DNA of 64,000 nucleotides from Lepiota brunneoincarnata (taxonomy: Eukaryota > Basidiomycota > Agaricomycetes > Agaricales > Agaricaceae): contig JAEBUN010000082.1 in assembly GCA_023014365.1 (NCBI GenBank), positions 1 through 64,000 of the forward strand, read 5' to 3'. The notes under the pieces were generated by a model that saw only the letters and a list, made by a program, of their open reading frames with translations, did no database searches and had not been told where the DNA came from. The translations under genes were made by a program, and so were the position numbers. Shown piece after piece: positions 1 through 64,000 of this stretch. Position 1 is the first letter of the stretch. Every line of letters starts with the position of its first letter.

Positions 1-573
1 AAAACATTGTGCACGGTGACCTAAAAGCGGTGAGACTTCTAGACGTTTGCTCTTATACACCACTGAGTTCACAGTCGTCGCGAAGGTTAACATTCTCGTA
101 ACGTCTTCCGGTAGCGCATGTCTTGCAGATTTCGGCCTTTCCTCTGTTATGGATGCGGACATTCTGAGATGGACGTCGTTAGACACAATGACTCAAGCGG
201 GTGGCACTGCACGGTGGATCGCTCCAGAACTCATGGATGAAGCCACAGATGGGACATTGCAGCGACCAAACTTCGCAAGCGATATTTACTCGGTTGGATC
301 GGTGATGTATGAGGTAAGTTATAGTCCGGAGGATCTGATATCATGCCCCTGAGACTATGAAAGGTTCTGAGCGGACAAATCCCATTCTATGAATTCTCGC
401 GGGACGTAACCGTGATCTCGAAAGTGATCCAGGGGGTGAGGCCCACTAGGCCCTCCCTTGATCTTGCACCAGAAATGACCGATAACATTTGGGAAGTGTT
501 GACGCTCTGTTGGATGCATGATCCCAAAAATAGACCCGATATACAGATTGTAATTAGACAGCTGCCTCCTTGA
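1..573 (+). CDS. Protein kinase (TKL-like), 3' part, three exons, 5' end outside window
   Basis: C-terminal part of a Ser/Thr or TKL-type protein kinase catalytic domain. The visible exons are about 3-29, 86-313 and 364-573, with introns 30-85 (gtgaga..aag) and 314-363 (gtaagt..aag), both in phase 0. Exon 1 encodes the catalytic loop HGDLKA. Exon 2 supplies VNILV, the DFG motif (ADFGLSS), and an activation segment with GTARWIAPE, the APE-type anchor. Exon 3 gives the C-lobe (VLSGQIPFYE, then LCWMHDPKNRPD with the conserved terminal Arg) and a TGA at 571-573. The order HGDLKAVN / DFGLS / GTARWIAPE is typical of the expanded agaricomycete kinase families. Substrate and pathway cannot be inferred. 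The gene looks intact to the stop, but the N-lobe lies off the left edge. The ATG at 47 is inside intron 1 and is not a start. Confidence 0.85.
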
Positions 574-1576
574 CGGGCAAGGCAAGAAGGAATAGAAGGG
601 AGGGAGCAGTCGCAAAACCCACTGGGTGCGCTGGCTTTCAGAAACTCGATGCGTCGAGTGGATACGGAAAAAGTAGCTATTGGTGACATGGAAGTTTTCA
701 TGCGACTGGTAAGTTAGCAGAACTAGTTTCACGCCCTATTACTGATAACGCCCACAGCTTTGTACTACTTGATATCTAATTTTCCATTGCGGGGGATTTA
801 ATATAGCGCCCTGCTCGTGCACAAGTGCCAGCAGTAGAATAAGGTCTTCATAGTGAGGATCACGGCATTCTACTAGGTTCCTGTGCAAGACATTAGGCTT
901 AGGCTTTCAAAATGCTAGGTCCATTTCAAAAAATATAGCAAAGTCGAAAACATACCAAAATATTGTTTCTGTAGAATAATACAGAATTAGCTTAAGTATA
1001 TTGAAATATCTGCAAGATTTTATGTATTTAAGTGTAAAATAATAGTACATATGGGGAATGTACTCAAATATATCTAACTAAGAGCATGAATAAATGTGCA
1101 GGTTGAGGACTTAGCCTTATTGCTTGTATGGGAAAACAAGTGTCAAAGTCAAATGCACTCGAGTTTGCCAGTGATTTGCTCATACAAAGGTTAAAGTTGA
1201 GTATGCTTGCATTTGCCACTTGGTAGCCCATACAATGGTCAAACTCGAGTGCACTCGAGTTTACACCCTTCCTGCTTGAAACCTGGTTGGGTTACGGGTG
1301 GTTTTACAAGTAGGATCACAGTGCAAGTCAAAATGCATGGCCTCTGCAATTACAGAGTGAGAGTACAAGGTAAGAGTATATGAGTTACAATCAGTCATGA
1401 TGGGTCACGCTATCTACTGTGTACTAAGGGGCACTGGTTACACCGCTTATATATATGAAGATGATAGTCAATGATGAGTGTGCTCAAGTTGACCACTTAT
1501 CTCCTTATACCATGGTCAAAGTCGAGTGCACTCGAGTTTTCCATCTCTCTGCTCATTATATACCCTTTTTGTTGAA
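574..1576. other. Non-coding, AT-rich spacer with a repeated CTCGAG motif
   Basis: I find no supportable gene. About 590-730 has some coding-like character but no clear splice link to the kinase. From about 900 the sequence is AT-rich. A motif around TGCACTCGAGTTT recurs near 1155, 1245 and 1520 with diverged flanks, suggesting a decayed local duplication. Confidence 0.5.
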
Positions 1577-1770
1577 GGGTTAGGGAAGAAGGAAATATAC
1601 GACTGAGCCGGTGGACTTGGGCGCAACGGGGTCGTAAGTTAGTACGATCACCCACCCGTTTCGTCCTTATATCGGACTCGTCAGGCGCACGATTAGTCCA
1701 TCAGACTTACCATCCGTCCAATCGGAAAGCGTTCCGGGCTTACCGATCGGGATTGCGACATTTGCTGGGT
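1577..1770 (-). mobile_element. Fossil 3' end of a Penelope-like (Coprina-type) element next to telomere repeats
   Basis: A telomere-like GGGTTAGGG (1577-1585) is followed by about 35 nt of tail, a hammerhead ribozyme (1621-1688) and sequence still alignable to the PLE 3' region (GTCCAATCGG, then GATCGGGATTGCGA where intact copies have GATCGATTGCGATTTTG). Similarity fades after about 1770 and no ORF follows. The order telomere, tail, ribozyme, 3' region matches the intact copies at 4.6-40 kb, but the sequence is much more diverged. It therefore looks like an older, separate insertion, or a fifth lineage. Confidence 0.75.
1621..1688 (-). ncRNA. Hammerhead ribozyme, diverged copy
   Basis: On the minus strand: stem I GCGC, core CUGACGA, stem II GUCC/GGAC closing GAUAUAA, GAAA, stem III CGGG/CCCG with a distal helix UCGUA/UACGA, then UU and GCGC. 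The predicted cut is after the base opposite 1625. Both variable helices differ from those in the intact elements yet still pair, which argues the fold was maintained by selection. Confidence 0.85.
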
Positions 1771-1974
1771 TATGGGGATAATTTGGACAACTAGGGTAGG
1801 GCTGAAATGTATTTGGTAGGGCCAGGTAGGGTCTAGAAGGCACCAGCTAGGATGGGAGACAGAGATCAGGCCTTTTGGACATGGACACTCTGTTTGAGAT
1901 ATAGGAAATCTCCAAGTAATACTTATATAGTTGAGTTGTGAGGAGCAAGAAGCATCAAGGGTGGACAAGGATAT

Positions 1975-2985
1975 ACACATGCTTGAGGTAGATGGAACCT
2001 CACCAGGAGTGATTAGATACTTGGACATGTGTGTGAGGTGCATGGAACCTCGCCAGGAGTGACCAAGTGCTCACACATGTGTGTGAGGTGCTGGGAACCT
2101 CACCAGGAGTGACCAAGTGCTCACACATGTGTGTGAAGTGCTGGGAACCTCACCAGGAGTGACCAAGTTCTCACACATGTGTGTGAGGTGCATGGAACCT
2201 CGCCAGGAGTGACCAAGTGCTCACACATGTGTGTGAGGTGCTGGGAACCTCACCAGGAGTGACCAAATGCTCACACATGTGTGTGAGGTGCTGGGAACCT
2301 CACCAGGAGTGACCAAGTTCTCACACATGTGTGTGAGGTGCATGGAACCTCGCCAGGAGTGACCAAGTGCTCACACATGTGTGTGAGGTGCTGGGAACCT
2401 CACCAGGAGTGACCAAATGCTCACACATGTGTGTGAGGTGCTGGGAACCTCACCAGGAGTGACCAAGTTCTCACACATGTGTGTGAGGTGCATGGAACCT
2501 CGCCAGGAGTGACCAAGTGCTCACACATGTGTGTGAGGTGCTGGGAACCTCACCAGGAGTGACCAAGTGCTCACACATGTGTGTGAGGTGCATGGAACCT
2601 CGCCAGGAGTGACCAAATTCTCACACATGTGTGTGAGGTGCTGGGAACCTCACCAGGAGTGACCAAGTGCTCACACATGTGTGTGAGGTGCATGGAACCT
2701 CACCAGGAGTGACCAAGTTCTCACACATGTGTGTGAGGTGCATGGAACCTCGCCAGGAGTGACCAAGTGCTCACACATGTGTGTGAGGTGCATGAAACCT
2801 CGCCAGGAGTGACCAAATTCTCACACATGTGTGTGAGGTGCTGGGAACCTCACCAGGAGTGACCAAGTTCTCACACATGTGTGTGAGGTGCATGGAACCT
2901 CGCCAGGAGTGACCAAGTGCTCACACATGTGTGTGAGGTGCAGGGAACCTCACCAGGAGTGATCAGATACTTGTACATGTGAAAG
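1975..2985. repeat. Minisatellite, 50-bp unit, about 20 copies
   Basis: Tandem 50-bp units built on GTGTGAGGTGCTGGGAACC, TCACCAGGAGTGACCAAG and CTCACACATGT. Two main variants alternate (CATGGAACCTCGCC and CTGGGAACCTCACC). The first and last units share a different end (GAT(T/C)AGATACTTG), as if one ancestral unit was split by internal expansion. No coding function is apparent. Confidence 0.95.
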
Positions 2986-3585
2986 AATGAAAACTGGGGT
3001 GTTAGGGGTTTGGTGATGCAAACATGACAGCATCCATCTGTCACTGTGGACTGCCAATGGGCCCTGCATAATAAATTATTGATTTAAAAAAAAAGAAAAT
3101 CCATCTGTTACTGAGGCCTCAACCCAGATCCTTTTGGTTGTGTAGTGAAATCAGGTAGAAAATGGGCAATTTAAATAAAACTGCTCAACATGTGGACTTG
3201 AGATGACATGAGATGACAAGGGGACATGGTCTGAATGAATTCTGATAGCTGAGACATCAAGATGAGGCAAAACAAAGTGAGATAGAGAGAAAGAGACTTC
3301 AGATGTGAGTTAAGATCATGTTAACTGAGGTCCCTACAGAATACATACAGTTTATATACTCTAGGGACTGTGGAGCTTGTGTAAGATATGAATTGCATGA
3401 TGTGGTGCTGTTTACATAATCATGACATAGTATGACCACGCCTTGGCAAGCACAGTACTATGGCATCTTAGGACAATGTGAGGCAATGCAACAACTATCA
3501 GGCTTGTAGTAAGATAGTTAGATATATAAGAGGAGGTTATAGATGATCTATTAAGCATTGCAATAACAGGTAATTAATAATTGGT
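2986..3585. other. Non-coding AT-rich spacer
   Basis: There is no supportable ORF or RNA gene. It probably includes 3' flanking sequence of the degenerate DNA transposon that follows. A short A-run occurs near 3088-3098. Confidence 0.4.
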
Positions 3586-4637
3586 TTATTTAATATTAGC
3601 TTTCTCCAATTCCGCAAGAATGGTCATTGGAATCATGTGATGTCCCCGATACTTCTTTGCTGCCCATGCCACCTGCAAACCAGTCAAGCCTTTGTGATAT
3701 GCATCCATGAAGCGAAGTGAGCACATTGCAAACCTGGACGATAAAAGTGGCAAATCTGATCAGATTCCAAGTCAATCAGATCCTGAGATCAGAGGCACTC
3801 ACCGATGCATCAAAAATCAAGGAGATGTCATTGAGACATGCAACCAGGTTCCTCTCCAGATCAGCTTCACTTGACAATGCCAGCTTCAGACAATATGCAT
3901 GTTTTGCAGCCCCCCAGCATTGTTCAATGAAGTTGAGCTCACAATGGAACTTTGGCAAAAACAAAACTTTGAAACCCTTCTCCCTTGCCTCCATCTCCAA
4001 AATGGACTCCACCCTGACAAAGTCAGGTTCATTGAACAGGGTCCAATGGCAACAGCAACACATCTCACCAGCCAGGCAGTCTGAGAACTTTTTGCTGCAT
4101 TGAGCCTTCCACCTCTGTGCCTCTGTAAAGCCGTGCTCCTCCAAGATCACGGCCATGCCCTTGAACTGACCTGCATAGGGATGGGCTGGGTCGTTTGGGA
4201 AATAAAAGGCCTGCTCTTCACTGTTTGGAAGTTTGCCATTCCTGATGGGAATTTTCTTTTTGAGAATCTTCCCATCAGACTTGTACTGTAACTTCCCATT
4301 CCCATCTAAATCGTTCACCTCAACCATAAAATTGGCAGATAGGCCCTTTGGCATCTTCAATGCTGACAGAGCACCCTCTGCATGTTTCAGGTGAGTAGTT
4401 GCATTGTCGAAGATAAGAACATGGTCCTCATCTGGATAATACTTCCACAGGATCTCCATTGCCTTTGCTGCCTGGTCATGGATATTCTGGTTGTCAAAAT
4501 ACCCTTCATGGTTCTTTCCTGCACAGAACAGAACACAAGTGCTCTTGGTCCCATCGGGTGATCATAGCCAGCCATGATCTGCAGAGACAAAGTCTGCAAC
4601 CATCAGCAAGTGTCCTTCCCCTTTTGTATACATATGG
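3586..4637 (-). pseudogene. DDE transposase (basidiomycete DDE endonuclease family), truncated by telomere repeats
   Basis: Minus-strand reading preserves a DDE endonuclease. The first acidic site is in LMVADFVSAD (about 4583-4612), the second in LIFDNATTH (about 4400), and the third is the Glu of HCELNFIEQCWG (about 3920). A C-terminal exon encodes RFMDAYHKGLTG and ends with TAA at 3586-3588. The longest uninterrupted frame is 3776-4459. An in-frame TGA at about 4567 interrupts WL*SPDG, where relatives of this family usually have Arg, consistent with a C-to-T change at a CGA codon. An intron or frameshift lies near 3722-3765 and its exact borders are unclear. The reading frame runs straight into TTAGGG repeats at 4638, so the N-terminal part is lost. 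The DNA transposon appears to have been cut and the break capped by telomeric sequence. Confidence 0.8.
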
Positions 4638-4706
4638 TTTTAGGGTTAGGGTTAGGGGAGGGGAGTCAATACACGAGGGGTTAGGGGGTTAAGGGTTAGG
4701 GGTTAG
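4638..4706 (+). repeat. Telomere-type TTAGGG tract holding a 20-nt PLE 3'-tail stub
   Basis: TTAGGG/TTAGGGG repeats run 4638-4657 and 4677-4706. Between them, about 4657-4677 (GGGGAGTCAATACACGAG) is exactly the outermost 3' tail of subfamily A2 elements (compare 6111-6130 and 13947-13966). This appears to be an insertion that stopped after about 20 nt of reverse transcription and was then re-capped. Confidence 0.85.
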
Positions 4707-4742
4707 GAAAGGGGGCGTATAAACACGAGTCGCGACGGAGGG

Positions 4743-4807
4743 GCGCAACGGGTTGTTGGGGTTTCCAACTACCCACCCGTTTCGTCTTATAAAGACTCAT
4801 CAGGCGC
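4743..4807 (-). ncRNA. Hammerhead ribozyme (A1 type)
   Basis: Core CUGAUGA .. GAAA with stem I GCGC/GCGC, stem II GUCUU/AAGAC (loop UAU), and stem III CGGGU/ACCCG plus GUUGG/CCAAC. Predicted cleavage is at GUU/GCGC, between the bases opposite 4747 and 4746. Stem I is open, so it is type I in layout. Confidence 0.92.
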
Positions 4808-5778
4808 ACGATATCCGTCAGATACCTGCCGTCCAATCGATTGTCGCCGATAGCGATCGATTGCGATTTTGATCGATAGATCAAAATCCGCGGAACGTAT
4901 TTATAATCCCCCCGTTAATAACAGGTGAAAATAGGATTAAAAACTTAACTTCGAGTTTCAAAACTTACCGCGCTGACTTAGACGCGCGCTTGCGTCTGGG
5001 AAAAGTCACGTGATCGTGCGACCGGTCACGTGCCATCGGGCTATGTTACCCGACGACGGAACAATCCGGGCCGGGGTAGGGCCGTCACGTGACAATGTAA
5101 CAAGGTGCACTTTCGCACGGGGTCCAAGCGTGAGAACTTGTGAAACCCGGCACCGGTGACATGATTTACCGGTGGCGGTGTACTTACCTTAGATGGCTAT
5201 CCTTCCCACGGGTCTGCTAGAGGACGCCCCGCCCGACCGAGCCGGTTAGGTCCGGTTAGGTTCGGGTTCGGGTTAGGGGGTAACATAGTATTAGTATGCC
5301 GCCCTCGTCGGGAAGGTAAGGTAGTACTTACCGCAAAGAACGCTCCGCACGGCATATAACCGGCGTTTTAAAGCGAGTTAACCGCCATCAGGGGTCGAAC
5401 TTACGTTGTTTACCGTTTACGCGAAAGTTACTATTCGAAAGACTTAGGAAGGGGGCATAACCGCCCCCCCAGACGTGGTTCCGGGTTACGCCGCACCATC
5501 GCACCCAAACCGATAAAAGGCCACCTATTTAAAAACCTGTTTTCGCGTGCTGCGATCGAAGCGCAGGTCGTGCAACCCCGAAGTCTTCTAACAACGGGGT
5601 CCCAGGAAGGTTACTCAAGATCAGCAAATATGGGCCGGCCGACATACGGGAATCACCCCGCAGAGGTCGGTACCCGAACGCCCAGGGATTTCCCCATGTG
5701 GGCGCCGACTTGGTACCAGTCGCCGCAGCTAGGTTGTGCGGACAACTACGGCTGGCATGGTATACCACGTAAGCCATA

Positions 5779-6078
5779 TCAATCGAAGTTCGCAATCGCG
5801 ATCCACGGATCAGGCGTCTTCTCACGGTGGTGTTCTACCGCCGGAGCGGAAGAAGAGGCCACGGGAGCTCGAGCTTCGGCGAAGAAGTCGGTTATTAACG
5901 CCTGGCGGTCGCGCCGCGCGAGAACAGAAGCACGCCAAATTGACGTAAGGTCCATTATCTGTCGGGTTCTTTTCTTCGAAACCAACAGACGGCGACCGAA
6001 GAGACCGAGTCTATCTAGGCGTAAGAAAGGTCCTTGCCAACCCGAATCTAAACACCAATCCTTTGCACACTCCGCCAA
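5779..6078 (-). pseudogene. PLE reverse transcriptase, C-terminal fragment (99 codons)
   Basis: Encodes only the C-terminal tail downstream of the RT core (AECAKDWC .. SKKRTRQIMD .. DPWIAIANFD) and ends with the same stop as the intact ORFs. It has no RT motifs. It was cut at the telomeric join and is not functional alone. Confidence 0.9.
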
Positions 6079-6110
6079 GGGTTAGGGGGGTTAGGGTTAG
6101 GGGTTAGGGG
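6079..6110 (+). repeat. Telomere-type repeat tract
   Basis: About five degenerate repeats (TTAGGG, TTAGGGG, TTAGGGGGG) lie between the truncated 5' end of one PLE copy and the 3' tail of the next. The G-rich strand reads left to right. Confidence 0.9.
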
Positions 6111-6142
6111 AGGGGAGTCAATACACGAGTCGCGACGGTGGG

Positions 6143-6208
6143 GCGCAACGGGCTGTTGGGGTTTCCAACTGCCCACCCGTTTCGTCTTATAAAAGACTCA
6201 TCAGGCGC
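6143..6208 (-). ncRNA. Hammerhead ribozyme (A2 type)
   Basis: Same core as A1 with stem II GUCUU/AAGAC closed by UUAU and stem III containing CGGG/CCCG and GUUGG/CCAAC. The single-base changes against A1 lie in loops or keep pairing. The predicted cut is between the bases opposite 6147 and 6146. Confidence 0.92.
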
Positions 6209-7173
6209 ACGATATCCGTCAGATACCTGCCGTCCAATCGATGGTCGCCGATAGCGATCGATTGCGATTTTGATCGATAGATCAAAATCCGCGGAACGTG
6301 TACGTAATCCCCCTAGTAAATGGGTGAAAATGAATTTAAATACTTAGCGTCGAGTTTCGAAACCATCGCCGTGCTGACCTTGGCGCGCGCTTACGCCTGA
6401 GAAAAGTCACGTGATCGTGAGTACGGTCACGTGTCATCGGGCTATGTTACCCGCCGCCCGAGGGCAAGTCACGGGGTAGGGCCGTCACGTGATCACGTGG
6501 CAAGCATCACTTTCGCACGGGGTCCATGCGTGAGAACATGTGAAACCCGGCACCGGCGACATGAATTGCCGGTGGCGGTGTACTTACCTTAGGTGGCTAT
6601 CCTTCCCACGGGTCTGCTAGAGTACGCCCCGCCCGACCGGGACGGTTAGGTCCGGGTTAGGTCAGGGTTAGGGGTAAGCTTAGTATTAGTAAGCCGCACT
6701 CGTTGGGAAGGTAAGGTAGTACTTACCGCAAGGAACGTTCCGCACGGCATATAACCGGCGAAGAAGCGAGTTAACCGCCACCAGGGAGGAGAACTTACGT
6801 TGTTTACCGCTTGACGCGATCGTTACTATTCGAGAGACTTAGGAAGGGGGCATAACCGCCCCCCCAGACGTGGTTCCGGGTTACGCCGCACCATCTCACC
6901 CAAACCGATAAAAGGCCACCTATTTAAAAACCTGTTTTCGCGTGCTGCGATCGAAGCGCAGGTCGTGCAACCCCGAAGTCTTCAAACAACGGGGTCCCAG
7001 GAAGGTTACTCAAGATCAGCAAATATGGGCCGGCCGACATACGGGAATCACCCCGCAGAGGTCGGTACCCGAACGCCCAGGGATTTCCCCATTTGGGCGC
7101 CGACTTGGTACCAGTCGCCGCAGCTAAGTTGTGCGGACAACTACGGCTGGCATGGTATACCACGTAAGCCATA

Positions 7174-8602
7174 TCAATCGAAGTTCGCAATCGCGATCCA
7201 CGGATCAGGCGTTTTCTCACGATGGTGTTCGACCGCCGGAGCGGAAGAAGAGGCCATGGGAGCTCGAGCTTCTGCGAAGAAGTCGGTTATAAGCGCCTGG
7301 CGGTCGCGCCGCGCGAGGACAGAAGCACGCCAGATTGACGTGAGATCCATTATCTGTCGGGTTCTTTTCTTCGAAACCAACAGACGTCGACCAAAAAGAC
7401 CGAGTTTATCTAGCCGTAAGAAAGGTCCTTGCCAACCCTCCTCAGTACACCAATCCTTTGCACACTCCGCCAAGTCGGGCTCAGCTTCAGCACGCGGGAT
7501 CTTAGTAAAGAGTCGCATCAGTTCGAACGCCTTCTTAGGAAGGCCTAGTTTCACTATGTCATACGGGAGCGGGACGTTACGCAGCCCCCGCATGTCCAGA
7601 CGGGCGAAGGTATTCATAGCCTGCGCCCACCCGGTCTTTATACTGTCCTCAAGTTCTTGAGCGTTAAACATATCCCAGGAGACGTTGTATTCGCTTTTCA
7701 GCACGAGTACGCCATTCGCTGGCGGCACGGACTCCTTAAGCCGTACATCCCAACGTACTCGGTAGTTATCTCGCAGCCAAGCCGCGATCAACGTCGGAGG
7801 GTAGCCACGCGCTATGTAGATATCCGAAGCTTCTCTACAAGCCATCACGTAATCGTCGAAACGCGATGAAAGCGCGGCAAGCCTCGATAGCTCCGACACA
7901 AAAGTGCCTTTCTTCACATAAAGTGGGTGGAAGCTAATCCAGGGTATGCGCTCGAAGTGGTTCATCGGCTTCCTATACGCCTTATGGTGGAGGCGGCCGT
8001 TTGCCGTAAACAGCATCATGTCTAGGAAGACCATATATTGATCCGAGGATGACCACGTAATGGTACAGTTATCGAACTTAAGATTGTCGCTAAGGAGCGC
8101 CAGGGCGTCCTTCTCGTGATACGCATACACGAGTGCGAGACAATCGTCGATGTAGCGACCGTAGTACGCTACGTCAGGGGACCGGAGGGCATCGCACTTC
8201 TCCTCGAAGTATACGCCGTAAAGGTTCGCGAGATCGGGGCTTGACGCCACACCCATCGCTAGCCCACGGGCCTGCCGGTAATATTTCCCTTGGAACTGTA
8301 CCAATAAGTTGTCGTCCGCTGCCCGCATGCATTCCCGTAACAGCTGTACTTTAGCTGCTGCACGCGTTGCGTCGAAGTCGGTATCATCGACTTCTAACTC
8401 GGACTCGGCTAACCATGCGGTGTAATATTCTTCAGCAAAGGAGTGTGCCTTCTGAACATCCACATGAGGATAGAATGCGACTACGTCGCCCGAGACAAAG
8501 TATAAACGCTTAAGCATACCGTTCTCGAATCGGAACTGCGGTAGCGACAACTTGCTCAATTTTATCGCCAGGTCTTTTGAACCATGAATAACGTACGGCG
8601 CC
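7174..8602 (-). pseudogene. PLE reverse transcriptase, 5'-truncated
   Basis: Retains RT motif A (SGDVVAFYPHVDV), motif B (GLAMGVASSPDLANLYG), motif C with YIDD, the FLDMM motif, the thumb region and the conserved C-terminus. It lacks the N-terminal half and the fingers motifs (TDKNLG, FYVIPKIHK). Coding sequence continues beyond the internal Met at 8559 up to the telomeric join at 8602. Confidence 0.9.
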
Positions 8603-8633
8603 TAGGGTTAGGGGGGTTAGGGTTAGGGTTAGG
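8603..8633 (+). repeat. Telomere-type repeat tract
   Basis: TAGGGTTAGGGGGGTTAGGG followed by further TTAGGG between the cut 5' end of an A2 copy and the 3' tail of the full-length A1 copy. Confidence 0.9.
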
Positions 8634-8668
8634 AAAGGGGGCGTATAAACACGAGTCGCGACGGAGGG

Positions 8669-8733
8669 GCGCAACGGGTTGTTGGGGTTTCCAACTACCC
8701 ACCCGTTTCGTCTTATAAAGACTCATCAGGCGC
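8669..8733 (-). ncRNA. Hammerhead ribozyme, 3' side of full-length A1 element
   Basis: Identical in core and helices to the copy at 4743-4807 (stem II GUCUU/AAGAC, stem III GUUGG/CCAAC). It lies about 970 nt beyond the ORF stop and about 35 nt from the element's 3' border with TTAGGG. The predicted cut is between the bases opposite 8673 and 8672. Confidence 0.92.
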
Positions 8734-8932
8734 ACGATATCCGTCAGATACCTGCCGTCCAATCGATTGTCGCCGATAGCGATCGATTGCGATTTTGATC
8801 GATAGATCAAAATCCGCGGAACGTATTTATAATCCCCCCGTTAATAACAGGTGAAAATAGGATTAAAAACTTAACTTCGAGTTTCAAAACTTACCGCGCT
8901 GACTTAGACGCGCGCTTGCGTCTGGGAAAAGT

Positions 8933-9017
8933 CACGTGATCGTGCGACCGGTCACGTGCCATCGGGCTATGTTACCCGACGACGGAACAATCCGGGCCGG
9001 GGTAGGGCCGTCACGTG
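8933..9017. promoter_or_regulatory. Cluster of three CACGTG (E-box) palindromes in PLE 3' region
   Basis: CACGTG occurs at 8933-8938, 8953-8958 and 9012-9017, mostly as TCACGTGA/C. Clusters in the same place are present in all A copies, and four occur in family B (26277-26347). CACGTG is the classic binding site of bHLH factors. A role in transcription of the neighbouring element to the left is an inference. Confidence 0.5.
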
Positions 9018-9168
9018 ACAACGTAACAAGGTGCACTTTCGCACGGGGTCCAAGCGTGAGAACTTGTGAAACCCGGCACCGGTGACATGATTTACCGGTG
9101 GCGGTGTACTTACCTTAGATGGCTATCCTTCCCACGGGTCTGCTAGAGGACGCCCCGCCCGACCGAGC

Positions 9169-9207
9169 CGGTTAGGTCCGGTTAGGTTCGGGTTCGGGTT
9201 AGGGGGT
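9169..9207 (+). repeat. Internal telomere-like tract in PLE 3' region
   Basis: Degenerate repeats GGTTAGGTCC, GGTTAGGTTC, GGGTTCGGGTTAGGGGG lie inside the 3' region, far from any element border. Equivalent tracts occur in A2 (about 18248-18277), A3 (about 33671-33702) and B (26356-26411), so the tract is an inherited part of the element. Confidence 0.8.
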
Positions 9208-9704
9208 AACATAGTATTAGTATGCCGCCCTCGTCAGGAAGGTAAGGTAGTACTTACCGCAAAGAACGCTCCGCACGGCATATAACCGGCGTTTTAAAGC
9301 GAGTTAACCGCCATCAGGGGTCGAACTTACGTTGTTTACCGTTTACGCGAAAGTTACTATTCGAAAGACTTAGGAAGGGGGCATAACCGCCCCCCCAGAC
9401 GTGGTTCCGGGTTACGCCGCACCATCACACCCAAACCGATAAAAGGCCACCTATTTAAAAACCTGTTTTCGCGTGCTGCGATCGAAGCGCAGGTCGTGCA
9501 ACCCCGAAGTCTTCTAACAACGGGGTCCCAGGAAGGTTACTCAAGATCAGCAAATATGGGCCGGCCGACATACGGGAATCACCCCGCAGAGGTCGGTACC
9601 CGAACGCCCAGGGATTTCCCCATTTGGGCGCCGACTTGGTACCAGTCGCCGCAGCTAGGTTGTGCGGACAACTACGGCTGGCATGGTATACCACGTAAGC
9701 CATA

Positions 9705-12700
9705 TCAATCGAAGTTCGCAATCGCGATCCACGGATCAGGCGTTTTCTCACGGTGGTGTTCTACCGCCGGAGCGGAGGAAGAGGCCACGGGAGCTCGAGC
9801 TTCGGCGAAGAAGTCGGTTATTAACGCCTGGCGGTCGCGCCGCGCGAGAACAGAAGCACGCCAAATTGACGTAAGGTCCATTATCTGTCGGGTTCTTTTC
9901 TTCGAAACCAACAGACGGCGACCGAAGAGACCGAGTCTATCTAGGCGTAAGAAAGGTCCTTGCCAACCCGAATCTAAACACCAATCCTTTGCACACTCCG
10001 CCAAGTCAGCCTCGGCTTCAGCACGCGGGATCTTAGTAAAGAGACGCATCAACTCAGACGCCTTCTTAGGGATACCTAGTTTGGTCAGATCGTACGGAAG
10101 CGGTACGTTATTCCGCCCCCGGACGTCTGCACGGGCGAAGACATTCATTGCCTGCGCCCACCCAGTCTTCATACTGTCCTCAAGTTCGTGAGCATTAAAC
10201 ATGTCCCAGGATATGTTGTATTCGCTTTTTAGCACAAGCACGCCATTCGCTGGCGGTACGGACTCCCTTAGCCGTACGTCCCAACGTGCTCGGTAGTTAT
10301 CGCGAAGCCAAGCGGCGATCAACAATGGAGGGTAGCCACGCGCAATGTAGATATCCGAAGCTTCTCTACATGCCTTCACGTAATCGTCGAAACGCGAAGA
10401 AAGCGCGGCAAGCCTCGACAGCTCTGATACAAACGTCCCTTTCTTAACGTAAAGGGGGTGAAAGCTGATCCAAGGAATGCGCTCAAAGTGGTTCATCGGT
10501 TTCCTATACGCCTTATGGTGGAGGCGACCGTTTGCCGTAAACAGCATCATGTCTAGGAACACCATGTATTGATCCGAAGATGACCACGTAATGGTACAGT
10601 TATCGAACATTAAATTATCTCTGAGTAGCCGCAAAGCATCCTCCTCTCGATACGCATACACGAGAGCGAGACAATCGTCGATGTAGCGTCCATAGAACGC
10701 CACGTCGGGTGACCGCAGGGCTGCGCACTCCTCCTCGAAGTGTACGCCGTAGATGTTCGCGAGATCGGGGCTCGAAGCCACACCCATCGCTAGACCACGG
10801 GCCTGACGGTAATATTTACCCTGGAACTGTACCAGTAAGTTGTCGTCCGCTGCCCGCATGCATTCCCGTAACAGCTGTACTTTAGCTGCTGCATGCGTTG
10901 CGTCGAAGTCAGCATCTTCGACTTCCGGCTCTGACTCGGCTAACCACCGGGTGTAATATTCTTCGGCATAGGAGTGTGCCTTTTGAACATCCACATGTGG
11001 GTAGAACGCGACAACGTCGCCCGAGACAAAGTATAGACGCTTGAGCATACCGTTCTCGAATCGGAACTGCGGTAGCGACAACTTGCTCAATTTTATCGCC
11101 AGATCCTTAGATCCATGTATAACGTACGGCGCCGATTGGATAATCGGTTTGAGACTTTTACTTACGTACTTCCCTGCAGGCCCTTGCGGGACGGAGTGGC
11201 ACGGTAGAATCGGCCGGGCAGCTACCGGTGTCTTATGTATTTTAGGAATGACATAAAACGTCGGGATCGAACTAGGTTCGACCGATAACTGACTCCGGAG
11301 GAAGCGGGGAAGCTGCGATTGAATGCCGAAATCTTCCGACAATCTCGCGATGCTCTTAATGTGGTTATTTTTATCACAAAGTATATTGTACGCCGTAACG
11401 GCGCTAACCGGTTCGTAATCTACACGGTTCGACAATAACGAGAGCGCTTTTTCAATGATCCAGGCACGCGGGGCAACTGCGCAACCAAGGTTCTTATCGG
11501 TCGCTACTACGACGAGTTCGTGGGACGTCAAGTAGTCGCGGAGTTTGGCCACCGGGGGAGCAAGCGCGTGCTTGTAACGGTCCCCTTCGTGTTCATCTGT
11601 CGGCATATCAGAAACCATTTTATCAATGGCCCTACGACCGCACCAGATACCATACTCAAAAACCCTATCCAACTGGTGCATCGCGACGCGGTTAGGCTTC
11701 GGCGACCAGTAGTCTGGATCAAAGTCGTCTTTAGCATCTTCGGCGTCAGTGGCTTTGAACCACATCGACCAACGGAGACGATCGACGAAATCGTCCCAAG
11801 CCGAATTGATTAGACTCACGTTCGACTTAGTCGGGAGCATATACTTCATTCCCGCACTCAGATGCATGCTGTATTCACGCGGTATATCACAGTTAATCAT
11901 GTGTATTGTGCTACGGTAACGCATGGACTCTAGAACTACTACAGGAGTCCGTAACACAATAAATCTGTACGCGTGTTGAGGGGTAACCGTCAGTAACCAA
12001 TCCGGATACGTACTGGGTCGAGACCAGTCGAAGGGTTTAGGACTAACCTTTGGAAAGAGGGCCGCATGCACCTCTTCCTCCCCTTCGCCCTCATAAAATG
12101 GGAGGAGGCGGGGGACTAGTTCCCCCTCGATCTGCCTCCGCGTTTCCCGCCCCTGCCGGCGCCTCGCTTTCGTCGGCCTCCACGATTGGACGACCCCGAG
12201 GGGGCCGCCGCTGTCGCTTCCTCCTTCGCGCGGGCTCCTGCTCCTTTCTTGGTCGCAGGGGTCTTCTGATAAGAAAGAAAGTAGATCGGGATGAGTATGA
12301 ATATCAGACGCGTGGATCGAGTACGCATTCACCTTGTCCCCTTTCTTCTCCTTGGCCTTGAGGAGAGCGGTTACCCGCTTGTCGACCATCTGCGCGATGG
12401 ACTCAGCGGTGATGGCGGGCGCGGTCGACGGGCCAGCGGCTTCATCGACCTCCATCTCAAAACTCTCCTTCAACGCCTTCTTCTTTTCCATCTTCGCCTC
12501 CTCCGCGATAATCTGATCCTCGACGAAGGCAACGGCCCGTCCGAAGATGGCGGGGACGTCTTCGAGCAGCTCGACGTACTCCCTGAGGATAGAAGGATCC
12601 TCTCTCCATCCGATTTTCACAGGATGCCCATGCGAGTCAGCGGTGGGCGCGCCGTATCGAACGACCTGACTCTTGTGTCGGATTCGGTCAAAGACCTTAC

Positions 12701-13307
12701 CGAGAGAGCCCTGGATTGCTTCCCAGAGTGGGCTCTCAGTCACCCCGGCAACGGGCGACAGAGTCAGCTGTGCCTCCAAGAAGGAGAGCTCGGCACGCTT
12801 GTGGGCAATGCCTCTCGTCAGCTCAGCCTTTCGGTAAGCGACATCGCTCTCCGTAAACGCCGCAACAGCTTGCGGGTTCTCGGAGATATAAGACTTGGTG
12901 AACGCAAACGGCGTCCGCCTAGCCTTAAGCTCGGATGGGAACGTACCCGAGGTCTGGTGCTCCTCCAAGCGACGGAGGGACACCTTACAGGTCTCAACCT
13001 GGCGGCGGGTTTTCATGCCCTCCACCAGGTACGGACGCAGAGCATCCCTGTAAGACCCCGGCATACATGCCAGGAGGTCGGCAAGCGATGCAGCAGCCCT
13101 AATGGGCGCGCGGCGAGCCGACCCGAGTTGTGTCTCTGACACCGAGACCTCTCCGGTCGCGGCGTCGTGGCGCAGGCCGCCAAGCGATCGGGTGACCGCG
13201 AGGGCGACCGAGGCAGCCGGAGACGCAGCACGTACACGGGCCCGCGAGGACCCGGCAGTGCCGCCGCCAGTCGAGGATCCCGCCTTTTTGTTGTTACGAG
13301 GGGGCAT
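9705..13307 (-). CDS. Penelope-like reverse transcriptase (endonuclease-deficient, Coprina type), A1
   Basis: Intact ORF of 1200 codons. Residues 1 to about 580 are a poorly conserved, partly low-complexity N-terminal region (start MPPRNNKKAGSS, later an acidic/basic KAKEKKGDK stretch) with no domain I recognise. The RT follows: TDKNLGCAV near 604, FYVIPKIHK near 684, ARPILPCHSV near 698, motif A with catalytic Asp (SGDVVAFY, about 764), motif B GLAMGVASS near 840, motif C YIDD (Asp about 877-878), FLDMM, and the thumb. The DKNLG, IPKIHK and ARPI signatures are typical of PLE and telomerase-like RTs. No GIY-YIG endonuclease follows the RT; the last 100 residues are basic and end DPWIAIANFD. 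By analogy with known endonuclease-lacking PLEs, it should use the telomeric 3' end as primer. The Met chosen is about 45 nt from the joint and is shared with the other full copies. Confidence 0.92.
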   Translation of the reverse strand: MPPRNNKKAGSSTGGGTAGSSRARVRAASPAASVALAVTRSLGGLRHDAATGEVSVSETQLGSARRAPIRAAASLADLLACMPGSYRDALRPYLVEGMKTRRQVETCKVSLRRLEEHQTSGTFPSELKARRTPFAFTKSYISENPQAVAAFTESDVAYRKAELTRGIAHKRAELSFLEAQLTLSPVAGVTESPLWEAIQGSLGKVFDRIRHKSQVVRYGAPTADSHGHPVKIGWREDPSILREYVELLEDVPAIFGRAVAFVEDQIIAEEAKMEKKKALKESFEMEVDEAAGPSTAPAITAESIAQMVDKRVTALLKAKEKKGDKVNAYSIHASDIHTHPDLLSFLSEDPCDQERSRSPREGGSDSGGPLGVVQSWRPTKARRRQGRETRRQIEGELVPRLLPFYEGEGEEEVHAALFPKVSPKPFDWSRPSTYPDWLLTVTPQHAYRFIVLRTPVVVLESMRYRSTIHMINCDIPREYSMHLSAGMKYMLPTKSNVSLINSAWDDFVDRLRWSMWFKATDAEDAKDDFDPDYWSPKPNRVAMHQLDRVFEYGIWCGRRAIDKMVSDMPTDEHEGDRYKHALAPPVAKLRDYLTSHELVVVATDKNLGCAVAPRAWIIEKALSLLSNRVDYEPVSAVTAYNILCDKNNHIKSIARLSEDFGIQSQLPRFLRSQLSVEPSSIPTFYVIPKIHKTPVAARPILPCHSVPQGPAGKYVSKSLKPIIQSAPYVIHGSKDLAIKLSKLSLPQFRFENGMLKRLYFVSGDVVAFYPHVDVQKAHSYAEEYYTRWLAESEPEVEDADFDATHAAAKVQLLRECMRAADDNLLVQFQGKYYRQARGLAMGVASSPDLANIYGVHFEEECAALRSPDVAFYGRYIDDCLALVYAYREEDALRLLRDNLMFDNCTITWSSSDQYMVFLDMMLFTANGRLHHKAYRKPMNHFERIPWISFHPLYVKKGTFVSELSRLAALSSRFDDYVKACREASDIYIARGYPPLLIAAWLRDNYRARWDVRLRESVPPANGVLVLKSEYNISWDMFNAHELEDSMKTGWAQAMNVFARADVRGRNNVPLPYDLTKLGIPKKASELMRLFTKIPRAEAEADLAECAKDWCLDSGWQGPFLRLDRLGLFGRRLLVSKKRTRQIMDLTSIWRASVLARRDRQALITDFFAEARAPVASSSAPAVEHHREKTPDPWIAIANFD

Positions 13308-13344
13308 TGCGGGGGATCGGGGGAGGTCGAGAGAGTTGTTGGCT

Positions 13345-13846
13345 CTGAAATGTGTTTAGGGTTAGGAAAGGGGGCGTATAAACACGAGTCGCGACGGAGG
13401 GGCGCAACGGGTTGTTGGGGTTTCCAACTACCCACCCGTTTCGTCTTATAAAGACTCATCAGGCGCACGATATCCGTCAGATACCTGCCGTCCAATCGAT
13501 TGTCGCCGATAGCGATCGATTGCGATTTTGATCGATAGATCAAAATCCGCGGAACGTATTTATAATCCCCCCGTTAATAACAGGTGAAAATAGGATTAAA
13601 AACTTAACTTCGAGTTTCAAAACTTACCGCGCTGACTTAGACGCGCGCTTGCGTCTGGGAAAAGTCACGTGATCGTGCGACCGGTCACGTGCCATCGGGC
13701 TATGTTACCCGACGACGGAACAATCCGGGCCGGGGTAGGGCCGTCACGTGACAACGTAACAAGGTGCACTTTCGCACGGGGTCCAAGCGTGAGAACTTGT
13801 GAAACCCGGCACCGGTGACATGATTTACCGGTGGCGGTGTACTTAC
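13345..13846 (-). other. Predicted leader intron spanning the upstream ribozyme (A1 element)
   Basis: On the minus strand a strong donor AAG/GTAAGTAC starts at 13846 and an acceptor ACATTTCAG/AGCC ends at 13345, 37 nt before the ATG. A CTAAC branch-site match lies 17 nt upstream of the acceptor, inside the telomere-like joint. The interval would remove the ribozyme at 13402-13466. The same arrangement is present at 22411-22918, 37832-38337 and 30535-30856. Splicing itself is inferred. Confidence 0.5.
13402..13466 (-). ncRNA. Hammerhead ribozyme, upstream pseudo-LTR of A1 element
   Basis: The same sequence as 8669-8733, located about 95-160 nt upstream of the A1 ORF start. Cleavage between the bases opposite 13406 and 13405 would leave an RNA whose 5' leader contains CCTAACCCTA followed by the ORF. 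Confidence 0.92.
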
Positions 13847-13923
13847 CTTAGATGGCTATCCTTCCCACGGGTCTGCTAGAGGACGCCCCGCCCGACCGAG
13901 CCGGTTAGGTCCGGTTAGGTTCG

Positions 13924-13946
13924 GGTTAGGGTTAGGGTTAGGGGAG
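13924..13946 (+). repeat. Telomere-type repeat tract
   Basis: GGGTTAGGGTTAGGGTTAGGGG follows on from the internal telomere-like tract of the preceding copy with no visible boundary, then passes into the A2 3' tail. Confidence 0.85.
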
Positions 13947-13976
13947 GGGAGTCAATACACGAGTCGCGACGGTGGG

Positions 13977-14042
13977 GCGCAACGGGCTGTTGGGGTTTCC
14001 AACTGCCCACCCGTTTCGTCTTATAAAAGACTCATCAGGCGC
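13977..14042 (-). ncRNA. Hammerhead ribozyme (A2 type)
   Basis: The CUGAUGA/GAAA core, stem I GCGC/GCGC and stem II GUCUU/AAGAC are intact. The predicted cut is between the bases opposite 13981 and 13980. Confidence 0.92.
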
Positions 14043-15006
14043 ACGATATCCGTCAGATACCTGCCGTCCAATCGATGGTCGCCGATAGCGATCGATTGCG
14101 ATTTTGATCGATAGATCAAAATCCGCGGAACGTGTACGTAATCCCCCCAATAAATGGGTGAAAATGAATTAAATACTTAGCGTCGAGTTTCGAAACCATC
14201 GCCGTGCTGACTTTAGCGCGCGCTTACGCCTGAGAAAAGTCACGTGATCGTGAGTACGGTCACGTGTCATCGGGCTATGTTACCCGCCGCCCGAGGGCAA
14301 GTCACGGGGTAGGGCCGTCATGTGATCACGTGGCAAGCATCACTTTCGCACGGGGTCCATGCGTGAGAACATGTGAAACCCGGCACCGGCGACATGAATT
14401 GCCGGTGGCGGTGTACTTACCTTAGGTGGCTGTCCTTCCCACGGGTCTGCTAGAGTACGCCCCGCCCAACCGGGACGGTTAGGTCCGGGTTAGGTCAGGG
14501 TTAGGGGTGAGCTTAGTATTAGTAAGCCGCACTCGTTGGGAAGGTAAGGTAGTACTTACCGCAAAGAACGTTCCGCACGGCATATAACCGGCGAAGAAGC
14601 GAGTTAACCGCCACCAGGGAGGAGAACTTACGTTGTTTACCGCTTGACGCGATCGTTACTATTCGAGAGACTTAGGAAGGGGGCATAACCGCCCCCCCAG
14701 ACGTGGTTCCGGGTTACGCCGCACCATCTCACCCAAACCGATAAAAGGCCACCTATTTAAAAACCTGTTTTCGCGTGCTGCGATCGAAGCGCAGGTCGTG
14801 CAACCCCGAAGTCTTCAAACAACGAGGTCCCAGGAAGGTTACTCAAGATCAGCAAATATGGGCCGGCCGACATGCGGGAATCACCCCGCAGAGGTCGGTA
14901 CCCGAGCGCCCAGGGATTTCCCCATTTGGGCGCCGACTTGGTACCAGTCGCCGCAGTTAGGTTGTGCGGACAACTACGGCTGGCATGGTATACCACGTAA
15001 GCCATA

Positions 15007-17702
15007 TCAATCGAAGTTCGCAATCGCGATCCACGGATCAGGCGTTTTCTCACGATGGTGTTCTACCGCCGGAGCGGAAGAAGAGGCCACGGGAGCTCGA
15101 GCTTCTGCGAAGAAGTCGGTTATAAGCGCCTGGCGGTCGCGCCGCGCGAGGACAGAAGCACGCCAGATTGACGTGAGATCCATTATCTGTCGGGTTCTTT
15201 TCTTCGAAACCAACAGACGTCGACCAAAAAGACCGAGTTTATCTAGCCGTAAGAAAGGTCCTTGCCAACCCTCCTCAGTACACCAATCCTTTGCACACTC
15301 CGCCAAGTCGGGCTCAGCTTCAGCACGCGGGATCTTAGTAAAGAGTCGCATCAGTTCGAACGCCTTCTTAGGAAGGCCTAGTTTCACTATGTCATACGGG
15401 AGCGGGACGTTACGCAGCCCCCGCATGTCCAGACGGGCGAAGGTGTTCATAGCCTGCGCCCACCCGGTCTTTATACTGTCCTCAAGTTCTTGAGCGTTAA
15501 ACATATCCCAGGAGACGTTGTATTCGCTTTTCAGCACGAGTACGCCATTCGCTGGCGGCACGGACTCCTTAAGCCGTACATCCCAACGTACTCGGTAGTT
15601 CTCTCGCAGCCAAGCCGCGATCAACGTCGGAGGGTAGCCACGCGCTATGTAGATATCCGAAGCTTCTCTACAAGCCATCACGTAATCGTCGAAACGCGAT
15701 GAAAGCGCGGCAAGCCTCGATAGCTCCGACACAAAAGTGCCTTTCTTCACATAAAGTGGGTGGAAGCTAATCCAGGGTATGCGCTCGAAGTGGTTCATCG
15801 GCTTCCTGTACGCCTTATGGTGGAGGCGACCGTTTGCCGTAAACAGCATCATGTCCAGGAAGACCATGTATTGATCCGAGGATGACCACGTAATGGTACA
15901 GTTATCGAACTTAAGATTGTCGCTAAGGAGCGCCAGAGCGTCCTTCTCGTGATACGCATACACGAGTGCGAGACAATCGTCGATGTAGCGACCGTAGTAC
16001 GCTACGTCAGGGGACCGGAGGGCGTCGCACTTCTCCTCGAAGTATACGCCGTAAAGGTTCGCGAGATCGGGGCTTGACGCCACACCCATCGCTAGCCCAC
16101 GGGCCTGCCGGTAATATTTCCCTTGGAACTGTACCAATAAGTTGTCGTCCGCTGCCCGCATGCATTCCCGTAACAGCTGTACTTTAGCTGCTGCACGCGT
16201 TGCGTCGAAGTCGGTATCATCGACTTCTAACTCGGACTCGGCTAACCATGCGGTGTAATATTCTTCGGCAAAGGAGTGTGCCTTCTGAACATCCACATGA
16301 GGATAGAAAGCGACTACGTCGCCCGAGACAAAGTATAGACGCTTAAGCATACCGTTCTCGAATCGGAACTGCGGTAGCGACAACTTGCTCAATTTTATCG
16401 CCAGGTCTTTTGAACCATGAATAACGTACGGCGCCGATTTAATAATCGGTTTGAGACTTTTAGACACATACTTCCCTGCAGGCCCTTGCGGCACGGAGTG
16501 GCACGGTAAAATCGGCCTGGCGGCTACCGGTGTCTTATGTATTTTTGGAATGACATAAAACGTCGGGATGGAGCTAGGCTCCACCGATAGCTGACTCCGG
16601 AAAAAGCGGGGAAGCTGCGATTGAATGGCGTAATCTTCCGACATTCTCGCGATGGACTTAATATGTTCGTTCTTATTATAAAGTATATTATACGCTTCCT
16701 GAGCGCCAATCGGTTCGTAATCTACACGATTGGATAATAACGACAATGCCTTCTCAATGATCCAGGCACGCGGGGCAACTGCGCAACCTAAGTTCTTATC
16801 GGTCGCTACTACGACGAGCTCGTGAGACGTCAAGTAGTCGCGGAGTTTGGCCACCGGGGGAGCAAGCGCGTGCTTGTAACGGTCCCCTTCGTGTTCGTCT
16901 GTCGGCATATCAGAAACCATCTTATCGATGGCCCTACGACCGCACCAGACGCCGTACTCGAATACCCTATCTAGCTGGTGCATCGCGACGCGGTTAGGCT
17001 TCGGCGACCAGTAGTCTGGATCAAAGTCGTCTTTAGCATCTTCGGCGTCAGTGGCACGGAACCACATCGACCAGCGGAGACGATCGACGAAATCGTCCCA
17101 AGCCGAGTTAATTAAACTTAAGTTCGACTTAGTGGGGATCATATACTTAAGCCCCGCACTCAGATGCATGCTTATCTCACGCGGTATATCACAGGAAATC
17201 ATATGTATAGTACTACGGTAACGCATGGACTCTAAAACTACAACTGGAGTCCGTAGTACTATGAACCTGTACGCGTGTTGAGGGGTAACCGTCAGTAGCC
17301 AGTCCGGGTACGTGCTGGGGTGAGCCCAGTCGAAGGGTTTAGGACTTGCCTTTGGATAGAGGGCCGCTAGCACCTCCTCCTCCCCTTCGCCCTCGTAAAA
17401 GGGATGAGAGCGGGGGACTAGTTCCCCCTCGTTCGCCCTCCTCTTTTCCCGCCTCTGCCGGCGCCCCGCTTGCGTCGTTGGTTGTCCTTGGGGGCCGGGG
17501 CCGCCGTGACTTCCGCCTTCGCTCGTGCGCCTGCTCCTTTGTTGTTCGCAGGGGACTTCTGATAAGAAAGAAAGTAAGTCGGGACAGTCGTGAAGATCAG
17601 AAGCGTGTAACGACCACGCATTCACCTTATCCCCTTTCTTCTCCTTGGCCTTCAGGATCGCGGCTACCCGCTTATCGACCATCTGAGCGATGGACTCGGC
17701 GG
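15007..17702 (-). pseudogene. PLE reverse transcriptase, N-terminally truncated (about 898 codons)
   Basis: Keeps the whole RT (TDKNLG to the thumb) and the C-terminus. It lacks the first roughly 300 residues, starting at ESIAQMVDKRVAA. The frame stays open through the telomeric tract (read as PLPNPNP) into antisense sequence of the neighbouring copy up to a Met at 17922. That extension is a product of the join and is not a real N-terminus. Confidence 0.85.
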
Positions 17703-17716
17703 GGTTAGGGTTAGGG
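17703..17716 (+). repeat. Short telomere-type tract
   Basis: GGTTAGGGTTAGGG, two repeats, joins the cut A2 ORF to the next A2 3' tail. Confidence 0.85.
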
Positions 17717-17748
17717 AGGGGAGTCAATACACGAGTCGCGACGGTGGG

Positions 17749-17814
17749 GCGCAACGGGCTGTTGGGGTTTCCAACTGCCCACCCGTTTCGTCTTATAAAA
17801 GACTCATCAGGCGC
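17749..17814 (-). ncRNA. Hammerhead ribozyme, 3' side of full-length A2 element
   Basis: A2-type ribozyme with stem II GUCUU/UUAU/AAGAC and stem III ending GUUGG/CCAAC. The predicted cut is between the bases opposite 17753 and 17752. Confidence 0.92.
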
Positions 17815-18778
17815 ACGATATCCGTCAGATACCTGCCGTCCAATCGATGGTCGCCGATAGCGATCGATTGCGATTTTGATCGATAGATCAAAATCCGCGG
17901 AACGTGTACGTAATCCCCCCAATAAATGGGTGAAAATGAATTAAATACTTAGCGTCGAGTTTCGAAACCATCGCCGTGCTGACTTTGGCGCGCGCTTACG
18001 CCTGAGAAAAGTCACGTGATCGTGAGTACGGTCACGTGTCATCGGGCTATGTTACCCGCCGCCCGAGGGCAAGTCACGGGGTAGGGCCGTCATGTGATCA
18101 CGTGGCAAGCATCACTTTCGCACGGGGTCCATGCGTGAGAACATGTGAAACCCGGCACCGGCGACATGAATTGCCGGTGGCGGTGTACTTACCTTAGGTG
18201 GCTGTCCTTCCCACGGGTCTGCTAGAGTACGCCCCGCCCAACCGGGACGGTTAGGTCCGGGTTAGGTCAGGGTTAGGGGTGAGCTTAGTATTAGTAAGCC
18301 GCACTCGTTGGGAAGGTAAGGTAGTACTTACCGCAAAGAACGTTCCGCACGGCATATAACCGGCGAAGAAGCGAGTTAACCGCCACCAGGGAGGAGAACT
18401 TACGTTGTTTACCGCTTGACGCGATCGTTACTATTCGAGAGACTTAGGAAGGGGGCATAACCGCCCCCCCAGACGTGGTTCCGGGTTACGCCGCACCATC
18501 TCACCCAAACCGATAAAAGGCCACCTATTTAAAAACCTGTTTTCGCGTGCTGCGATCGAAGCGCAGGTCGTGCAACCCCGAAGTCTTCAAACAACGAGGT
18601 CCCAGGAAGGTTACTCAAGATCAGCAAATATGGGCCGGCCGACATGCGGGAATCACCCCGCAGAGGTCGGTACCCGAGCGCCCAGGGATTTCCCCATTTG
18701 GGCGCCGACTTGGTACCAGTCGCCGCAGTTAGGTTGTGCGGACAACTACGGCTGGCATGGTATACCACGTAAGCCATA

Positions 18779-21700
18779 TCAATCGAAGTTCGCAATCGCG
18801 ATCCACGGATCAGGCGTTTTCTCACGATGGTGTTCTACCGCCGGAGCGGAAGAAGAGGCCACGGGAGCTCGAGCTTCTGCGAAGAAGTCGGTTATAAGCG
18901 CCTGGCGGTCGCGCCGCGCGAGGACAGAAGCACGCCAGATTGACGTGAGATCCATTATCTGTCGGGTTCTTTTCTTCGAAACCAACAGACGTCGACCAAA
19001 AAGACCGAGTTTATCTAGCCGTAAGAAAGGTCCTTGCCAACCCTCCTCAGTACACCAATCCTTTGCACACTCCGCCAAGTCGGGCTCAGCTTCAGCACGC
19101 GGGATCTTAGTAAAGAGTCGCATCAGTTCGAACGCCTTCTTAGGAAGGCCTAGTTTCACTATGTCATACGGGAGCGGGACGTTACGCAGCCCCCGCATGT
19201 CCAGACGGGCGAAGGTGTTCATAGCCTGCGCCCACCCGGTCTTTATACTGTCCTCAAGTTCTTGAGCGTTAAACATATCCCAGGAGACGTTGTATTCGCT
19301 TTTCAGCACGAGTACGCCATTCGCTGGCGGCACGGACTCCTTAAGCCGTACATCCCAACGTACTCGGTAGTTCTCTCGCAGCCAAGCCGCGATCAACGTC
19401 GGAGGGTAGCCACGCGCTATGTAGATATCCGAAGCTTCTCTACAAGCCATCACGTAATCGTCGAAACGCGATGAAAGCGCGGCAAGCCTCGATAGCTCCG
19501 ACACAAAAGTGCCTTTCTTCACATAAAGTGGGTGGAAGCTAATCCAGGGTATGCGCTCGAAGTGGTTCATCGGCTTCCTGTACGCCTTATGGTGGAGGCG
19601 ACCGTTTGCCGTAAACAGCATCATGTCCAGGAAGACCATGTATTGATCCGAGGATGACCACGTAATGGTACAGTTATCGAACTTAAGATTGTCGCTAAGG
19701 AGCGCCAGAGCGTCCTTCTCGTGATACGCATACACGAGTGCGAGACAATCGTCGATGTAGCGACCGTAGTACGCTACGTCAGGGGACCGGAGGGCGTCGC
19801 ACTTCTCCTCGAAGTATACGCCGTAAAGGTTCGCGAGATCGGGGCTTGACGCCACACCCATCGCTAGCCCACGGGCCTGCCGGTAATATTTCCCTTGGAA
19901 CTGTACCAATAAGTTGTCGTCCGCTGCCCGCATGCATTCCCGTAACAGCTGTACTTTAGCTGCTGCACGCGTTGCGTCGAAGTCGGTATCATCGACTTCT
20001 AACTCGGACTCGGCTAACCATGCGGTGTAATATTCTTCGGCAAAGGAGTGTGCCTTCTGAACATCCACATGAGGATAGAAAGCGACTACGTCGCCCGAGA
20101 CAAAGTATAGACGCTTAAGCATACCGTTCTCGAATCGGAACTGCGGTAGCGACAACTTGCTCAATTTTATCGCCAGGTCTTTTGAACCATGAATAACGTA
20201 CGGCGCCGATTTAATAATCGGTTTGAGACTTTTAGACACATACTTCCCTGCAGGCCCTTGCGGCACGGAGTGGCACGGTAAAATCGGCCTGGCGGCTACC
20301 GGTGTCTTATGTATTTTTGGAATGACATAAAACGTCGGGATGGAGCTAGGCTCCACCGATAGCTGACTCCGGAAAAAGCGGGGAAGCTGCGATTGAATGG
20401 CGTAATCTTCCGACATTCTCGCGATGGACTTAATATGTTCGTTCTTATTATAAAGTATATTATACGCTTCCTGAGCGCCAATCGGTTCGTAATCTACACG
20501 ATTGGATAATAACGACAATGCCTTCTCAATGATCCAGGCACGCGGGGCAACTGCGCAACCTAAGTTCTTATCGGTCGCTACTACGACGAGCTCGTGAGAC
20601 GTCAAGTAGTCGCGGAGTTTGGCCACCGGGGGAGCAAGCGCGTGCTTGTAACGGTCCCCTTCGTGTTCGTCTGTCGGCATATCAGAAACCATCTTATCGA
20701 TGGCCCTACGACCGCACCAGACGCCGTACTCGAATACCCTATCTAGCTGGTGCATCGCGACGCGGTTAGGCTTCGGCGACCAGTAGTCTGGATCAAAGTC
20801 GTCTTTAGCATCTTCGGCGTCAGTGGCACGGAACCACATCGACCAGCGGAGACGATCGACGAAATCGTCCCAAGCCGAGTTAATTAAACTTAAGTTCGAC
20901 TTAGTGGGGATCATATACTTAAGCCCCGCACTCAGATGCATGCTTATCTCACGCGGTATATCACAGGAAATCATATGTATAGTACTACGGTAACGCATGG
21001 ACTCTAAAACTACAACTGGAGTCCGTAGTACTATGAACCTGTACGCGTGTTGAGGGGTAACCGTCAGTAGCCAGTCCGGGTACGTGCTGGGGTGAGCCCA
21101 GTCGAAGGGTTTAGGACTTGCCTTTGGATAGAGGGCCGCTAGCACCTCCTCCTCCCCTTCGCCCTCGTAAAAGGGATGAGAGCGGGGGACTAGTTCCCCC
21201 TCGTTCGCCCTCCTCTTTTCCCGCCTCTGCCGGCGCCCCGCTTGCGTCGTTGGTTGTCCTTGGGGGCCGGGGCCGCCGTGACTTCCGCCTTCGCTCGTGC
21301 GCCTGCTCCTTTGTTGTTCGCAGGGGACTTCTGATAAGAAAGAAAGTAAGTCGGGACAGTCGTGAAGATCAGAAGCGTGTAACGACCACGCATTCACCTT
21401 ATCCCCTTTCTTCTCCTTGGCCTTCAGGATCGCGGCTACCCGCTTATCGACCATCTGAGCGATGGACTCGGCGGTGATGGTGGGAGCGGTCGACGGACCA
21501 GCGGCCTCGTCAACCTCCATCTCGAAGCTCTCCTTCAGGGCCTTCTTCTTTTCCATCTTCGATTCCTCCGCGAGAATCTGATCATCGACAAAGGCAACGG
21601 CCCTATCGAAGATGGCGGGAGTGTCTTCTAATAATTCGACGAACTCCCGGAGGATAGAAGGATCCTCCCTCCATCCGAGCTTGACAGGACGCCCATGCGA

Positions 21701-22372
21701 GTCAGCGGTGGGCGGACCGTACTTGACGGTCTGACATCTGTTTCGGATACGGTCAAAGACCTTTCCGAGAGCCTCCTGGATTGCGGTCCAGATCGGAGAC
21801 TCAGTCACCCCGGCAACGGGCGACAATGTCAACTGTCCCTCCAGGAACGAGAGCTCGGCACGCTTGTGGGCGATGCCTCTCGTGAGCTCAGCCTTTCGGT
21901 AAGCCACGTCGCTCTCTGAGAACGCCGCGATAGCTTGCGGGTTCTCCTGGATATAAGACTTGGTGAACGCGAAGGGCGTCCTCCTAGCCTTAAGCTCGGA
22001 CGGGTACGTGCCCGCCGTCTGATGCCCCTCAAGACGAGAGAGGGCAATCTTACAGTTCTGCGCCTGGCGTCGGGTTTTCATCCCCTCGACCAGGAAGGGT
22101 CGCAGTGCGTCCCTGTAAGACGACGGCACGGATGCCAGTAGCTCCGCAAGCGATGCTGCAGCCCGAATGGGCGCGCGGCGAGCGGAGCCGAGTTGTGTCT
22201 CCGACACTGTGACCTCGCCGGTCGCAGCGTCGTGGCGCAGGCCGCCGAGCGATCTGGTGACCGCAAGGGCGACCGAGGCAGCCGGAGACGAGGCACGGAC
22301 ACGAGCCCTCGATGGCCCGGCCGTACCTCCGCCAGTCGAGGATCCAGCCTTCTTGTTGACACGAGGTGGCAT
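18779..22372 (-). CDS. Penelope-like reverse transcriptase (endonuclease-deficient, Coprina type), A2
   Basis: Intact ORF of 1197 codons, collinear with the A1 protein. Motifs: TDKNLGCAV about 600-608, FYVIPKIHK about 681-689, motif A Asp about 761, GLAMGVASSPDLANLYG about 836-852, YIDD with Asp about 874-875, then thumb. Differences from A1 concentrate in the N-terminal 450 residues and in surface stretches such as EADADVRG versus RLDMRG regions, while the RT motifs are invariant. That is compatible with selection on the enzyme before these copies landed. Again there is no GIY-YIG domain. Confidence 0.92.
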   Translation of the reverse strand: MPPRVNKKAGSSTGGGTAGPSRARVRASSPAASVALAVTRSLGGLRHDAATGEVTVSETQLGSARRAPIRAAASLAELLASVPSSYRDALRPFLVEGMKTRRQAQNCKIALSRLEGHQTAGTYPSELKARRTPFAFTKSYIQENPQAIAAFSESDVAYRKAELTRGIAHKRAELSFLEGQLTLSPVAGVTESPIWTAIQEALGKVFDRIRNRCQTVKYGPPTADSHGRPVKLGWREDPSILREFVELLEDTPAIFDRAVAFVDDQILAEESKMEKKKALKESFEMEVDEAAGPSTAPTITAESIAQMVDKRVAAILKAKEKKGDKVNAWSLHASDLHDCPDLLSFLSEVPCEQQRSRRTSEGGSHGGPGPQGQPTTQAGRRQRREKRRANEGELVPRSHPFYEGEGEEEVLAALYPKASPKPFDWAHPSTYPDWLLTVTPQHAYRFIVLRTPVVVLESMRYRSTIHMISCDIPREISMHLSAGLKYMIPTKSNLSLINSAWDDFVDRLRWSMWFRATDAEDAKDDFDPDYWSPKPNRVAMHQLDRVFEYGVWCGRRAIDKMVSDMPTDEHEGDRYKHALAPPVAKLRDYLTSHELVVVATDKNLGCAVAPRAWIIEKALSLLSNRVDYEPIGAQEAYNILYNKNEHIKSIARMSEDYAIQSQLPRFFRSQLSVEPSSIPTFYVIPKIHKTPVAARPILPCHSVPQGPAGKYVSKSLKPIIKSAPYVIHGSKDLAIKLSKLSLPQFRFENGMLKRLYFVSGDVVAFYPHVDVQKAHSFAEEYYTAWLAESELEVDDTDFDATRAAAKVQLLRECMRAADDNLLVQFQGKYYRQARGLAMGVASSPDLANLYGVYFEEKCDALRSPDVAYYGRYIDDCLALVYAYHEKDALALLSDNLKFDNCTITWSSSDQYMVFLDMMLFTANGRLHHKAYRKPMNHFERIPWISFHPLYVKKGTFVSELSRLAALSSRFDDYVMACREASDIYIARGYPPTLIAAWLRENYRVRWDVRLKESVPPANGVLVLKSEYNVSWDMFNAQELEDSIKTGWAQAMNTFARLDMRGLRNVPLPYDIVKLGLPKKAFELMRLFTKIPRAEAEPDLAECAKDWCTEEGWQGPFLRLDKLGLFGRRLLVSKKRTRQIMDLTSIWRASVLARRDRQALITDFFAEARAPVASSSAPAVEHHREKTPDPWIAIANFD

Positions 22373-22410
22373 AGCGGTTGGATCGGGGGAGGTTGAAGGA
22401 GTTGTTGGCT

Positions 22411-22918
22411 CTGAGTGTGTATAGGGTTAGGGAGGGGAGTCAATACACGAGTCGCGACGGTGGGGCGCAACGGGCTGTTGGGGTTTCCAACTGCCCACCC
22501 GTTTCGTCTTATAAAAGACTCATCAGGCGCACGATATCCGTCAGATACCTGCCGTCCAATCGATGGTCGCCGATAGCGATCGATTGCGATTTTGATCGAT
22601 AGATCAAAATCCGCGGAACGTGTACGTAATCCCCCCAATAAATGGGTGAAAATGAATTAAATACTTAGCGTCGAGTTTCGAAACCATCGCCGTGCTGACT
22701 TTGGCGCGCGCTTACGCCTGAGAAAAGTCACGTGATCGTGAGTACGGTCACGTGTCATCGGGCTATGTTACCCGCCGCCCGAGGGCAAGTCACGGGGTAG
22801 GGCCGTCACGTGATCACGTGGCAAGCATCACTTTCGCACGGGGTCCATGCGTGAGAACATGTGAAACCCGGCACCGGCGACATGAATTGCCGGTGGCGGT
22901 GTACTTACCTTAGGTGGC
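22411..22918 (-). other. Predicted leader intron spanning the upstream ribozyme (A2 element)
   Basis: Donor AAG/GTAAGTAC begins at 22918. Acceptor CACACTCAG/AGCC ends at 22411, 38 nt before the ATG. CTAAC lies in the joint CCTAACCCTA. It encloses the ribozyme 22465-22530. Inferred from consensus only. Confidence 0.5.
22465..22530 (-). ncRNA. Hammerhead ribozyme, upstream pseudo-LTR of A2 element
   Basis: A2-type ribozyme about 95-160 nt upstream of the ORF start at 22372. The predicted cut is between the bases opposite 22469 and 22468. Confidence 0.92.
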
Positions 22919-22985
22919 TATCCTTCCCACGGGTCTGCTAGAGTACGCCCCGCCCAACCGGGACGGTTAGGTCCGGGTTAGGTCA

Positions 22986-23000
22986 GGGTTAGGGTTAGGG
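22986..23000 (+). repeat. Short telomere-type tract
   Basis: GGGTTAGGGTTAGGG is continuous with the internal telomere-like tract of the preceding copy and is followed by an A2 3' tail. Confidence 0.8.
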
Positions 23001-23032
23001 AGGGGAGTCAATACACGAGTCGCGACGGTGGG

Positions 23033-23098
23033 GCGCAACGGGCTGTTGGGGTTTCCAACTGCCCACCCGTTTCGTCTTATAAAAGACTCATCAGGCGC
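23033..23098 (-). ncRNA. Hammerhead ribozyme (A2 type)
   Basis: Intact core and helices, the same as 17749-17814. The predicted cut is between the bases opposite 23037 and 23036. Confidence 0.92.
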
Positions 23099-24062
23099 AC
23101 GATATCCGTCAGATACCTGCCGTCCAATCGATGGTCGCCGATAGCGATCGATTGCGATTTTGATCGATAGATCAAAATCCGCGGAACGTGTACGTAATCC
23201 CCCCAATAAATGGGTAAAAATGAATTAAATACTTAGCGTCGAGTTTCGAAACCATCGCCGTGCTGACTTTGGCGCGCGCTTACGCCTGAGAAAAGTCACG
23301 TGATCGTGAGTACGGTCACGTGTCATCGGGCTATGTTACCCGCCGCCCGAGGGCAAGTCACGGGGTAGGGCCGTCATGTGATCACGTGGCAAGCATCACT
23401 TTCGCACGGGGTCCATGCGTGAGAACATGTGAAACCCGGCACCGGCGACATGAATTGCCGGTGGCGGTGTACTTACCTTAGGTGGCTGTCCTTCCCACGG
23501 GTCTGCTAGAGTACGCCCCGCCCAACCGGGACGGTTAGGTCCGGGTTAGGTCAGGGTTAGGGGTGAGCTTAGTATTAGTAAGCCGCACTCGTTGGGAAGG
23601 TAAGGTAGTACTTACCGCAAAGAACGTTCCGCACGGCATATAACCGGCGAAGAAGCGAGTTAACCGCCACCAGGGAGGAGAACTTACGTTGTTTACCGCT
23701 TGACGCGATCGTTACTATTCGAGAGACTTAGGAAGGGGGCATAACCGCCCCCCCAGACGTGGTTCCGGGTTACGCCGCACCATCTCACCCAAACCGATAA
23801 AAGGCCACCTATTTAAAAACCTGTTTTCGCGTGCTGCGATCGAAGCGCAGGTCGTGCAACCCCGAAGTCTTCAAACAACGAGGTCCCAGGAAGGTTACTC
23901 AAGATCAGCAAATATGGGCCGGCCGACATGCGGGAATCACCCCGCAGAGGTCGGTACCCGAGCGCCCAGGGATTTCCCCATTTGGGCGCCGACTTGGTAC
24001 CAGTCGCCGCAGTTAGGTTGTGCGGACAACTACGGCTGGCATGGTATACCACGTAAGCCATA

Positions 24063-25935
24063 TCAATCGAAGTTCGCAATCGCGATCCACGGATCAGGCG
24101 TTTTCTCACGATGGTGTTCTACCGCCGGAGCGGAAGAAGAGGCCACGGGAGCTCGAGCTTCTGCGAAGAAGTCGGTTATAAGCGCCTGGCGGTCGCGCCG
24201 CGCGAGGACAGAAGCACGCCAGATTGACGTGAGATCCATTATCTGTCGGGTTCTTTTCTTCGAAACCAACAGACGTCGACCAAAAAGACCGAGTTTATCT
24301 AGCCGTAAGAAAGGTCCTTGCCAACCCTCCTCAGTACACCAATCCTTTGCACACTCCGCCAAGTCGGGCTCAGCTTCAGCACGCGGGATCTTAGTAAAGA
24401 GTCGCATCAGTTCGAACGCCTTCTTAGGAAGGCCTAGTTTCACTATGTCATACGGGAGCGGGACGTTACGCAGCCCCCGCATGTCCAGACGGGCGAAGGT
24501 GTTCATAGCCTGCGCCCACCCGGTCTTTATACTGTCCTCAAGTTCTTGAGCGTTAAACATATCCCAGGAGACGTTGTATTCGCTTTTCAGCACGAGTACG
24601 CCATTCGCTGGCGGCACGGACTCCTTAAGCCGTACATCCCAACGTACTCGGTAGTTCTCTCGCAGCCAAGCCGCGATCAACGTCGGAGGGTAGCCACGCG
24701 CTATGTAGATATCCGAAGCTTCTCTACAAGCCATCACGTAATCGTCGAAACGCGATGAAAGCGCGGCAAGCCTCGATAGCTCCGACACAAAAGTGCCTTT
24801 CTTCACATAAAGTGGGTGGAAGCTAATCCAGGGTATGCGCTCGAAGTGGTTCATCGGCTTCCTGTACGCCTTATGGTGGAGGCGACCGTTTGCCGTAAAC
24901 AGCATCATGTCCAGGAAGACCATGTATTGATCCGAGGATGACCACGTAATGGTACAGTTATCGAACTTAAGATTGTCGCTAAGGAGCGCCAGAGCGTCCT
25001 TCTCGTGATACGCATACACGAGTGCGAGACAATCGTCGATGTAGCGACCGTAGTACGCTACGTCAGGGGACCGGAGGGCGTCGCACTTCTCCTCGAAGTA
25101 TACGCCGTAAAGGTTCGCGAGATCGGGGCTTGACGCCACACCCATCGCTAGCCCACGGGCCTGCCGGTAATATTTCCCTTGGAACTGTACCAATAAGTTG
25201 TCGTCCGCTGCCCGCATGCATTCCCGTAACAGCTGTACTTTAGCTGCTGCACGCGTTGCGTCGAAGTCGGTATCATCGACTTCTAACTCGGACTCGGCTA
25301 ACCATGCGGTGTAATATTCTTCGGCAAAGGAGTGTGCCTTCTGAACATCCACATGAGGATAGAAAGCGACTACGTCGCCCGAGACAAAGTATAGACGCTT
25401 AAGCATACCGTTCTCGAATCGGAACTGCGGTAGCGACAACTTGCTCAATTTTATCGCCAGGTCTTTTGAACCATGAATAACGTACGGCGCCGATTTAATA
25501 ATCGGTTTGAGACTTTTAGACACATACTTCCCTGCAGGCCCTTGCGGCACGGAGTGGCACGGTAAAATCGGCCTGGCGGCTACCGGTGTCTTATGTATTT
25601 TTGGAATGACATAAAACGTCGGGATGGAGCTAGGCTCCACCGATAGCTGACTCCGGAAAAAGCGGGGAAGCTGCGATTGAATGGCGTAATCTTCCGACAT
25701 TCTCGCGATGGACTTAATATGTTCGTTCTTATTATAAAGTATATTATACGCTTCCTGAGCGCCAATCGGTTCGTAATCTACACGATTGGATAATAACGAC
25801 AATGCCTTCTCAATGATCCAGGCACGCGGGGCAACTGCGCAACCTAAGTTCTTATCGGTCGCTACTACGACGAGCTCGTGAGACGTCAAGTAGTCGCGGA
25901 GTTTGGCCACCGGGGGAGCAAGCGCGTGCTTGTAA
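24063..25935 (-). pseudogene. PLE reverse transcriptase, N-terminally truncated
   Basis: Retains about 620 C-terminal codons including the complete RT from TDKNLGCAV to YIDD and the thumb. It lacks about 575 N-terminal residues. An internal Met (25910) could serve as a start, but no promoter or leader remains. Confidence 0.88.
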
Positions 25936-25958
25936 GGGTTAGGGTTAGGGTTAGGGTT
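25936..25958 (+). repeat. Telomere-type repeat tract
   Basis: Four near-perfect TTAGGG repeats between the cut A2 copy and the family B 3' tail. Confidence 0.92.
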
Positions 25959-25993
25959 GAGAGGGTGAGTGGTTTCTCTGATGAGCTAAGCAA

Positions 25994-26057
25994 GCGCAAT
26001 CGGAGGGATGGTTAGTCCCTACCGGATTTCGTCTACTTATATAGACTCATCAGGCGC
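25994..26057 (-). ncRNA. Hammerhead ribozyme (B type)
   Basis: Stem I GCGC/GCGC, CUGAUGA, stem II GUCUA/UAGAC (loop UAUAAG), GAAA, stem III with AGGGA/UCCCU distal helix, then UU/GCGC. Both variable helices differ from families A and C but pair fully. The predicted cut is between the bases opposite 25998 and 25997. Confidence 0.92.
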
Positions 26058-26276
26058 TATTTGCTATTGCTTACCTTGTTCCATTGTCTTCCGTGGCTCC
26101 CACGAGAGACTTACGCTATAGGTTAGTAAAAATAACCTACACCGAGTTTGACAAGACATGGGAAAGTATTCTAATTTTAACGTGACATTCTCTCACAGAA
26201 TGTCATACCTGGGAATATCCGGGCATAGAGCGGGGATAGAAGACAGGCTAAAAATACTTACTCACGCGATGTTACT

Positions 26277-26347
26277 CACGTGACGTGACTTTACCTGCAC
26301 GTGATTATGCTATCACGTGACCTGCGATACTTACCACGCCCCACGTG
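26277..26347. promoter_or_regulatory. Four CACGTG palindromes in family B 3' region
   Basis: CACGTG at 26277-26282, 26298-26303, 26314-26319 and 26342-26347, just on the ribozyme side of the internal telomere-like tract. Their position matches the A-family cluster although the surrounding sequence has diverged. Confidence 0.5.
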
Positions 26348-26355
26348 ACCCAGCC

Positions 26356-26411
26356 GGTTAGGGTTTGGGTTAGGGTTCGGTTAGGGTTCGGGTTAGGTCA
26401 GGTTAGGGTTT
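26356..26411 (+). repeat. Internal telomere-like tract, family B
   Basis: GGTTAGGGTTTGGGTTAGGG and further GGTTAGGG-like units with TTCGGG interruptions, about seven repeats, 0.7 kb from the ORF stop. Longer and cleaner than the tract in family A. Confidence 0.85.
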
Positions 26412-27140
26412 GACCTCAAGACGCGTGCGGTTAGCATGCTGTCCAGTATCGGTGATAGGTGCAGGCAGTACGTACCGCCAAGATGCCATGTGGAACAATG
26501 CGGCCATCCCTTTAGGGGTGCAGGCCGCCCATCACTAGGTGAAGTTAGATTCTGGGAAGAAGATATTTCGTCTAACAGACGCCGAGGCCGTGAATATCGG
26601 AATCGGGAGCCCCCGAGCCAGACCGGCCTTTTACGGAAGTACTATGCGATCGGATCCTACGAGGGTTTATCCTCGGCTACCGGGCTGGCATACGCGACAA
26701 CGGCCGAGCCGAGCTTTGCCCGTCCGACCTGTACGTACACGCATCCAGTCACCTCGCCAGAAGAACCGCCCTGCAGGGCGACAACAATTCCAACCGTAAG
26801 TGACTCGGACCCAAGGCGTTCGGTTTATAGAGTTTTTCTCGACTTCAGGGTCGTCCGCATAAATGCGTACCTAATTAGCCGCCAGGGGGAAGTTCTGTCC
26901 GAATCCCAAACGAAGCATGATTTACACGCTGATTGGGTTAAAATGCACCCCCGAGGGGGATGGGGGAGTTTTGATAACCAGCATCCGAGCGGCTGGGCGG
27001 CAGGGAGTGTTAAGTCCCTGGGATCCTTCCAATCGTACGCGACACACGACTTACACGCAGCGGGGTTGCTTACCGGTGGTCTCCCGCGGATATTCCAGAC
27101 ATTACTCTGCGACTTCCGACGGAACACGAACCAGGTACTT

Positions 27141-30100
27141 CTAGTCTGAATCGACATCCATATCTTCCGAACCGGATCCCGACGAGCCTTGCGAGTCGTC
27201 GTTTGGGTTGCTAATCCGGTCCGTTTTCTCAAGAACGAGTCGTTTCCAAAGGGACGATAAGTCAAAGAGATTCTGGGTTCGTTTCTTGCTAACCAGAACT
27301 CTACGACCGAAAACAGTGGTCTTATCTAATCGGTAGTACGGGCCTTCGTTCCCGAAGCCCTGGAACTTGCGAGCCAGCCCCTCCATAGAGGGAGCGAGGC
27401 CGCTGTCCCCGGGTCGGTACTTGTAAGCGGGTACGCGACTAGTTTGAGGGAACAATCTACCGTCAACCGGTTCGTCATCCCCTTTGGACCACCACTTGAG
27501 AGCGGAGGACCATCCATGTTTAATACGTTCTTCCAGAATTTGAGCGTTCATATAATCCCATGCGGGGTTGAACTCGCTTTTCAGCACCAGCACATCTGCC
27601 TGTGCCGTTTGGTACTCTCGTAACCTCGATTCCCAACGTGCCTTGTAGTTCTGTCTGAACCACGAGTCAACTACACCCGGCGGATAGCCCCTAGCAATAT
27701 AGATGCAAGCTATATCCTTGCACCCTAAGAGGTATTCCTTTAGAGTGCTGCTGAGGGTTGCTATACGCGAGAGTTCACCAAGAAATGTACCACGCTTAAT
27801 GTACATAGGATGATTACTAATCCACGGGATGCGCTCAAAATGGTTGAGTTGTTTCTTGTAGGCTTTATGCTGAAGCCTGCCTTCGGTGTCGAAGTACAGT
27901 AACATGTCCAAGAAGGGCATTTGTCGTGCCGAACTCGACCATTCGATCGTACAGCCTGGATAATTGACTCTGAACGAGATATACTCCCTAGCGTGAGTTT
28001 CGGTAGGGGCGTACACCAACGCCAGAATGTCATCAATATACCTTCCATAGAAAGGCATACGTTCTGTAGTTAGTTCGAGGGCTGCTTCCTCAAACTCAAG
28101 ACCGTAGAGATTGGCAAGATCGGGGGATGAAGCTACCCCCATGGCCAGTCCACGTTCCTGTACATAGAACTTATTATCAAACTGCATAATCAATTCGTTG
28201 TCTGCAGCTTTAAGACATAAATCAAATAGCCTAGTCCTAAAGCTTTGCGCGTGAACGTCATCCGGATGGAGGGTTTCCAAACAGTACCGGGCGAAACGCC
28301 TAGACGCGATATCATGCGCGAGCTCGACGTTCACATGCGGATAGAAAGCGACTACGTCGCCGCTTACTATAAACAATTCACACGCAACGCCATCCACAAA
28401 GCGGAGGCGCGGCAACTGAAGCTTACTTAATTTTATCGCCAGGTCCTTGGAACCATGGATAATGTATGGCGCCGATTTAATAATCGGTTTAAGACACTTC
28501 GAAACAAACTTCCCGGCAGGTCCTTGTAACACGGAGTGACACGGACATATCGGTCTGGCTTTGACCGGAACCTTATGTATTTTTGGTATCGCGTAGAACC
28601 GTGGCGCAATAGGTTTATATTCCGTTACGTCATTCTCCTCAAGAAGGTGGAATTGAGACGTGAAGAACACGGGAAGTTGCGGAAAGCCACTAAGCCTGGC
28701 TAACCGATTGATCTCAAGCATTTCCTTACGTTTTTCGGCCGTTATTAAAGCGGCCATCGCGTAACTTATCTCCCTGTAGTCTACTGGATTATCCAGTAGC
28801 GCTTGAGTCTTAGACTTGATCCAGTCGGCGGAACAAACCGCGCAGCCGAGATTTTTATCGGTAATACTAACCACGAGGTCGTGAGTTGTTAAGTACTCCC
28901 TAATACGTTTAACCGGGGGTGCGAAGTTCCTCAGGGGGAGACCCTGATCCTCCGGTCCATCCAAAGGCATGTTAGACAACGTTTCATTAACGAAGCTTTC
29001 GCCACAACGGATTCCGTACTCTATGATGCTGCCCATGTCCCCACACGGCTTCCGGTGTGTTTTGGGGACGTAATAGTCTGGGTCAAAGTCTTCGTCCACG
29101 TCGTCATTTAATTCAAAGAATAAACGCCATCTAAGGCGATTGACGAAATCATCCCACGTAGACTTAATTAGGTCTTTATTATATTTAAGTGGGAGCAGGT
29201 ACTTGAGTCCTGCACTTATATGGACGGCCAGTTCCTTAGGTATCACACAATCAATCTGATGGACAGTATTACGATATCTCATTGCCTCTAAAACTACTAC
29301 AGGCGTTCGTAATACTATCCAATTGCGGGCTAAGGTGTAGGGTAAATCTAAGATGAAGTCAGGTAGGGTGGAGGGGTTCTCGTACCGGTATTCAGCAGGG
29401 AACCGCTGCCCTGAATAAGCATGTGGGGGCCTCATTGCCCCCGGTTGTTCTGGCGCGCTCGCTGAGCGCGCCTCCTGGTTTGGACCCGGGGTCCAGGTCG
29501 GTCTCCCTTCTTGGGGGAGCCCTTGGTCCGGGTCGACTTCTTCTTCTTGTTCTGTAACGTCGGGATCGTTAATAAAGGCTTTAATAGAGTTAAAAATAGA
29601 AAGACGTACGTCCTTCTTATTACCACCATTCTTCTTGCCGCCTTTGCCCGGCGTCACCTTCTTGGCCGCGGCGGTGACAGCCTTATCAATCATTGATTGA
29701 ATAGACTGTTTGGTGATGGCGTCTGAGACGTCTGCCATCACCACATCCGCGACCTCCCGCTTTTTGGCCGCCTTGGCATGATCGGCGTGCCACCCGCTCT
29801 CGACTAAAGAGCGGGAGCGGTAGAGGTACACGAGGAAGTCACGTTTGACTTCCTCGGCTTCCTTTTCTGCGGCGGGGTCGGTGACCCACCCTCTGATGAC
29901 GAGAACCCCTTCGACGTGACCAAAGGAGGGGCGCTTGCGCGCCGTGGTCACTTCCGTCGCACGTTTGTCGACGGCGGGGCCAAACTGTTCGTACAGTTTG
30001 GCCGGGGATAACTCGGCATCGAGCCAGGTGACCTGGGCCTGCATACCCTCGATCAACTGATCGAGGGCATTACGTTGGTACGCGGCGAAGGTCACCGCCG

Positions 30101-30494
30101 GAGAGCTGGCGGTCTCCGGGTGGGCCGCCGCGAATTCCCTCATGTATTGAACAGAGGGGGGCTTCGCGGTGAGGGTGGCCGGCAGGGTTCCCGCCTCCTT
30201 GTGGGAGGTCAGCTTGAGAAGCTGGGCCTGGGAAGCAAGAAGCTTCCGGGACGCGGACGCGACAGCGTCCACGGCCCCAGTCAGGCAGAGGCGGTAGTCC
30301 TGCGGAATTGACATGATCAATTCCAGGCGGTTGTTCGCCATAGAGACGGCGGACAACCGGGCGGAGTCGACAATGTCTACATCCGCCCCCTCTGCAGCGC
30401 CCAGAGCCCTGGAGATGCCCAGGGTGACGGCGGCGGAGGGCGATGAGGCACGGGCACGAGCCGGCCTAGACGTGGAGGGAGTGGGGAGGGCCAT
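27141..30494 (-). CDS. Penelope-like reverse transcriptase (endonuclease-deficient), family B
   Basis: Intact ORF of 1117 codons. The N-terminus (MALPTPSTSRPARARASS) shares only the RARxRASSPxAxVxL pattern with family A. The RT keeps all key motifs: TDKNLGCAV, FYAIPKIHKVPVKARPI, SGDVVAFYPHVNV with the catalytic Asp, GLAMGVASSPDLANLYG, and YIDD followed by ILALVYA, FLDMLL and HFERIPWISNHPMY. The C-terminus SKKRTQNLFDLSSLWKRLV aligns with the A-family SKKRTRQIMDLTSIWR, then ends in an acidic GSEDMDVDSD tail that A lacks. No GIY-YIG domain is present. The gene looks functional at sequence level. Confidence 0.92.
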   Translation of the reverse strand: MALPTPSTSRPARARASSPSAAVTLGISRALGAAEGADVDIVDSARLSAVSMANNRLELIMSIPQDYRLCLTGAVDAVASASRKLLASQAQLLKLTSHKEAGTLPATLTAKPPSVQYMREFAAAHPETASSPAVTFAAYQRNALDQLIEGMQAQVTWLDAELSPAKLYEQFGPAVDKRATEVTTARKRPSFGHVEGVLVIRGWVTDPAAEKEAEEVKRDFLVYLYRSRSLVESGWHADHAKAAKKREVADVVMADVSDAITKQSIQSMIDKAVTAAAKKVTPGKGGKKNGGNKKDVRLSIFNSIKAFINDPDVTEQEEEVDPDQGLPQEGRPTWTPGPNQEARSASAPEQPGAMRPPHAYSGQRFPAEYRYENPSTLPDFILDLPYTLARNWIVLRTPVVVLEAMRYRNTVHQIDCVIPKELAVHISAGLKYLLPLKYNKDLIKSTWDDFVNRLRWRLFFELNDDVDEDFDPDYYVPKTHRKPCGDMGSIIEYGIRCGESFVNETLSNMPLDGPEDQGLPLRNFAPPVKRIREYLTTHDLVVSITDKNLGCAVCSADWIKSKTQALLDNPVDYREISYAMAALITAEKRKEMLEINRLARLSGFPQLPVFFTSQFHLLEENDVTEYKPIAPRFYAIPKIHKVPVKARPICPCHSVLQGPAGKFVSKCLKPIIKSAPYIIHGSKDLAIKLSKLQLPRLRFVDGVACELFIVSGDVVAFYPHVNVELAHDIASRRFARYCLETLHPDDVHAQSFRTRLFDLCLKAADNELIMQFDNKFYVQERGLAMGVASSPDLANLYGLEFEEAALELTTERMPFYGRYIDDILALVYAPTETHAREYISFRVNYPGCTIEWSSSARQMPFLDMLLYFDTEGRLQHKAYKKQLNHFERIPWISNHPMYIKRGTFLGELSRIATLSSTLKEYLLGCKDIACIYIARGYPPGVVDSWFRQNYKARWESRLREYQTAQADVLVLKSEFNPAWDYMNAQILEERIKHGWSSALKWWSKGDDEPVDGRLFPQTSRVPAYKYRPGDSGLAPSMEGLARKFQGFGNEGPYYRLDKTTVFGRRVLVSKKRTQNLFDLSSLWKRLVLEKTDRISNPNDDSQGSSGSGSEDMDVDSD

Positions 30495-30534
30495 GGTAAA
30501 TGAGGAGGGGCTCGAGGAGGGGAGGGTTTGAGTG

Positions 30535-30856
30535 CTAAGAATGTGTTTGGGTTGAGAGGGTGAGTGGTTTCTCTGATGAGCTAAGCAAGCGCAATCGGAG
30601 GGATGGTTAGTCCCTACCGGATTTCGTCTACTTATATAGACTCATCAGGCGCTATTTGCTATTGCTTACCTTGTTCCATTGTCTTCCGTGGCTCCCACGA
30701 GAGATTTACGCTATAGGTTAGTAAAAATAACCTACACCGAGTTTGACAAGACATGGGAAAGTATTCTAATTTTAACGTGACATTCTCTCACAGAATGTCA
30801 TACCTGGGAATATCCGGGCATAGAGCGGGGATAGAAGACAGGCTAAGAATACTTAC
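30535..30856 (-). other. Predicted leader intron spanning the upstream ribozyme (family B)
   Basis: Donor GTGA/GTAAGTATTC begins at 30856. Acceptor ACATTCTTAG/CAC ends at 30535, 41 nt before the ATG. CTCAAC in the joint is a weaker branch-site match. It encloses the ribozyme 30589-30652. Position and order match the A-family predictions. Confidence 0.45.
30589..30652 (-). ncRNA. Hammerhead ribozyme, upstream pseudo-LTR of family B element
   Basis: Identical helices to 25994-26057. It lies about 95-158 nt upstream of the family B start codon. The predicted cut is between the bases opposite 30593 and 30592. Confidence 0.92.
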
Positions 30857-30872
30857 TCACGTGATGTTACTC

Positions 30873-30913
30873 AGGGTTAGGGGTTATGGGGTTAGGGTTA
30901 GGGTGGGGTTAGG
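30873..30913 (+). repeat. Telomere-type repeat tract
   Basis: Irregular TTAGGG, TTATGGGG and GTGGGGTTAGG repeats between the family B pseudo-LTR and an A1 3' tail. Confidence 0.85.
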
Positions 30914-30948
30914 AAAGGGGGCGTATAAACACGAGTCGCGACGGAGGG

Positions 30949-31013
30949 GCGCAACGGGTTGTTGGGGTTTCCAACTACCCACCCGTTTCGTCTTATAAAG
31001 ACTCATCAGGCGC
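30949..31013 (-). ncRNA. Hammerhead ribozyme (A1 type)
   Basis: Intact A1 core and helices. The predicted cut is between the bases opposite 30953 and 30952. Confidence 0.92.
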
Positions 31014-31984
31014 ACGATATCCGTCAGATACCTGCCGTCCAATCGATTGTCGCCGATAGCGATCGATTGCGATTTTGATTGATAGATCAAAATCCGCGGA
31101 ACGTATTTATAATCCCCCCGTTAATAACAGGTGAAAATAGGATTAAAAACTTAACTTCGAGTTTCAAAACTTACCGCGCTGACTTAGACGCGCGCTCGCG
31201 TCTGGGAAAAGTCACGTGATCGTGCGACCGGTCACGTGCCATCGGGCTATGTTACCCGACGACGGAACAATCCGGGCCGGGGTAGGGCCGTCACGTGACA
31301 ACGTAACAAGGTGCACTTTCGCACGGGGTCCAAGCGTGAGAACTTGTGAAACCCGGCACCGGTGACATGATTTACCGGTGGCGGTGTACTTACCTTAGAT
31401 GGCTATCCTTCCCACGGGTCTGCTAGAGGACGCCCCGCCCGACCGAGCCGGTTAGGTCCGGTTAGGTTCGGGTTCGGGTTAGGGGGTAACATAGTATTAG
31501 TATGCCGCCCTCGTCAGGAAGGTAAGGTAGTACTTACCGCAAAGAACGCTCCGCACGGCATATAACCGGCGTTTTAAAGCGAGTTAACCGCCATCAGGGG
31601 TCGAACTTACGTTGTTTACCGTTTACGCGAAAGTTACTATTCGAAAGACTTAGGAAGGGGGCATAACCGCCCCCCCAGACGTGGTTCCGGGTTACGCCGC
31701 ACCATCACACCCAAACCGATAAAAGGCCACCTATTTAAAAACCTGTTTTCGCGTGCTGCGATCGAAGCGCAGGTCGTGCAACCCCGAAGTCTTCTAACAA
31801 CGGGGTCCCAGGAAGGTTACTCAAGATCAGCAAATATGGGCCGGCCGACATACGGGAATCACCCCGCAGAGGTCGGTACCCGAACGCCCAGGGATTTCCC
31901 CATTTGGGCGCCGACTTGGTACCAGTCGCCGCAGCTAGGTTGTGCGGACAACTACGGCTGGCATGGTATACCACGTAAGCCATA

Positions 31985-33106
31985 TCAATCGAAGTTCGCA
32001 ATCGCGATCCACGGATCAGGCGTTTTCTCACGGTGGTGTTCTACCGCCGGAGCGGAGGAAGAGGCCACGGGAGCTCGAGCTTCGGCGAAGAAGTCGGTTA
32101 TTAACGCCTGGCGGTCGCGCCGCGCGAGAACAGAAGCACGCCAAATTGACGTAAGGTCCATTATCTGTCGGGTTCTTTTCTTCGAAACCAACAGACGGCG
32201 ACCGAAGAGACCGAGTCTATCTAGGCGTAAGAAAGGTCCTTGCCAACCCGAATCTAAACACCAATCCTTTGCACACTCCGCCAAGTCAGCCTCGGCTTCA
32301 GCACGCGGGATCTTAGTAAAGAGACGCATCAACTCAGACGCCTTCTTAGGGATACCTAGTTTGGTCAGATCGTACGGAAGCGGTACGTTATTCCGCCCCC
32401 GGACGTCTGCACGGGCGAAGACATTCATTGCCTGCGCCCACCCAGTCTTCATACTGTCCTCAAGTTCGTGAGCATTAAACATGTCCCAGGATATGTTGTA
32501 TTCGCTTTTTAGCACAAGCACGCCATTCGCTGGCGGTACGGACTCCCTTAGCCGTACGTCCCAACGTGCTCGGTAGTTATCGCGAAGCCAAGCGGCGATC
32601 AACAATGGAGGGTAGCCACGCGCAATGTAGATATCCGAAGCTTCTCTACATGCCTTCACGTAATCGTCGAAACGCGAAGAAAGCGCGGCAAGCCTCGACA
32701 GCTCTGATACAAACGTCCCTTTCTTAACGTAAAGGGGGTGAAAGCTGATCCAAGGAATGCGCTCAAAGTGGTTCATCGGTTTCCTATACGCCTTATGGTG
32801 GAGGCGACCGTTTGCCGTAAACAGCATCATGTCTAGGAACACCATGTATTGATCCGAAGATGACCACGTAATGGTACAGTTATCGAACATTAAATTATCT
32901 CTGAGTAGCCGCAAAGCATCCTCCTCTCGATACGCATACACGAGAGCGAGACAATCGTCGATGTAGCGTCCATAGAACGCCACGTCGGGTGACCGCAGGG
33001 CTGCGCACTCCTCCTCGAAGTGTACGCCGTAGATGTTCGCGAGATCGGGGCTCGAAGCCACACCCATCGCTAGACCACGGGCCTGACGGTAATATTTACC
33101 CTGGAA
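31985..33106 (-). pseudogene. PLE reverse transcriptase, C-terminal part
   Basis: Begins just upstream of motif B (GLAMGVASS) and retains YIDD, FLDMM, thumb and C-terminus, but has lost motif A and everything N-terminal. The predicted residues match the A1 full-length protein. Confidence 0.9.
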
Positions 33107-33132
33107 GGGTTAGGGTTAGGGTTAGGGTTAGG
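33107..33132 (+). repeat. Telomere-type repeat tract
   Basis: Four clean TTAGGG repeats between a cut A1 copy and an A3 3' tail. Confidence 0.92.
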
Positions 33133-33169
33133 AAAAGGGGGAGCTCAAATACACGAGTCGCGACGGAGG

Positions 33170-33234
33170 GCGCAACGGGTTGTTGGGGTTTCCAACTACC
33201 CACCCGTTTCGTCTTATAAAGACTCATCAGGCGC
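33170..33234 (-). ncRNA. Hammerhead ribozyme, 3' side of full-length A3 element
   Basis: A1-type helices (stem II GUCUU/UAU/AAGAC, stem III GUUGG/CCAAC). The predicted cut is between the bases opposite 33174 and 33173. Confidence 0.92.
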
Positions 33235-34200
33235 ACGATATCCGTCAGATACCTGCCGTCCAATCGATGGTCGCCGATAGCGATCGACTGCGATCGGTTA
33301 CTTGCGTAACGCGATCCGCGGAACGTGTATGTAATCCCCCCATCAAATGGGTGAAAATAGATTAAATACTTATCGTCGAGTTTCAAAACCGTCGCCGTGC
33401 TGACTTTGGCGCGCGCTTACGCCTGAGAAAAGTCACGTGATCGTGCGACCGGTCACGTGCCATCGGGCTATGTTACCCGACGACGGAACAATCCGGGCCG
33501 GGGTAGGGCCGTCACGTGACAACGCAACAAGGTGCACTTTCGCACGGGGTCCAAGCGTGGGAGACTTGTGAAACCCGGCACCGGGGACATGAATACCCGG
33601 TGGCGGTGTACTTACCTTAGGTGGCTTTCCTTCCCACGGGTCTGCTAGAGTACGCCCCGCCCGACCGGGACGGTTAGGTCCGGGTTAGGTCAGGGTTAGG
33701 GGTGAGCTTAGTATTAGTAAGCCGCACTCGTTGGGAAGGTAAGGTAGTACTTACCGCAAAGAACGTTCCGCACGGCATATAACCGGCGAAAGAGCGAGTT
33801 AACCGCCACCAGGGGGAGAACTTGCGTTGTTTACCGCTTGACGCGAGAGCTACTTTTCGAGAGACTTAGGAAGGAGGCATAACCGCCCCCCCAGACGTGG
33901 TTCCGGGTTACGCCGCACCATCACACCCAAACCGATAAAAGGCCACCTATTTAAAAACCTGTTTTCGCGTGCTGCGATCGAAGCGCAGGTCGTGCAACCC
34001 CGAAGTCTTCTAACAACGGGGTCCCAGGAAGGTTACTCAAGATCAGCAAATATGGGCCGGCCGACATACGGGAATCACCCCGCAGAGGTCGGTACCCGAA
34101 CGCCCAGGGATTTCCCCATTTGGGCGCCGACTTGGTACCAGTCGCCGCAGCTAGGTTGTGCGGACAACTACGGCTGGCATGGTATACCACGTAAGCCATA

Positions 34201-37200
34201 TCAATCGAAGTTCGCAATCGCGATCCACGGATCAGGCGTCTTCTCACGATGGTGTTCTACCGCCGGAGCGGAAGAAGAGGCCACGGGAGCTCGAGCTTCT
34301 GCGAAGAAGTCGGTTATTAACGCCTGGCGGTCGCGCCGCGCGAGGACGGAAGCACGCCAGATTGACGTGAGATCCATTATCTGTCGGGTTCTTTTCTTCG
34401 AAACCAACAGACGTCGACCAAAAAGACCGAGTTTATCTAGCCGCAAGAAAGGTCCTTGCCAACCCTCGTCTAAACACCAATCCTTTGCACACTCCGCCAA
34501 GTCAGCCTCGGCTTCAGCACGCGGGATCTTAGTAAAGAGTCGCATCAGCTCAAACGCCTTCTTGGGAAGGCCTAGTTTCACAAGGTTATACGGGAGCGGG
34601 ACGTTACGCTGCCCCCGCATATCGAGTCGGGCGAAGGTATTCATAGCCTGCGCCCACCCGGTCTTAATCGCGTCCTCAAGTTCTTGAGCGTTGAACATAT
34701 CCCAGGAGACGTTGTATTCGCTTTTCAGCACGAGTACGCCATTCGCTGGCGGTACGGACTCCCTAAGCCGTACATCCCAACGTACTCGGTAGTTATCACG
34801 GAGCCAAGCCGCGATCAACGTCGGAGGGTAGCCGCGCGCGATGTAGATATCCGAAGCTTCTCTACACGCCATCACGTAATCGTTGAAACGCGATGAGAGC
34901 GCGGCGAGCCTCGATAGCTCCGAAACGAACGTGCCTTTCTTCACGTATAACGGATGGAAGCTAATCCAGGGTATGCGCTCAAAGTGGTTCATCGGTTTCC
35001 TATACGGCTTATGCTCAAGCCGACCGTTTGCCGTAAACAGCATCATGTCAAGGAAAACCATAAATTGATCCGAAGATGACCACGTAATAGTACAGTTATC
35101 GAATCTAAGATTGTCGCTAAGTAAGCTCAACGCGTCCTTCTCGTTATACGCATAAACGAGTGCGAGGCAATCATCGATGTAGCGACCGTAGTACGCCACG
35201 TCAGGGGACCGGAGGGCGTCGCACTTCTCCTCGAAGTATACGCCGTAAAGGTTCGCTAGGTCGGGGCTTGACGCCACCCCCATTGCGAGCCCACGGGCCT
35301 GCCGGTAATATTTCCCTTGGAACTGCACTAATAAGTTGTCGTCCGCTGCCCGCATGCATTCCCGTAACAGCTGTACTTTAGCTGCTGCACGCGTTGCGTC
35401 GAAGTCGGTATCATCGACCTCTGGCTCGGCCTCGGCTAACCAACGGGTATAGTACTCTTCGGCAAAGGAGTGTGCCTTTTGTACATCCACGTGGGGATAG
35501 AAAGCGACAACGTCGCCCGAGACAAAGTACAAACGCTTAAGCATCCCGTTCTCGAATCGGAACTGCGGTAACGACAACTTGCTCAATTTTATCGCCAGGT
35601 CTTTTGAACCATGAATAACGTACGGCGCCGATTGAATAATCGGTTTGAGACTTTTCGAAACATACTTCCCTGCAGGCCCTTGCGGTACGGAGTGGCACGG
35701 TAAAATCGGCCGGGCAGCTACCGGTGTCTTATGTATTTTTGGAATGACATAAAACGTCGGGATAGAGCTAGGCTCCACCGATAACTGACTCCGAAAGAAG
35801 CGGGGAAGTTGCGATTGAATGGCGTAATCTTCCGACATTCTCGCGATGGACTTAATATGTTCGTTCTTATTATAAAGTATATTATACGCCGTAGTGGCGC
35901 TAACCGGCTCATAATCTACACGGTTAGATAATAACGACAAAGCCTTATCAATGATCCAGGCACGCGGGGCAACTGCGCAACCAAGGTTCTTATCGGTCGC
36001 TACTACGACGAGTTCGTGGGACGTCAAGTAGTCGCGGAGTTTGGCCACCGGGGGAGCAAGCGCGTGCTGATAACGGTCCCCCACGTGTTCGTCTGTCGGC
36101 ATATCAGAAACCATTTTATCAATGGCCCTACGACCGCACCAGACACCATACTCAAATACCCTGTCCAACTGGTGCATCGCGACGCGGTTAGGCTTCGGCG
36201 ACCAGTAGTCCGGATCAAAGTCGTCTTCTGCATCTTCGGCATCAGTGGCGCGAAACCACGTGGACCAACGGAGACGATCGACGAAATCGTCCCAAGCGGA
36301 GTTAATTAATTCATCACGCCGCTTAGTCGGGATCATATACTTAAGTCCCGCACTCAGATGCATCGCTATCTCACGCGGTATATCGCAGGAAATCATATGT
36401 ATTGTACTACGGTAACGCATGGACTCTAGAACTACAACAGGAGTCCGTAGTACAATAAACCTGTACGCGTGTTGAGGGGTAACCGTCAGTAGCCAGTCCG
36501 GGTACGTGCTGGGGTGAGCCCAGTCGAAGGGTTTAGGACTAACCTTTGGAAAGAGGGCCGCTTGCACCTCCTCCTCCCCTTCGCCCTCGTAAAAGGGATG
36601 AGAGCGGGGGATCAGTTCCCCCTCGTTCGCCCTCCTCTTTTCCCGCCCCTGCCGGCGCCTCGTTTGCGTCGTTGGTTGTCCTTGGGGGCCGGAGCCGCCG
36701 TGACTTCCTCCTTCGCGCGTGCGCCCGCTCCTTTCTTGGTCGCAGGGGACTTCTGTTAAGATAGAAAGTAAATCGGGGTAAGCATGAAGATCAGACGCGT
36801 GTAACGAATACGCGTTCACCTTCCCCTCTTTCTTCTCCTTGCCCTTCAGGATAGCGGCTACCCGCTTGTCGACCATTTGAGCGATCGATTCGGCGGTGAT
36901 GGTGGGAGCGGTCGACGGGCCAGCGGCTTCATCAACCTCCATCTCGAAACTCTCCTTCAGGGCCTTCTTTTTCTCCATCTTCGCCTCTTCCGCGAGTATC
37001 TGATCGTCGACGAAAGAAACGGCCCGATCGAAGATGGCGGGAGTGTCTTCAAGAACTTCGACGAACTCCCGGAGGATAGAAGGATCCTCCCTCCACCCGA
37101 GCTGAACAGGACGCCCGTGCGAATCAGCGGTGGGCGCGCCATACTTCATGACCTGACTCTTGCGTCGGATACGGTCGTAGACCTTTCCGAGAGACTCCTG

Positions 37201-37794
37201 GATCGCGATCCATAACGGATTCTCGGTCACCCCGGCAACGGGCGACAAAGTCAGCTGTCCCTCCAGGAACGAGAGCTCGGCACGCTTGTGGGCAATGCCT
37301 CTCGTCAGCTCTGCCTTGCGGTAGGCGACGTCGCTCTCGGAAAACGCCGCGATAGCTTGCGGGTTTTCCTGGATATAAGACTTGGTGAACGCGAAGGGCG
37401 TCCGCCTAGCCTTGAGCTCGGACGGGAATGTACCCGCCGTCTGGTGGCCCTCAAGACGATTGAGGGCCGTCCTACAGTTCTGCGCCTGACGTCGGGTTTT
37501 CATCCCCTCGATCAGGTAGGGTCGCATCGCGTCCCTGTAAGACGACGGCATACATGCCAGTAGCTCTGCAAGCGATGCAGCAGCCCGAATGGGCGCGCGG
37601 CGAGCAGAGCCGAGTTGTGTCTCCGACACCGTGACTTCACCAGTCGCGGGGTCGTGGCGCAAGCCGCCTATCGATCGGGTGACCGCTAGAGCGACCGAGG
37701 CAGCCGGAGACGAGGCACGGACACGAGCCCTCGATGGCCCGGCCGCACCTCCGCCAGTCGAGGATCCTGCCTTCTTTTGTGTACGAGGGGGCAT
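34201..37794 (-). CDS. Penelope-like reverse transcriptase (endonuclease-deficient, Coprina type), A3
   Basis: Intact ORF of 1197 codons starting MPPRTQKKAGSS. All RT motifs are present: TDKNLGCAV, FYVIPKIHK, SGDVVAFYPHV, GLAMGVASSPDLANLYG, YIDD, FLDMM. It is closest to A2 in length, with its own changes such as LEHKPYRKPM where A1 and A2 have LHHKAYRKPM. The C-terminus DPWIAIANFD is shared by all A proteins. Start choice is supported by the shared 5' leader and joint. Confidence 0.92.
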   Translation of the reverse strand: MPPRTQKKAGSSTGGGAAGPSRARVRASSPAASVALAVTRSIGGLRHDPATGEVTVSETQLGSARRAPIRAAASLAELLACMPSSYRDAMRPYLIEGMKTRRQAQNCRTALNRLEGHQTAGTFPSELKARRTPFAFTKSYIQENPQAIAAFSESDVAYRKAELTRGIAHKRAELSFLEGQLTLSPVAGVTENPLWIAIQESLGKVYDRIRRKSQVMKYGAPTADSHGRPVQLGWREDPSILREFVEVLEDTPAIFDRAVSFVDDQILAEEAKMEKKKALKESFEMEVDEAAGPSTAPTITAESIAQMVDKRVAAILKGKEKKEGKVNAYSLHASDLHAYPDLLSILTEVPCDQERSGRTREGGSHGGSGPQGQPTTQTRRRQGREKRRANEGELIPRSHPFYEGEGEEEVQAALFPKVSPKPFDWAHPSTYPDWLLTVTPQHAYRFIVLRTPVVVLESMRYRSTIHMISCDIPREIAMHLSAGLKYMIPTKRRDELINSAWDDFVDRLRWSTWFRATDAEDAEDDFDPDYWSPKPNRVAMHQLDRVFEYGVWCGRRAIDKMVSDMPTDEHVGDRYQHALAPPVAKLRDYLTSHELVVVATDKNLGCAVAPRAWIIDKALSLLSNRVDYEPVSATTAYNILYNKNEHIKSIARMSEDYAIQSQLPRFFRSQLSVEPSSIPTFYVIPKIHKTPVAARPILPCHSVPQGPAGKYVSKSLKPIIQSAPYVIHGSKDLAIKLSKLSLPQFRFENGMLKRLYFVSGDVVAFYPHVDVQKAHSFAEEYYTRWLAEAEPEVDDTDFDATRAAAKVQLLRECMRAADDNLLVQFQGKYYRQARGLAMGVASSPDLANLYGVYFEEKCDALRSPDVAYYGRYIDDCLALVYAYNEKDALSLLSDNLRFDNCTITWSSSDQFMVFLDMMLFTANGRLEHKPYRKPMNHFERIPWISFHPLYVKKGTFVSELSRLAALSSRFNDYVMACREASDIYIARGYPPTLIAAWLRDNYRVRWDVRLRESVPPANGVLVLKSEYNVSWDMFNAQELEDAIKTGWAQAMNTFARLDMRGQRNVPLPYNLVKLGLPKKAFELMRLFTKIPRAEAEADLAECAKDWCLDEGWQGPFLRLDKLGLFGRRLLVSKKRTRQIMDLTSIWRASVLARRDRQALITDFFAEARAPVASSSAPAVEHHREKTPDPWIAIANFD

Positions 37795-37831
37795 AGCGGT
37801 AGGATCGGGGGAGGTCGGGGAGTTGTTGGCT

Positions 37832-38337
37832 CTGAGAATGTGTATAGGGTTAGGAAAAGGGGGAGCTCAAATACACGAGTCGCGACGGAGGGCGCAACGG
37901 GTTGTTGGGGTTTCCAACTACCCACCCGTTTCGTCTTATAAAGACTCATCAGGCGCACGATATCCGTCAGATACCTGCCGTCCAATCGATGGTCGCCGAT
38001 AGCGATCGACTGCGATCGGTTACTTGCGTAACGCGATCCGCGGAACGTGTATGTAATCCCCCCATCAAATGGGTGAAAATAGATTAAATACTTATCGTCG
38101 AGTTTCAAAACCGTCGCCGTGCTGACTTTGGCGCGCGCTTACGCCTGAGAAAAGTCACGTGATCGTGCGACCGGTCACGTGCCATCGGGCTATGTTACCC
38201 GACGACGGAACAATCCGGGCCGGGGTAGGGCCGTCACGTGACAACGCAACAAGGTGCACTTTCGCACGGGGTCCAAGCGTGGGAGACTTGTGAAACCCGG
38301 CACCGGGGACATGAATACCCGGTGGCGGTGTACTTAC
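37832..38337 (-). other. Predicted leader intron spanning the upstream ribozyme (A3 element)
   Basis: Donor AAG/GTAAGTAC begins at 38337. Acceptor ACATTCTCAG/AGCC ends at 37832, 38 nt before the ATG. CTAAC lies in the CCTAACCCTA joint. It encloses the ribozyme 37892-37956. Confidence 0.5.
37892..37956 (-). ncRNA. Hammerhead ribozyme, shared between the two tandem A3 copies
   Basis: Serves as the 3' ribozyme of the right copy and the upstream ribozyme of the left copy, about 98-162 nt from the ORF start at 37794. The predicted cut is between the bases opposite 37896 and 37895. Confidence 0.92.
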
Positions 38338-38925
38338 CTTAGGTGGCTTTCCTTCCCACGGGTCTGCTAGAGTACGCCCCGCCCGACCGGGACGGTTAGG
38401 TCCGGGTTAGGTCAGGGTTAGGGGTGAGCTTAGTATTAGTAAGCCGCACTCGTTGGGAAGGTAAGGTAGTACTTACCGCAAAGAACGTTCCGCACGGCAT
38501 ATAACCGGCGAAAATAGCGAGTTAACCGCCACCAGGGGGAGAACTTGCGTTTGTTTACCGCTTGACGCGAGAGCTACTTTTCGAGGAGACTTAGGAAGGG
38601 GGCATAACCGCCCCCCCAGACGTGGTTCCGGGTTACGCCGCACCATCACACCCAAACCGATAAAAGGCCACCTATTTAAAAACCTGTTTTCGCGTGCTGC
38701 GATCGAAGCGCAGGTCGTGCAACCCCGAAGTCTTCTAACAACGGGGTCCCAGGAAGGTTACTCAAGATCAGCAAATATGGGCCGGCCGACATGCGGGAAT
38801 CACCCCGCAGAGGTCGGTACCCGAACGTCCAGGGATTTCCCCATTTGGGCGCCGACTTGGTACCAGTCGCCGCAGCTAGGTTGTGCGGACAACTACGGCT
38901 GGCATGGTATACCACGTAAGCCATA

Positions 38926-40405
38926 TCAATCGAAGTTCGCAATCGCGATCCACGGATCAGGCGTCTTCTCACGATGGTGTTCTACCGCCGGAGCGGAAGA
39001 AGAGGCCACGGGAGCTCGAGCTTCTGCGAAGAAGTCGGTTATTAACGCCTGGCGGTCGCGCCGCGCGAGGACGGAAGCACGCCAGATTGACGTGAGATCC
39101 ATTATCTGTCGGGTTCTTTTCTTCGAAACCAACAGACGTCGACCCAAAAAGACCGAGTTTATCTAGCCGCAAGAAGGGTCCTTGCCAACCCTCGTCTAAA
39201 CACCAATCCTTTGCACACTCCGCCAAGTCAGCCTCGGCTTCAGCACGCGGGATCTTAGTAAAGAGTCGCATCAGCTCAAACGCCTTCTTGGGAAGGCCTA
39301 GTTTCACAAGGTTATACGGGAGCGGGACGTTACGCCGCCCACGCATATCGAGTCGGGCGAAGGTGTTCATAGCCTGCGCCCACCCGGTCTTAATCGCGTC
39401 CTCAAGTTCTTGAGCGTTGAACATATCCCAGGAGACGTTGTATTCGCTTTTCAGCACGAGTACGCCATTCGCTGGCGGTACGGACTCCCTAAGCCGTACA
39501 TCCCAACGTACTCGGTAGTAATCACGGAGCCAAGCCGCGATCAACGTCGGAGGGTAGCCGCGCGCGATGTAGATATCCGAAGCTTCTCTACATGCCATCA
39601 CGTAATCGTTAAAACGCGATGAGAGCGCGGCGAGCCTCGATAGCTCCGAAACGAACGTGCCTTTCTTCACGTACAGCGGATGGAAGCTAATCCAGGGTAT
39701 GCGCTCAAAGTGGTTCATCGGTTTCCTATACGGCTTATGCTCAAGCCGACCGTTTGCCGTAAACAGCATCATGTCAAGGAACACCATAAATTGATCCGAA
39801 GATGACCACGTAATAGTACAGTTATCGAATCTAAGATTGTCGATAAGTAAGCTCAACGCGTCCTTCTCGTTATACGCATAAACGAGTGCGAGGCAATCAT
39901 CGATGTAGCGACCGTAGTACGCCACGTCAGGGGACCGGAGGGCGTCGCACTTCTCCTCGAAGTATACGCCGTATAGGTTCGCTAGGTCGGGGCTTGATGC
40001 CACCCCCATCGCGAGCCCACGGGCCTGCCGGTAATATTTCCCTTGGAACTGCACTAATAAGTTGTCGTCCGCTGCCCGCATGCATTCCCGTAACAGCTGT
40101 ACTTTAGCTGCTGCACGCGTTGCGTCGAAGTCGGTATCATCGACTTCTGGCTCAGCCTCGGCTAACCAACGGGTATAGTACTCTTCGGCAAAGGAGTGTG
40201 CCTTTTGTACATCCACGTGAGGATAGAAGGCGACAACGTCGCCCGAGACAAAGTACAAACGCTTAAGCATACCGTTCTCGAATCGGAACTGCGGTAGCGA
40301 CAACTTGCTCAATTTTATCGCCAGGTCTTTTGAACCATGAATAACGTACGGCGCCGATTGAATGATCGGTTTGAGACTTTTAGAAACATACTTCCCTGCA
40401 GGCCC
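38926..40405 (-). pseudogene. PLE reverse transcriptase, truncated and frameshifted
   Basis: RT motifs A, B and C (YIDD) and the thumb are present. An extra C in GACCCAAAAAG near 39143 (GACCAAAAAG in relatives) shifts the frame between KLGLFG and SKKRTRQ, so the C-terminus continues in another frame (38926-39147). The upstream end is cut inside GPAGKY at 40405, and the open frame beyond it is minisatellite sequence. Confidence 0.88.
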
Positions 40406-40870
40406 TAATAATATTCCGCGACGGAACGCGACCGCGTTCCGTCGGGGTCGTCGGGGTCGTCGGGGTCGTTCCCACGGGGGTCGCAGGTCGTTCCCACGCC
40501 CAGCGTCAAGGTCATTGGTCGTTCCCACGACCAGCGCCAAGGTTGTCCATCATTCCCACGGGGTTGCTGGTCGTTCCCACGGCCAGCGTCAAGGTTGTCC
40601 ATCGTTCCCACGGGGTCGCAGGTCGTTCCCACGGCCAGCGTCAAGGTTGTCCATCATTCCCACGGCCAGCATCAAAGGTGATGCATCAAATTCTCACGAG
40701 GTCGCGGGTCGTTCCCACGCCCAGCGCCAAGGTCATCGGTCGTTCCCACGAGGTCGCAGGTCGTTCCCACGCCCAGCGTCAAGGTCCTTGGTCGTTCCCA
40801 CGACCGGCGCCAAGGTCCTCCATCATTCCCACGGGGGGTAGTGGTCACTTGCGCCCAACCAGCGTCAAGG
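40406..40870. repeat. Minisatellite based on GGTCGTTCCCACG
   Basis: Begins with TCGGGGTCG triplet-like units (about 40440-40470) and continues as degenerate units of GGTCGTTCCCACG, CCAGCGTCAAGGT and CCATCATTCCCACGG to about 40870. Long open frames here are repeat artefacts. It adjoins the non-telomeric break of the PLE array. Confidence 0.85.
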
Positions 40871-42759
40871 TCGGAGAGGTCGCCGCTCCTGTCATCTTTC
40901 AACTGTTCTCGCTCGGGAGCACTTCAGTGCTCTCGAGCAGGGAATGCTTGCAGTGACACACCAGCGTCTCGTTCGAGAACGCTCCTTGGCTCATCTCCAC
41001 CGATATCCCCTTCCGTTCCGTTCCAGTCACTGTCCCCCCCCCCCCCCATCCAACCCCCACCAAGTTCATCCCCCCACGCTCATCCACACGGTCCTGTTGT
41101 CCCCCTCCCCCATGCATGGATTTCTAACGAGAATAGCAACCCCAGGATCACGTCCCAGACAGGTTGGGACTCTACCTATATGTACACACATTTACCAGGG
41201 AATGTGATTAAGGTATAATAGTCAAAAAAATACACAAAAGATGGCGAGCTGATCGCAGGCCTTCGATCGTTTGAGAGAATGCCAAGTTGCAGAAATAGGG
41301 ACCATCGAGGATGAATCGGTTCTTCTACATACCCCCGAAACATGCGAGGCCGCTGACGGAACGGGACAAGGGTCCCGTTCAATACCAATGGTGCTCCGAG
41401 ATCCTTGATCCGACAATAATATCCTCCGGGGTTCCGTCAGGGTCCATCTTCCGAGCTCTACAAGAGCTGGCATGTCCGGCGATGTGCCTACCTCTGCAGC
41501 AAACGACGGTGGTGTCTCCACCGCCTTAGGGCATCCTCCAGGAAACAGCGTAAGCGCAATGGAGCCTACGTGCCCTCTGTCGACTCCCCTGTGTCTCCAA
41601 AAAGTGTTCTCGTGCGAGAACGTGTTGTTTTACCCCTTGTACCTTACTTACCGGTGCCAGGGTCGCGGCAGCCTCTTTGGAGGAATGACGTACCCGGAAT
41701 CTAAAAGAGCATGAACGCACCGGCGTTCATGTAAATGTCTGCCGCTCCTCCTTCAAGCTTGAGAGCGGTCGATTAATCAATCTGGGCTGCGCTCACCTTG
41801 TGCAGATCCCCAGCAGCTTCCAACCGAGGCAGAGGCAGAGAGGCTGACGAGTGCAAATTTGCCCAGGCACCCTAAGTCCAGGAACATATTCAGCACGCGC
41901 ACTCGCTCCGAGCATCATTGGGGGAGGAAACTTACAGCACCCGTTCCAATCTTCCCCTCCCCCCGAACCGTTTGGCATTTCACGTTCACAACACATAAAG
42001 TAAAATCTATCTGAAAGGATCAACGGAAAAGGTCAGATAAATCATACCGCCAAAGCGAAGAAAAGAATTTGTACTTGCCTACCAAACACCCTGTGGATGT
42101 TCGCCAACGCGTACACCCGTCTCTCCCCATCGTGGTCGGTGATCACCATGCCGCCGATGCAGATTTGCTTCCGCTGCTTGGAAGATCAGATGCCTGCGCC
42201 AGCCGCCGGACGCTCGAATCACTCACCTCTCCAGCTATCCACCCAAACCGGTACTCGTACCGCTGGAAAGTAGCTTTAAGCCACCGATTATTGTTCGGGA
42301 CGAAAACGCGGTGCCTGCGCTGGAAACCGATGCGTGAATGTGCGCTGATGATTGTATATCGTGCAGATCCTTACCTTGAACGGCCTTGGGTGGTTTACGA
42401 TGGGCTTTCTGGCGATGCGGCGAGCCATAGTGGTCCGGGCGTTGCGGTCAGGCGTTGGTGAGAGGTGAGAGGCGTTGGAGGCAGGTAAGCGATCAATTTC
42501 TCGAATCATGGCGGGAATATGGCCGCTTGGCTCGCTGTGGCTGGAATTCATTCACAGCCCAACCCGGGCGTCACAAGGGCTTGTAGTTCCATGACTCGCT
42601 CGAATTGAGGCAGGAAGAATCAGGCGAGTTTCGACCAGCTTTCACGGAACCCCCCACAAGAAGCCCCTAAAATAGTTGCACAAAGCTGCCCGCTTGGGAC
42701 TATTTGCTGGTGTGGGGAAGGGCGCCCTCAAGCAACAGTATCATGGCCTGCATAGGGCA
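40871..42759. other. Gene-poor spacer
   Basis: I see no supportable gene. It contains a C-run at about 41034-41047 and two near-palindromes, TCTCGTTCGAGAAC (about 40967) and TTCTCGTGCGAGAA (about 41603). Short ORFs in several frames lack recognisable motifs or splice structure. Confidence 0.4.
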
Positions 42760-42885
42760 CACGGCTGGACATGCAATGGCCACCCCATGCCACCGCTCAT
42801 AGAGCTTGGGACGCGGATCCTAAACCCTAATGAGCCCGGAACAAACTCTCGGATCAAGGATCTCGGAGTGCCCCATGCCGTAGGA
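42760..42885 (+). repeat. Dispersed repeat, copy 1
   Basis: GCTGGACATGCAATGGCC, CCCATGCCACC and CGGATCAAGGATCTCGGAG match, with divergence, the reverse complements of copies near 54815-54930 and 57878-57942. Too degraded to assign to a transposon class. Confidence 0.55.
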
Positions 42886-43309
42886 GCCATTGTCATTTCA
42901 ACAGTTTACAGGCCACTCTATGCCTCGCACACCATCCCCTTTATCCTCTCCCTTTCCCTATCCGTGTATGATGATGATCCTTGCTTCCTCTAGCTGGGTG
43001 AGTGCCCCCATTTACTTTGACGTTCTCGCTCGGTCACAGATTATGCCTATTTTGGTCTGTGGGTCCATGCCCGATCACTCCCAATCTAGGGGCAAGATTG
43101 TATGGCCTACTCTCGGAATAAACATTGCCATGTGTCATCACCTCATTATATTCCAGCATCAACTGCAGTAGGAGAAGGGTTAGAAGGGCCCCCCGCCAGC
43201 AGTGGCTACGCTCATCTCCCTCTACCAGCTAGTCTCAGATGAACACCACTCTCCCTCATCGTGCGTTGCCACACACAGGCCAGTGCAGCACATGTGTTCA
43301 CGCATCACC
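42886..43309. other. Spacer without recognisable genes
   Basis: No motif, RNA gene or splice-supported ORF seen. Confidence 0.4.
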
Positions 43310-44035
43310 GGACGTGGGGAGTGTCCACGTATTCCCAATGTGGCAGGCGTGTACGGGTACCGCCTCCCCCGTTGATGCGTACTGTTATCGTGGGAAGTGT
43401 CCACCGCCACGCACTCCCAATGTGGCAAGCGTGATGCGTACTCTCTATCCGTGGGAAGTGTCCATCACCACGCAATCCCAATGTGGCAATCGTGATGCGT
43501 ACTCTCTATCCGTGGGAAGTGTCCATCACCACGCACTCCCAATGTGGCAATCGTGATGCGTACTCTCTATCCGTGGGAAGTGTCCATCACCACGCACTCC
43601 CAATGTGGCAATCGTGATGCGTACTCTCTATCCGTGGGAAGTGTCCATCACCACGCACTCCCAATGTGGCAATCGTGATGCGTACTCTCTATCGTGGGAA
43701 GTGTCCACCGCCACGCACTCCCAATGTGGCAATCGTGATGCGTACTCTCTATCGTGGGAAGTGCCCACTGCCACGCACTCCCAATGTGGCAATCGTGATG
43801 CGTACTCTCTATCGTGGGAAGTGTCCACCGCCACGCACTCCCAATGTGACAATCGTGATGCGTACTCTCTATCGTGGGAAGTGTCCATCACCACGCACTC
43901 CCAATGTGGCAATCGTGATGCGTACTCTCTATCGTGGGAAGTGTCCATCACCACGCACTCCCAATGTGGCAAGCGTGATGCGTACTTTTGATCATGGGAA
44001 GTGTCCGCACTGCTGATATCGTGGGAGTGACCACG
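43310..44035. repeat. Minisatellite, 60-61 bp unit, about 12 copies
   Basis: Units of the form GTGGGAAGTGTCCATCACC, ACGCACTCCCAATGTGGC and AATCGTGATGCGTACTCTC. Left copies have an extra base (CTATCCGTGG) relative to right copies (CTATCGTGG). This changes the period from 61 to 60 bp and opens a fortuitous repeat-encoded frame in the right half. Degenerate relatives appear near 46440-46520. Confidence 0.93.
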
Positions 44036-44629
44036 CATTCCAGATATAGCAGTCGTTCCAAGTACGGGTTCTGTCCAAGTCTCTTCACCGGTAGATGTTC
44101 AAGATGAGCTGAACCTGACAATGAACACCGGATCACGACCCTTGGGGCACTCATGCCCTTGCACACTCTCGCTGATCCGGTGCTGGTCGTCGGTCCCCTC
44201 CACTTACTGCCTTGCCTTGAGGCCATTTATCCTTCATCGCTCCAATTCCCACTCATCCAGCGCTGTGCCACCACGCTTCCGGCAACACCGGCGGTGATTT
44301 TTGGGCCAAGCAGCATCCTCATTTGTCTCCATGGCCGGCCAAGGACCGCCTCGACAAGATTGTTGCCTGCTACGGAATAAGCTTTGCCTCATGCATCCCA
44401 TGGAATTATTCCAAACCAAGATCTAGCCCAAAATCTTGACCAGAATAGACAAGCTCGGTTTCAAGAATTTTTGGAAAACACTCGTTTAGAATAAACACGG
44501 ACCTTACTTGGAAGCTTCTCAAGTTGAGGTTCAGGAAGTGCAGTATTAACTTGACTTACAAAACGTGACTAACAACGGCAGAACGTATTAAAGAGGTTGC
44601 GATCGCAGCAGGTTCTCCCAACATTTGCA
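44036..44629. other. Spacer upstream of the Asn-rich gene
   Basis: Decayed minisatellite remnants extend to about 44060. The rest shows nothing recognisable. The promoter of the gene at 44630 should lie here, but I see no convincing element. Confidence 0.35.
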
Positions 44630-44650
44630 ATGGCTTCCCCTGCCCCCCGC

Positions 44651-44688
<38 letters not shown>

Positions 44689-45103
44689 CGACAACCGCCG
44701 CCGCCGTCGTCCCAGGGACCAATCCGCCGCTGTTTCTGCTCGCCTGGCCCGCGCCATAGAGCTAGGGCCGGCAGAGGGAGGAATCACCAGGGACGAAGTG
44801 TTCGAATTCGTCATGGCCGGCGCAATTGTAAGCATTCAATACTCGGTCTCCATGCAAAAAAAAAACAACGAAGCTCAAGCCTAAAACGTCCACCAGGCAT
44901 ACACGATAGCCATCTACGATGACCCGCAAGGCAGAACCTTCCCGCAAATCATGGAACGGGTCCTCCGGACCATGCAAAGCGATGGTGAGTAACGCAGCAG
45001 CACCTTCATTCCCCCCCCCCACCGCAAATAACGCTTGTCAAATGCAGAGTTTGCCGAACGAAGGGCTGAGATGCTGCGGTGGTTCCAGATGTCGGGATTC
45101 TGA
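44630..45103 (+). CDS. Small uncharacterised protein with poly-Asn tract, three exons
   Basis: Exons 44630-44827, 44897-44984 and 45048-45103 give a 113-residue protein. Introns start gtaagc and gtgagt and end ccaccag and aatgcag, in phases 0 and 1. Residues 8-20 are poly-Asn from a CAA/AAC repeat, followed by a basic DNRRRRRPRDQ segment and then a compact, probably folded part (RLARAIELG, GITRDEVFEFVMAG, AYTIAIYDD, IMERVLRTMQSDEFAERR). The basic patch could be a nuclear signal. I do not recognise the family. The clean splice sites and tight frame make it a likely real gene, but no function can be given. Confidence 0.6.
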
Positions 45104-46019
45104 ACTTTGTTTTTTTTTTATCAATTTATATCTACGTCTTCCTGTGTTGCCTGCCTCCCCCCCCCCCACCAAAAAAATAAAATGCGATGTATGCCCGGCA
45201 GTGTGTCCTATGGGGCGCTTAAGATGCAAGAAAGGAACTGGAGAGGTGGACGAGTGGCTGCAGGTGTAACGACCACCACTCGTCACTGCTAGCGATTGTG
45301 TGATGAACCTGGGACGAACCTTTCAGAACACCCTAGCGAACCCGGATCAAACCTCGGATCAAAATCCTCAGAGTGCGCACATTAAGGAGTTTATCGTAAA
45401 TCTGTCTGTATGCAAGGAATGAGCCCTGGAGACTCGTCCATCTCTCTCAGACAACGTGCCCTATAAAACAATCGCAATCGCACTCGCACCCTGAACCCTT
45501 GGGTCGCCGTGTTTCGTTCCAGCGCTCCTCACTTGCGGAAGAGTCTGCATCTCTTCGGAATCATACTTGCCTGCATACCAATGTGAGCAGTCTATGAACC
45601 CTGCACTTGATCGAGCGATGCTGGGTTGACAGCTCGGTCATCACCCAACCCGACCAATGGCTATCCATGCCAATGGGGCACTGCTATATGTCTCAACCCG
45701 ACGTCTTGCGCTTCAACTAGTGTGCACCTAATTGCGGCACCGACCTCCCTCATCGCCCATCATTGCTACAGATGTGCCTATAACCTTATCGCTCTGTAGT
45801 CTCGCCTGTGCGCACAGAAGTAGCACACTTGCACTTAGATACCTTAGTTCCTAACGATGGAGATGTCCCCCCGCTGCCATAAGACCTTCGATAGGCTACA
45901 GCGTAAAGGACTACAGTTTTGTTTGTACATGGTGCCAGTGTCCCACTCGCACCCGCACATGCGAACAAGGCTTTCTCACCGGGACCGAAATACCCAAGCA
46001 TTCTCACTGTTCCCGGACG
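45104..46019. other. Spacer with a dispersed-repeat remnant
   Basis: About 45262-45376 contains CCCGGATCAAACCTCGGATC and TGTAACGACCACC, resembling the dispersed repeat at 42760 and 57878. Homopolymer runs (T at 45110, C at 45158, A at 45172) occur. No gene seen. Confidence 0.4.
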
Positions 46020-47010
46020 CTCGCACAACGGCAATCCAACTCTATCATGACGATATCTGTCTATCAGAGAGACCCTGAAGTTAATTATCGAGGCAAAGTC
46101 GGACTATCCATTGCACCCGGCAGTAGGCTAAACTCCCTTGTGAGAATGCCGGCTATCACAATTGCCGGAAACCTATACAATGGCTGCGCAAAGGTTTTCG
46201 GTTGCCCCCCGCCATTATTTGGACGTGAAATTCAGATCCAAAGGGTTCTGCACCAGGGTGAATATGCAGATGTGGGACAGAGCGATCGCCACCATTCCAC
46301 CACAGACGTTGACGGCTGCTCTAAAAAATTTTAACCAATTTGAATCTTGAAATGGCCTCGACCATCATCTCTCTCTATCATTCCGGTAGTCCGACAGGGC
46401 CAGGAGGACGTGCGGAAGTGCTGCTCAAGGCCCCTTGTGAGCACAGCATATTCCTGATATGGTGTGAGTGTCCGTACAAAGTCACGCATTCTTGATATGG
46501 TGCGAGCGCCCGTGTACACCTGTCGCATTATTTGGGTTGCAATGCCATTAGCAACCGGAGCAGGCACCCCTGACCGCATATGGGTAGAGCCAACACGGGT
46601 GATGCGTTCTCGTACGCGAACAGGGTGCTCTCACCCAGACCGAGATCGCTAGCGCAGCTATCAAATTCAGTGCCGGCGATAGCAGCAAACCAACTTTATC
46701 ATGACGGTATCTGTCCATCAGAGAGACCCTGAAGTTCATGATCGAGGCCATGCCGTGGAGCTGATCCCGCCGACGGTAAACCAACTCTCTTACGAAAACA
46801 TAAGCTTTCACAGAGTCTCCGGAAACCCCATGAAATACCTGGACAAAGGGAAATACCCTTTTACGAATCCAGGGGGGAACTGCACCCGGGGCAAAAATTG
46901 CAGAAGCGGGACGGAGAGGTGGCTGCCATTCCAACGCAGACGTCCACGTCTGCTCTGAAAATTTCAATCCATTTAAATCTTGAAAAGGCGTTGACCATCG
47001 CTCGCTGGGT
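46020..47010 (+). repeat. Diverged direct duplication (about 350 bp x 2)
   Basis: 46040-46380 and 46692-47005 share CAGAGAGACCCTGAAGTT, a TCATGACG(A/G)TATCTGTC block, GCCATTCCA-like sequence and TTTAAATCTTGAAA-like ends, with roughly every fifth base changed. Possibly remnants of a duplicated small gene, but I cannot find consistent reading frames. Confidence 0.6.
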
Positions 47011-47237
47011 ATCCTAGCTATTGTACTGGTAGGATGAGAGGGCCCAAAAAAATCAATATGATAGAATCGCGTGAGCCCAAAGGCGCCGCAGAATGAATTG
47101 AAAAAAAAGAAAAAGATTGCCGTTTGCGTAGGAATCGATTCTCAATATGAGGAGATGAAGGATGCGAAGGACCGCTCTCTAGCATCCCCCCCAGTTGCTT
47201 TCTCATACCGCTAACCAAGCAAACACTCTAACAAAAC

Positions 47238-50200
47238 ATGCCTTCCCAAACGTTCGCCTGCACGCAATGCGCTGAGACCTTTGCCGAGGTCAATGCCCGC
47301 GATATCCACAGTCGCCGCTGCCACAAAACGGTTACGGTGAACTATGTCAACCGCAAGATCAAGCTCGATCGGCAGGAAGACGGGATGTTCTGGTGCTACT
47401 GCGCCGACAACCACTGCCCCAGGGACTTCCTCACGACCAAGTCCATCCGTGAGCACGCCAGGTCGACTGGGCAGCCATGGGTTGGGCCCAGCGTTCAGGT
47501 TAGCCTGCGCTCGTTATTTCGCACTCCATCCGTGGCCCTGATCTTTTCTTGGCCTAGGATAATGACCCCAGTGAAAGCGGGGACGATGACGACACTCCAC
47601 CACCCCCCGCAAATCAGTTGGCCTTGGTATGCCCCTCCATTTCGTCTCCCCCTACCGCTTCGCATTTCTGACCATTACCCTCTCCCACGTAGCTCACCGC
47701 TGGTACCAATCCAACCCCCGCATCAACTCTCGCATCCCCTGTAAGAGCTTCTTGTCCCTCACATGCCTAGGAAGGCTCGCTAACTACATGCCAGGAGGAT
47801 ACTCATGCTGCTGGTGATCCCGCCGGCGAAGATGACATGGACCTGGGGAGCAACGCTGTAAGTCGACATGTCCTCATGCCCAGCCGTCCCCTATCCTGAT
47901 GCACTGAGCTCCCAGGCCAATGAGGGGGCTTCGGACGATCCGCTCCCAGTCCTCAGCGGAAACACCCTTGTCACCTCGCCCGTCCTCACACTGATGGGTT
48001 TATATTTCAATACGGCCCTTCGCTGCTTCATCTGCCTGGATTGCGGAGTGGCCCTCCTCCCCTCCGCCGCTCACAGTCACGTCCTGTCCTCACATGCTGA
48101 GGGTAAGGTCCCCTTCAATACTATGCAGTTTATTGAGGCCTGTAACGACCTGGAGGTTGCGGACGATTTCCCGGAGGACCTCGACGGGCATGAGGCCATT
48201 GACGGACTCCCACTGTTCCGGAACGCCCTCCTCTGCACCGTAGCTGGGTGCAGAAAGGTATACAACAAGGTGTCGTCCATGCGTCGCCACCACAGGACCC
48301 ACGAACCCTCCCTTCCGATGCCTTCCAGCTGGCCAGTAGTCTGTGCCCAGAGGCTTGACCATTCGCGGCACAACTCGTACTTTGTCGTCGTTCCCAAGGA
48401 GAATGCGCAGGAGCCACCAGCGGAGGAAGGCTCCTCCTTGGCATGGCTGGATGAGATCCAGGGGGCCATCGCTTCGGTTGTCCAACCGGTTTCCCTCGCA
48501 GCTCAAGATGGTCGCGAGCTCACTCCCTGGCTGAGGACTACGCAATGGACCGTCCATGTGGGCCTGCATAGGCCTGAGTTCCTCCGGTCTCTGGTTTCCA
48601 CCCCTGAAAGGAGGGACTATGCATGGCTCATCGATGGGGTGTGCCACATGTATTCCTGCGCCACCAACTACATGGACTCCACGCCTGAGCTGGTCCTTCA
48701 AAAGCTCAATACGAGCGACCCTGCAAAGTAAGTAGCCCTCTTTGCTTCCAATCATAGGGAGATTCTGACCCAGACACACTGCAGAGGGTTCTCCAATGAC
48801 CCTTTCCACGCCCACCAGCATGGGATGGAAACCCTGGAGCGTTACTGTACGGAAGTCATCCGACTTCTAGCATTCCTCCTCCGGGATAGAGGACCCTACG
48901 CACTCCCCCTGCCCCAGCATGTCCAGGTGGCTCTCGACCACCTGGGCACCCTAGGTCCTGCCTCGGCCTCTGAGGTGGGCGTGCTCATGTCCGGGATACA
49001 CAAGGTTCTGCTGGGTATTTGGACTACCAGATGGGACAGGACCCCAGAGAACAGCATAGGTGACCCAACGGTCTGCTACCTGGCCCTGTCGTCCATCCGG
49101 AAGGATGGCAGCTGGGCGCACCCTCGCATCATAACCCCCCGTATAGCCAAACTCCAGCACTGCATGCGCCTCACATTTCTGTACCAGATGCACGCCAGCG
49201 TAGACGTTCGGCAGGAGGCGGCAAACCTCTCTGACTGGTATACAGAAAAACTGGAATCAACGTTCAACTCGCTCAGTTCCCTCCAGCATCGTGCATCCGC
49301 CATCGCATACTCTTCCATCAGCCTACCCTCCATCTGGTGGATGGATTGCGGTCAATACACAGAGCTGCTCTACAAGGGCAGCCGCATCAACCTCGCCCAG
49401 ATTCGGCACTTGGCCCAAGAGCTGGACAGGCACTCCCGCCAGATGTGGCATGAAGATGTGCTCCTGGGGATGGATTTGCGGGCGGAACACGGCTTCTTGG
49501 TGGAGGACCTCAGCCTGGCCACCCCGGGCTACTCCTTTATTGACGACCATCGCAACACCACCTTCAAGAACCGGAGGATCTTTCTTGAGGCTGTTCTCAA
49601 GCACCCTCAGCACTCGCGGTCGTTCATTAGCGGCTACCATCCGGAGACTGGGGAGCCCTACTGGAACATCCAGATGATGAGGAAGTGGCTCTGCAGTTAC
49701 TGCAAGTTTCTGGCCCTCCAGATGACACGATTCGAGATCCTGGGAGGGTCCCCCAGCCGCGGGACTGAGCTTACCTGCATCCAAATCCGCAACACCTCCA
49801 CCCGCACCCGAGGGCTCTATGTCATGGGCGACCACCTTGCCATCGTTTGTCAATACAACAAGACCAGCGCCCTCACAGGCCGGGAGAGGCTGATCCCTCA
49901 CAGCCTGGATGCGTACACGTCGGATCTCATGATCCAAGATCTCGCTATCGCTCGTCCTTTCGCCCAAGTTGTGGCGCACATACTGTACGAGGGGAATCCT
50001 GAGGTCCAAAGGATCTGGAATACCTACCTCTTCGTCAACCGCGACCGGTTGTTCACCACCGACCATGTAACCAAGTGGATGAAGGCCATGACCGGCCCAG
50101 CCATGGGTATCCAGCTAGGCTTACAGCAGTGGAGGCATATCCAGGCTGCCTTTCGTCGCCATCACTGCACCGAGTTCGACCAGCTATTCGATGTGGAGCA

Positions 50201-52862
50201 TGTTGACACGGTGGGCGCCCTTCAGTCTGGGCATAGCAGGTCCACCGAGAATCGAGTGTACGGGATCTCTCCCGACGCTTTCTCGGGGGTAGCGGAGGAT
50301 ATCCTGCCGCTCTTCCTCCAGTCCAGCACCAAGTGGCATGGCGTGTGCCAAGTTACCTGCGGGGGTCAGCTAAGTACTTACAGACCCCCACCCACACCCA
50401 GCACGGCCGCAGATCCCCAACCTATCCCTCCGGTCCCTTCAGCCCCATCCTCTCCTCCTCCTCCTCCTCCTTGTCCTCCTCCTTGTCCTCCTCCTCCTGC
50501 CCCTGCGCCCTTGTGCCAGCCAGCCGCTCAGTCCGGTGGCAGTCAGGTAAGCCTACCACCCAATGTTCCCTTATCAATGCTCAACCTAATCCACCATGAT
50601 GCGATAGCTGGAATCGAAGCCTGAGACAGAAAGGTGAAGTCCACCAACCCCCAACCTACTAACCCTGTGCTGACCCAACCCCTCCTTCCCCCCCACCAAA
50701 GTGCCCCCCACGCTTCACCCGCTCACCTGGATGGACCTGCGCCATCGGAGCAAAAGTCATTGGACCTCGATGTGGTATGCCCCCCCCCCCATACATCTCA
50801 TTCACCACTTGGGCTGATGGTTCGACGTTAGCAGAAAAACCGTTCCGGTTCTTTGGAGAGCCGTGCGCTCTGTGTCCTTCGTGCCCTCCTCAAGGATCCG
50901 GAGGCTACCTGGAGCTCCGAAGGACAGAAGACTGCTGTGCTCGCCGCCGCAAAACGGAAGACTGACGTAGCCGTCTTCCTCGGCACAGGTGGAGGAAAGA
51001 CCATGGCAGGGCTCATTCCAGCCATCCTCGACGGGCAGGAAGGAGCCTTGACCATCTTTGTCCTTCCCCTTCGCTCTCTGCTGAGCGATTACAGCCGCAG
51101 GCTGGATGCCATGGCTGTCCGGTACCAGGTCCACCAGGGCACGGCCACAGCCTGCATACGCAGTCACCCTTACATCGTCCTCGTCACCGCAGAGAACGCA
51201 GCATCCAGCCACTTCCTGGATTGCCTCACTCGGGTCCAGGTCACCAACCCGGTCCACCGCCTTGTCTACGATGAGGCCCATTTTGCCATCACAACGAACG
51301 ACTATCGCGCCTGCATGAACACCGTTTACCTCCTTCGCCAGTTCAGCATGCAGCTGGTTCTGCTCTCAGGGACCGTTTCCCCCACCTCCCAGGAGGCGAT
51401 CGCCCACGCTTTCAACCTCCTTCCATCCACCATCACCGTTCGGGGCAGCACCAACCGCCCCGAGCTCTCATATTCGGTTGCTGGCAGGGCCCAGACGACG
51501 GACCAGCTGATCGAACGCACCAAGTCCCTCTACGAGCTTTATGAGAGGGTCTTAAAGGAGGAGGATCGTGCCCTGGTCTTTGTTCAGACCCTCGATATGG
51601 GCCTGGACGTCGCTGACGCTCTCTCCTGTGATTTCTACAATGGGTCTGTGATGCTGAAAGAGGAGGAACGGCTCGAAATGCACCAGGCATGGCTTTCTGG
51701 AGAGAAGAAGGTGATGGTATGCACCTCTGCATTTGGGGCTGGTAACGATTATCCCCATGTCCGGATGATCATTCATGCAGGGACCCCCAGGGAGATGGTC
51801 AATTATATACAGGAGGCCGGTAGAGCAGGGCGAGACAGGCAGCCCGCTCACTGCTATATCATTCCCCAGTCACGAGCAGCCCCCTCCATCCCCGAAGGCC
51901 TTATTGATCACAAAGGCCAGCAGGCCGCCTACGAGATGATCCACGGCCCCCACGGCTGTCTCAGGCAGCAGATGACGGCATTCATCGATGGAGTGGGCAT
52001 CCAGTGCAGGTCCGATCCGAGCAATATGCTCTGCAACCGGTGCCAGTTGGGGCCTCTGGAGTCCCCGCAGCCCCTGGAGCGCCCTTCACCCCTCGCTGGC
52101 CAGCCTGCCAGCCAACCCCGCTCAGGGCCCTCCACCCAGCCCCCCCGCCGTCAGGCATCCTTGGCCAGGACATCATCTTGGAGCAGCACCCCCAGCATTC
52201 GGCTCAGCCAAGAAGCGGTTAGGGATACCATGCATTCTGGCACCCCTACCCTGTACGTCCCCAGCCCTCACCCCTGTAGCTCTGGCTCGCACGAACCGGT
52301 CGGCTACAATCGCAGGCGCACGAGGGAGCTCCTCCAGGACCCATTCGAGGAGCAGGCGGAAAGTAGCAAACGCAGAAAGATCGGGCAAGACCTCGACGAG
52401 CACATCTCGACGGAGCGAATCCAGACCGCTCTCTTCCTGGTCGATGGCTGCTGCGCTCCTTGCCTTGTCCTCCGGAACCAACGGGAAACCCATCCTCTGA
52501 CCAAGTGTACCACGTTCTCTTCCCTTTTCTCCCGTTACGTTCTTTGGAAGAGAGCCATTACTTACAGCCCCACTGTCCATGGGTCCATCTGTTACTTCTG
52601 CCATGTCCCGCAGATCAACGACGACCTCCATCCTTACTCAAAAACCCCTGCGGAGTGCCCCAACCGCGATGCCGTGGGACCGTGTATTTTCGCCATCCTC
52701 CATTCCCGGCATCTTCGTTCAGAGGCCCAGCAGTTCTTTGGGGTTGAGTGGGCGGACGATCGAGATTTTGCTCGCTGGGTCTCGGGTAACCCGGTGGGCC
52801 GGTTCATCACGAGGGGGCTTGCTGTCTTCCTCTGGTTTGTGGAGGAGAAGCTTGAGAAATAG
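47238..52862 (+). CDS. Telomere-linked RecQ helicase fused to C2H2 zinc fingers and a tyrosine-recombinase-like domain
   Basis: Predicted exons 47238-47498, 47795-47857, 47916-48727, 48785-50546, 50634-50774 and 50832-52862 keep frame throughout and give 1689 residues. Residues 5-30 form a C2H2 finger (FACTQCAETF..HSRRCH). Cys/His-rich segments follow in exons 1 and 3 (CFICLDCG.., CTVAGCRKVYNK..RRHHRTH). Residues about 690-880 show the tyrosine-recombinase order: Arg704 (SRGTEL), Lys738 (YNKTSA), Arg829/His830 (QWRHIQ), His862 and Tyr871 (GHSRSTENRVYG). The last pair has the 9-residue spacing usual in that family. After a proline-rich linker comes a RecQ-type superfamily 2 helicase: GTGGGKT (Lys1069), DEAH (1160-1163), SGT, FGAGNDYP, QEAGRAGRDRQ, a Cys cluster, and a Cys/His-rich C-terminal domain (CCAPC, CYFCHVP). 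RecQ genes of this kind sit beside telomeres in several fungi. The intron 47858-47915 is the least certain. Confidence 0.8.
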
Positions 52863-53149
52863 TCATAGTAAATTCATGTAATCACTATTCTTATTGAATG
52901 CCATCGCCCCCTTCCGGGGCTCTCCTTAGGCCCGATGTCAGACGTTGGGCGATCCGGCTGCTCTTGGAAGGCCCTGAGTTCTCGTAAGAGAACAAGTTAC
53001 CGTATCTGAGATTTTGCAGAAGCCACGGGTGCTCTCGCACGCAAGCCGCCGCCCGATGAAATCGTTCCTTGGACCGGAAAGGGTTGACATAATTAGAGGA
53101 GCATGGATTTAAGCAGAAGGAAAGGCTTTACCGAACCCCCAGATTCGCT
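52863..53149. other. Short intergenic region
   Basis: Contains the dyad GTTCTCGTAAGAGAAC at about 52978-52993 between the helicase gene and the next gene. Terminator and promoter signals are not distinctive. Confidence 0.35.
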
Positions 53150-54696
53150 ATGTCCCGCAAACTCCACTCGCATTTGCGCAACGCACGCGACCAATTCAAT
53201 CAAGAGATAGACGGGATGTTGGCCATTGACAGAGACGAACCAGGGATTCGAAGCCGCGTTCAAAGCCTCCATAAATATGCGCACCACATCCTCGAGCTGA
53301 CCACTCGAGTATGCCAAGAATTCGAGCTCGATCTCGACGACCCGGAGTTCTTGCATGCACCCAGCCAACCGGACCCAACTCCGTCCGATGAAAACGAGGA
53401 CGGGGAAGGGGAAGGGGAAGGGGAAGGGGAAGGGGAAGAGGAGGAACCAGGACCAGGTACGAAAACTGAGGGCAGACTGGTTGCACCATTCTGACTTGGC
53501 TGTAGGATTGAGAACGCGCGAGGGTAACCGCACCGCGCAAGCAGCGGTGAGTACGGGGCCATTACCCTAGGTTATCTTTGGCTAACGGCGATGTGAGGCT
53601 GCGCGTGCGGACCTCGTAGAGGTCTTCAAGGAAGTGAAGGAGCTATACCAGCCCGATGGGCAAATCGTGTTGGACATCGTTTCCCCAAGGAACGACGTTA
53701 GCAGCATGGTCAAGGACAATATTGCCTTTGGACGGCTGTTGTCGCTCTATGCGCCGCCTGAGGAGGATGAGGTGGAGACGCTGCTGAGGAAACTTGGGTT
53801 GAATGAAAGGCGCTGGCTTGGTTTCCATGAACGCCTTGTCCAGACTGAAGGAGGGCACGGAGATGCCTCTTTACTGGCGATGGAGCAGGTGAGCACCAGA
53901 ATTTCACGCGCGCCGCCTGACACAGCTCACCGGGGTTGCAGGTCATGAGGACGGCTAGAGAAGGTTCCCAGATCTACGTCTGGGTAGAGTCCGTCATCAG
54001 CACGGTGGTGCAGCTCAAGTTTGCAAGAGCATGGAAGGCCAGAGGAGGCCGTCGGGGCTGGAAGAAGAAATTTGCAGAAGACCTTTTTGAAGCACTCAAG
54101 GTGAGAGAGGAAGGAATACTTCCAAGGGCTGCTCCAGCCGCTCCAGATACTCCAGTCCCTCGGGATACTCCAGCCCCTTCAGCTACTCCAGCCCCTTCAG
54201 CCGCTCCAGCTGAGACAGAGGAGAGAGAAAGGGAGAAGAAGGCATTCTGTGCCTCTCACCGAAAGCTCGTGGCTTCTCGGAACCGAATTCTAATGCTCTA
54301 TGACACCGTGGGTCCATATATATGCTCTCAAACTATGTCAAGTATTGATGTGGTTAGTAGTTTGGGGCAACGGTGCTCACCCAAACGGTGTTTCGGCCGG
54401 CGATCAATATTTTGCCCAGGTGGCATACCCCCTCCTTTGCACGCAACGCAACGTACCTGGTTCAGCACCACTTGGACATCATGGTAGAGGTAGGGTTGCT
54501 CCCACTGTACCGAACGGCTCACGGAAGAGAAGGGGGCACTGATGAACAGGTGATGAGGGAATGGATTCAAGAGACTCATGTTGCGGCGACGCAGTGGGTT
54601 GTTGAGATATTGAGGGTTGTCACAGAGCCCCAGATAGCGGAGTGGGTTAGGGAGTTCTTAGTTGGAGAGCCGCCAGGATATATGGTGCAGCTGTGA
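53150..54696 (+). CDS. Uncharacterised multi-exon protein with Gly-Glu repeat
   Basis: Starts MSRKLHSHLRNARDQF at 53150. Exons 53150-53456, 53506-53546, 53598-53888 and one from 53942 join in frame with normal GT..AG borders. The last exon (about 54373-54696) encodes LVQHHLDIMVEVGLLP .. GEPPGYMVQL and a stop. The junction between about 54290 and 54373 is unresolved because two frames look coding there. Exon 1 is helical and ends in a (GE)n run from a GGGGAA hexamer repeat. The middle is helical (EVETLLRKLGLNERRW), and residues near 54121-54215 form a degenerate TPAPSATPAPSA linker. No known domain recognised. It may be an agaric-specific protein. Confidence 0.5.
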
Positions 54697-55054
54697 CTAG
54701 TGGGGCGGTTACTAGTTTCATCTGTCTAGGAACTGCTGTAGTAAAATGGATGAAATGCCACTGACTTGGTGGACTGGTTTCCTCAGACTCGAGACACCGC
54801 CGAACGACGGCTGTCGCTTCGGCGGGGGGGGCGCTCCGATCGTCTTGATCCGGAGTCCATTCCGGGTTCGGCTTCCGAGTTCGACGAGAGGTGGCGTGGG
54901 GCAGCCGTTACATGTCCAGCCCGCATGCCCACCTCTACGCCGAATGCCATTGACTTGGCGCACTGGTTCCACCTTGAACAACTTCTAAGACATTTTACAG
55001 GGCCCCCCCAAGTTATGAGCAAGCTAAATATTGCCCTCCAGGGAAAAGAGGGAG
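54697..55054. other. Spacer with dispersed repeat, copy in minus orientation
   Basis: 54815-54930 is the reverse-orientation relative of the repeat at 42760 (GTGGGGCAGCCGTTACATGT, GATCCGGAGTCC). Duplicated short segments GCCACTGACTTGGTGGACTGG and GCCATTGACTTGGCGCACTGG lie at about 54757 and 54949 on either side of it, resembling a flanking duplication. Confidence 0.45.
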
Positions 55055-55315
55055 CGCAAGGATGGACACCGCGCGCAAACGCGGCAACGGTGGGCACTAT
55101 GCCCAGATACGGCAACAGTGGACACCGCGCGCAAACGCGGCAACGGACACTATGCACAAATACGGCAACAGTGGACACCGCGCGCAAACGCGGGCAACGG
55201 ACACTATGCCCAAATACGGCAACGGTGGACACACTGTGCCCAAATACGGCAACGGTGGACACACTGTGCCCAAATACTGGCCAGCAGCGGACACCCCACC
55301 CAAATACGGCGAGGG
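55055..55315. repeat. Minisatellite of CGGCAACGGTGGACAC units
   Basis: Two interleaved forms, GGACACCGCGCGCAAACGCG and GGACACACTGTGCCCAAATAC, each followed by GGCAACGG or GGCAACAG. The repeat is open in several frames on both strands, and those ORFs are not genes. Confidence 0.85.
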
Positions 55316-55526
55316 CTGAAGGTCTGCCTGCGACCAAGCATGCCTCCTCCGCCATCTCCTCAAGCCCAAGGCTTCTCCATGCTCCCCATCCTGCAAGACC
55401 CGCCCTCGTTGCTTTTTGTATAGGGCGGCAAAATTCGCCAGTGCGCGGGAACCCTTGCAGGGTCGTTACGTGGCTATTAAAAGCCCTTGCCACATCATCG
55501 GGTTGAACTTGAACGCCAACCACCTT

Positions 55527-55582
55527 CGCCTTCGCTCTCGCTCTCGCCCTCGCCCTCGCCCTCGCCCTCGCCCTCACCCTGA
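55527..55582. repeat. CGCCCT hexamer repeat
   Basis: About nine CGCTCT/CGCCCT units. It gives Arg-Ala or Arg-Pro runs in overlapping frames, and I do not regard these as coding. Confidence 0.85.
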
Positions 55583-56149
55583 ACCCCCTCCGTCGCTTCG
55601 GCTCTCTCTCTCCTTGGCCATTGGCCCTCCCTCTGCTCGGCCTGCGTGGCAGCGCTGGAGCTTGGATCCTCCCATGTGCGCAGTGGGAAGATCCAAGCTC
55701 CAGCGTAGGGTATGTTTCTGTCTGATCCTTGCTTGCTCTCACATCTGCTCTTTTCTAGGCAGGTAGAATCCATATACGTTTGGGACATGTTTGGATGATT
55801 TTATTTTGGAACCCTTTGACAATTCCTGAGCGCTGTACCAGCGCATCTCACTCCGGAGTCTGAGAATTTTAAACCCCCATTTCTGATACAATTTTTGTTT
55901 GTTTATTGATTTTGTCAACTTGAATTTGTATTTGTGCTATGTAAAAAGGACTTGGCCTTTGTTGTGAATGTGAATTGAATAGGGTGTCAGACTTTCAACC
56001 CGGTGAACTCTTTAGGGCCGGTCAAGTAAAGCCAAAGACCCGCCTTATGGGCAAGTCTGCCAAGGGAATAAATAGTTTTACCTAGTCCAACGTTAAGTAA
56101 ACAAGTCCCGCCTGGCTGCTAGCAGCCCAGCCACCAAGCAACTGAAAAA
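55583..56149. other. Spacer without recognisable genes
   Basis: A perfect inverted repeat (GAGCTTGGATC at about 55659 and GATCCAAGCTC at about 55691, in CTGGAGCTTGGATC / GATCCAAGCTCCAG) could form a stable hairpin. AT-rich from 55790. Confidence 0.45.
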
Positions 56150-57760
56150 ATGCCCAAGGAAAAGTCCTCCAGGCAAGAAAAAGTTCAAAAGATGGACAAG
56201 GTGGGTTTGCATATACAGCTCGCTCTGCGCTTGGGGACTTTGGCTGAACCAGCATACCCAGCCAGCTGAAAGGGGCCAGAAAATTCCACCCCCTCCGCCC
56301 AGGTTGTATATGATGAAAGAAGCCTTGTGCGGCAGCAGGAACAGAAGTAGGAGCCCCGCTGTAAGACTTCAAATGACCCTGGAGCAGGCAGAGCGTAGGG
56401 TTGGGGATTTCTTACTTTATGCAGACATGTACAGAATGCCTTTTACGCATGAAGACCTGAAGGCCCAAAACGGTCGCTTGGATGAAAGAAAGGCCGAGCT
56501 GGAGGCATTTTGCAACAAGGAACTGGGACCTGGGCAGCCTAGCCGGCCATTCTCTGCTCAATACTTCGACAGGGACGGCAAACCGCTGTTCTTTTACTTT
56601 GGAGTGAGAAGGAGAAGTGACCGGGTGGGTTGGCTCGCATGACTGATCCTGTAAACTCATTTGCTTACTGGAGCATCAGGAGCTCAAGCGGCCGGTTGAC
56701 CTGGGTGGAGACCTTTCGGTTCAATACCAAGGTAGGACGGTGCTAGACATGCACCGCGGTGACCTGGTTGAGGATGGGATAGGAGTAAGTGGCCTCTTTC
56801 GTGCTATATTGATTATTAAGCTTTGGCAGGACCGGTTAGCCAAGGCCTACCAGCATGCTACGCAGGCGCTGTGCGCTGTGGTGAAGCCAAAGGCATGCAC
56901 CAGCGCAGACAAGAGGCACAAATCTGGGGACTTGGATGGAGGGGTGCTGAGATACAGGGTCCAAGGGTCAGGGGAACTACGGGAGGAGAGCACCGGAGTA
57001 CTTCACCTTGTTCAAGGGTGGATACAGCAGGGCCAAAGAGAGCGGGTGAGTGCTGCCGCTCCGTGGAACAAGGTATAATACATACGATCCTGAACGTATC
57101 TTAGGGCCTGTACCTCTCAGAACCCATGTCAAGGAGTGGAATGGCAGCAGGAGCGGTGGCTGGGTACTACTTTGAGACGAGCCCGGTGGCCAAGATTTTG
57201 GCCATTATGTTCAAGGCGACGTTCCCGAGCATGTACGCCAAGTATGAGAAAGCTTTCGAGGCGGGAGCTTGGTTCCAGGATGGAAGAGACCCGGGACCTT
57301 GGCTGGGAAGAGCCATCATATACAAGCTCCAAGGTGATCTGCATGTGGACGACAAGGATTTTGGGCCAGCGGCATGTTTTCCATGCGGTGATTTCATAGG
57401 GGGGGAGATGTGCCTTCCCCAATTTGGAGCCAAATTCTCGTCTGTACCCCCTCCCTTCCTTACTCTCGCCGTCCTCGCTCTAATGCCTTGATCTTCATCA
57501 GATATTTTCCAGGACATGTCTGTCTCTTTGAGTCAGCAGACATATGGCACAAAGTCTGTCTCTACCAACCGCTCCCCCACAACCCTTCAATACCCTCCCT
57601 GACCCCAGGAAGAATTTCCACTGTCTTTTTCTTCCCTGAAGCCAGCTATGAGATTCTCAAGGACAAAGAGAAGGAGTGGGGGTTAAGGACAAACTATGGA
57701 AGGGGGGGGAAGCCTAGAGGACAAGCTGATCTGCAAGAGGACGTGAGGGATGAAGCCTAG
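56150..57760 (+). CDS. 2OG-Fe(II) dioxygenase-like protein, possibly JBP/TET-related
   Basis: A multi-exon gene. The first exon is probably 56150-56200 (MPKEKSSRQEKVQKMDK), followed by a helical N-terminal part (MTLEQAERRVGDFLLYADMYRM, about 56373-56600), a segment ELKRPVDLGGDLSVQYQGR (about 56680-56770), and a catalytic part (57126-57445 joined to about 57502-57760). The catalytic part has HVDD (candidate Fe-binding HxD) in LQGDLHVDDKDFG, then FPCGDFIGGE, FPGHVCLFESADIWHKV (candidate second His) and GRISTVFFF (candidate 2OG-binding Arg). This double-stranded beta-helix signature resembles the expanded agaricomycete JBP/TET-like oxygenases that act on modified bases in nucleic acids. Assignment to that group rather than another 2OG oxygenase family is tentative. 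Internal exon borders between 56640 and 57126 are unresolved. Confidence 0.5.
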
Positions 57761-58218
57761 CCTGCATGCAGAATTGGTTCCTGCACACATTTGTACTTAG
57801 ATTCTGAAGTGAAAGTGAAGGGAAACCATGTGAAACCCATCCAAAAGAAAATCGAAACGATAGCGGCTCCGTTGGCCTGGGCGCTCCAGTTTCTTGATCC
57901 GGGGTTTGATCCGGGTGGGGCAGTCGTTACATGTGCAGCCTCTTAGGGACTTGTTCTCTTGAGAGAACTAAGCTACAACGGTGTGGAGAGCGCTCCCAGG
58001 TGCTATGGTCCAAGATTCGTCCCTTAGTCTTCGTTTTTTCTCAGTTTCTCAGACGCACTCGTTCGTTGGCACAGCCACAACCATCGCGTGACCAAGGTTC
58101 GTTTCCTATATACGGTAACCGTGACTTTCTTTCGCGCTGTCCCAAGCCCGCCAACCCTACCCATACCTGGAAACGCTTGGCACTGATCTTGAACCCATCG
58201 CGCCCACAAGCTTGCAAA
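57761..58218. other. Spacer with dispersed repeat and dyad
   Basis: 57878-57942 holds a short minus-orientation copy of the dispersed repeat (GATCCGGGGTTTGATCCGGG, GTCGTTACATGTGCAGCC). Right after it is the perfect dyad GTTCTCTTGAGAGAAC (57953-57968). Confidence 0.5.
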
Positions 58219-58445
58219 ATGCAATTCATCGAATGCGCCCCCAATGGAGACGGTCAGGTCAAGCCCGTAGCTCCGTAAGTCGTTTCCGATCAGATTCTCC
58301 AATATTAATTATAGATCTGCCTGTTAGTATCACCAATCCGGACGCGCCGGAGGAGCAGAGGAAGAGGAAGAAAGCGGAACGAATGAGGGCCAAAAGGTTG
58401 GTGCCGGAGAAGCCACAGACCGCGATTCTGACCATTTCCCGTTAG
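58219..58445 (+). CDS. Small basic protein, two exons, uncertain
   Basis: A start MQFIECAPNGDGQVKPVA (58219) ends in a consensus donor (CC/GTAAGT). After an AATTATAG acceptor region the frame SITNPDAPEEQRKRKKAERM .. ILTISR ends with TAG at 58443-58445. The predicted phases do not match cleanly, so the splice or the frame is uncertain. The second part is highly basic (RKRKKAERMRAKR), suggesting nuclear location if expressed. Unknown family. Confidence 0.3.
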
Positions 58446-58515
58446 GGCCAGGGACAGGGGAGGAAAGGGCTCAAAAAGCGTGAGATTTGCTTTTCATACG
58501 CGTCTATGTCCACTC

Positions 58516-60658
58516 ATGGATAGCAGCCGGGCGGAGGGGTCGGGGTCAAGCCCGGCCAAGAAAAAAAGAAAGGCGGAGTGAGTGCTTGCCTGTACCTTCG
58601 CCGCTGATCTCAACTCCCTTCCACTTAGGGCTGCACAATACGACACGGCGGGGGCAAGCCATGCGCCGGGTGATATTGTAATGCGTTCACCGACGCCTGA
58701 GGCGGTCAACGGGGGCGAAATGTGTCCGCCAGCCCTCGGTGACCTGGCGGCCGGACTGATTACAATGCGTTCACCGACGCCTGAGGCTGTCAACGGCGAC
58801 GGCGAAATGGGTCCGCCAACCCTCGCTGATCCGGCGGCGGCCAGAGGTGTTGCAATGCGTCCACCCACGCCTGAGGTCGTGAATGGCAGCGAGGTGGGTC
58901 CGCCAGCCCTCACCGACCCGGCGGCCGGAGCTGTTGGTCAAGAAGAAGAAGGGCCCTCGCAGGAACCCTCACGCGCGGCAGTCAAGCGTGATTGGGTGAC
59001 AGGAGTGCTCGGGGAGGAAATTTCCCAAGATGCGCCGACAGTTGAGTGGGCAAATGGAACGAAGACGGTGCTGGCCGTTCATTCCAAGCAATGATGGGGA
59101 GGACAGAAATGTACTGTATAAGGTGGGTATTTTTTCTATATAGAAAGCATGTACATAGGCTGAGATTTGAACTATAGGATGAGAAAGCGGTGAGACTGTT
59201 GGCGGAACGGGCAGTGGACTGGGAAGGGTGCGAGTTCGTGAGATGTCTCCGAGGAAGTCAGGATGGGAACGCGGGGGACCTTGTGGAGGAGTGCCGGCAC
59301 CTCCTGGCTAGGGGGTTTGTGGTAGTAGTGAAGGACTTTGAACGGAGGAGGCCTGAACCACTCACGCTGGAGTTCCTGGAGAAGAGAAAGCTGGAGGTGA
59401 ATCACCTTCCAAGGGACTTTCATGGTAAGAAGTATGGTTCTAGCAAGGGGATGGATGGGCTAATGTCTGGCTCAGATGCGATGTTGAGGGCAGTTGAACC
59501 TAGCCAGCCGTACCACTTGGGGACGCTGAGTGAGTTCTTGGAAATGTGAGGAATCAGAACGTGGTCCAGTGCATCCTGGATCTGCCTTCCCCCGACCTGA
59601 ACCGTCCGGCGATAGCAGAGTGAGTGTATAGGATTGTGTGGATAGGCAGCTGGGCTTAACTGGTTACCAGAGGTCTAGATGATGCGACGCCGGCGCTCCT
59701 GTTCTCCTGCACAGATGTGTTGCAGGGCTCCGCCGGGAAATGCCAGGGGCACGCGCTGAAGAGCAGGGAAATGGGAGCTCATCCACCACGGTGGGGTTTC
59801 ACACATATGCGCACAAGGATGCGGTATGGGCATGGGACGTTCGTGCGGGTGCTGTCAGGGGTGAAAATGTGGGTGGTGATTCGGCCAGAAAAAGTTGTGG
59901 GGGCGAAAGGCAAGGGGGAGCTGAATAGGGCGAACGAGGTGATGGTGAAAGTTGGGATTGATGAGAGGAACGGGGAGGAAGTTGCAGGATGGCTGGACAC
60001 GGCGGACTGATGGCGTCGTTGATTCAGGCTGAACCGGGAGATCTGGTGCAAGTACCCCCCTGTTTTTTACTTAGAGAAAGGATGCTAAAAGCAGGGCAAC
60101 AGAATCATGCCGCCCTGGAACGTGGCATGAAGTGTACACGCCATGCAAAAGTTTTGCTACGGGGGGGCACTTCATCTCGTACGACACGATGCATCTGATG
60201 GAGGCCTCCCGGCGGTTTTGACCACACGAAGGCAAGGCGTCTACGAATGCACACCATCCGGAGCTGTTTACCACGCTGTGCTATATGACGGTGGCGATGC
60301 TGCGGACAGATGGCAGAAGTGAGTTCTGGTGATCTTGGATCTGGATTGGTGGAAGTAACCTGTGCTGTAGGGTTTTTGAAGAAGCCGGTTGTTTCGCTAT
60401 GCAAGATGGTCATACACCCGAACGCTTACACGCAGCAGGGTGTGGGGAAATGAGAGGTGGAAAGAGGAGTCTGAGAAGGAGGCCAAGGTGCTTGCGACCA
60501 CGGTGGCGAAAGCGATCCTTAAACTGGATGCTGCGTACTCTCGGGATGATTTCCTATTCCAAGGGAAGGATTGGATGGATCCGTTGGATGAGATAGACCT
60601 GAGGCCGGTGTTCGGTCCGTTTGAGGGTGGAGCGGGGAGCATTAGGAAGGGGGGGTAG
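58516..60658 (+). pseudogene. JmjC-domain-like protein gene with apparent frameshift(s)
   Basis: Exon 1 58516-58577 encodes MDSSRAEGSGSSPAKKKRK, with a nuclear-localisation-like run. It splices (gtgagt..cttag) to 58629, which begins a segment with three imperfect repeats of MRSPTPEAVNG..GPPALxDPAAG. Downstream exons encode EECRHLLARGFVVVVKDFE and FLEKRKLEVNHLP, then a JmjC-like core: GFHTYAHKDA (candidate HxD) and GTFVRVLSGVKMWVVIRPEK lie in different frames at about 59822, so one base appears extra there. Next come AEPGDLVQV, PGTWHEVYTP (candidate second His), and GGHFISYDTMHLMEASRR, which is typical of agaric JmjC proteins. The last exon ends EGGAGSIRKGG, TAG 60656-60658. Either a real mutation or a sequencing error would explain the shift. 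JmjC proteins are 2OG-dependent hydroxylases, often histone demethylases. The substrate here is unknown. Confidence 0.5.
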
Positions 60659-62571
60659 TAAATTATGTTTATTTATAGAAATAGAAAGGGTTGGGGGGCT
60701 GGTGTTCTGGACGTTGGTGAAAGTGTGCTAGTTAATGTGGATGAGAGGCTGGTGTGGGGAAGGAAGGAGGGCTGAGGCTCTCCTACAGGTGGATGGGGTC
60801 GGGGCAGAAAGAGGGGAGGGAAAGAGAATGGAAAGATGATGGGCGAAATGTGTGAGTGGAGAACTGGTATCTGGGATTTAGACTGCCAGTTGGATGGGCA
60901 GTGGTTGGACATGCAGGGGCATGGGTTACCTGTACAGGACCATCCCGTCTTCCAGTACAGGTAGCACCCGTCAGACGAGGACCGGGGAGACAACGGCGAT
61001 GTGGGACACGCTCGGGGCTTGTTCACGACGCAAACAGGCCAAACCGCTACCAGTATGGACAGGTGATGCAAGGGACAGATCGCATGGGCGAATCTGCTAA
61101 GCCTTCTCGTGGTTTCTGTAGACCACCTGGTAGTATAAAAACCAGCTAGAAAGAGGTAGCGATCTATGTACTCAAGGCCGTGTGCCTCTCATTCTTGTTC
61201 TCTCGCTGAGTCTCTCCACTCCCCCCCTCGGGGTCAAAAGCTTTGCGGCCGACGGACGCAGTGGTGCTCGCCTACCAAGCGGACTTTCCTCTGTTCACGA
61301 GAGGGCAGAGACAAGGACGGTGGGGACGGGGGACCAAGAAGGGGCAGGGACAAGATGATGCAAGGGACGGATGCATAGGGGATTCTCTGCGGGAGCTCGG
61401 TTAGGAAATGATCAGGGTGTCCGGGGTGTGCTCTTGTTGTTACGGGTTGGGTTGGATGGGGTTCGAAGGGTGTGGTGCTGGTAGGCAAGGGGGGTGTAGG
61501 GCAAAGTGGTTGACTGTGGGGACAAAGGCTAGTAGTAATGTAGAGGGGCGCCGTGTGTTGGAAATGCAAACTCGTGGCGAGTTTCACGGAATGCCGGGGG
61601 GTCCAAACGTTGATTACTTGGCCCCAGTTTCCGGTGTTTCGGCTGACGATCTTTTTCTCTTATGTAAAGGGTAGCTTTTATTGTTCCGTATTTAGGTTAA
61701 ACAAGGTAGCTCGAATGACCGGCAGGGTCAGTTCTCGCGCATACGAGTCTCTGAGGCTAACGACACTCGTATTCTAACACCGTGGGGGTTTGGCGATGGC
61801 GTGGCGCCTGTGGGCCGTACAGACGGGGGGCGGTGGGCGGAGGCTCCGCCTGCAGTGGGGTTTAGAGACTTGTGAGGGAGGAAAGGGGCTCGCGAGTGGA
61901 ACTTGAGGCGGGCTCCCTCGCCACGATTGTGCTATCGATGGGGACGTGCGTGGACTGGTGGCACAATGCGCCTCTGATGTGGAAACATTGTTATTGATTT
62001 CTTTATTTCATGTACATTAGGAGTAGATAGATTTCTCGCTCTCATGGATCGTAGGTGAGGCGTGTCCGTTAAATACTGATAGTCTTGGTTACTGGATTAT
62101 GTTATATATTCGGTGTCCGACGTATGTAACTGCGCGCTTGTATTGTGGTTAGTCTCATCCTCTAGGGTAGTGTCTGATGGCTGGTTGGGTAGATACTGAT
62201 TCTTCTCCGTTGGCGAGGTATTCGGGGGGACGGGATTCAGGTGTCGAGATTTCTTTGGCTGATTGGTATCTGGTTTAACCATGTTGAGGGCTGGGGAGGC
62301 AAAAGTGATTACCAGCTAACCTGTAGGACTAGGTCCGGAGAGTGTGAGGTTCTCGGTATGGGGGATACTCACTAAAAAGGGTTGTGTTAGGCTTTAAGCC
62401 TAGTGCTAGTCAATCATGTTGAGTTGGGTGTTTATGAAGCGTTTCACTCGGGGCAGGCCCAAAATTGTGATTGAAGAGTTATTGTTCATTTCGTTTTTGG
62501 TTCGGTTGTCTGTTCCTCCCCTTAAGGTAGGTTGTTTTTCTCTTTAGGTCTGTTCATCTCTATTCGTTTGG
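60659..62571. other. Spacer without recognisable genes
   Basis: A short sequence GATGCAAGGGAC recurs at about 61067 and 61355. Inverted CCTGTAC/GTACAGG segments occur at about 60930-60965. ORFs are short, lack motifs and conflict between strands. Confidence 0.4.
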
Positions 62572-63330
62572 TTACTTCTCTTCTTTTTCGTTTACTGTTG
62601 TTAGGTGATTCTTTTGTCCCCATTTTGCTTTGTAGTTTCTTATTGCTTGTTTTCTCTTTTCGTACGGTACTCTTTCTGTTATTTTCCAGTCTATGTCTAG
62701 TTTCTCTTTCATCATTTGGGTTCCATGGATCTGTTAGTGTTTTGTCTGTATGTTCCGTTTCGTTTATTACGCTTTTGTATTTTTCTGTTATGTTTCTTGT
62801 TGTCGTATCGTTTTCGTCTTCTGGCCTATTATGACGGCTCCTATTCCCATTAGAATGCGTATGTTTGGTTTGACCCAGGGTGTGTCGTCTGTTGACTTTG
62901 TCCACGTTTCTTCTAGGTGTTTCCATATTTTCGTTTGTTCCTTTTTTACATTTGATTCTATTGGTCCGCAAGCGCATAAAGCCCTTTCTATCTAGTCCTG
63001 GGATTCTCATGAAGTATTGTCCGCATTTTATTCTGTTGTGTATTATCTTCCATATGAAGTCTGCGATCTTGTATGGTATTATTCCTTTGTTTAGGCCTAA
63101 CCCTAAGTTCTTTTCTGTTGGTCTGATGTTGAGGGCTTCTTCTATGTGTGCTTTCGGTTTCTCTATGTTGTTTCTCGTTGTTCTTGTACCTGGGTTGCGC
63201 TTTTTTTCTTTTATTATTAGATTATATGCTGTATCATGTTCTAACGGTTGGAGTCTTGCCCCTCGCCATTCAAAGGTCTCGTGGAGTCTTTTTTCGCTCT
63301 GGGTTCTCTCCTAAATGGAATTTTGTTGGT
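62572..63330 (-). mobile_element. Non-LTR retrotransposon (LINE) 3' remnant
   Basis: Minus-strand frames with shifts between them encode a LINE-like C-terminal region: IADFIWKIIHNRIKCGQYF, then a Cys-rich ALCACGPIES segment, and KRKQAIRNYKAKWGQKN before TAA at 62572-62574. The order W.I.H.R..CG followed by C.CG..E resembles the region after the RT in fungal non-LTR elements. The A-rich sense strand contrasts strongly with the flanking GC-rich DNA. Frameshifts make it inactive. Upstream RT motifs are absent, so this is the 3' part only. Confidence 0.6.
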
Positions 63331-63445
63331 TTGTCTGGTAGTTCATGTGTGTGCTTTATGCATTTGAATTGTGTTGGGCATTGTGTTTTTCTTAGTCTGT
63401 TAGGCCTGGGGAGGGATTGGTGGGTGGGACTGGTGTGGAGAGGGA

Positions 63446-63463
63446 AGGGTTAGGGGGTTAGGG
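63446..63463 (+). repeat. Telomere-type repeat at a second chromosomal flank
   Basis: AGGGTTAGGGGGTTAGGG joins LINE-flanking DNA to a PLE 3' tail, in the same orientation as at 4638. Confidence 0.88.
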
Positions 63464-64000
63464 AAGGGGGGACTAAAACACGAGTCGCGACGGTGGGGCG
63501 CAACGGGTTGTTGGGGTTTCCAACTACCCACCCGTTTCGTCTTATAAAGACTCATCAGGCGCACGATATCCGTCAGATACCTGCCGTCCAATCGATTGTC
63601 GCCGATAGCGATCGATTGCGATTTTGATCGATAGATCAAAATCCGCGGAACGTATTTATAATCCCCCGTTAATAACAGGTGAAAATAGGATTAAAACCTT
63701 AACTTCGAGTTTCAAACTTACCGCGCTGACTTAGACGCGCGCTTGCGTCTGGGGAAAAGTCACGTGATCGTGCGTACCGGTCACGTGCCATCGGGCTATG
63801 TTACCCGACGACGGAACATCCGGGGCCGGGGTAGGGCCGTCACGTGACAACGTAACAAGGTGCACTTTCGCACGGGGTCCAAGCGTGAGAACTTGTGAAA
63901 CCCGGCCACCGGTGACATGATTAACCCGGTGGCGGTGTGTACTTGCCTTAGAGGCTATCCCTTCCACGGGTCTGCTAGAGGACGCCCCGCCCGACAGAGC
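63464..64000 (-). mobile_element. Coprina-type PLE 3' end (A1-like), runs off the window
   Basis: Tail GGGACTAAAACACGAGTCGC, ribozyme and 3' region very close to A1, but with scattered indels (GTTTCAAACTTACC, CCCGGCCACCGG) not seen in other A1 copies. It is older or a distinct A1 branch. Its ORF, if any, lies to the right of the window. Confidence 0.88.
63498..63562 (-). ncRNA. Hammerhead ribozyme (A1 type)
   Basis: Intact core and helices despite indels elsewhere in this copy. The predicted cut is between the bases opposite 63502 and 63501. Confidence 0.92.

What the first reader, a model, noticed from the sequence alone, without database searches (positions are those of the whole stretch)
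47238..52862. Zinc finger, tyrosine-recombinase-like and RecQ helicase domains in one predicted subtelomeric protein
Exon phases link three modules into one 1689-residue protein. The middle module shows Arg704, Lys738, Arg829, His862 and Tyr871 in the order and approximate spacing of tyrosine recombinases, including the 9-residue His-to-Tyr gap. A DNA-targeting finger, a strand-exchange enzyme and a helicase in one telomere-linked gene would suit spreading between chromosome ends. I do not recall this reading of telomere-linked helicases and could not search.
Basis: partly seen in the sequence, partly recalled or inferred. Interest (0 to 1): 0.8.

Follow-up and report, generated by a model that had tools for sequence, protein, structure and literature searches.

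The report
Telomere helicase carrying hidden DNA recombinase
A gene family known as a "helicase" near fungal chromosome ends also carries, in the same predicted protein, what looks like an intact site-specific DNA-cutting-and-joining enzyme, which may be what moves or attaches these chromosome-end segments.

The parts
47238..52862 (+). Telomere-linked-helicase-type gene; 1714-aa working model (exons 47238-47498, 47558-47626, 47693-47740, 47795-47857, 47916-48727, 48785-50546, 50608-50633, 50702-50774, 50832-52862)
   Evidence: Splice model without internal stops; the join between 50531 and 50834 is ambiguous; no RNA evidence
48006..48305 (+). OrsD zinc-finger domain (PF12013); further Cys/His pairs lie in exon 1 (47238-47498)
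   Evidence: Pfam E 1.2e-06, 29.4 bits vs cut-off 26.6 in the exon-5 frame; 25.5 bits, under the cut-off, in the joined model; exon-1 fingers read by eye
48786..50282 (+). Tyrosine recombinase module (core-binding plus catalytic domain; residues 1-499 of window:48786-50546)
49758..49760 (+).
   Evidence: R in 100 of 103 scorable of 107 rows
49860..49862 (+).
   Evidence: K in 105 of 106 scorable of 107 rows
50133..50135 (+).
   Evidence: R in 95 of 99 scorable of 107 rows
50232..50234 (+).
   Evidence: H in 100 of 102 scorable of 107 rows
50259..50261 (+).
   Evidence: Y in 103 of 103 scorable of 107 rows
50922..51836 (+). RecQ-type helicase core (DEAD 50922-51389, Helicase_C 51534-51836)
40405..63445 (+). 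Repeated ~23-kb subtelomeric unit that holds the gene; inner end fixed, outer end variable
40416..40447 (.). Near-terminal inverted repeat, 15-nt arms, 93% complementary, 2-nt spacer
   Evidence: DNA fold -18.1 kcal/mol, z -2.33, 6 of 200 shuffles at least as stable
40467..40833 (.). Subterminal array of CGTTCCCACG (13 sites: 10 exact, 3 with one mismatch)
   Evidence: 26 sites in the whole window vs 6.0 expected; 11 of the other 13 are single-mismatch sites in the flanking modules

Best explanation
Fungal telomere-linked helicases of this type are OrsD finger - tyrosine recombinase - RecQ helicase proteins, and here the protein is encoded by a subtelomeric mobile unit of about 23 kb. Shown: the recombinase fold, the conserved catalytic residues, the linkage to the helicase, the position near contig ends, and a unit whose inner end is identical to the base in four different flanks while its outer end is variable or followed by telomeric repeats. 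Inferred: the fingers and/or recombinase bind the repeat-rich inner end, the RecQ motor opens the DNA, and Tyr910 forms a 3'-phosphotyrosyl link that joins the inner end to an eroded chromosome end or to another subtelomere.
Against: No activity, transcript or excision product was seen. The box-II HxxR histidine is mostly N, S or Q. No terminal inverted or direct repeat between the two ends of the C21 unit was found and the outer end is not fixed. The palindrome lies inside the unit, 11 nt from the junction, so it is not obviously the crossover site. Near-identity of copies could come from homologous recombination. Copies on C5 (47%) and C47 (decayed) lie more than 100 kb from a contig end. 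S. pombe tlh genes are stated to be non-essential (PMC8466458, passage).
Confidence: 0.55

Rival explanations
1. The protein is a recombinase-helicase fusion but now serves the host, for example by resolving or rearranging recombining subtelomeres, and does not mobilise its own unit.
For: The two parts co-diverge over the whole sampled family. Coding sequence is less diverged between copies than the rest of the unit (C21: 3 of 5145 vs 175 of 17631; C42: 3 of 5145 vs 75 of 15101; C45: 0 of 5145 vs 31 of 17799; C71: 4 of 5143 vs 92 of 17738). Upregulation in U. maydis telomerase-negative survivors (PMC10532341, passages).
Against: The gene lies in a unit with a fixed end in four flanks. Presence is patchy: all five A. 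bisporus var. burnettii homokaryons and none of four var. bisporus (PMC7473861, passages). The few coding differences include synonymous ones at a similarly low rate, so homogenisation explains the low divergence as well as selection does.
Confidence: 0.25
2. The unit spreads only by homologous recombination or break-induced replication between chromosome ends; the recombinase is a passenger with no present role.
For: Ends share long near-identical blocks (35 kb at 99.15% between C83 and C45), as expected for recombination.
Against: Catalytic residues stay among the most conserved columns in divergent homologs, which a passenger would not show. Homology-driven exchange does not by itself give four different flanks at the same base.
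Confidence: 0.15
3. The inner end belongs to a Helitron-like element that captured the gene (hairpin about 11 nt from the terminus).
For: Hairpin plus short tail ending ...TTAG when read outward.
Against: The outward tail is not CTRR and the next base is G, G, G, T in the four flanks rather than always T; no Rep match in the frames scanned with Pfam (not every frame of the unit). Helitron rules are recalled.
Confidence: 0.03

Closest known systems
Fungal telomere-linked / subtelomeric RecQ helicases (TLH; A. bisporus var. burnettii subtelomeric RecQs, U. maydis UTASa/UTASb, F. oxysporum tlh)
   Same: Same helicase family: the best helicase-region hit is A. bisporus var. burnettii Agabi119p4_3276 (P0066, 43%), and homologs are named tlh1 or tlh2. 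Near chromosome ends. OrsD is noted for U. maydis UTASb (PMC10532341, passages).
   Different: [quoted passage not shown] That P0066 is one of that paper's 19 subtelomeric genes was not checked.
Xer / Cre / lambda-type tyrosine recombinases
   Same: Fold, and order of R, K, R, H, Y with His-to-Tyr 8-9.
   Different: No sequence-level match; about 120 residues between the first catalytic-domain strands and box I; HxxR histidine absent; fused to fingers and RecQ.
Crypton and Starship tyrosine-recombinase transposons of fungi
   Same: Eukaryotic mobile DNA with a tyrosine recombinase as mobiliser (general knowledge; search listings only).
   Different: No Pfam recombinase domain appeared; fused RecQ helicase; near chromosome ends; only one fixed end.
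Telomere resolvases (TelK)

Membership tests
Tyrosine recombinase superfamily | Core-binding plus catalytic fold | tested here: met
   [not shown]
Tyrosine recombinase superfamily | Box I Arg, beta Lys, box II Arg, box III His, nucleophilic Tyr, in order | tested here: met
   90 of 108 rows keep all five; 6 have one substitution; 12 have a gap at one or more (some with a substitution as well)
Tyrosine recombinase superfamily | First His of the box II HxxR motif | tested here: not met
   position 865 is N 25, S 10, Q 7, R 6, gap 5, G 3 of 59 rows (commonest six shown); a His lies just after the Arg instead (47 of 54). Other recombinases also vary here (recalled)
Tyrosine recombinase superfamily | DNA cleavage by a phosphotyrosyl intermediate | not testable with these tools
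   needs biochemistry
Telomere-linked helicase (TLH) | RecQ-type helicase core close to other TLHs | tested here: met
Telomere-linked helicase (TLH) | Gene near the chromosome end | tested here: met
   C45 copy about 14 kb from terminal TTAGGG; the window's own contig (not telomere-capped) ends 13 kb beyond the gene
Starship captain | DUF3435 domain | tested here: inconclusive
   no Pfam match on the module or on six homologs; no direct comparison with captains was made
Crypton | Crypton-type recombinase, insertion at short direct repeats | tested here: inconclusive
   no Pfam match; only one defined unit end, so insertion sites could not be read
Helitron | CTRR end, insertion before T, Rep-helicase | tested here: not met
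   outward end TTAG; flanks start G, G, G, T. Rep: no match in the frames scanned, not every frame of the unit

The most novel reading that the evidence does not exclude
Telomere-linked helicases across Dikarya are not merely helicases but recombinase-helicase machines that attach terminal DNA units, by a tyrosine-recombinase reaction at one defined unit end, to eroded chromosome ends: a eukaryotic, recombinase-based route of chromosome-end capture that could act beside or instead of telomerase.
Probability: 0.25. Interest if true: 0.95.

Novelty: new variant of a known kind. Interest (0 to 1): 0.8.

Why it matters
Subtelomeric RecQ-like genes have been reported at fungal chromosome ends since 1998 (cited in PMC7473861 and PMC10532341) and their function is still debated there. 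A conserved, apparently intact tyrosine recombinase in the same protein, in both Ascomycota and Basidiomycota, turns this into a direct test: does the enzyme cut and join DNA, and does it move its own subtelomeric unit? If so, it would link fungal chromosome-end plasticity to site-specific recombination and add a new architecture to eukaryotic mobile elements.

Tried and rejected
Chance motif: rejected by fold and conservation. Composition artefact: residue-shuffled versions of the 107 module-bearing proteins gave 0 profile hits at E <= 10, and the other 70 new RecQ rows of the helicase search gave 0. Sequence-level searches (Pfam, PHROGs, NCBIfam, PDB profile) gave no recombinase. Foldseek alone was inconclusive in PDB and in the viral library. 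Folding the whole Fusarium homolog P0094 (pLDDT 77, pTM 0.45) gave a RecQ core, but helicase chains filled the list, so its recombinase part was not tested structurally; its strand and helix order resembles the window model. Unit ends: no terminal repeat between the ends of the C21 copy; the outer-end 156 bases also have weak matches on C9 and C39. dN/dS: too few differences. Full-length MAFFT timed out. Papers: (telomere-linked helicase + tyrosine recombinase) held 0 papers; no listed title or abstract start joins the two, but searches listed only 15 of 831, 10 of 39 and 25 of 210, and most listed papers were not opened. I saw passages only of PMC7473861, PMC12857005, PMC10799480, PMC8381367, PMC8466458 and PMC10532341. 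The 1998 U. maydis, 2002 rice-blast and 2024 F. oxysporum tlh papers were not read (seen as references), and S. pombe tlh1/2, M. oryzae TLH and U. maydis sequences were not tested.

Full report
Observation. The gene at 47238-52862 (+) is real as far as can be tested here. Splice models without internal stops exist; I worked with one of 1714 aa. The stretch 50531-50834 allows several joins. OrsD matches at 1.2e-06 in the exon-5 frame (in the joined N-terminal model it falls just under the Pfam cut-off, 25.5 vs 26.6 bits), DEAD and Helicase_C match the last exon, and the middle exon matches nothing in Pfam.

Conservation. In the first homolog set (58 proteins plus the query) R743 is R in 56 of 56 scorable rows, K777 58 of 59, R868 50 of 54, H901 56 of 56, Y910 57 of 57. 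That set was recruited with the module itself, so a second was recruited by helicase similarity alone (best 120 listed of 2703; 112 new). Of the new rows 42 match the module profile at E < 1e-10 and 70 do not match at all. By their listed names the 70 include BLM-type and bacterial RecQs and one Amanita protein with an RQC domain; many are unnamed and were not classified. Of the 42, 25 are divergent: R 23 of 25, K 24 of 24, R 23 of 23, H 22 of 23, Y 23 of 23 scorable. Two of these, P0083 and P0103, match only in part and give no reading for the last three residues; P0103 also has W at R743. Over all 107 module-bearing proteins Tyr is never substituted (103 scorable). In the 25 divergent plus 8 Ceratobasidium proteins the five columns rank 10, 2, 3, 6 and 4 of 415 by entropy. 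Against the reading: the HxxR first His is absent, and 18 of 108 rows (107 proteins plus the query) lack one or more of the five residues, 12 with gaps and 6 with one substitution.

One protein, old fusion. Where both parts are found, the recombinase precedes the helicase in 92 of 92 proteins (of 107). Pairwise distances of the two parts correlate (74 proteins, Mantel r 0.900; largest of 999 permutations 0.172). Homologs with OrsD, module and helicase in one predicted protein come from several sources. Named hosts include Fusarium falciforme, Trichoderma arundinaceum, Dactylonectria, Friedmanniomyces and Glutinoglossum (Ascomycota by general knowledge) and many Agaricomycetes. The best helicase relative is A. 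bisporus var. burnettii (P0066). PMC7473861 (passages) describes subtelomeric RecQ helicases of that variety as having no domain beyond the helicase core, whereas the module profile hits P0066 at 1.1e-167; I did not check that P0066 is one of that paper's genes.

Place in the genome. The window is the first 64,000 bases of contig C83 (65,969 bases) of a 55.6-Mb assembly. Other copies of the module (lower bounds): 100% on C42 and C45, a near-identical one on C21, one on C71 with frame breaks (over aligned coding bases it differs at only 4 of 5143 positions), 47% on C5, decayed on C47 and C76, relatives of 22-25% on C87, C63 and C32, and short fragments on C63 and C73. C45 runs into terminal TTAGGG repeats about 14 kb past the gene, and C83 matches it at 99.15% over 35 kb. 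The copies on C42, C45, C83, C21, C71, C76, C87 and C32 lie within about 35 kb of a contig end and point outward; C5 (140 kb) and C47 (107 kb) do not lie near an end, and the C63 relative points inward.

The unit. Comparison of contig ends defines a block, C83 40405-63445, set between arrays of modules of about 2.5-3.8 kb. All 11 module starts printed follow a TTAGGG-like run, three of them a short one. The ORF at 38969-40549 (-) contains YIDD by eye and only a weak RVT_1 match (E 0.06); I take these modules as telomere-attached Penelope-like retroelements of the Coprina kind, from memory. The block's inner end, CTAATAATATTCCGCG..., is preceded by four different flanks: C83 = C45, C42, C21 and C71. 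The first three are module sequence cut at different points; in C71 the module match stops 158 bases before the junction. The end pattern occurs five times in the genome, only there. The outer end varies: C83 and C45 stop at GAAGG and then TTAGGG; C21 and C71 go on for about 1.1 kb; C42 stops about 2.8 kb earlier, then TTAGGG. A fixed inner end joined to broken ends, with an eroding outer side, is what a terminal mobile unit would give. Just inside the inner end are a 15-nt palindrome and 13 copies of CGTTCCCACG.

Divergence between copies is lower in the coding model than in the rest (C21: 3 of 5145 vs 175 of 17631; the Fisher p of 6e-16 treats sites as independent). But the low stretch reaches beyond the gene (about 46.4-54.4 kb, and other stretches are low too), the rest includes tandem arrays, and synonymous changes are as rare, so homogenisation is as good an explanation as selection.

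Mechanism. Shown: fold, residues, fusion, location, fixed end. Inferred: the enzyme acts at the inner end and joins it to chromosome ends. I give the full statement 0.55, and the tyrosine-recombinase identity of the module by itself about 0.95.

Novelty. Searches, in an open-licence library and with capped listings, showed no report of a tyrosine recombinase in telomere-linked helicases. PMC10532341 (passages) mentions a conserved "core" and an OrsD domain in U. maydis UTASb; whether that core is this module was not tested. Subscription papers could hold it.

Noticed in passing
window 4692-40404 and 63446-64000: Array of 2.5-3.8-kb modules; 11 of 11 module starts printed follow a TTAGGG-like run. 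The ORF 38969-40549 (-) looks like a Penelope-like reverse transcriptase (YIDD by eye, weak RVT_1). Probably Coprina-type telomeric retroelements (recalled).
   Followed up: partly
window 40405-40860: Unit end with a 15-nt palindrome and an array of 13 CGTTCCCACG sites whose sequence resembles the palindrome arms; possible recombinase or finger binding sites.
   Followed up: partly
window 40400-40410 and the matching ends on C42, C21, C71: Read outward, the unit ends ...TTAG and three of four flanks start with G (two with GG), giving a TTAGG(G)-like joint; could be microhomology to telomeric repeats or chance.
   Followed up: no
window 46404-54404 vs C21, C42, C45, C71: Stretch around the gene nearly identical between copies while other parts of the unit differ more, synonymous sites included: looks like recent homogenisation.
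   Followed up: partly
window 1994-2962 and 43373-44006: Minisatellite arrays: 50-bp unit x 19.4 and 60-bp unit x 10.5.
   Followed up: no
window about 52400-52800: Cys-rich tail after the helicase with Cys pairs, possible zinc-binding domain; similar Cys pairs appear in the consensus of divergent homologs.
   Followed up: no
L021, L023, L024 (C87, C63, C32): More distant recombinase relatives (22-25%) near contig ends; a GH...Y motif with spacing 9 is present in all three.
   Followed up: partly
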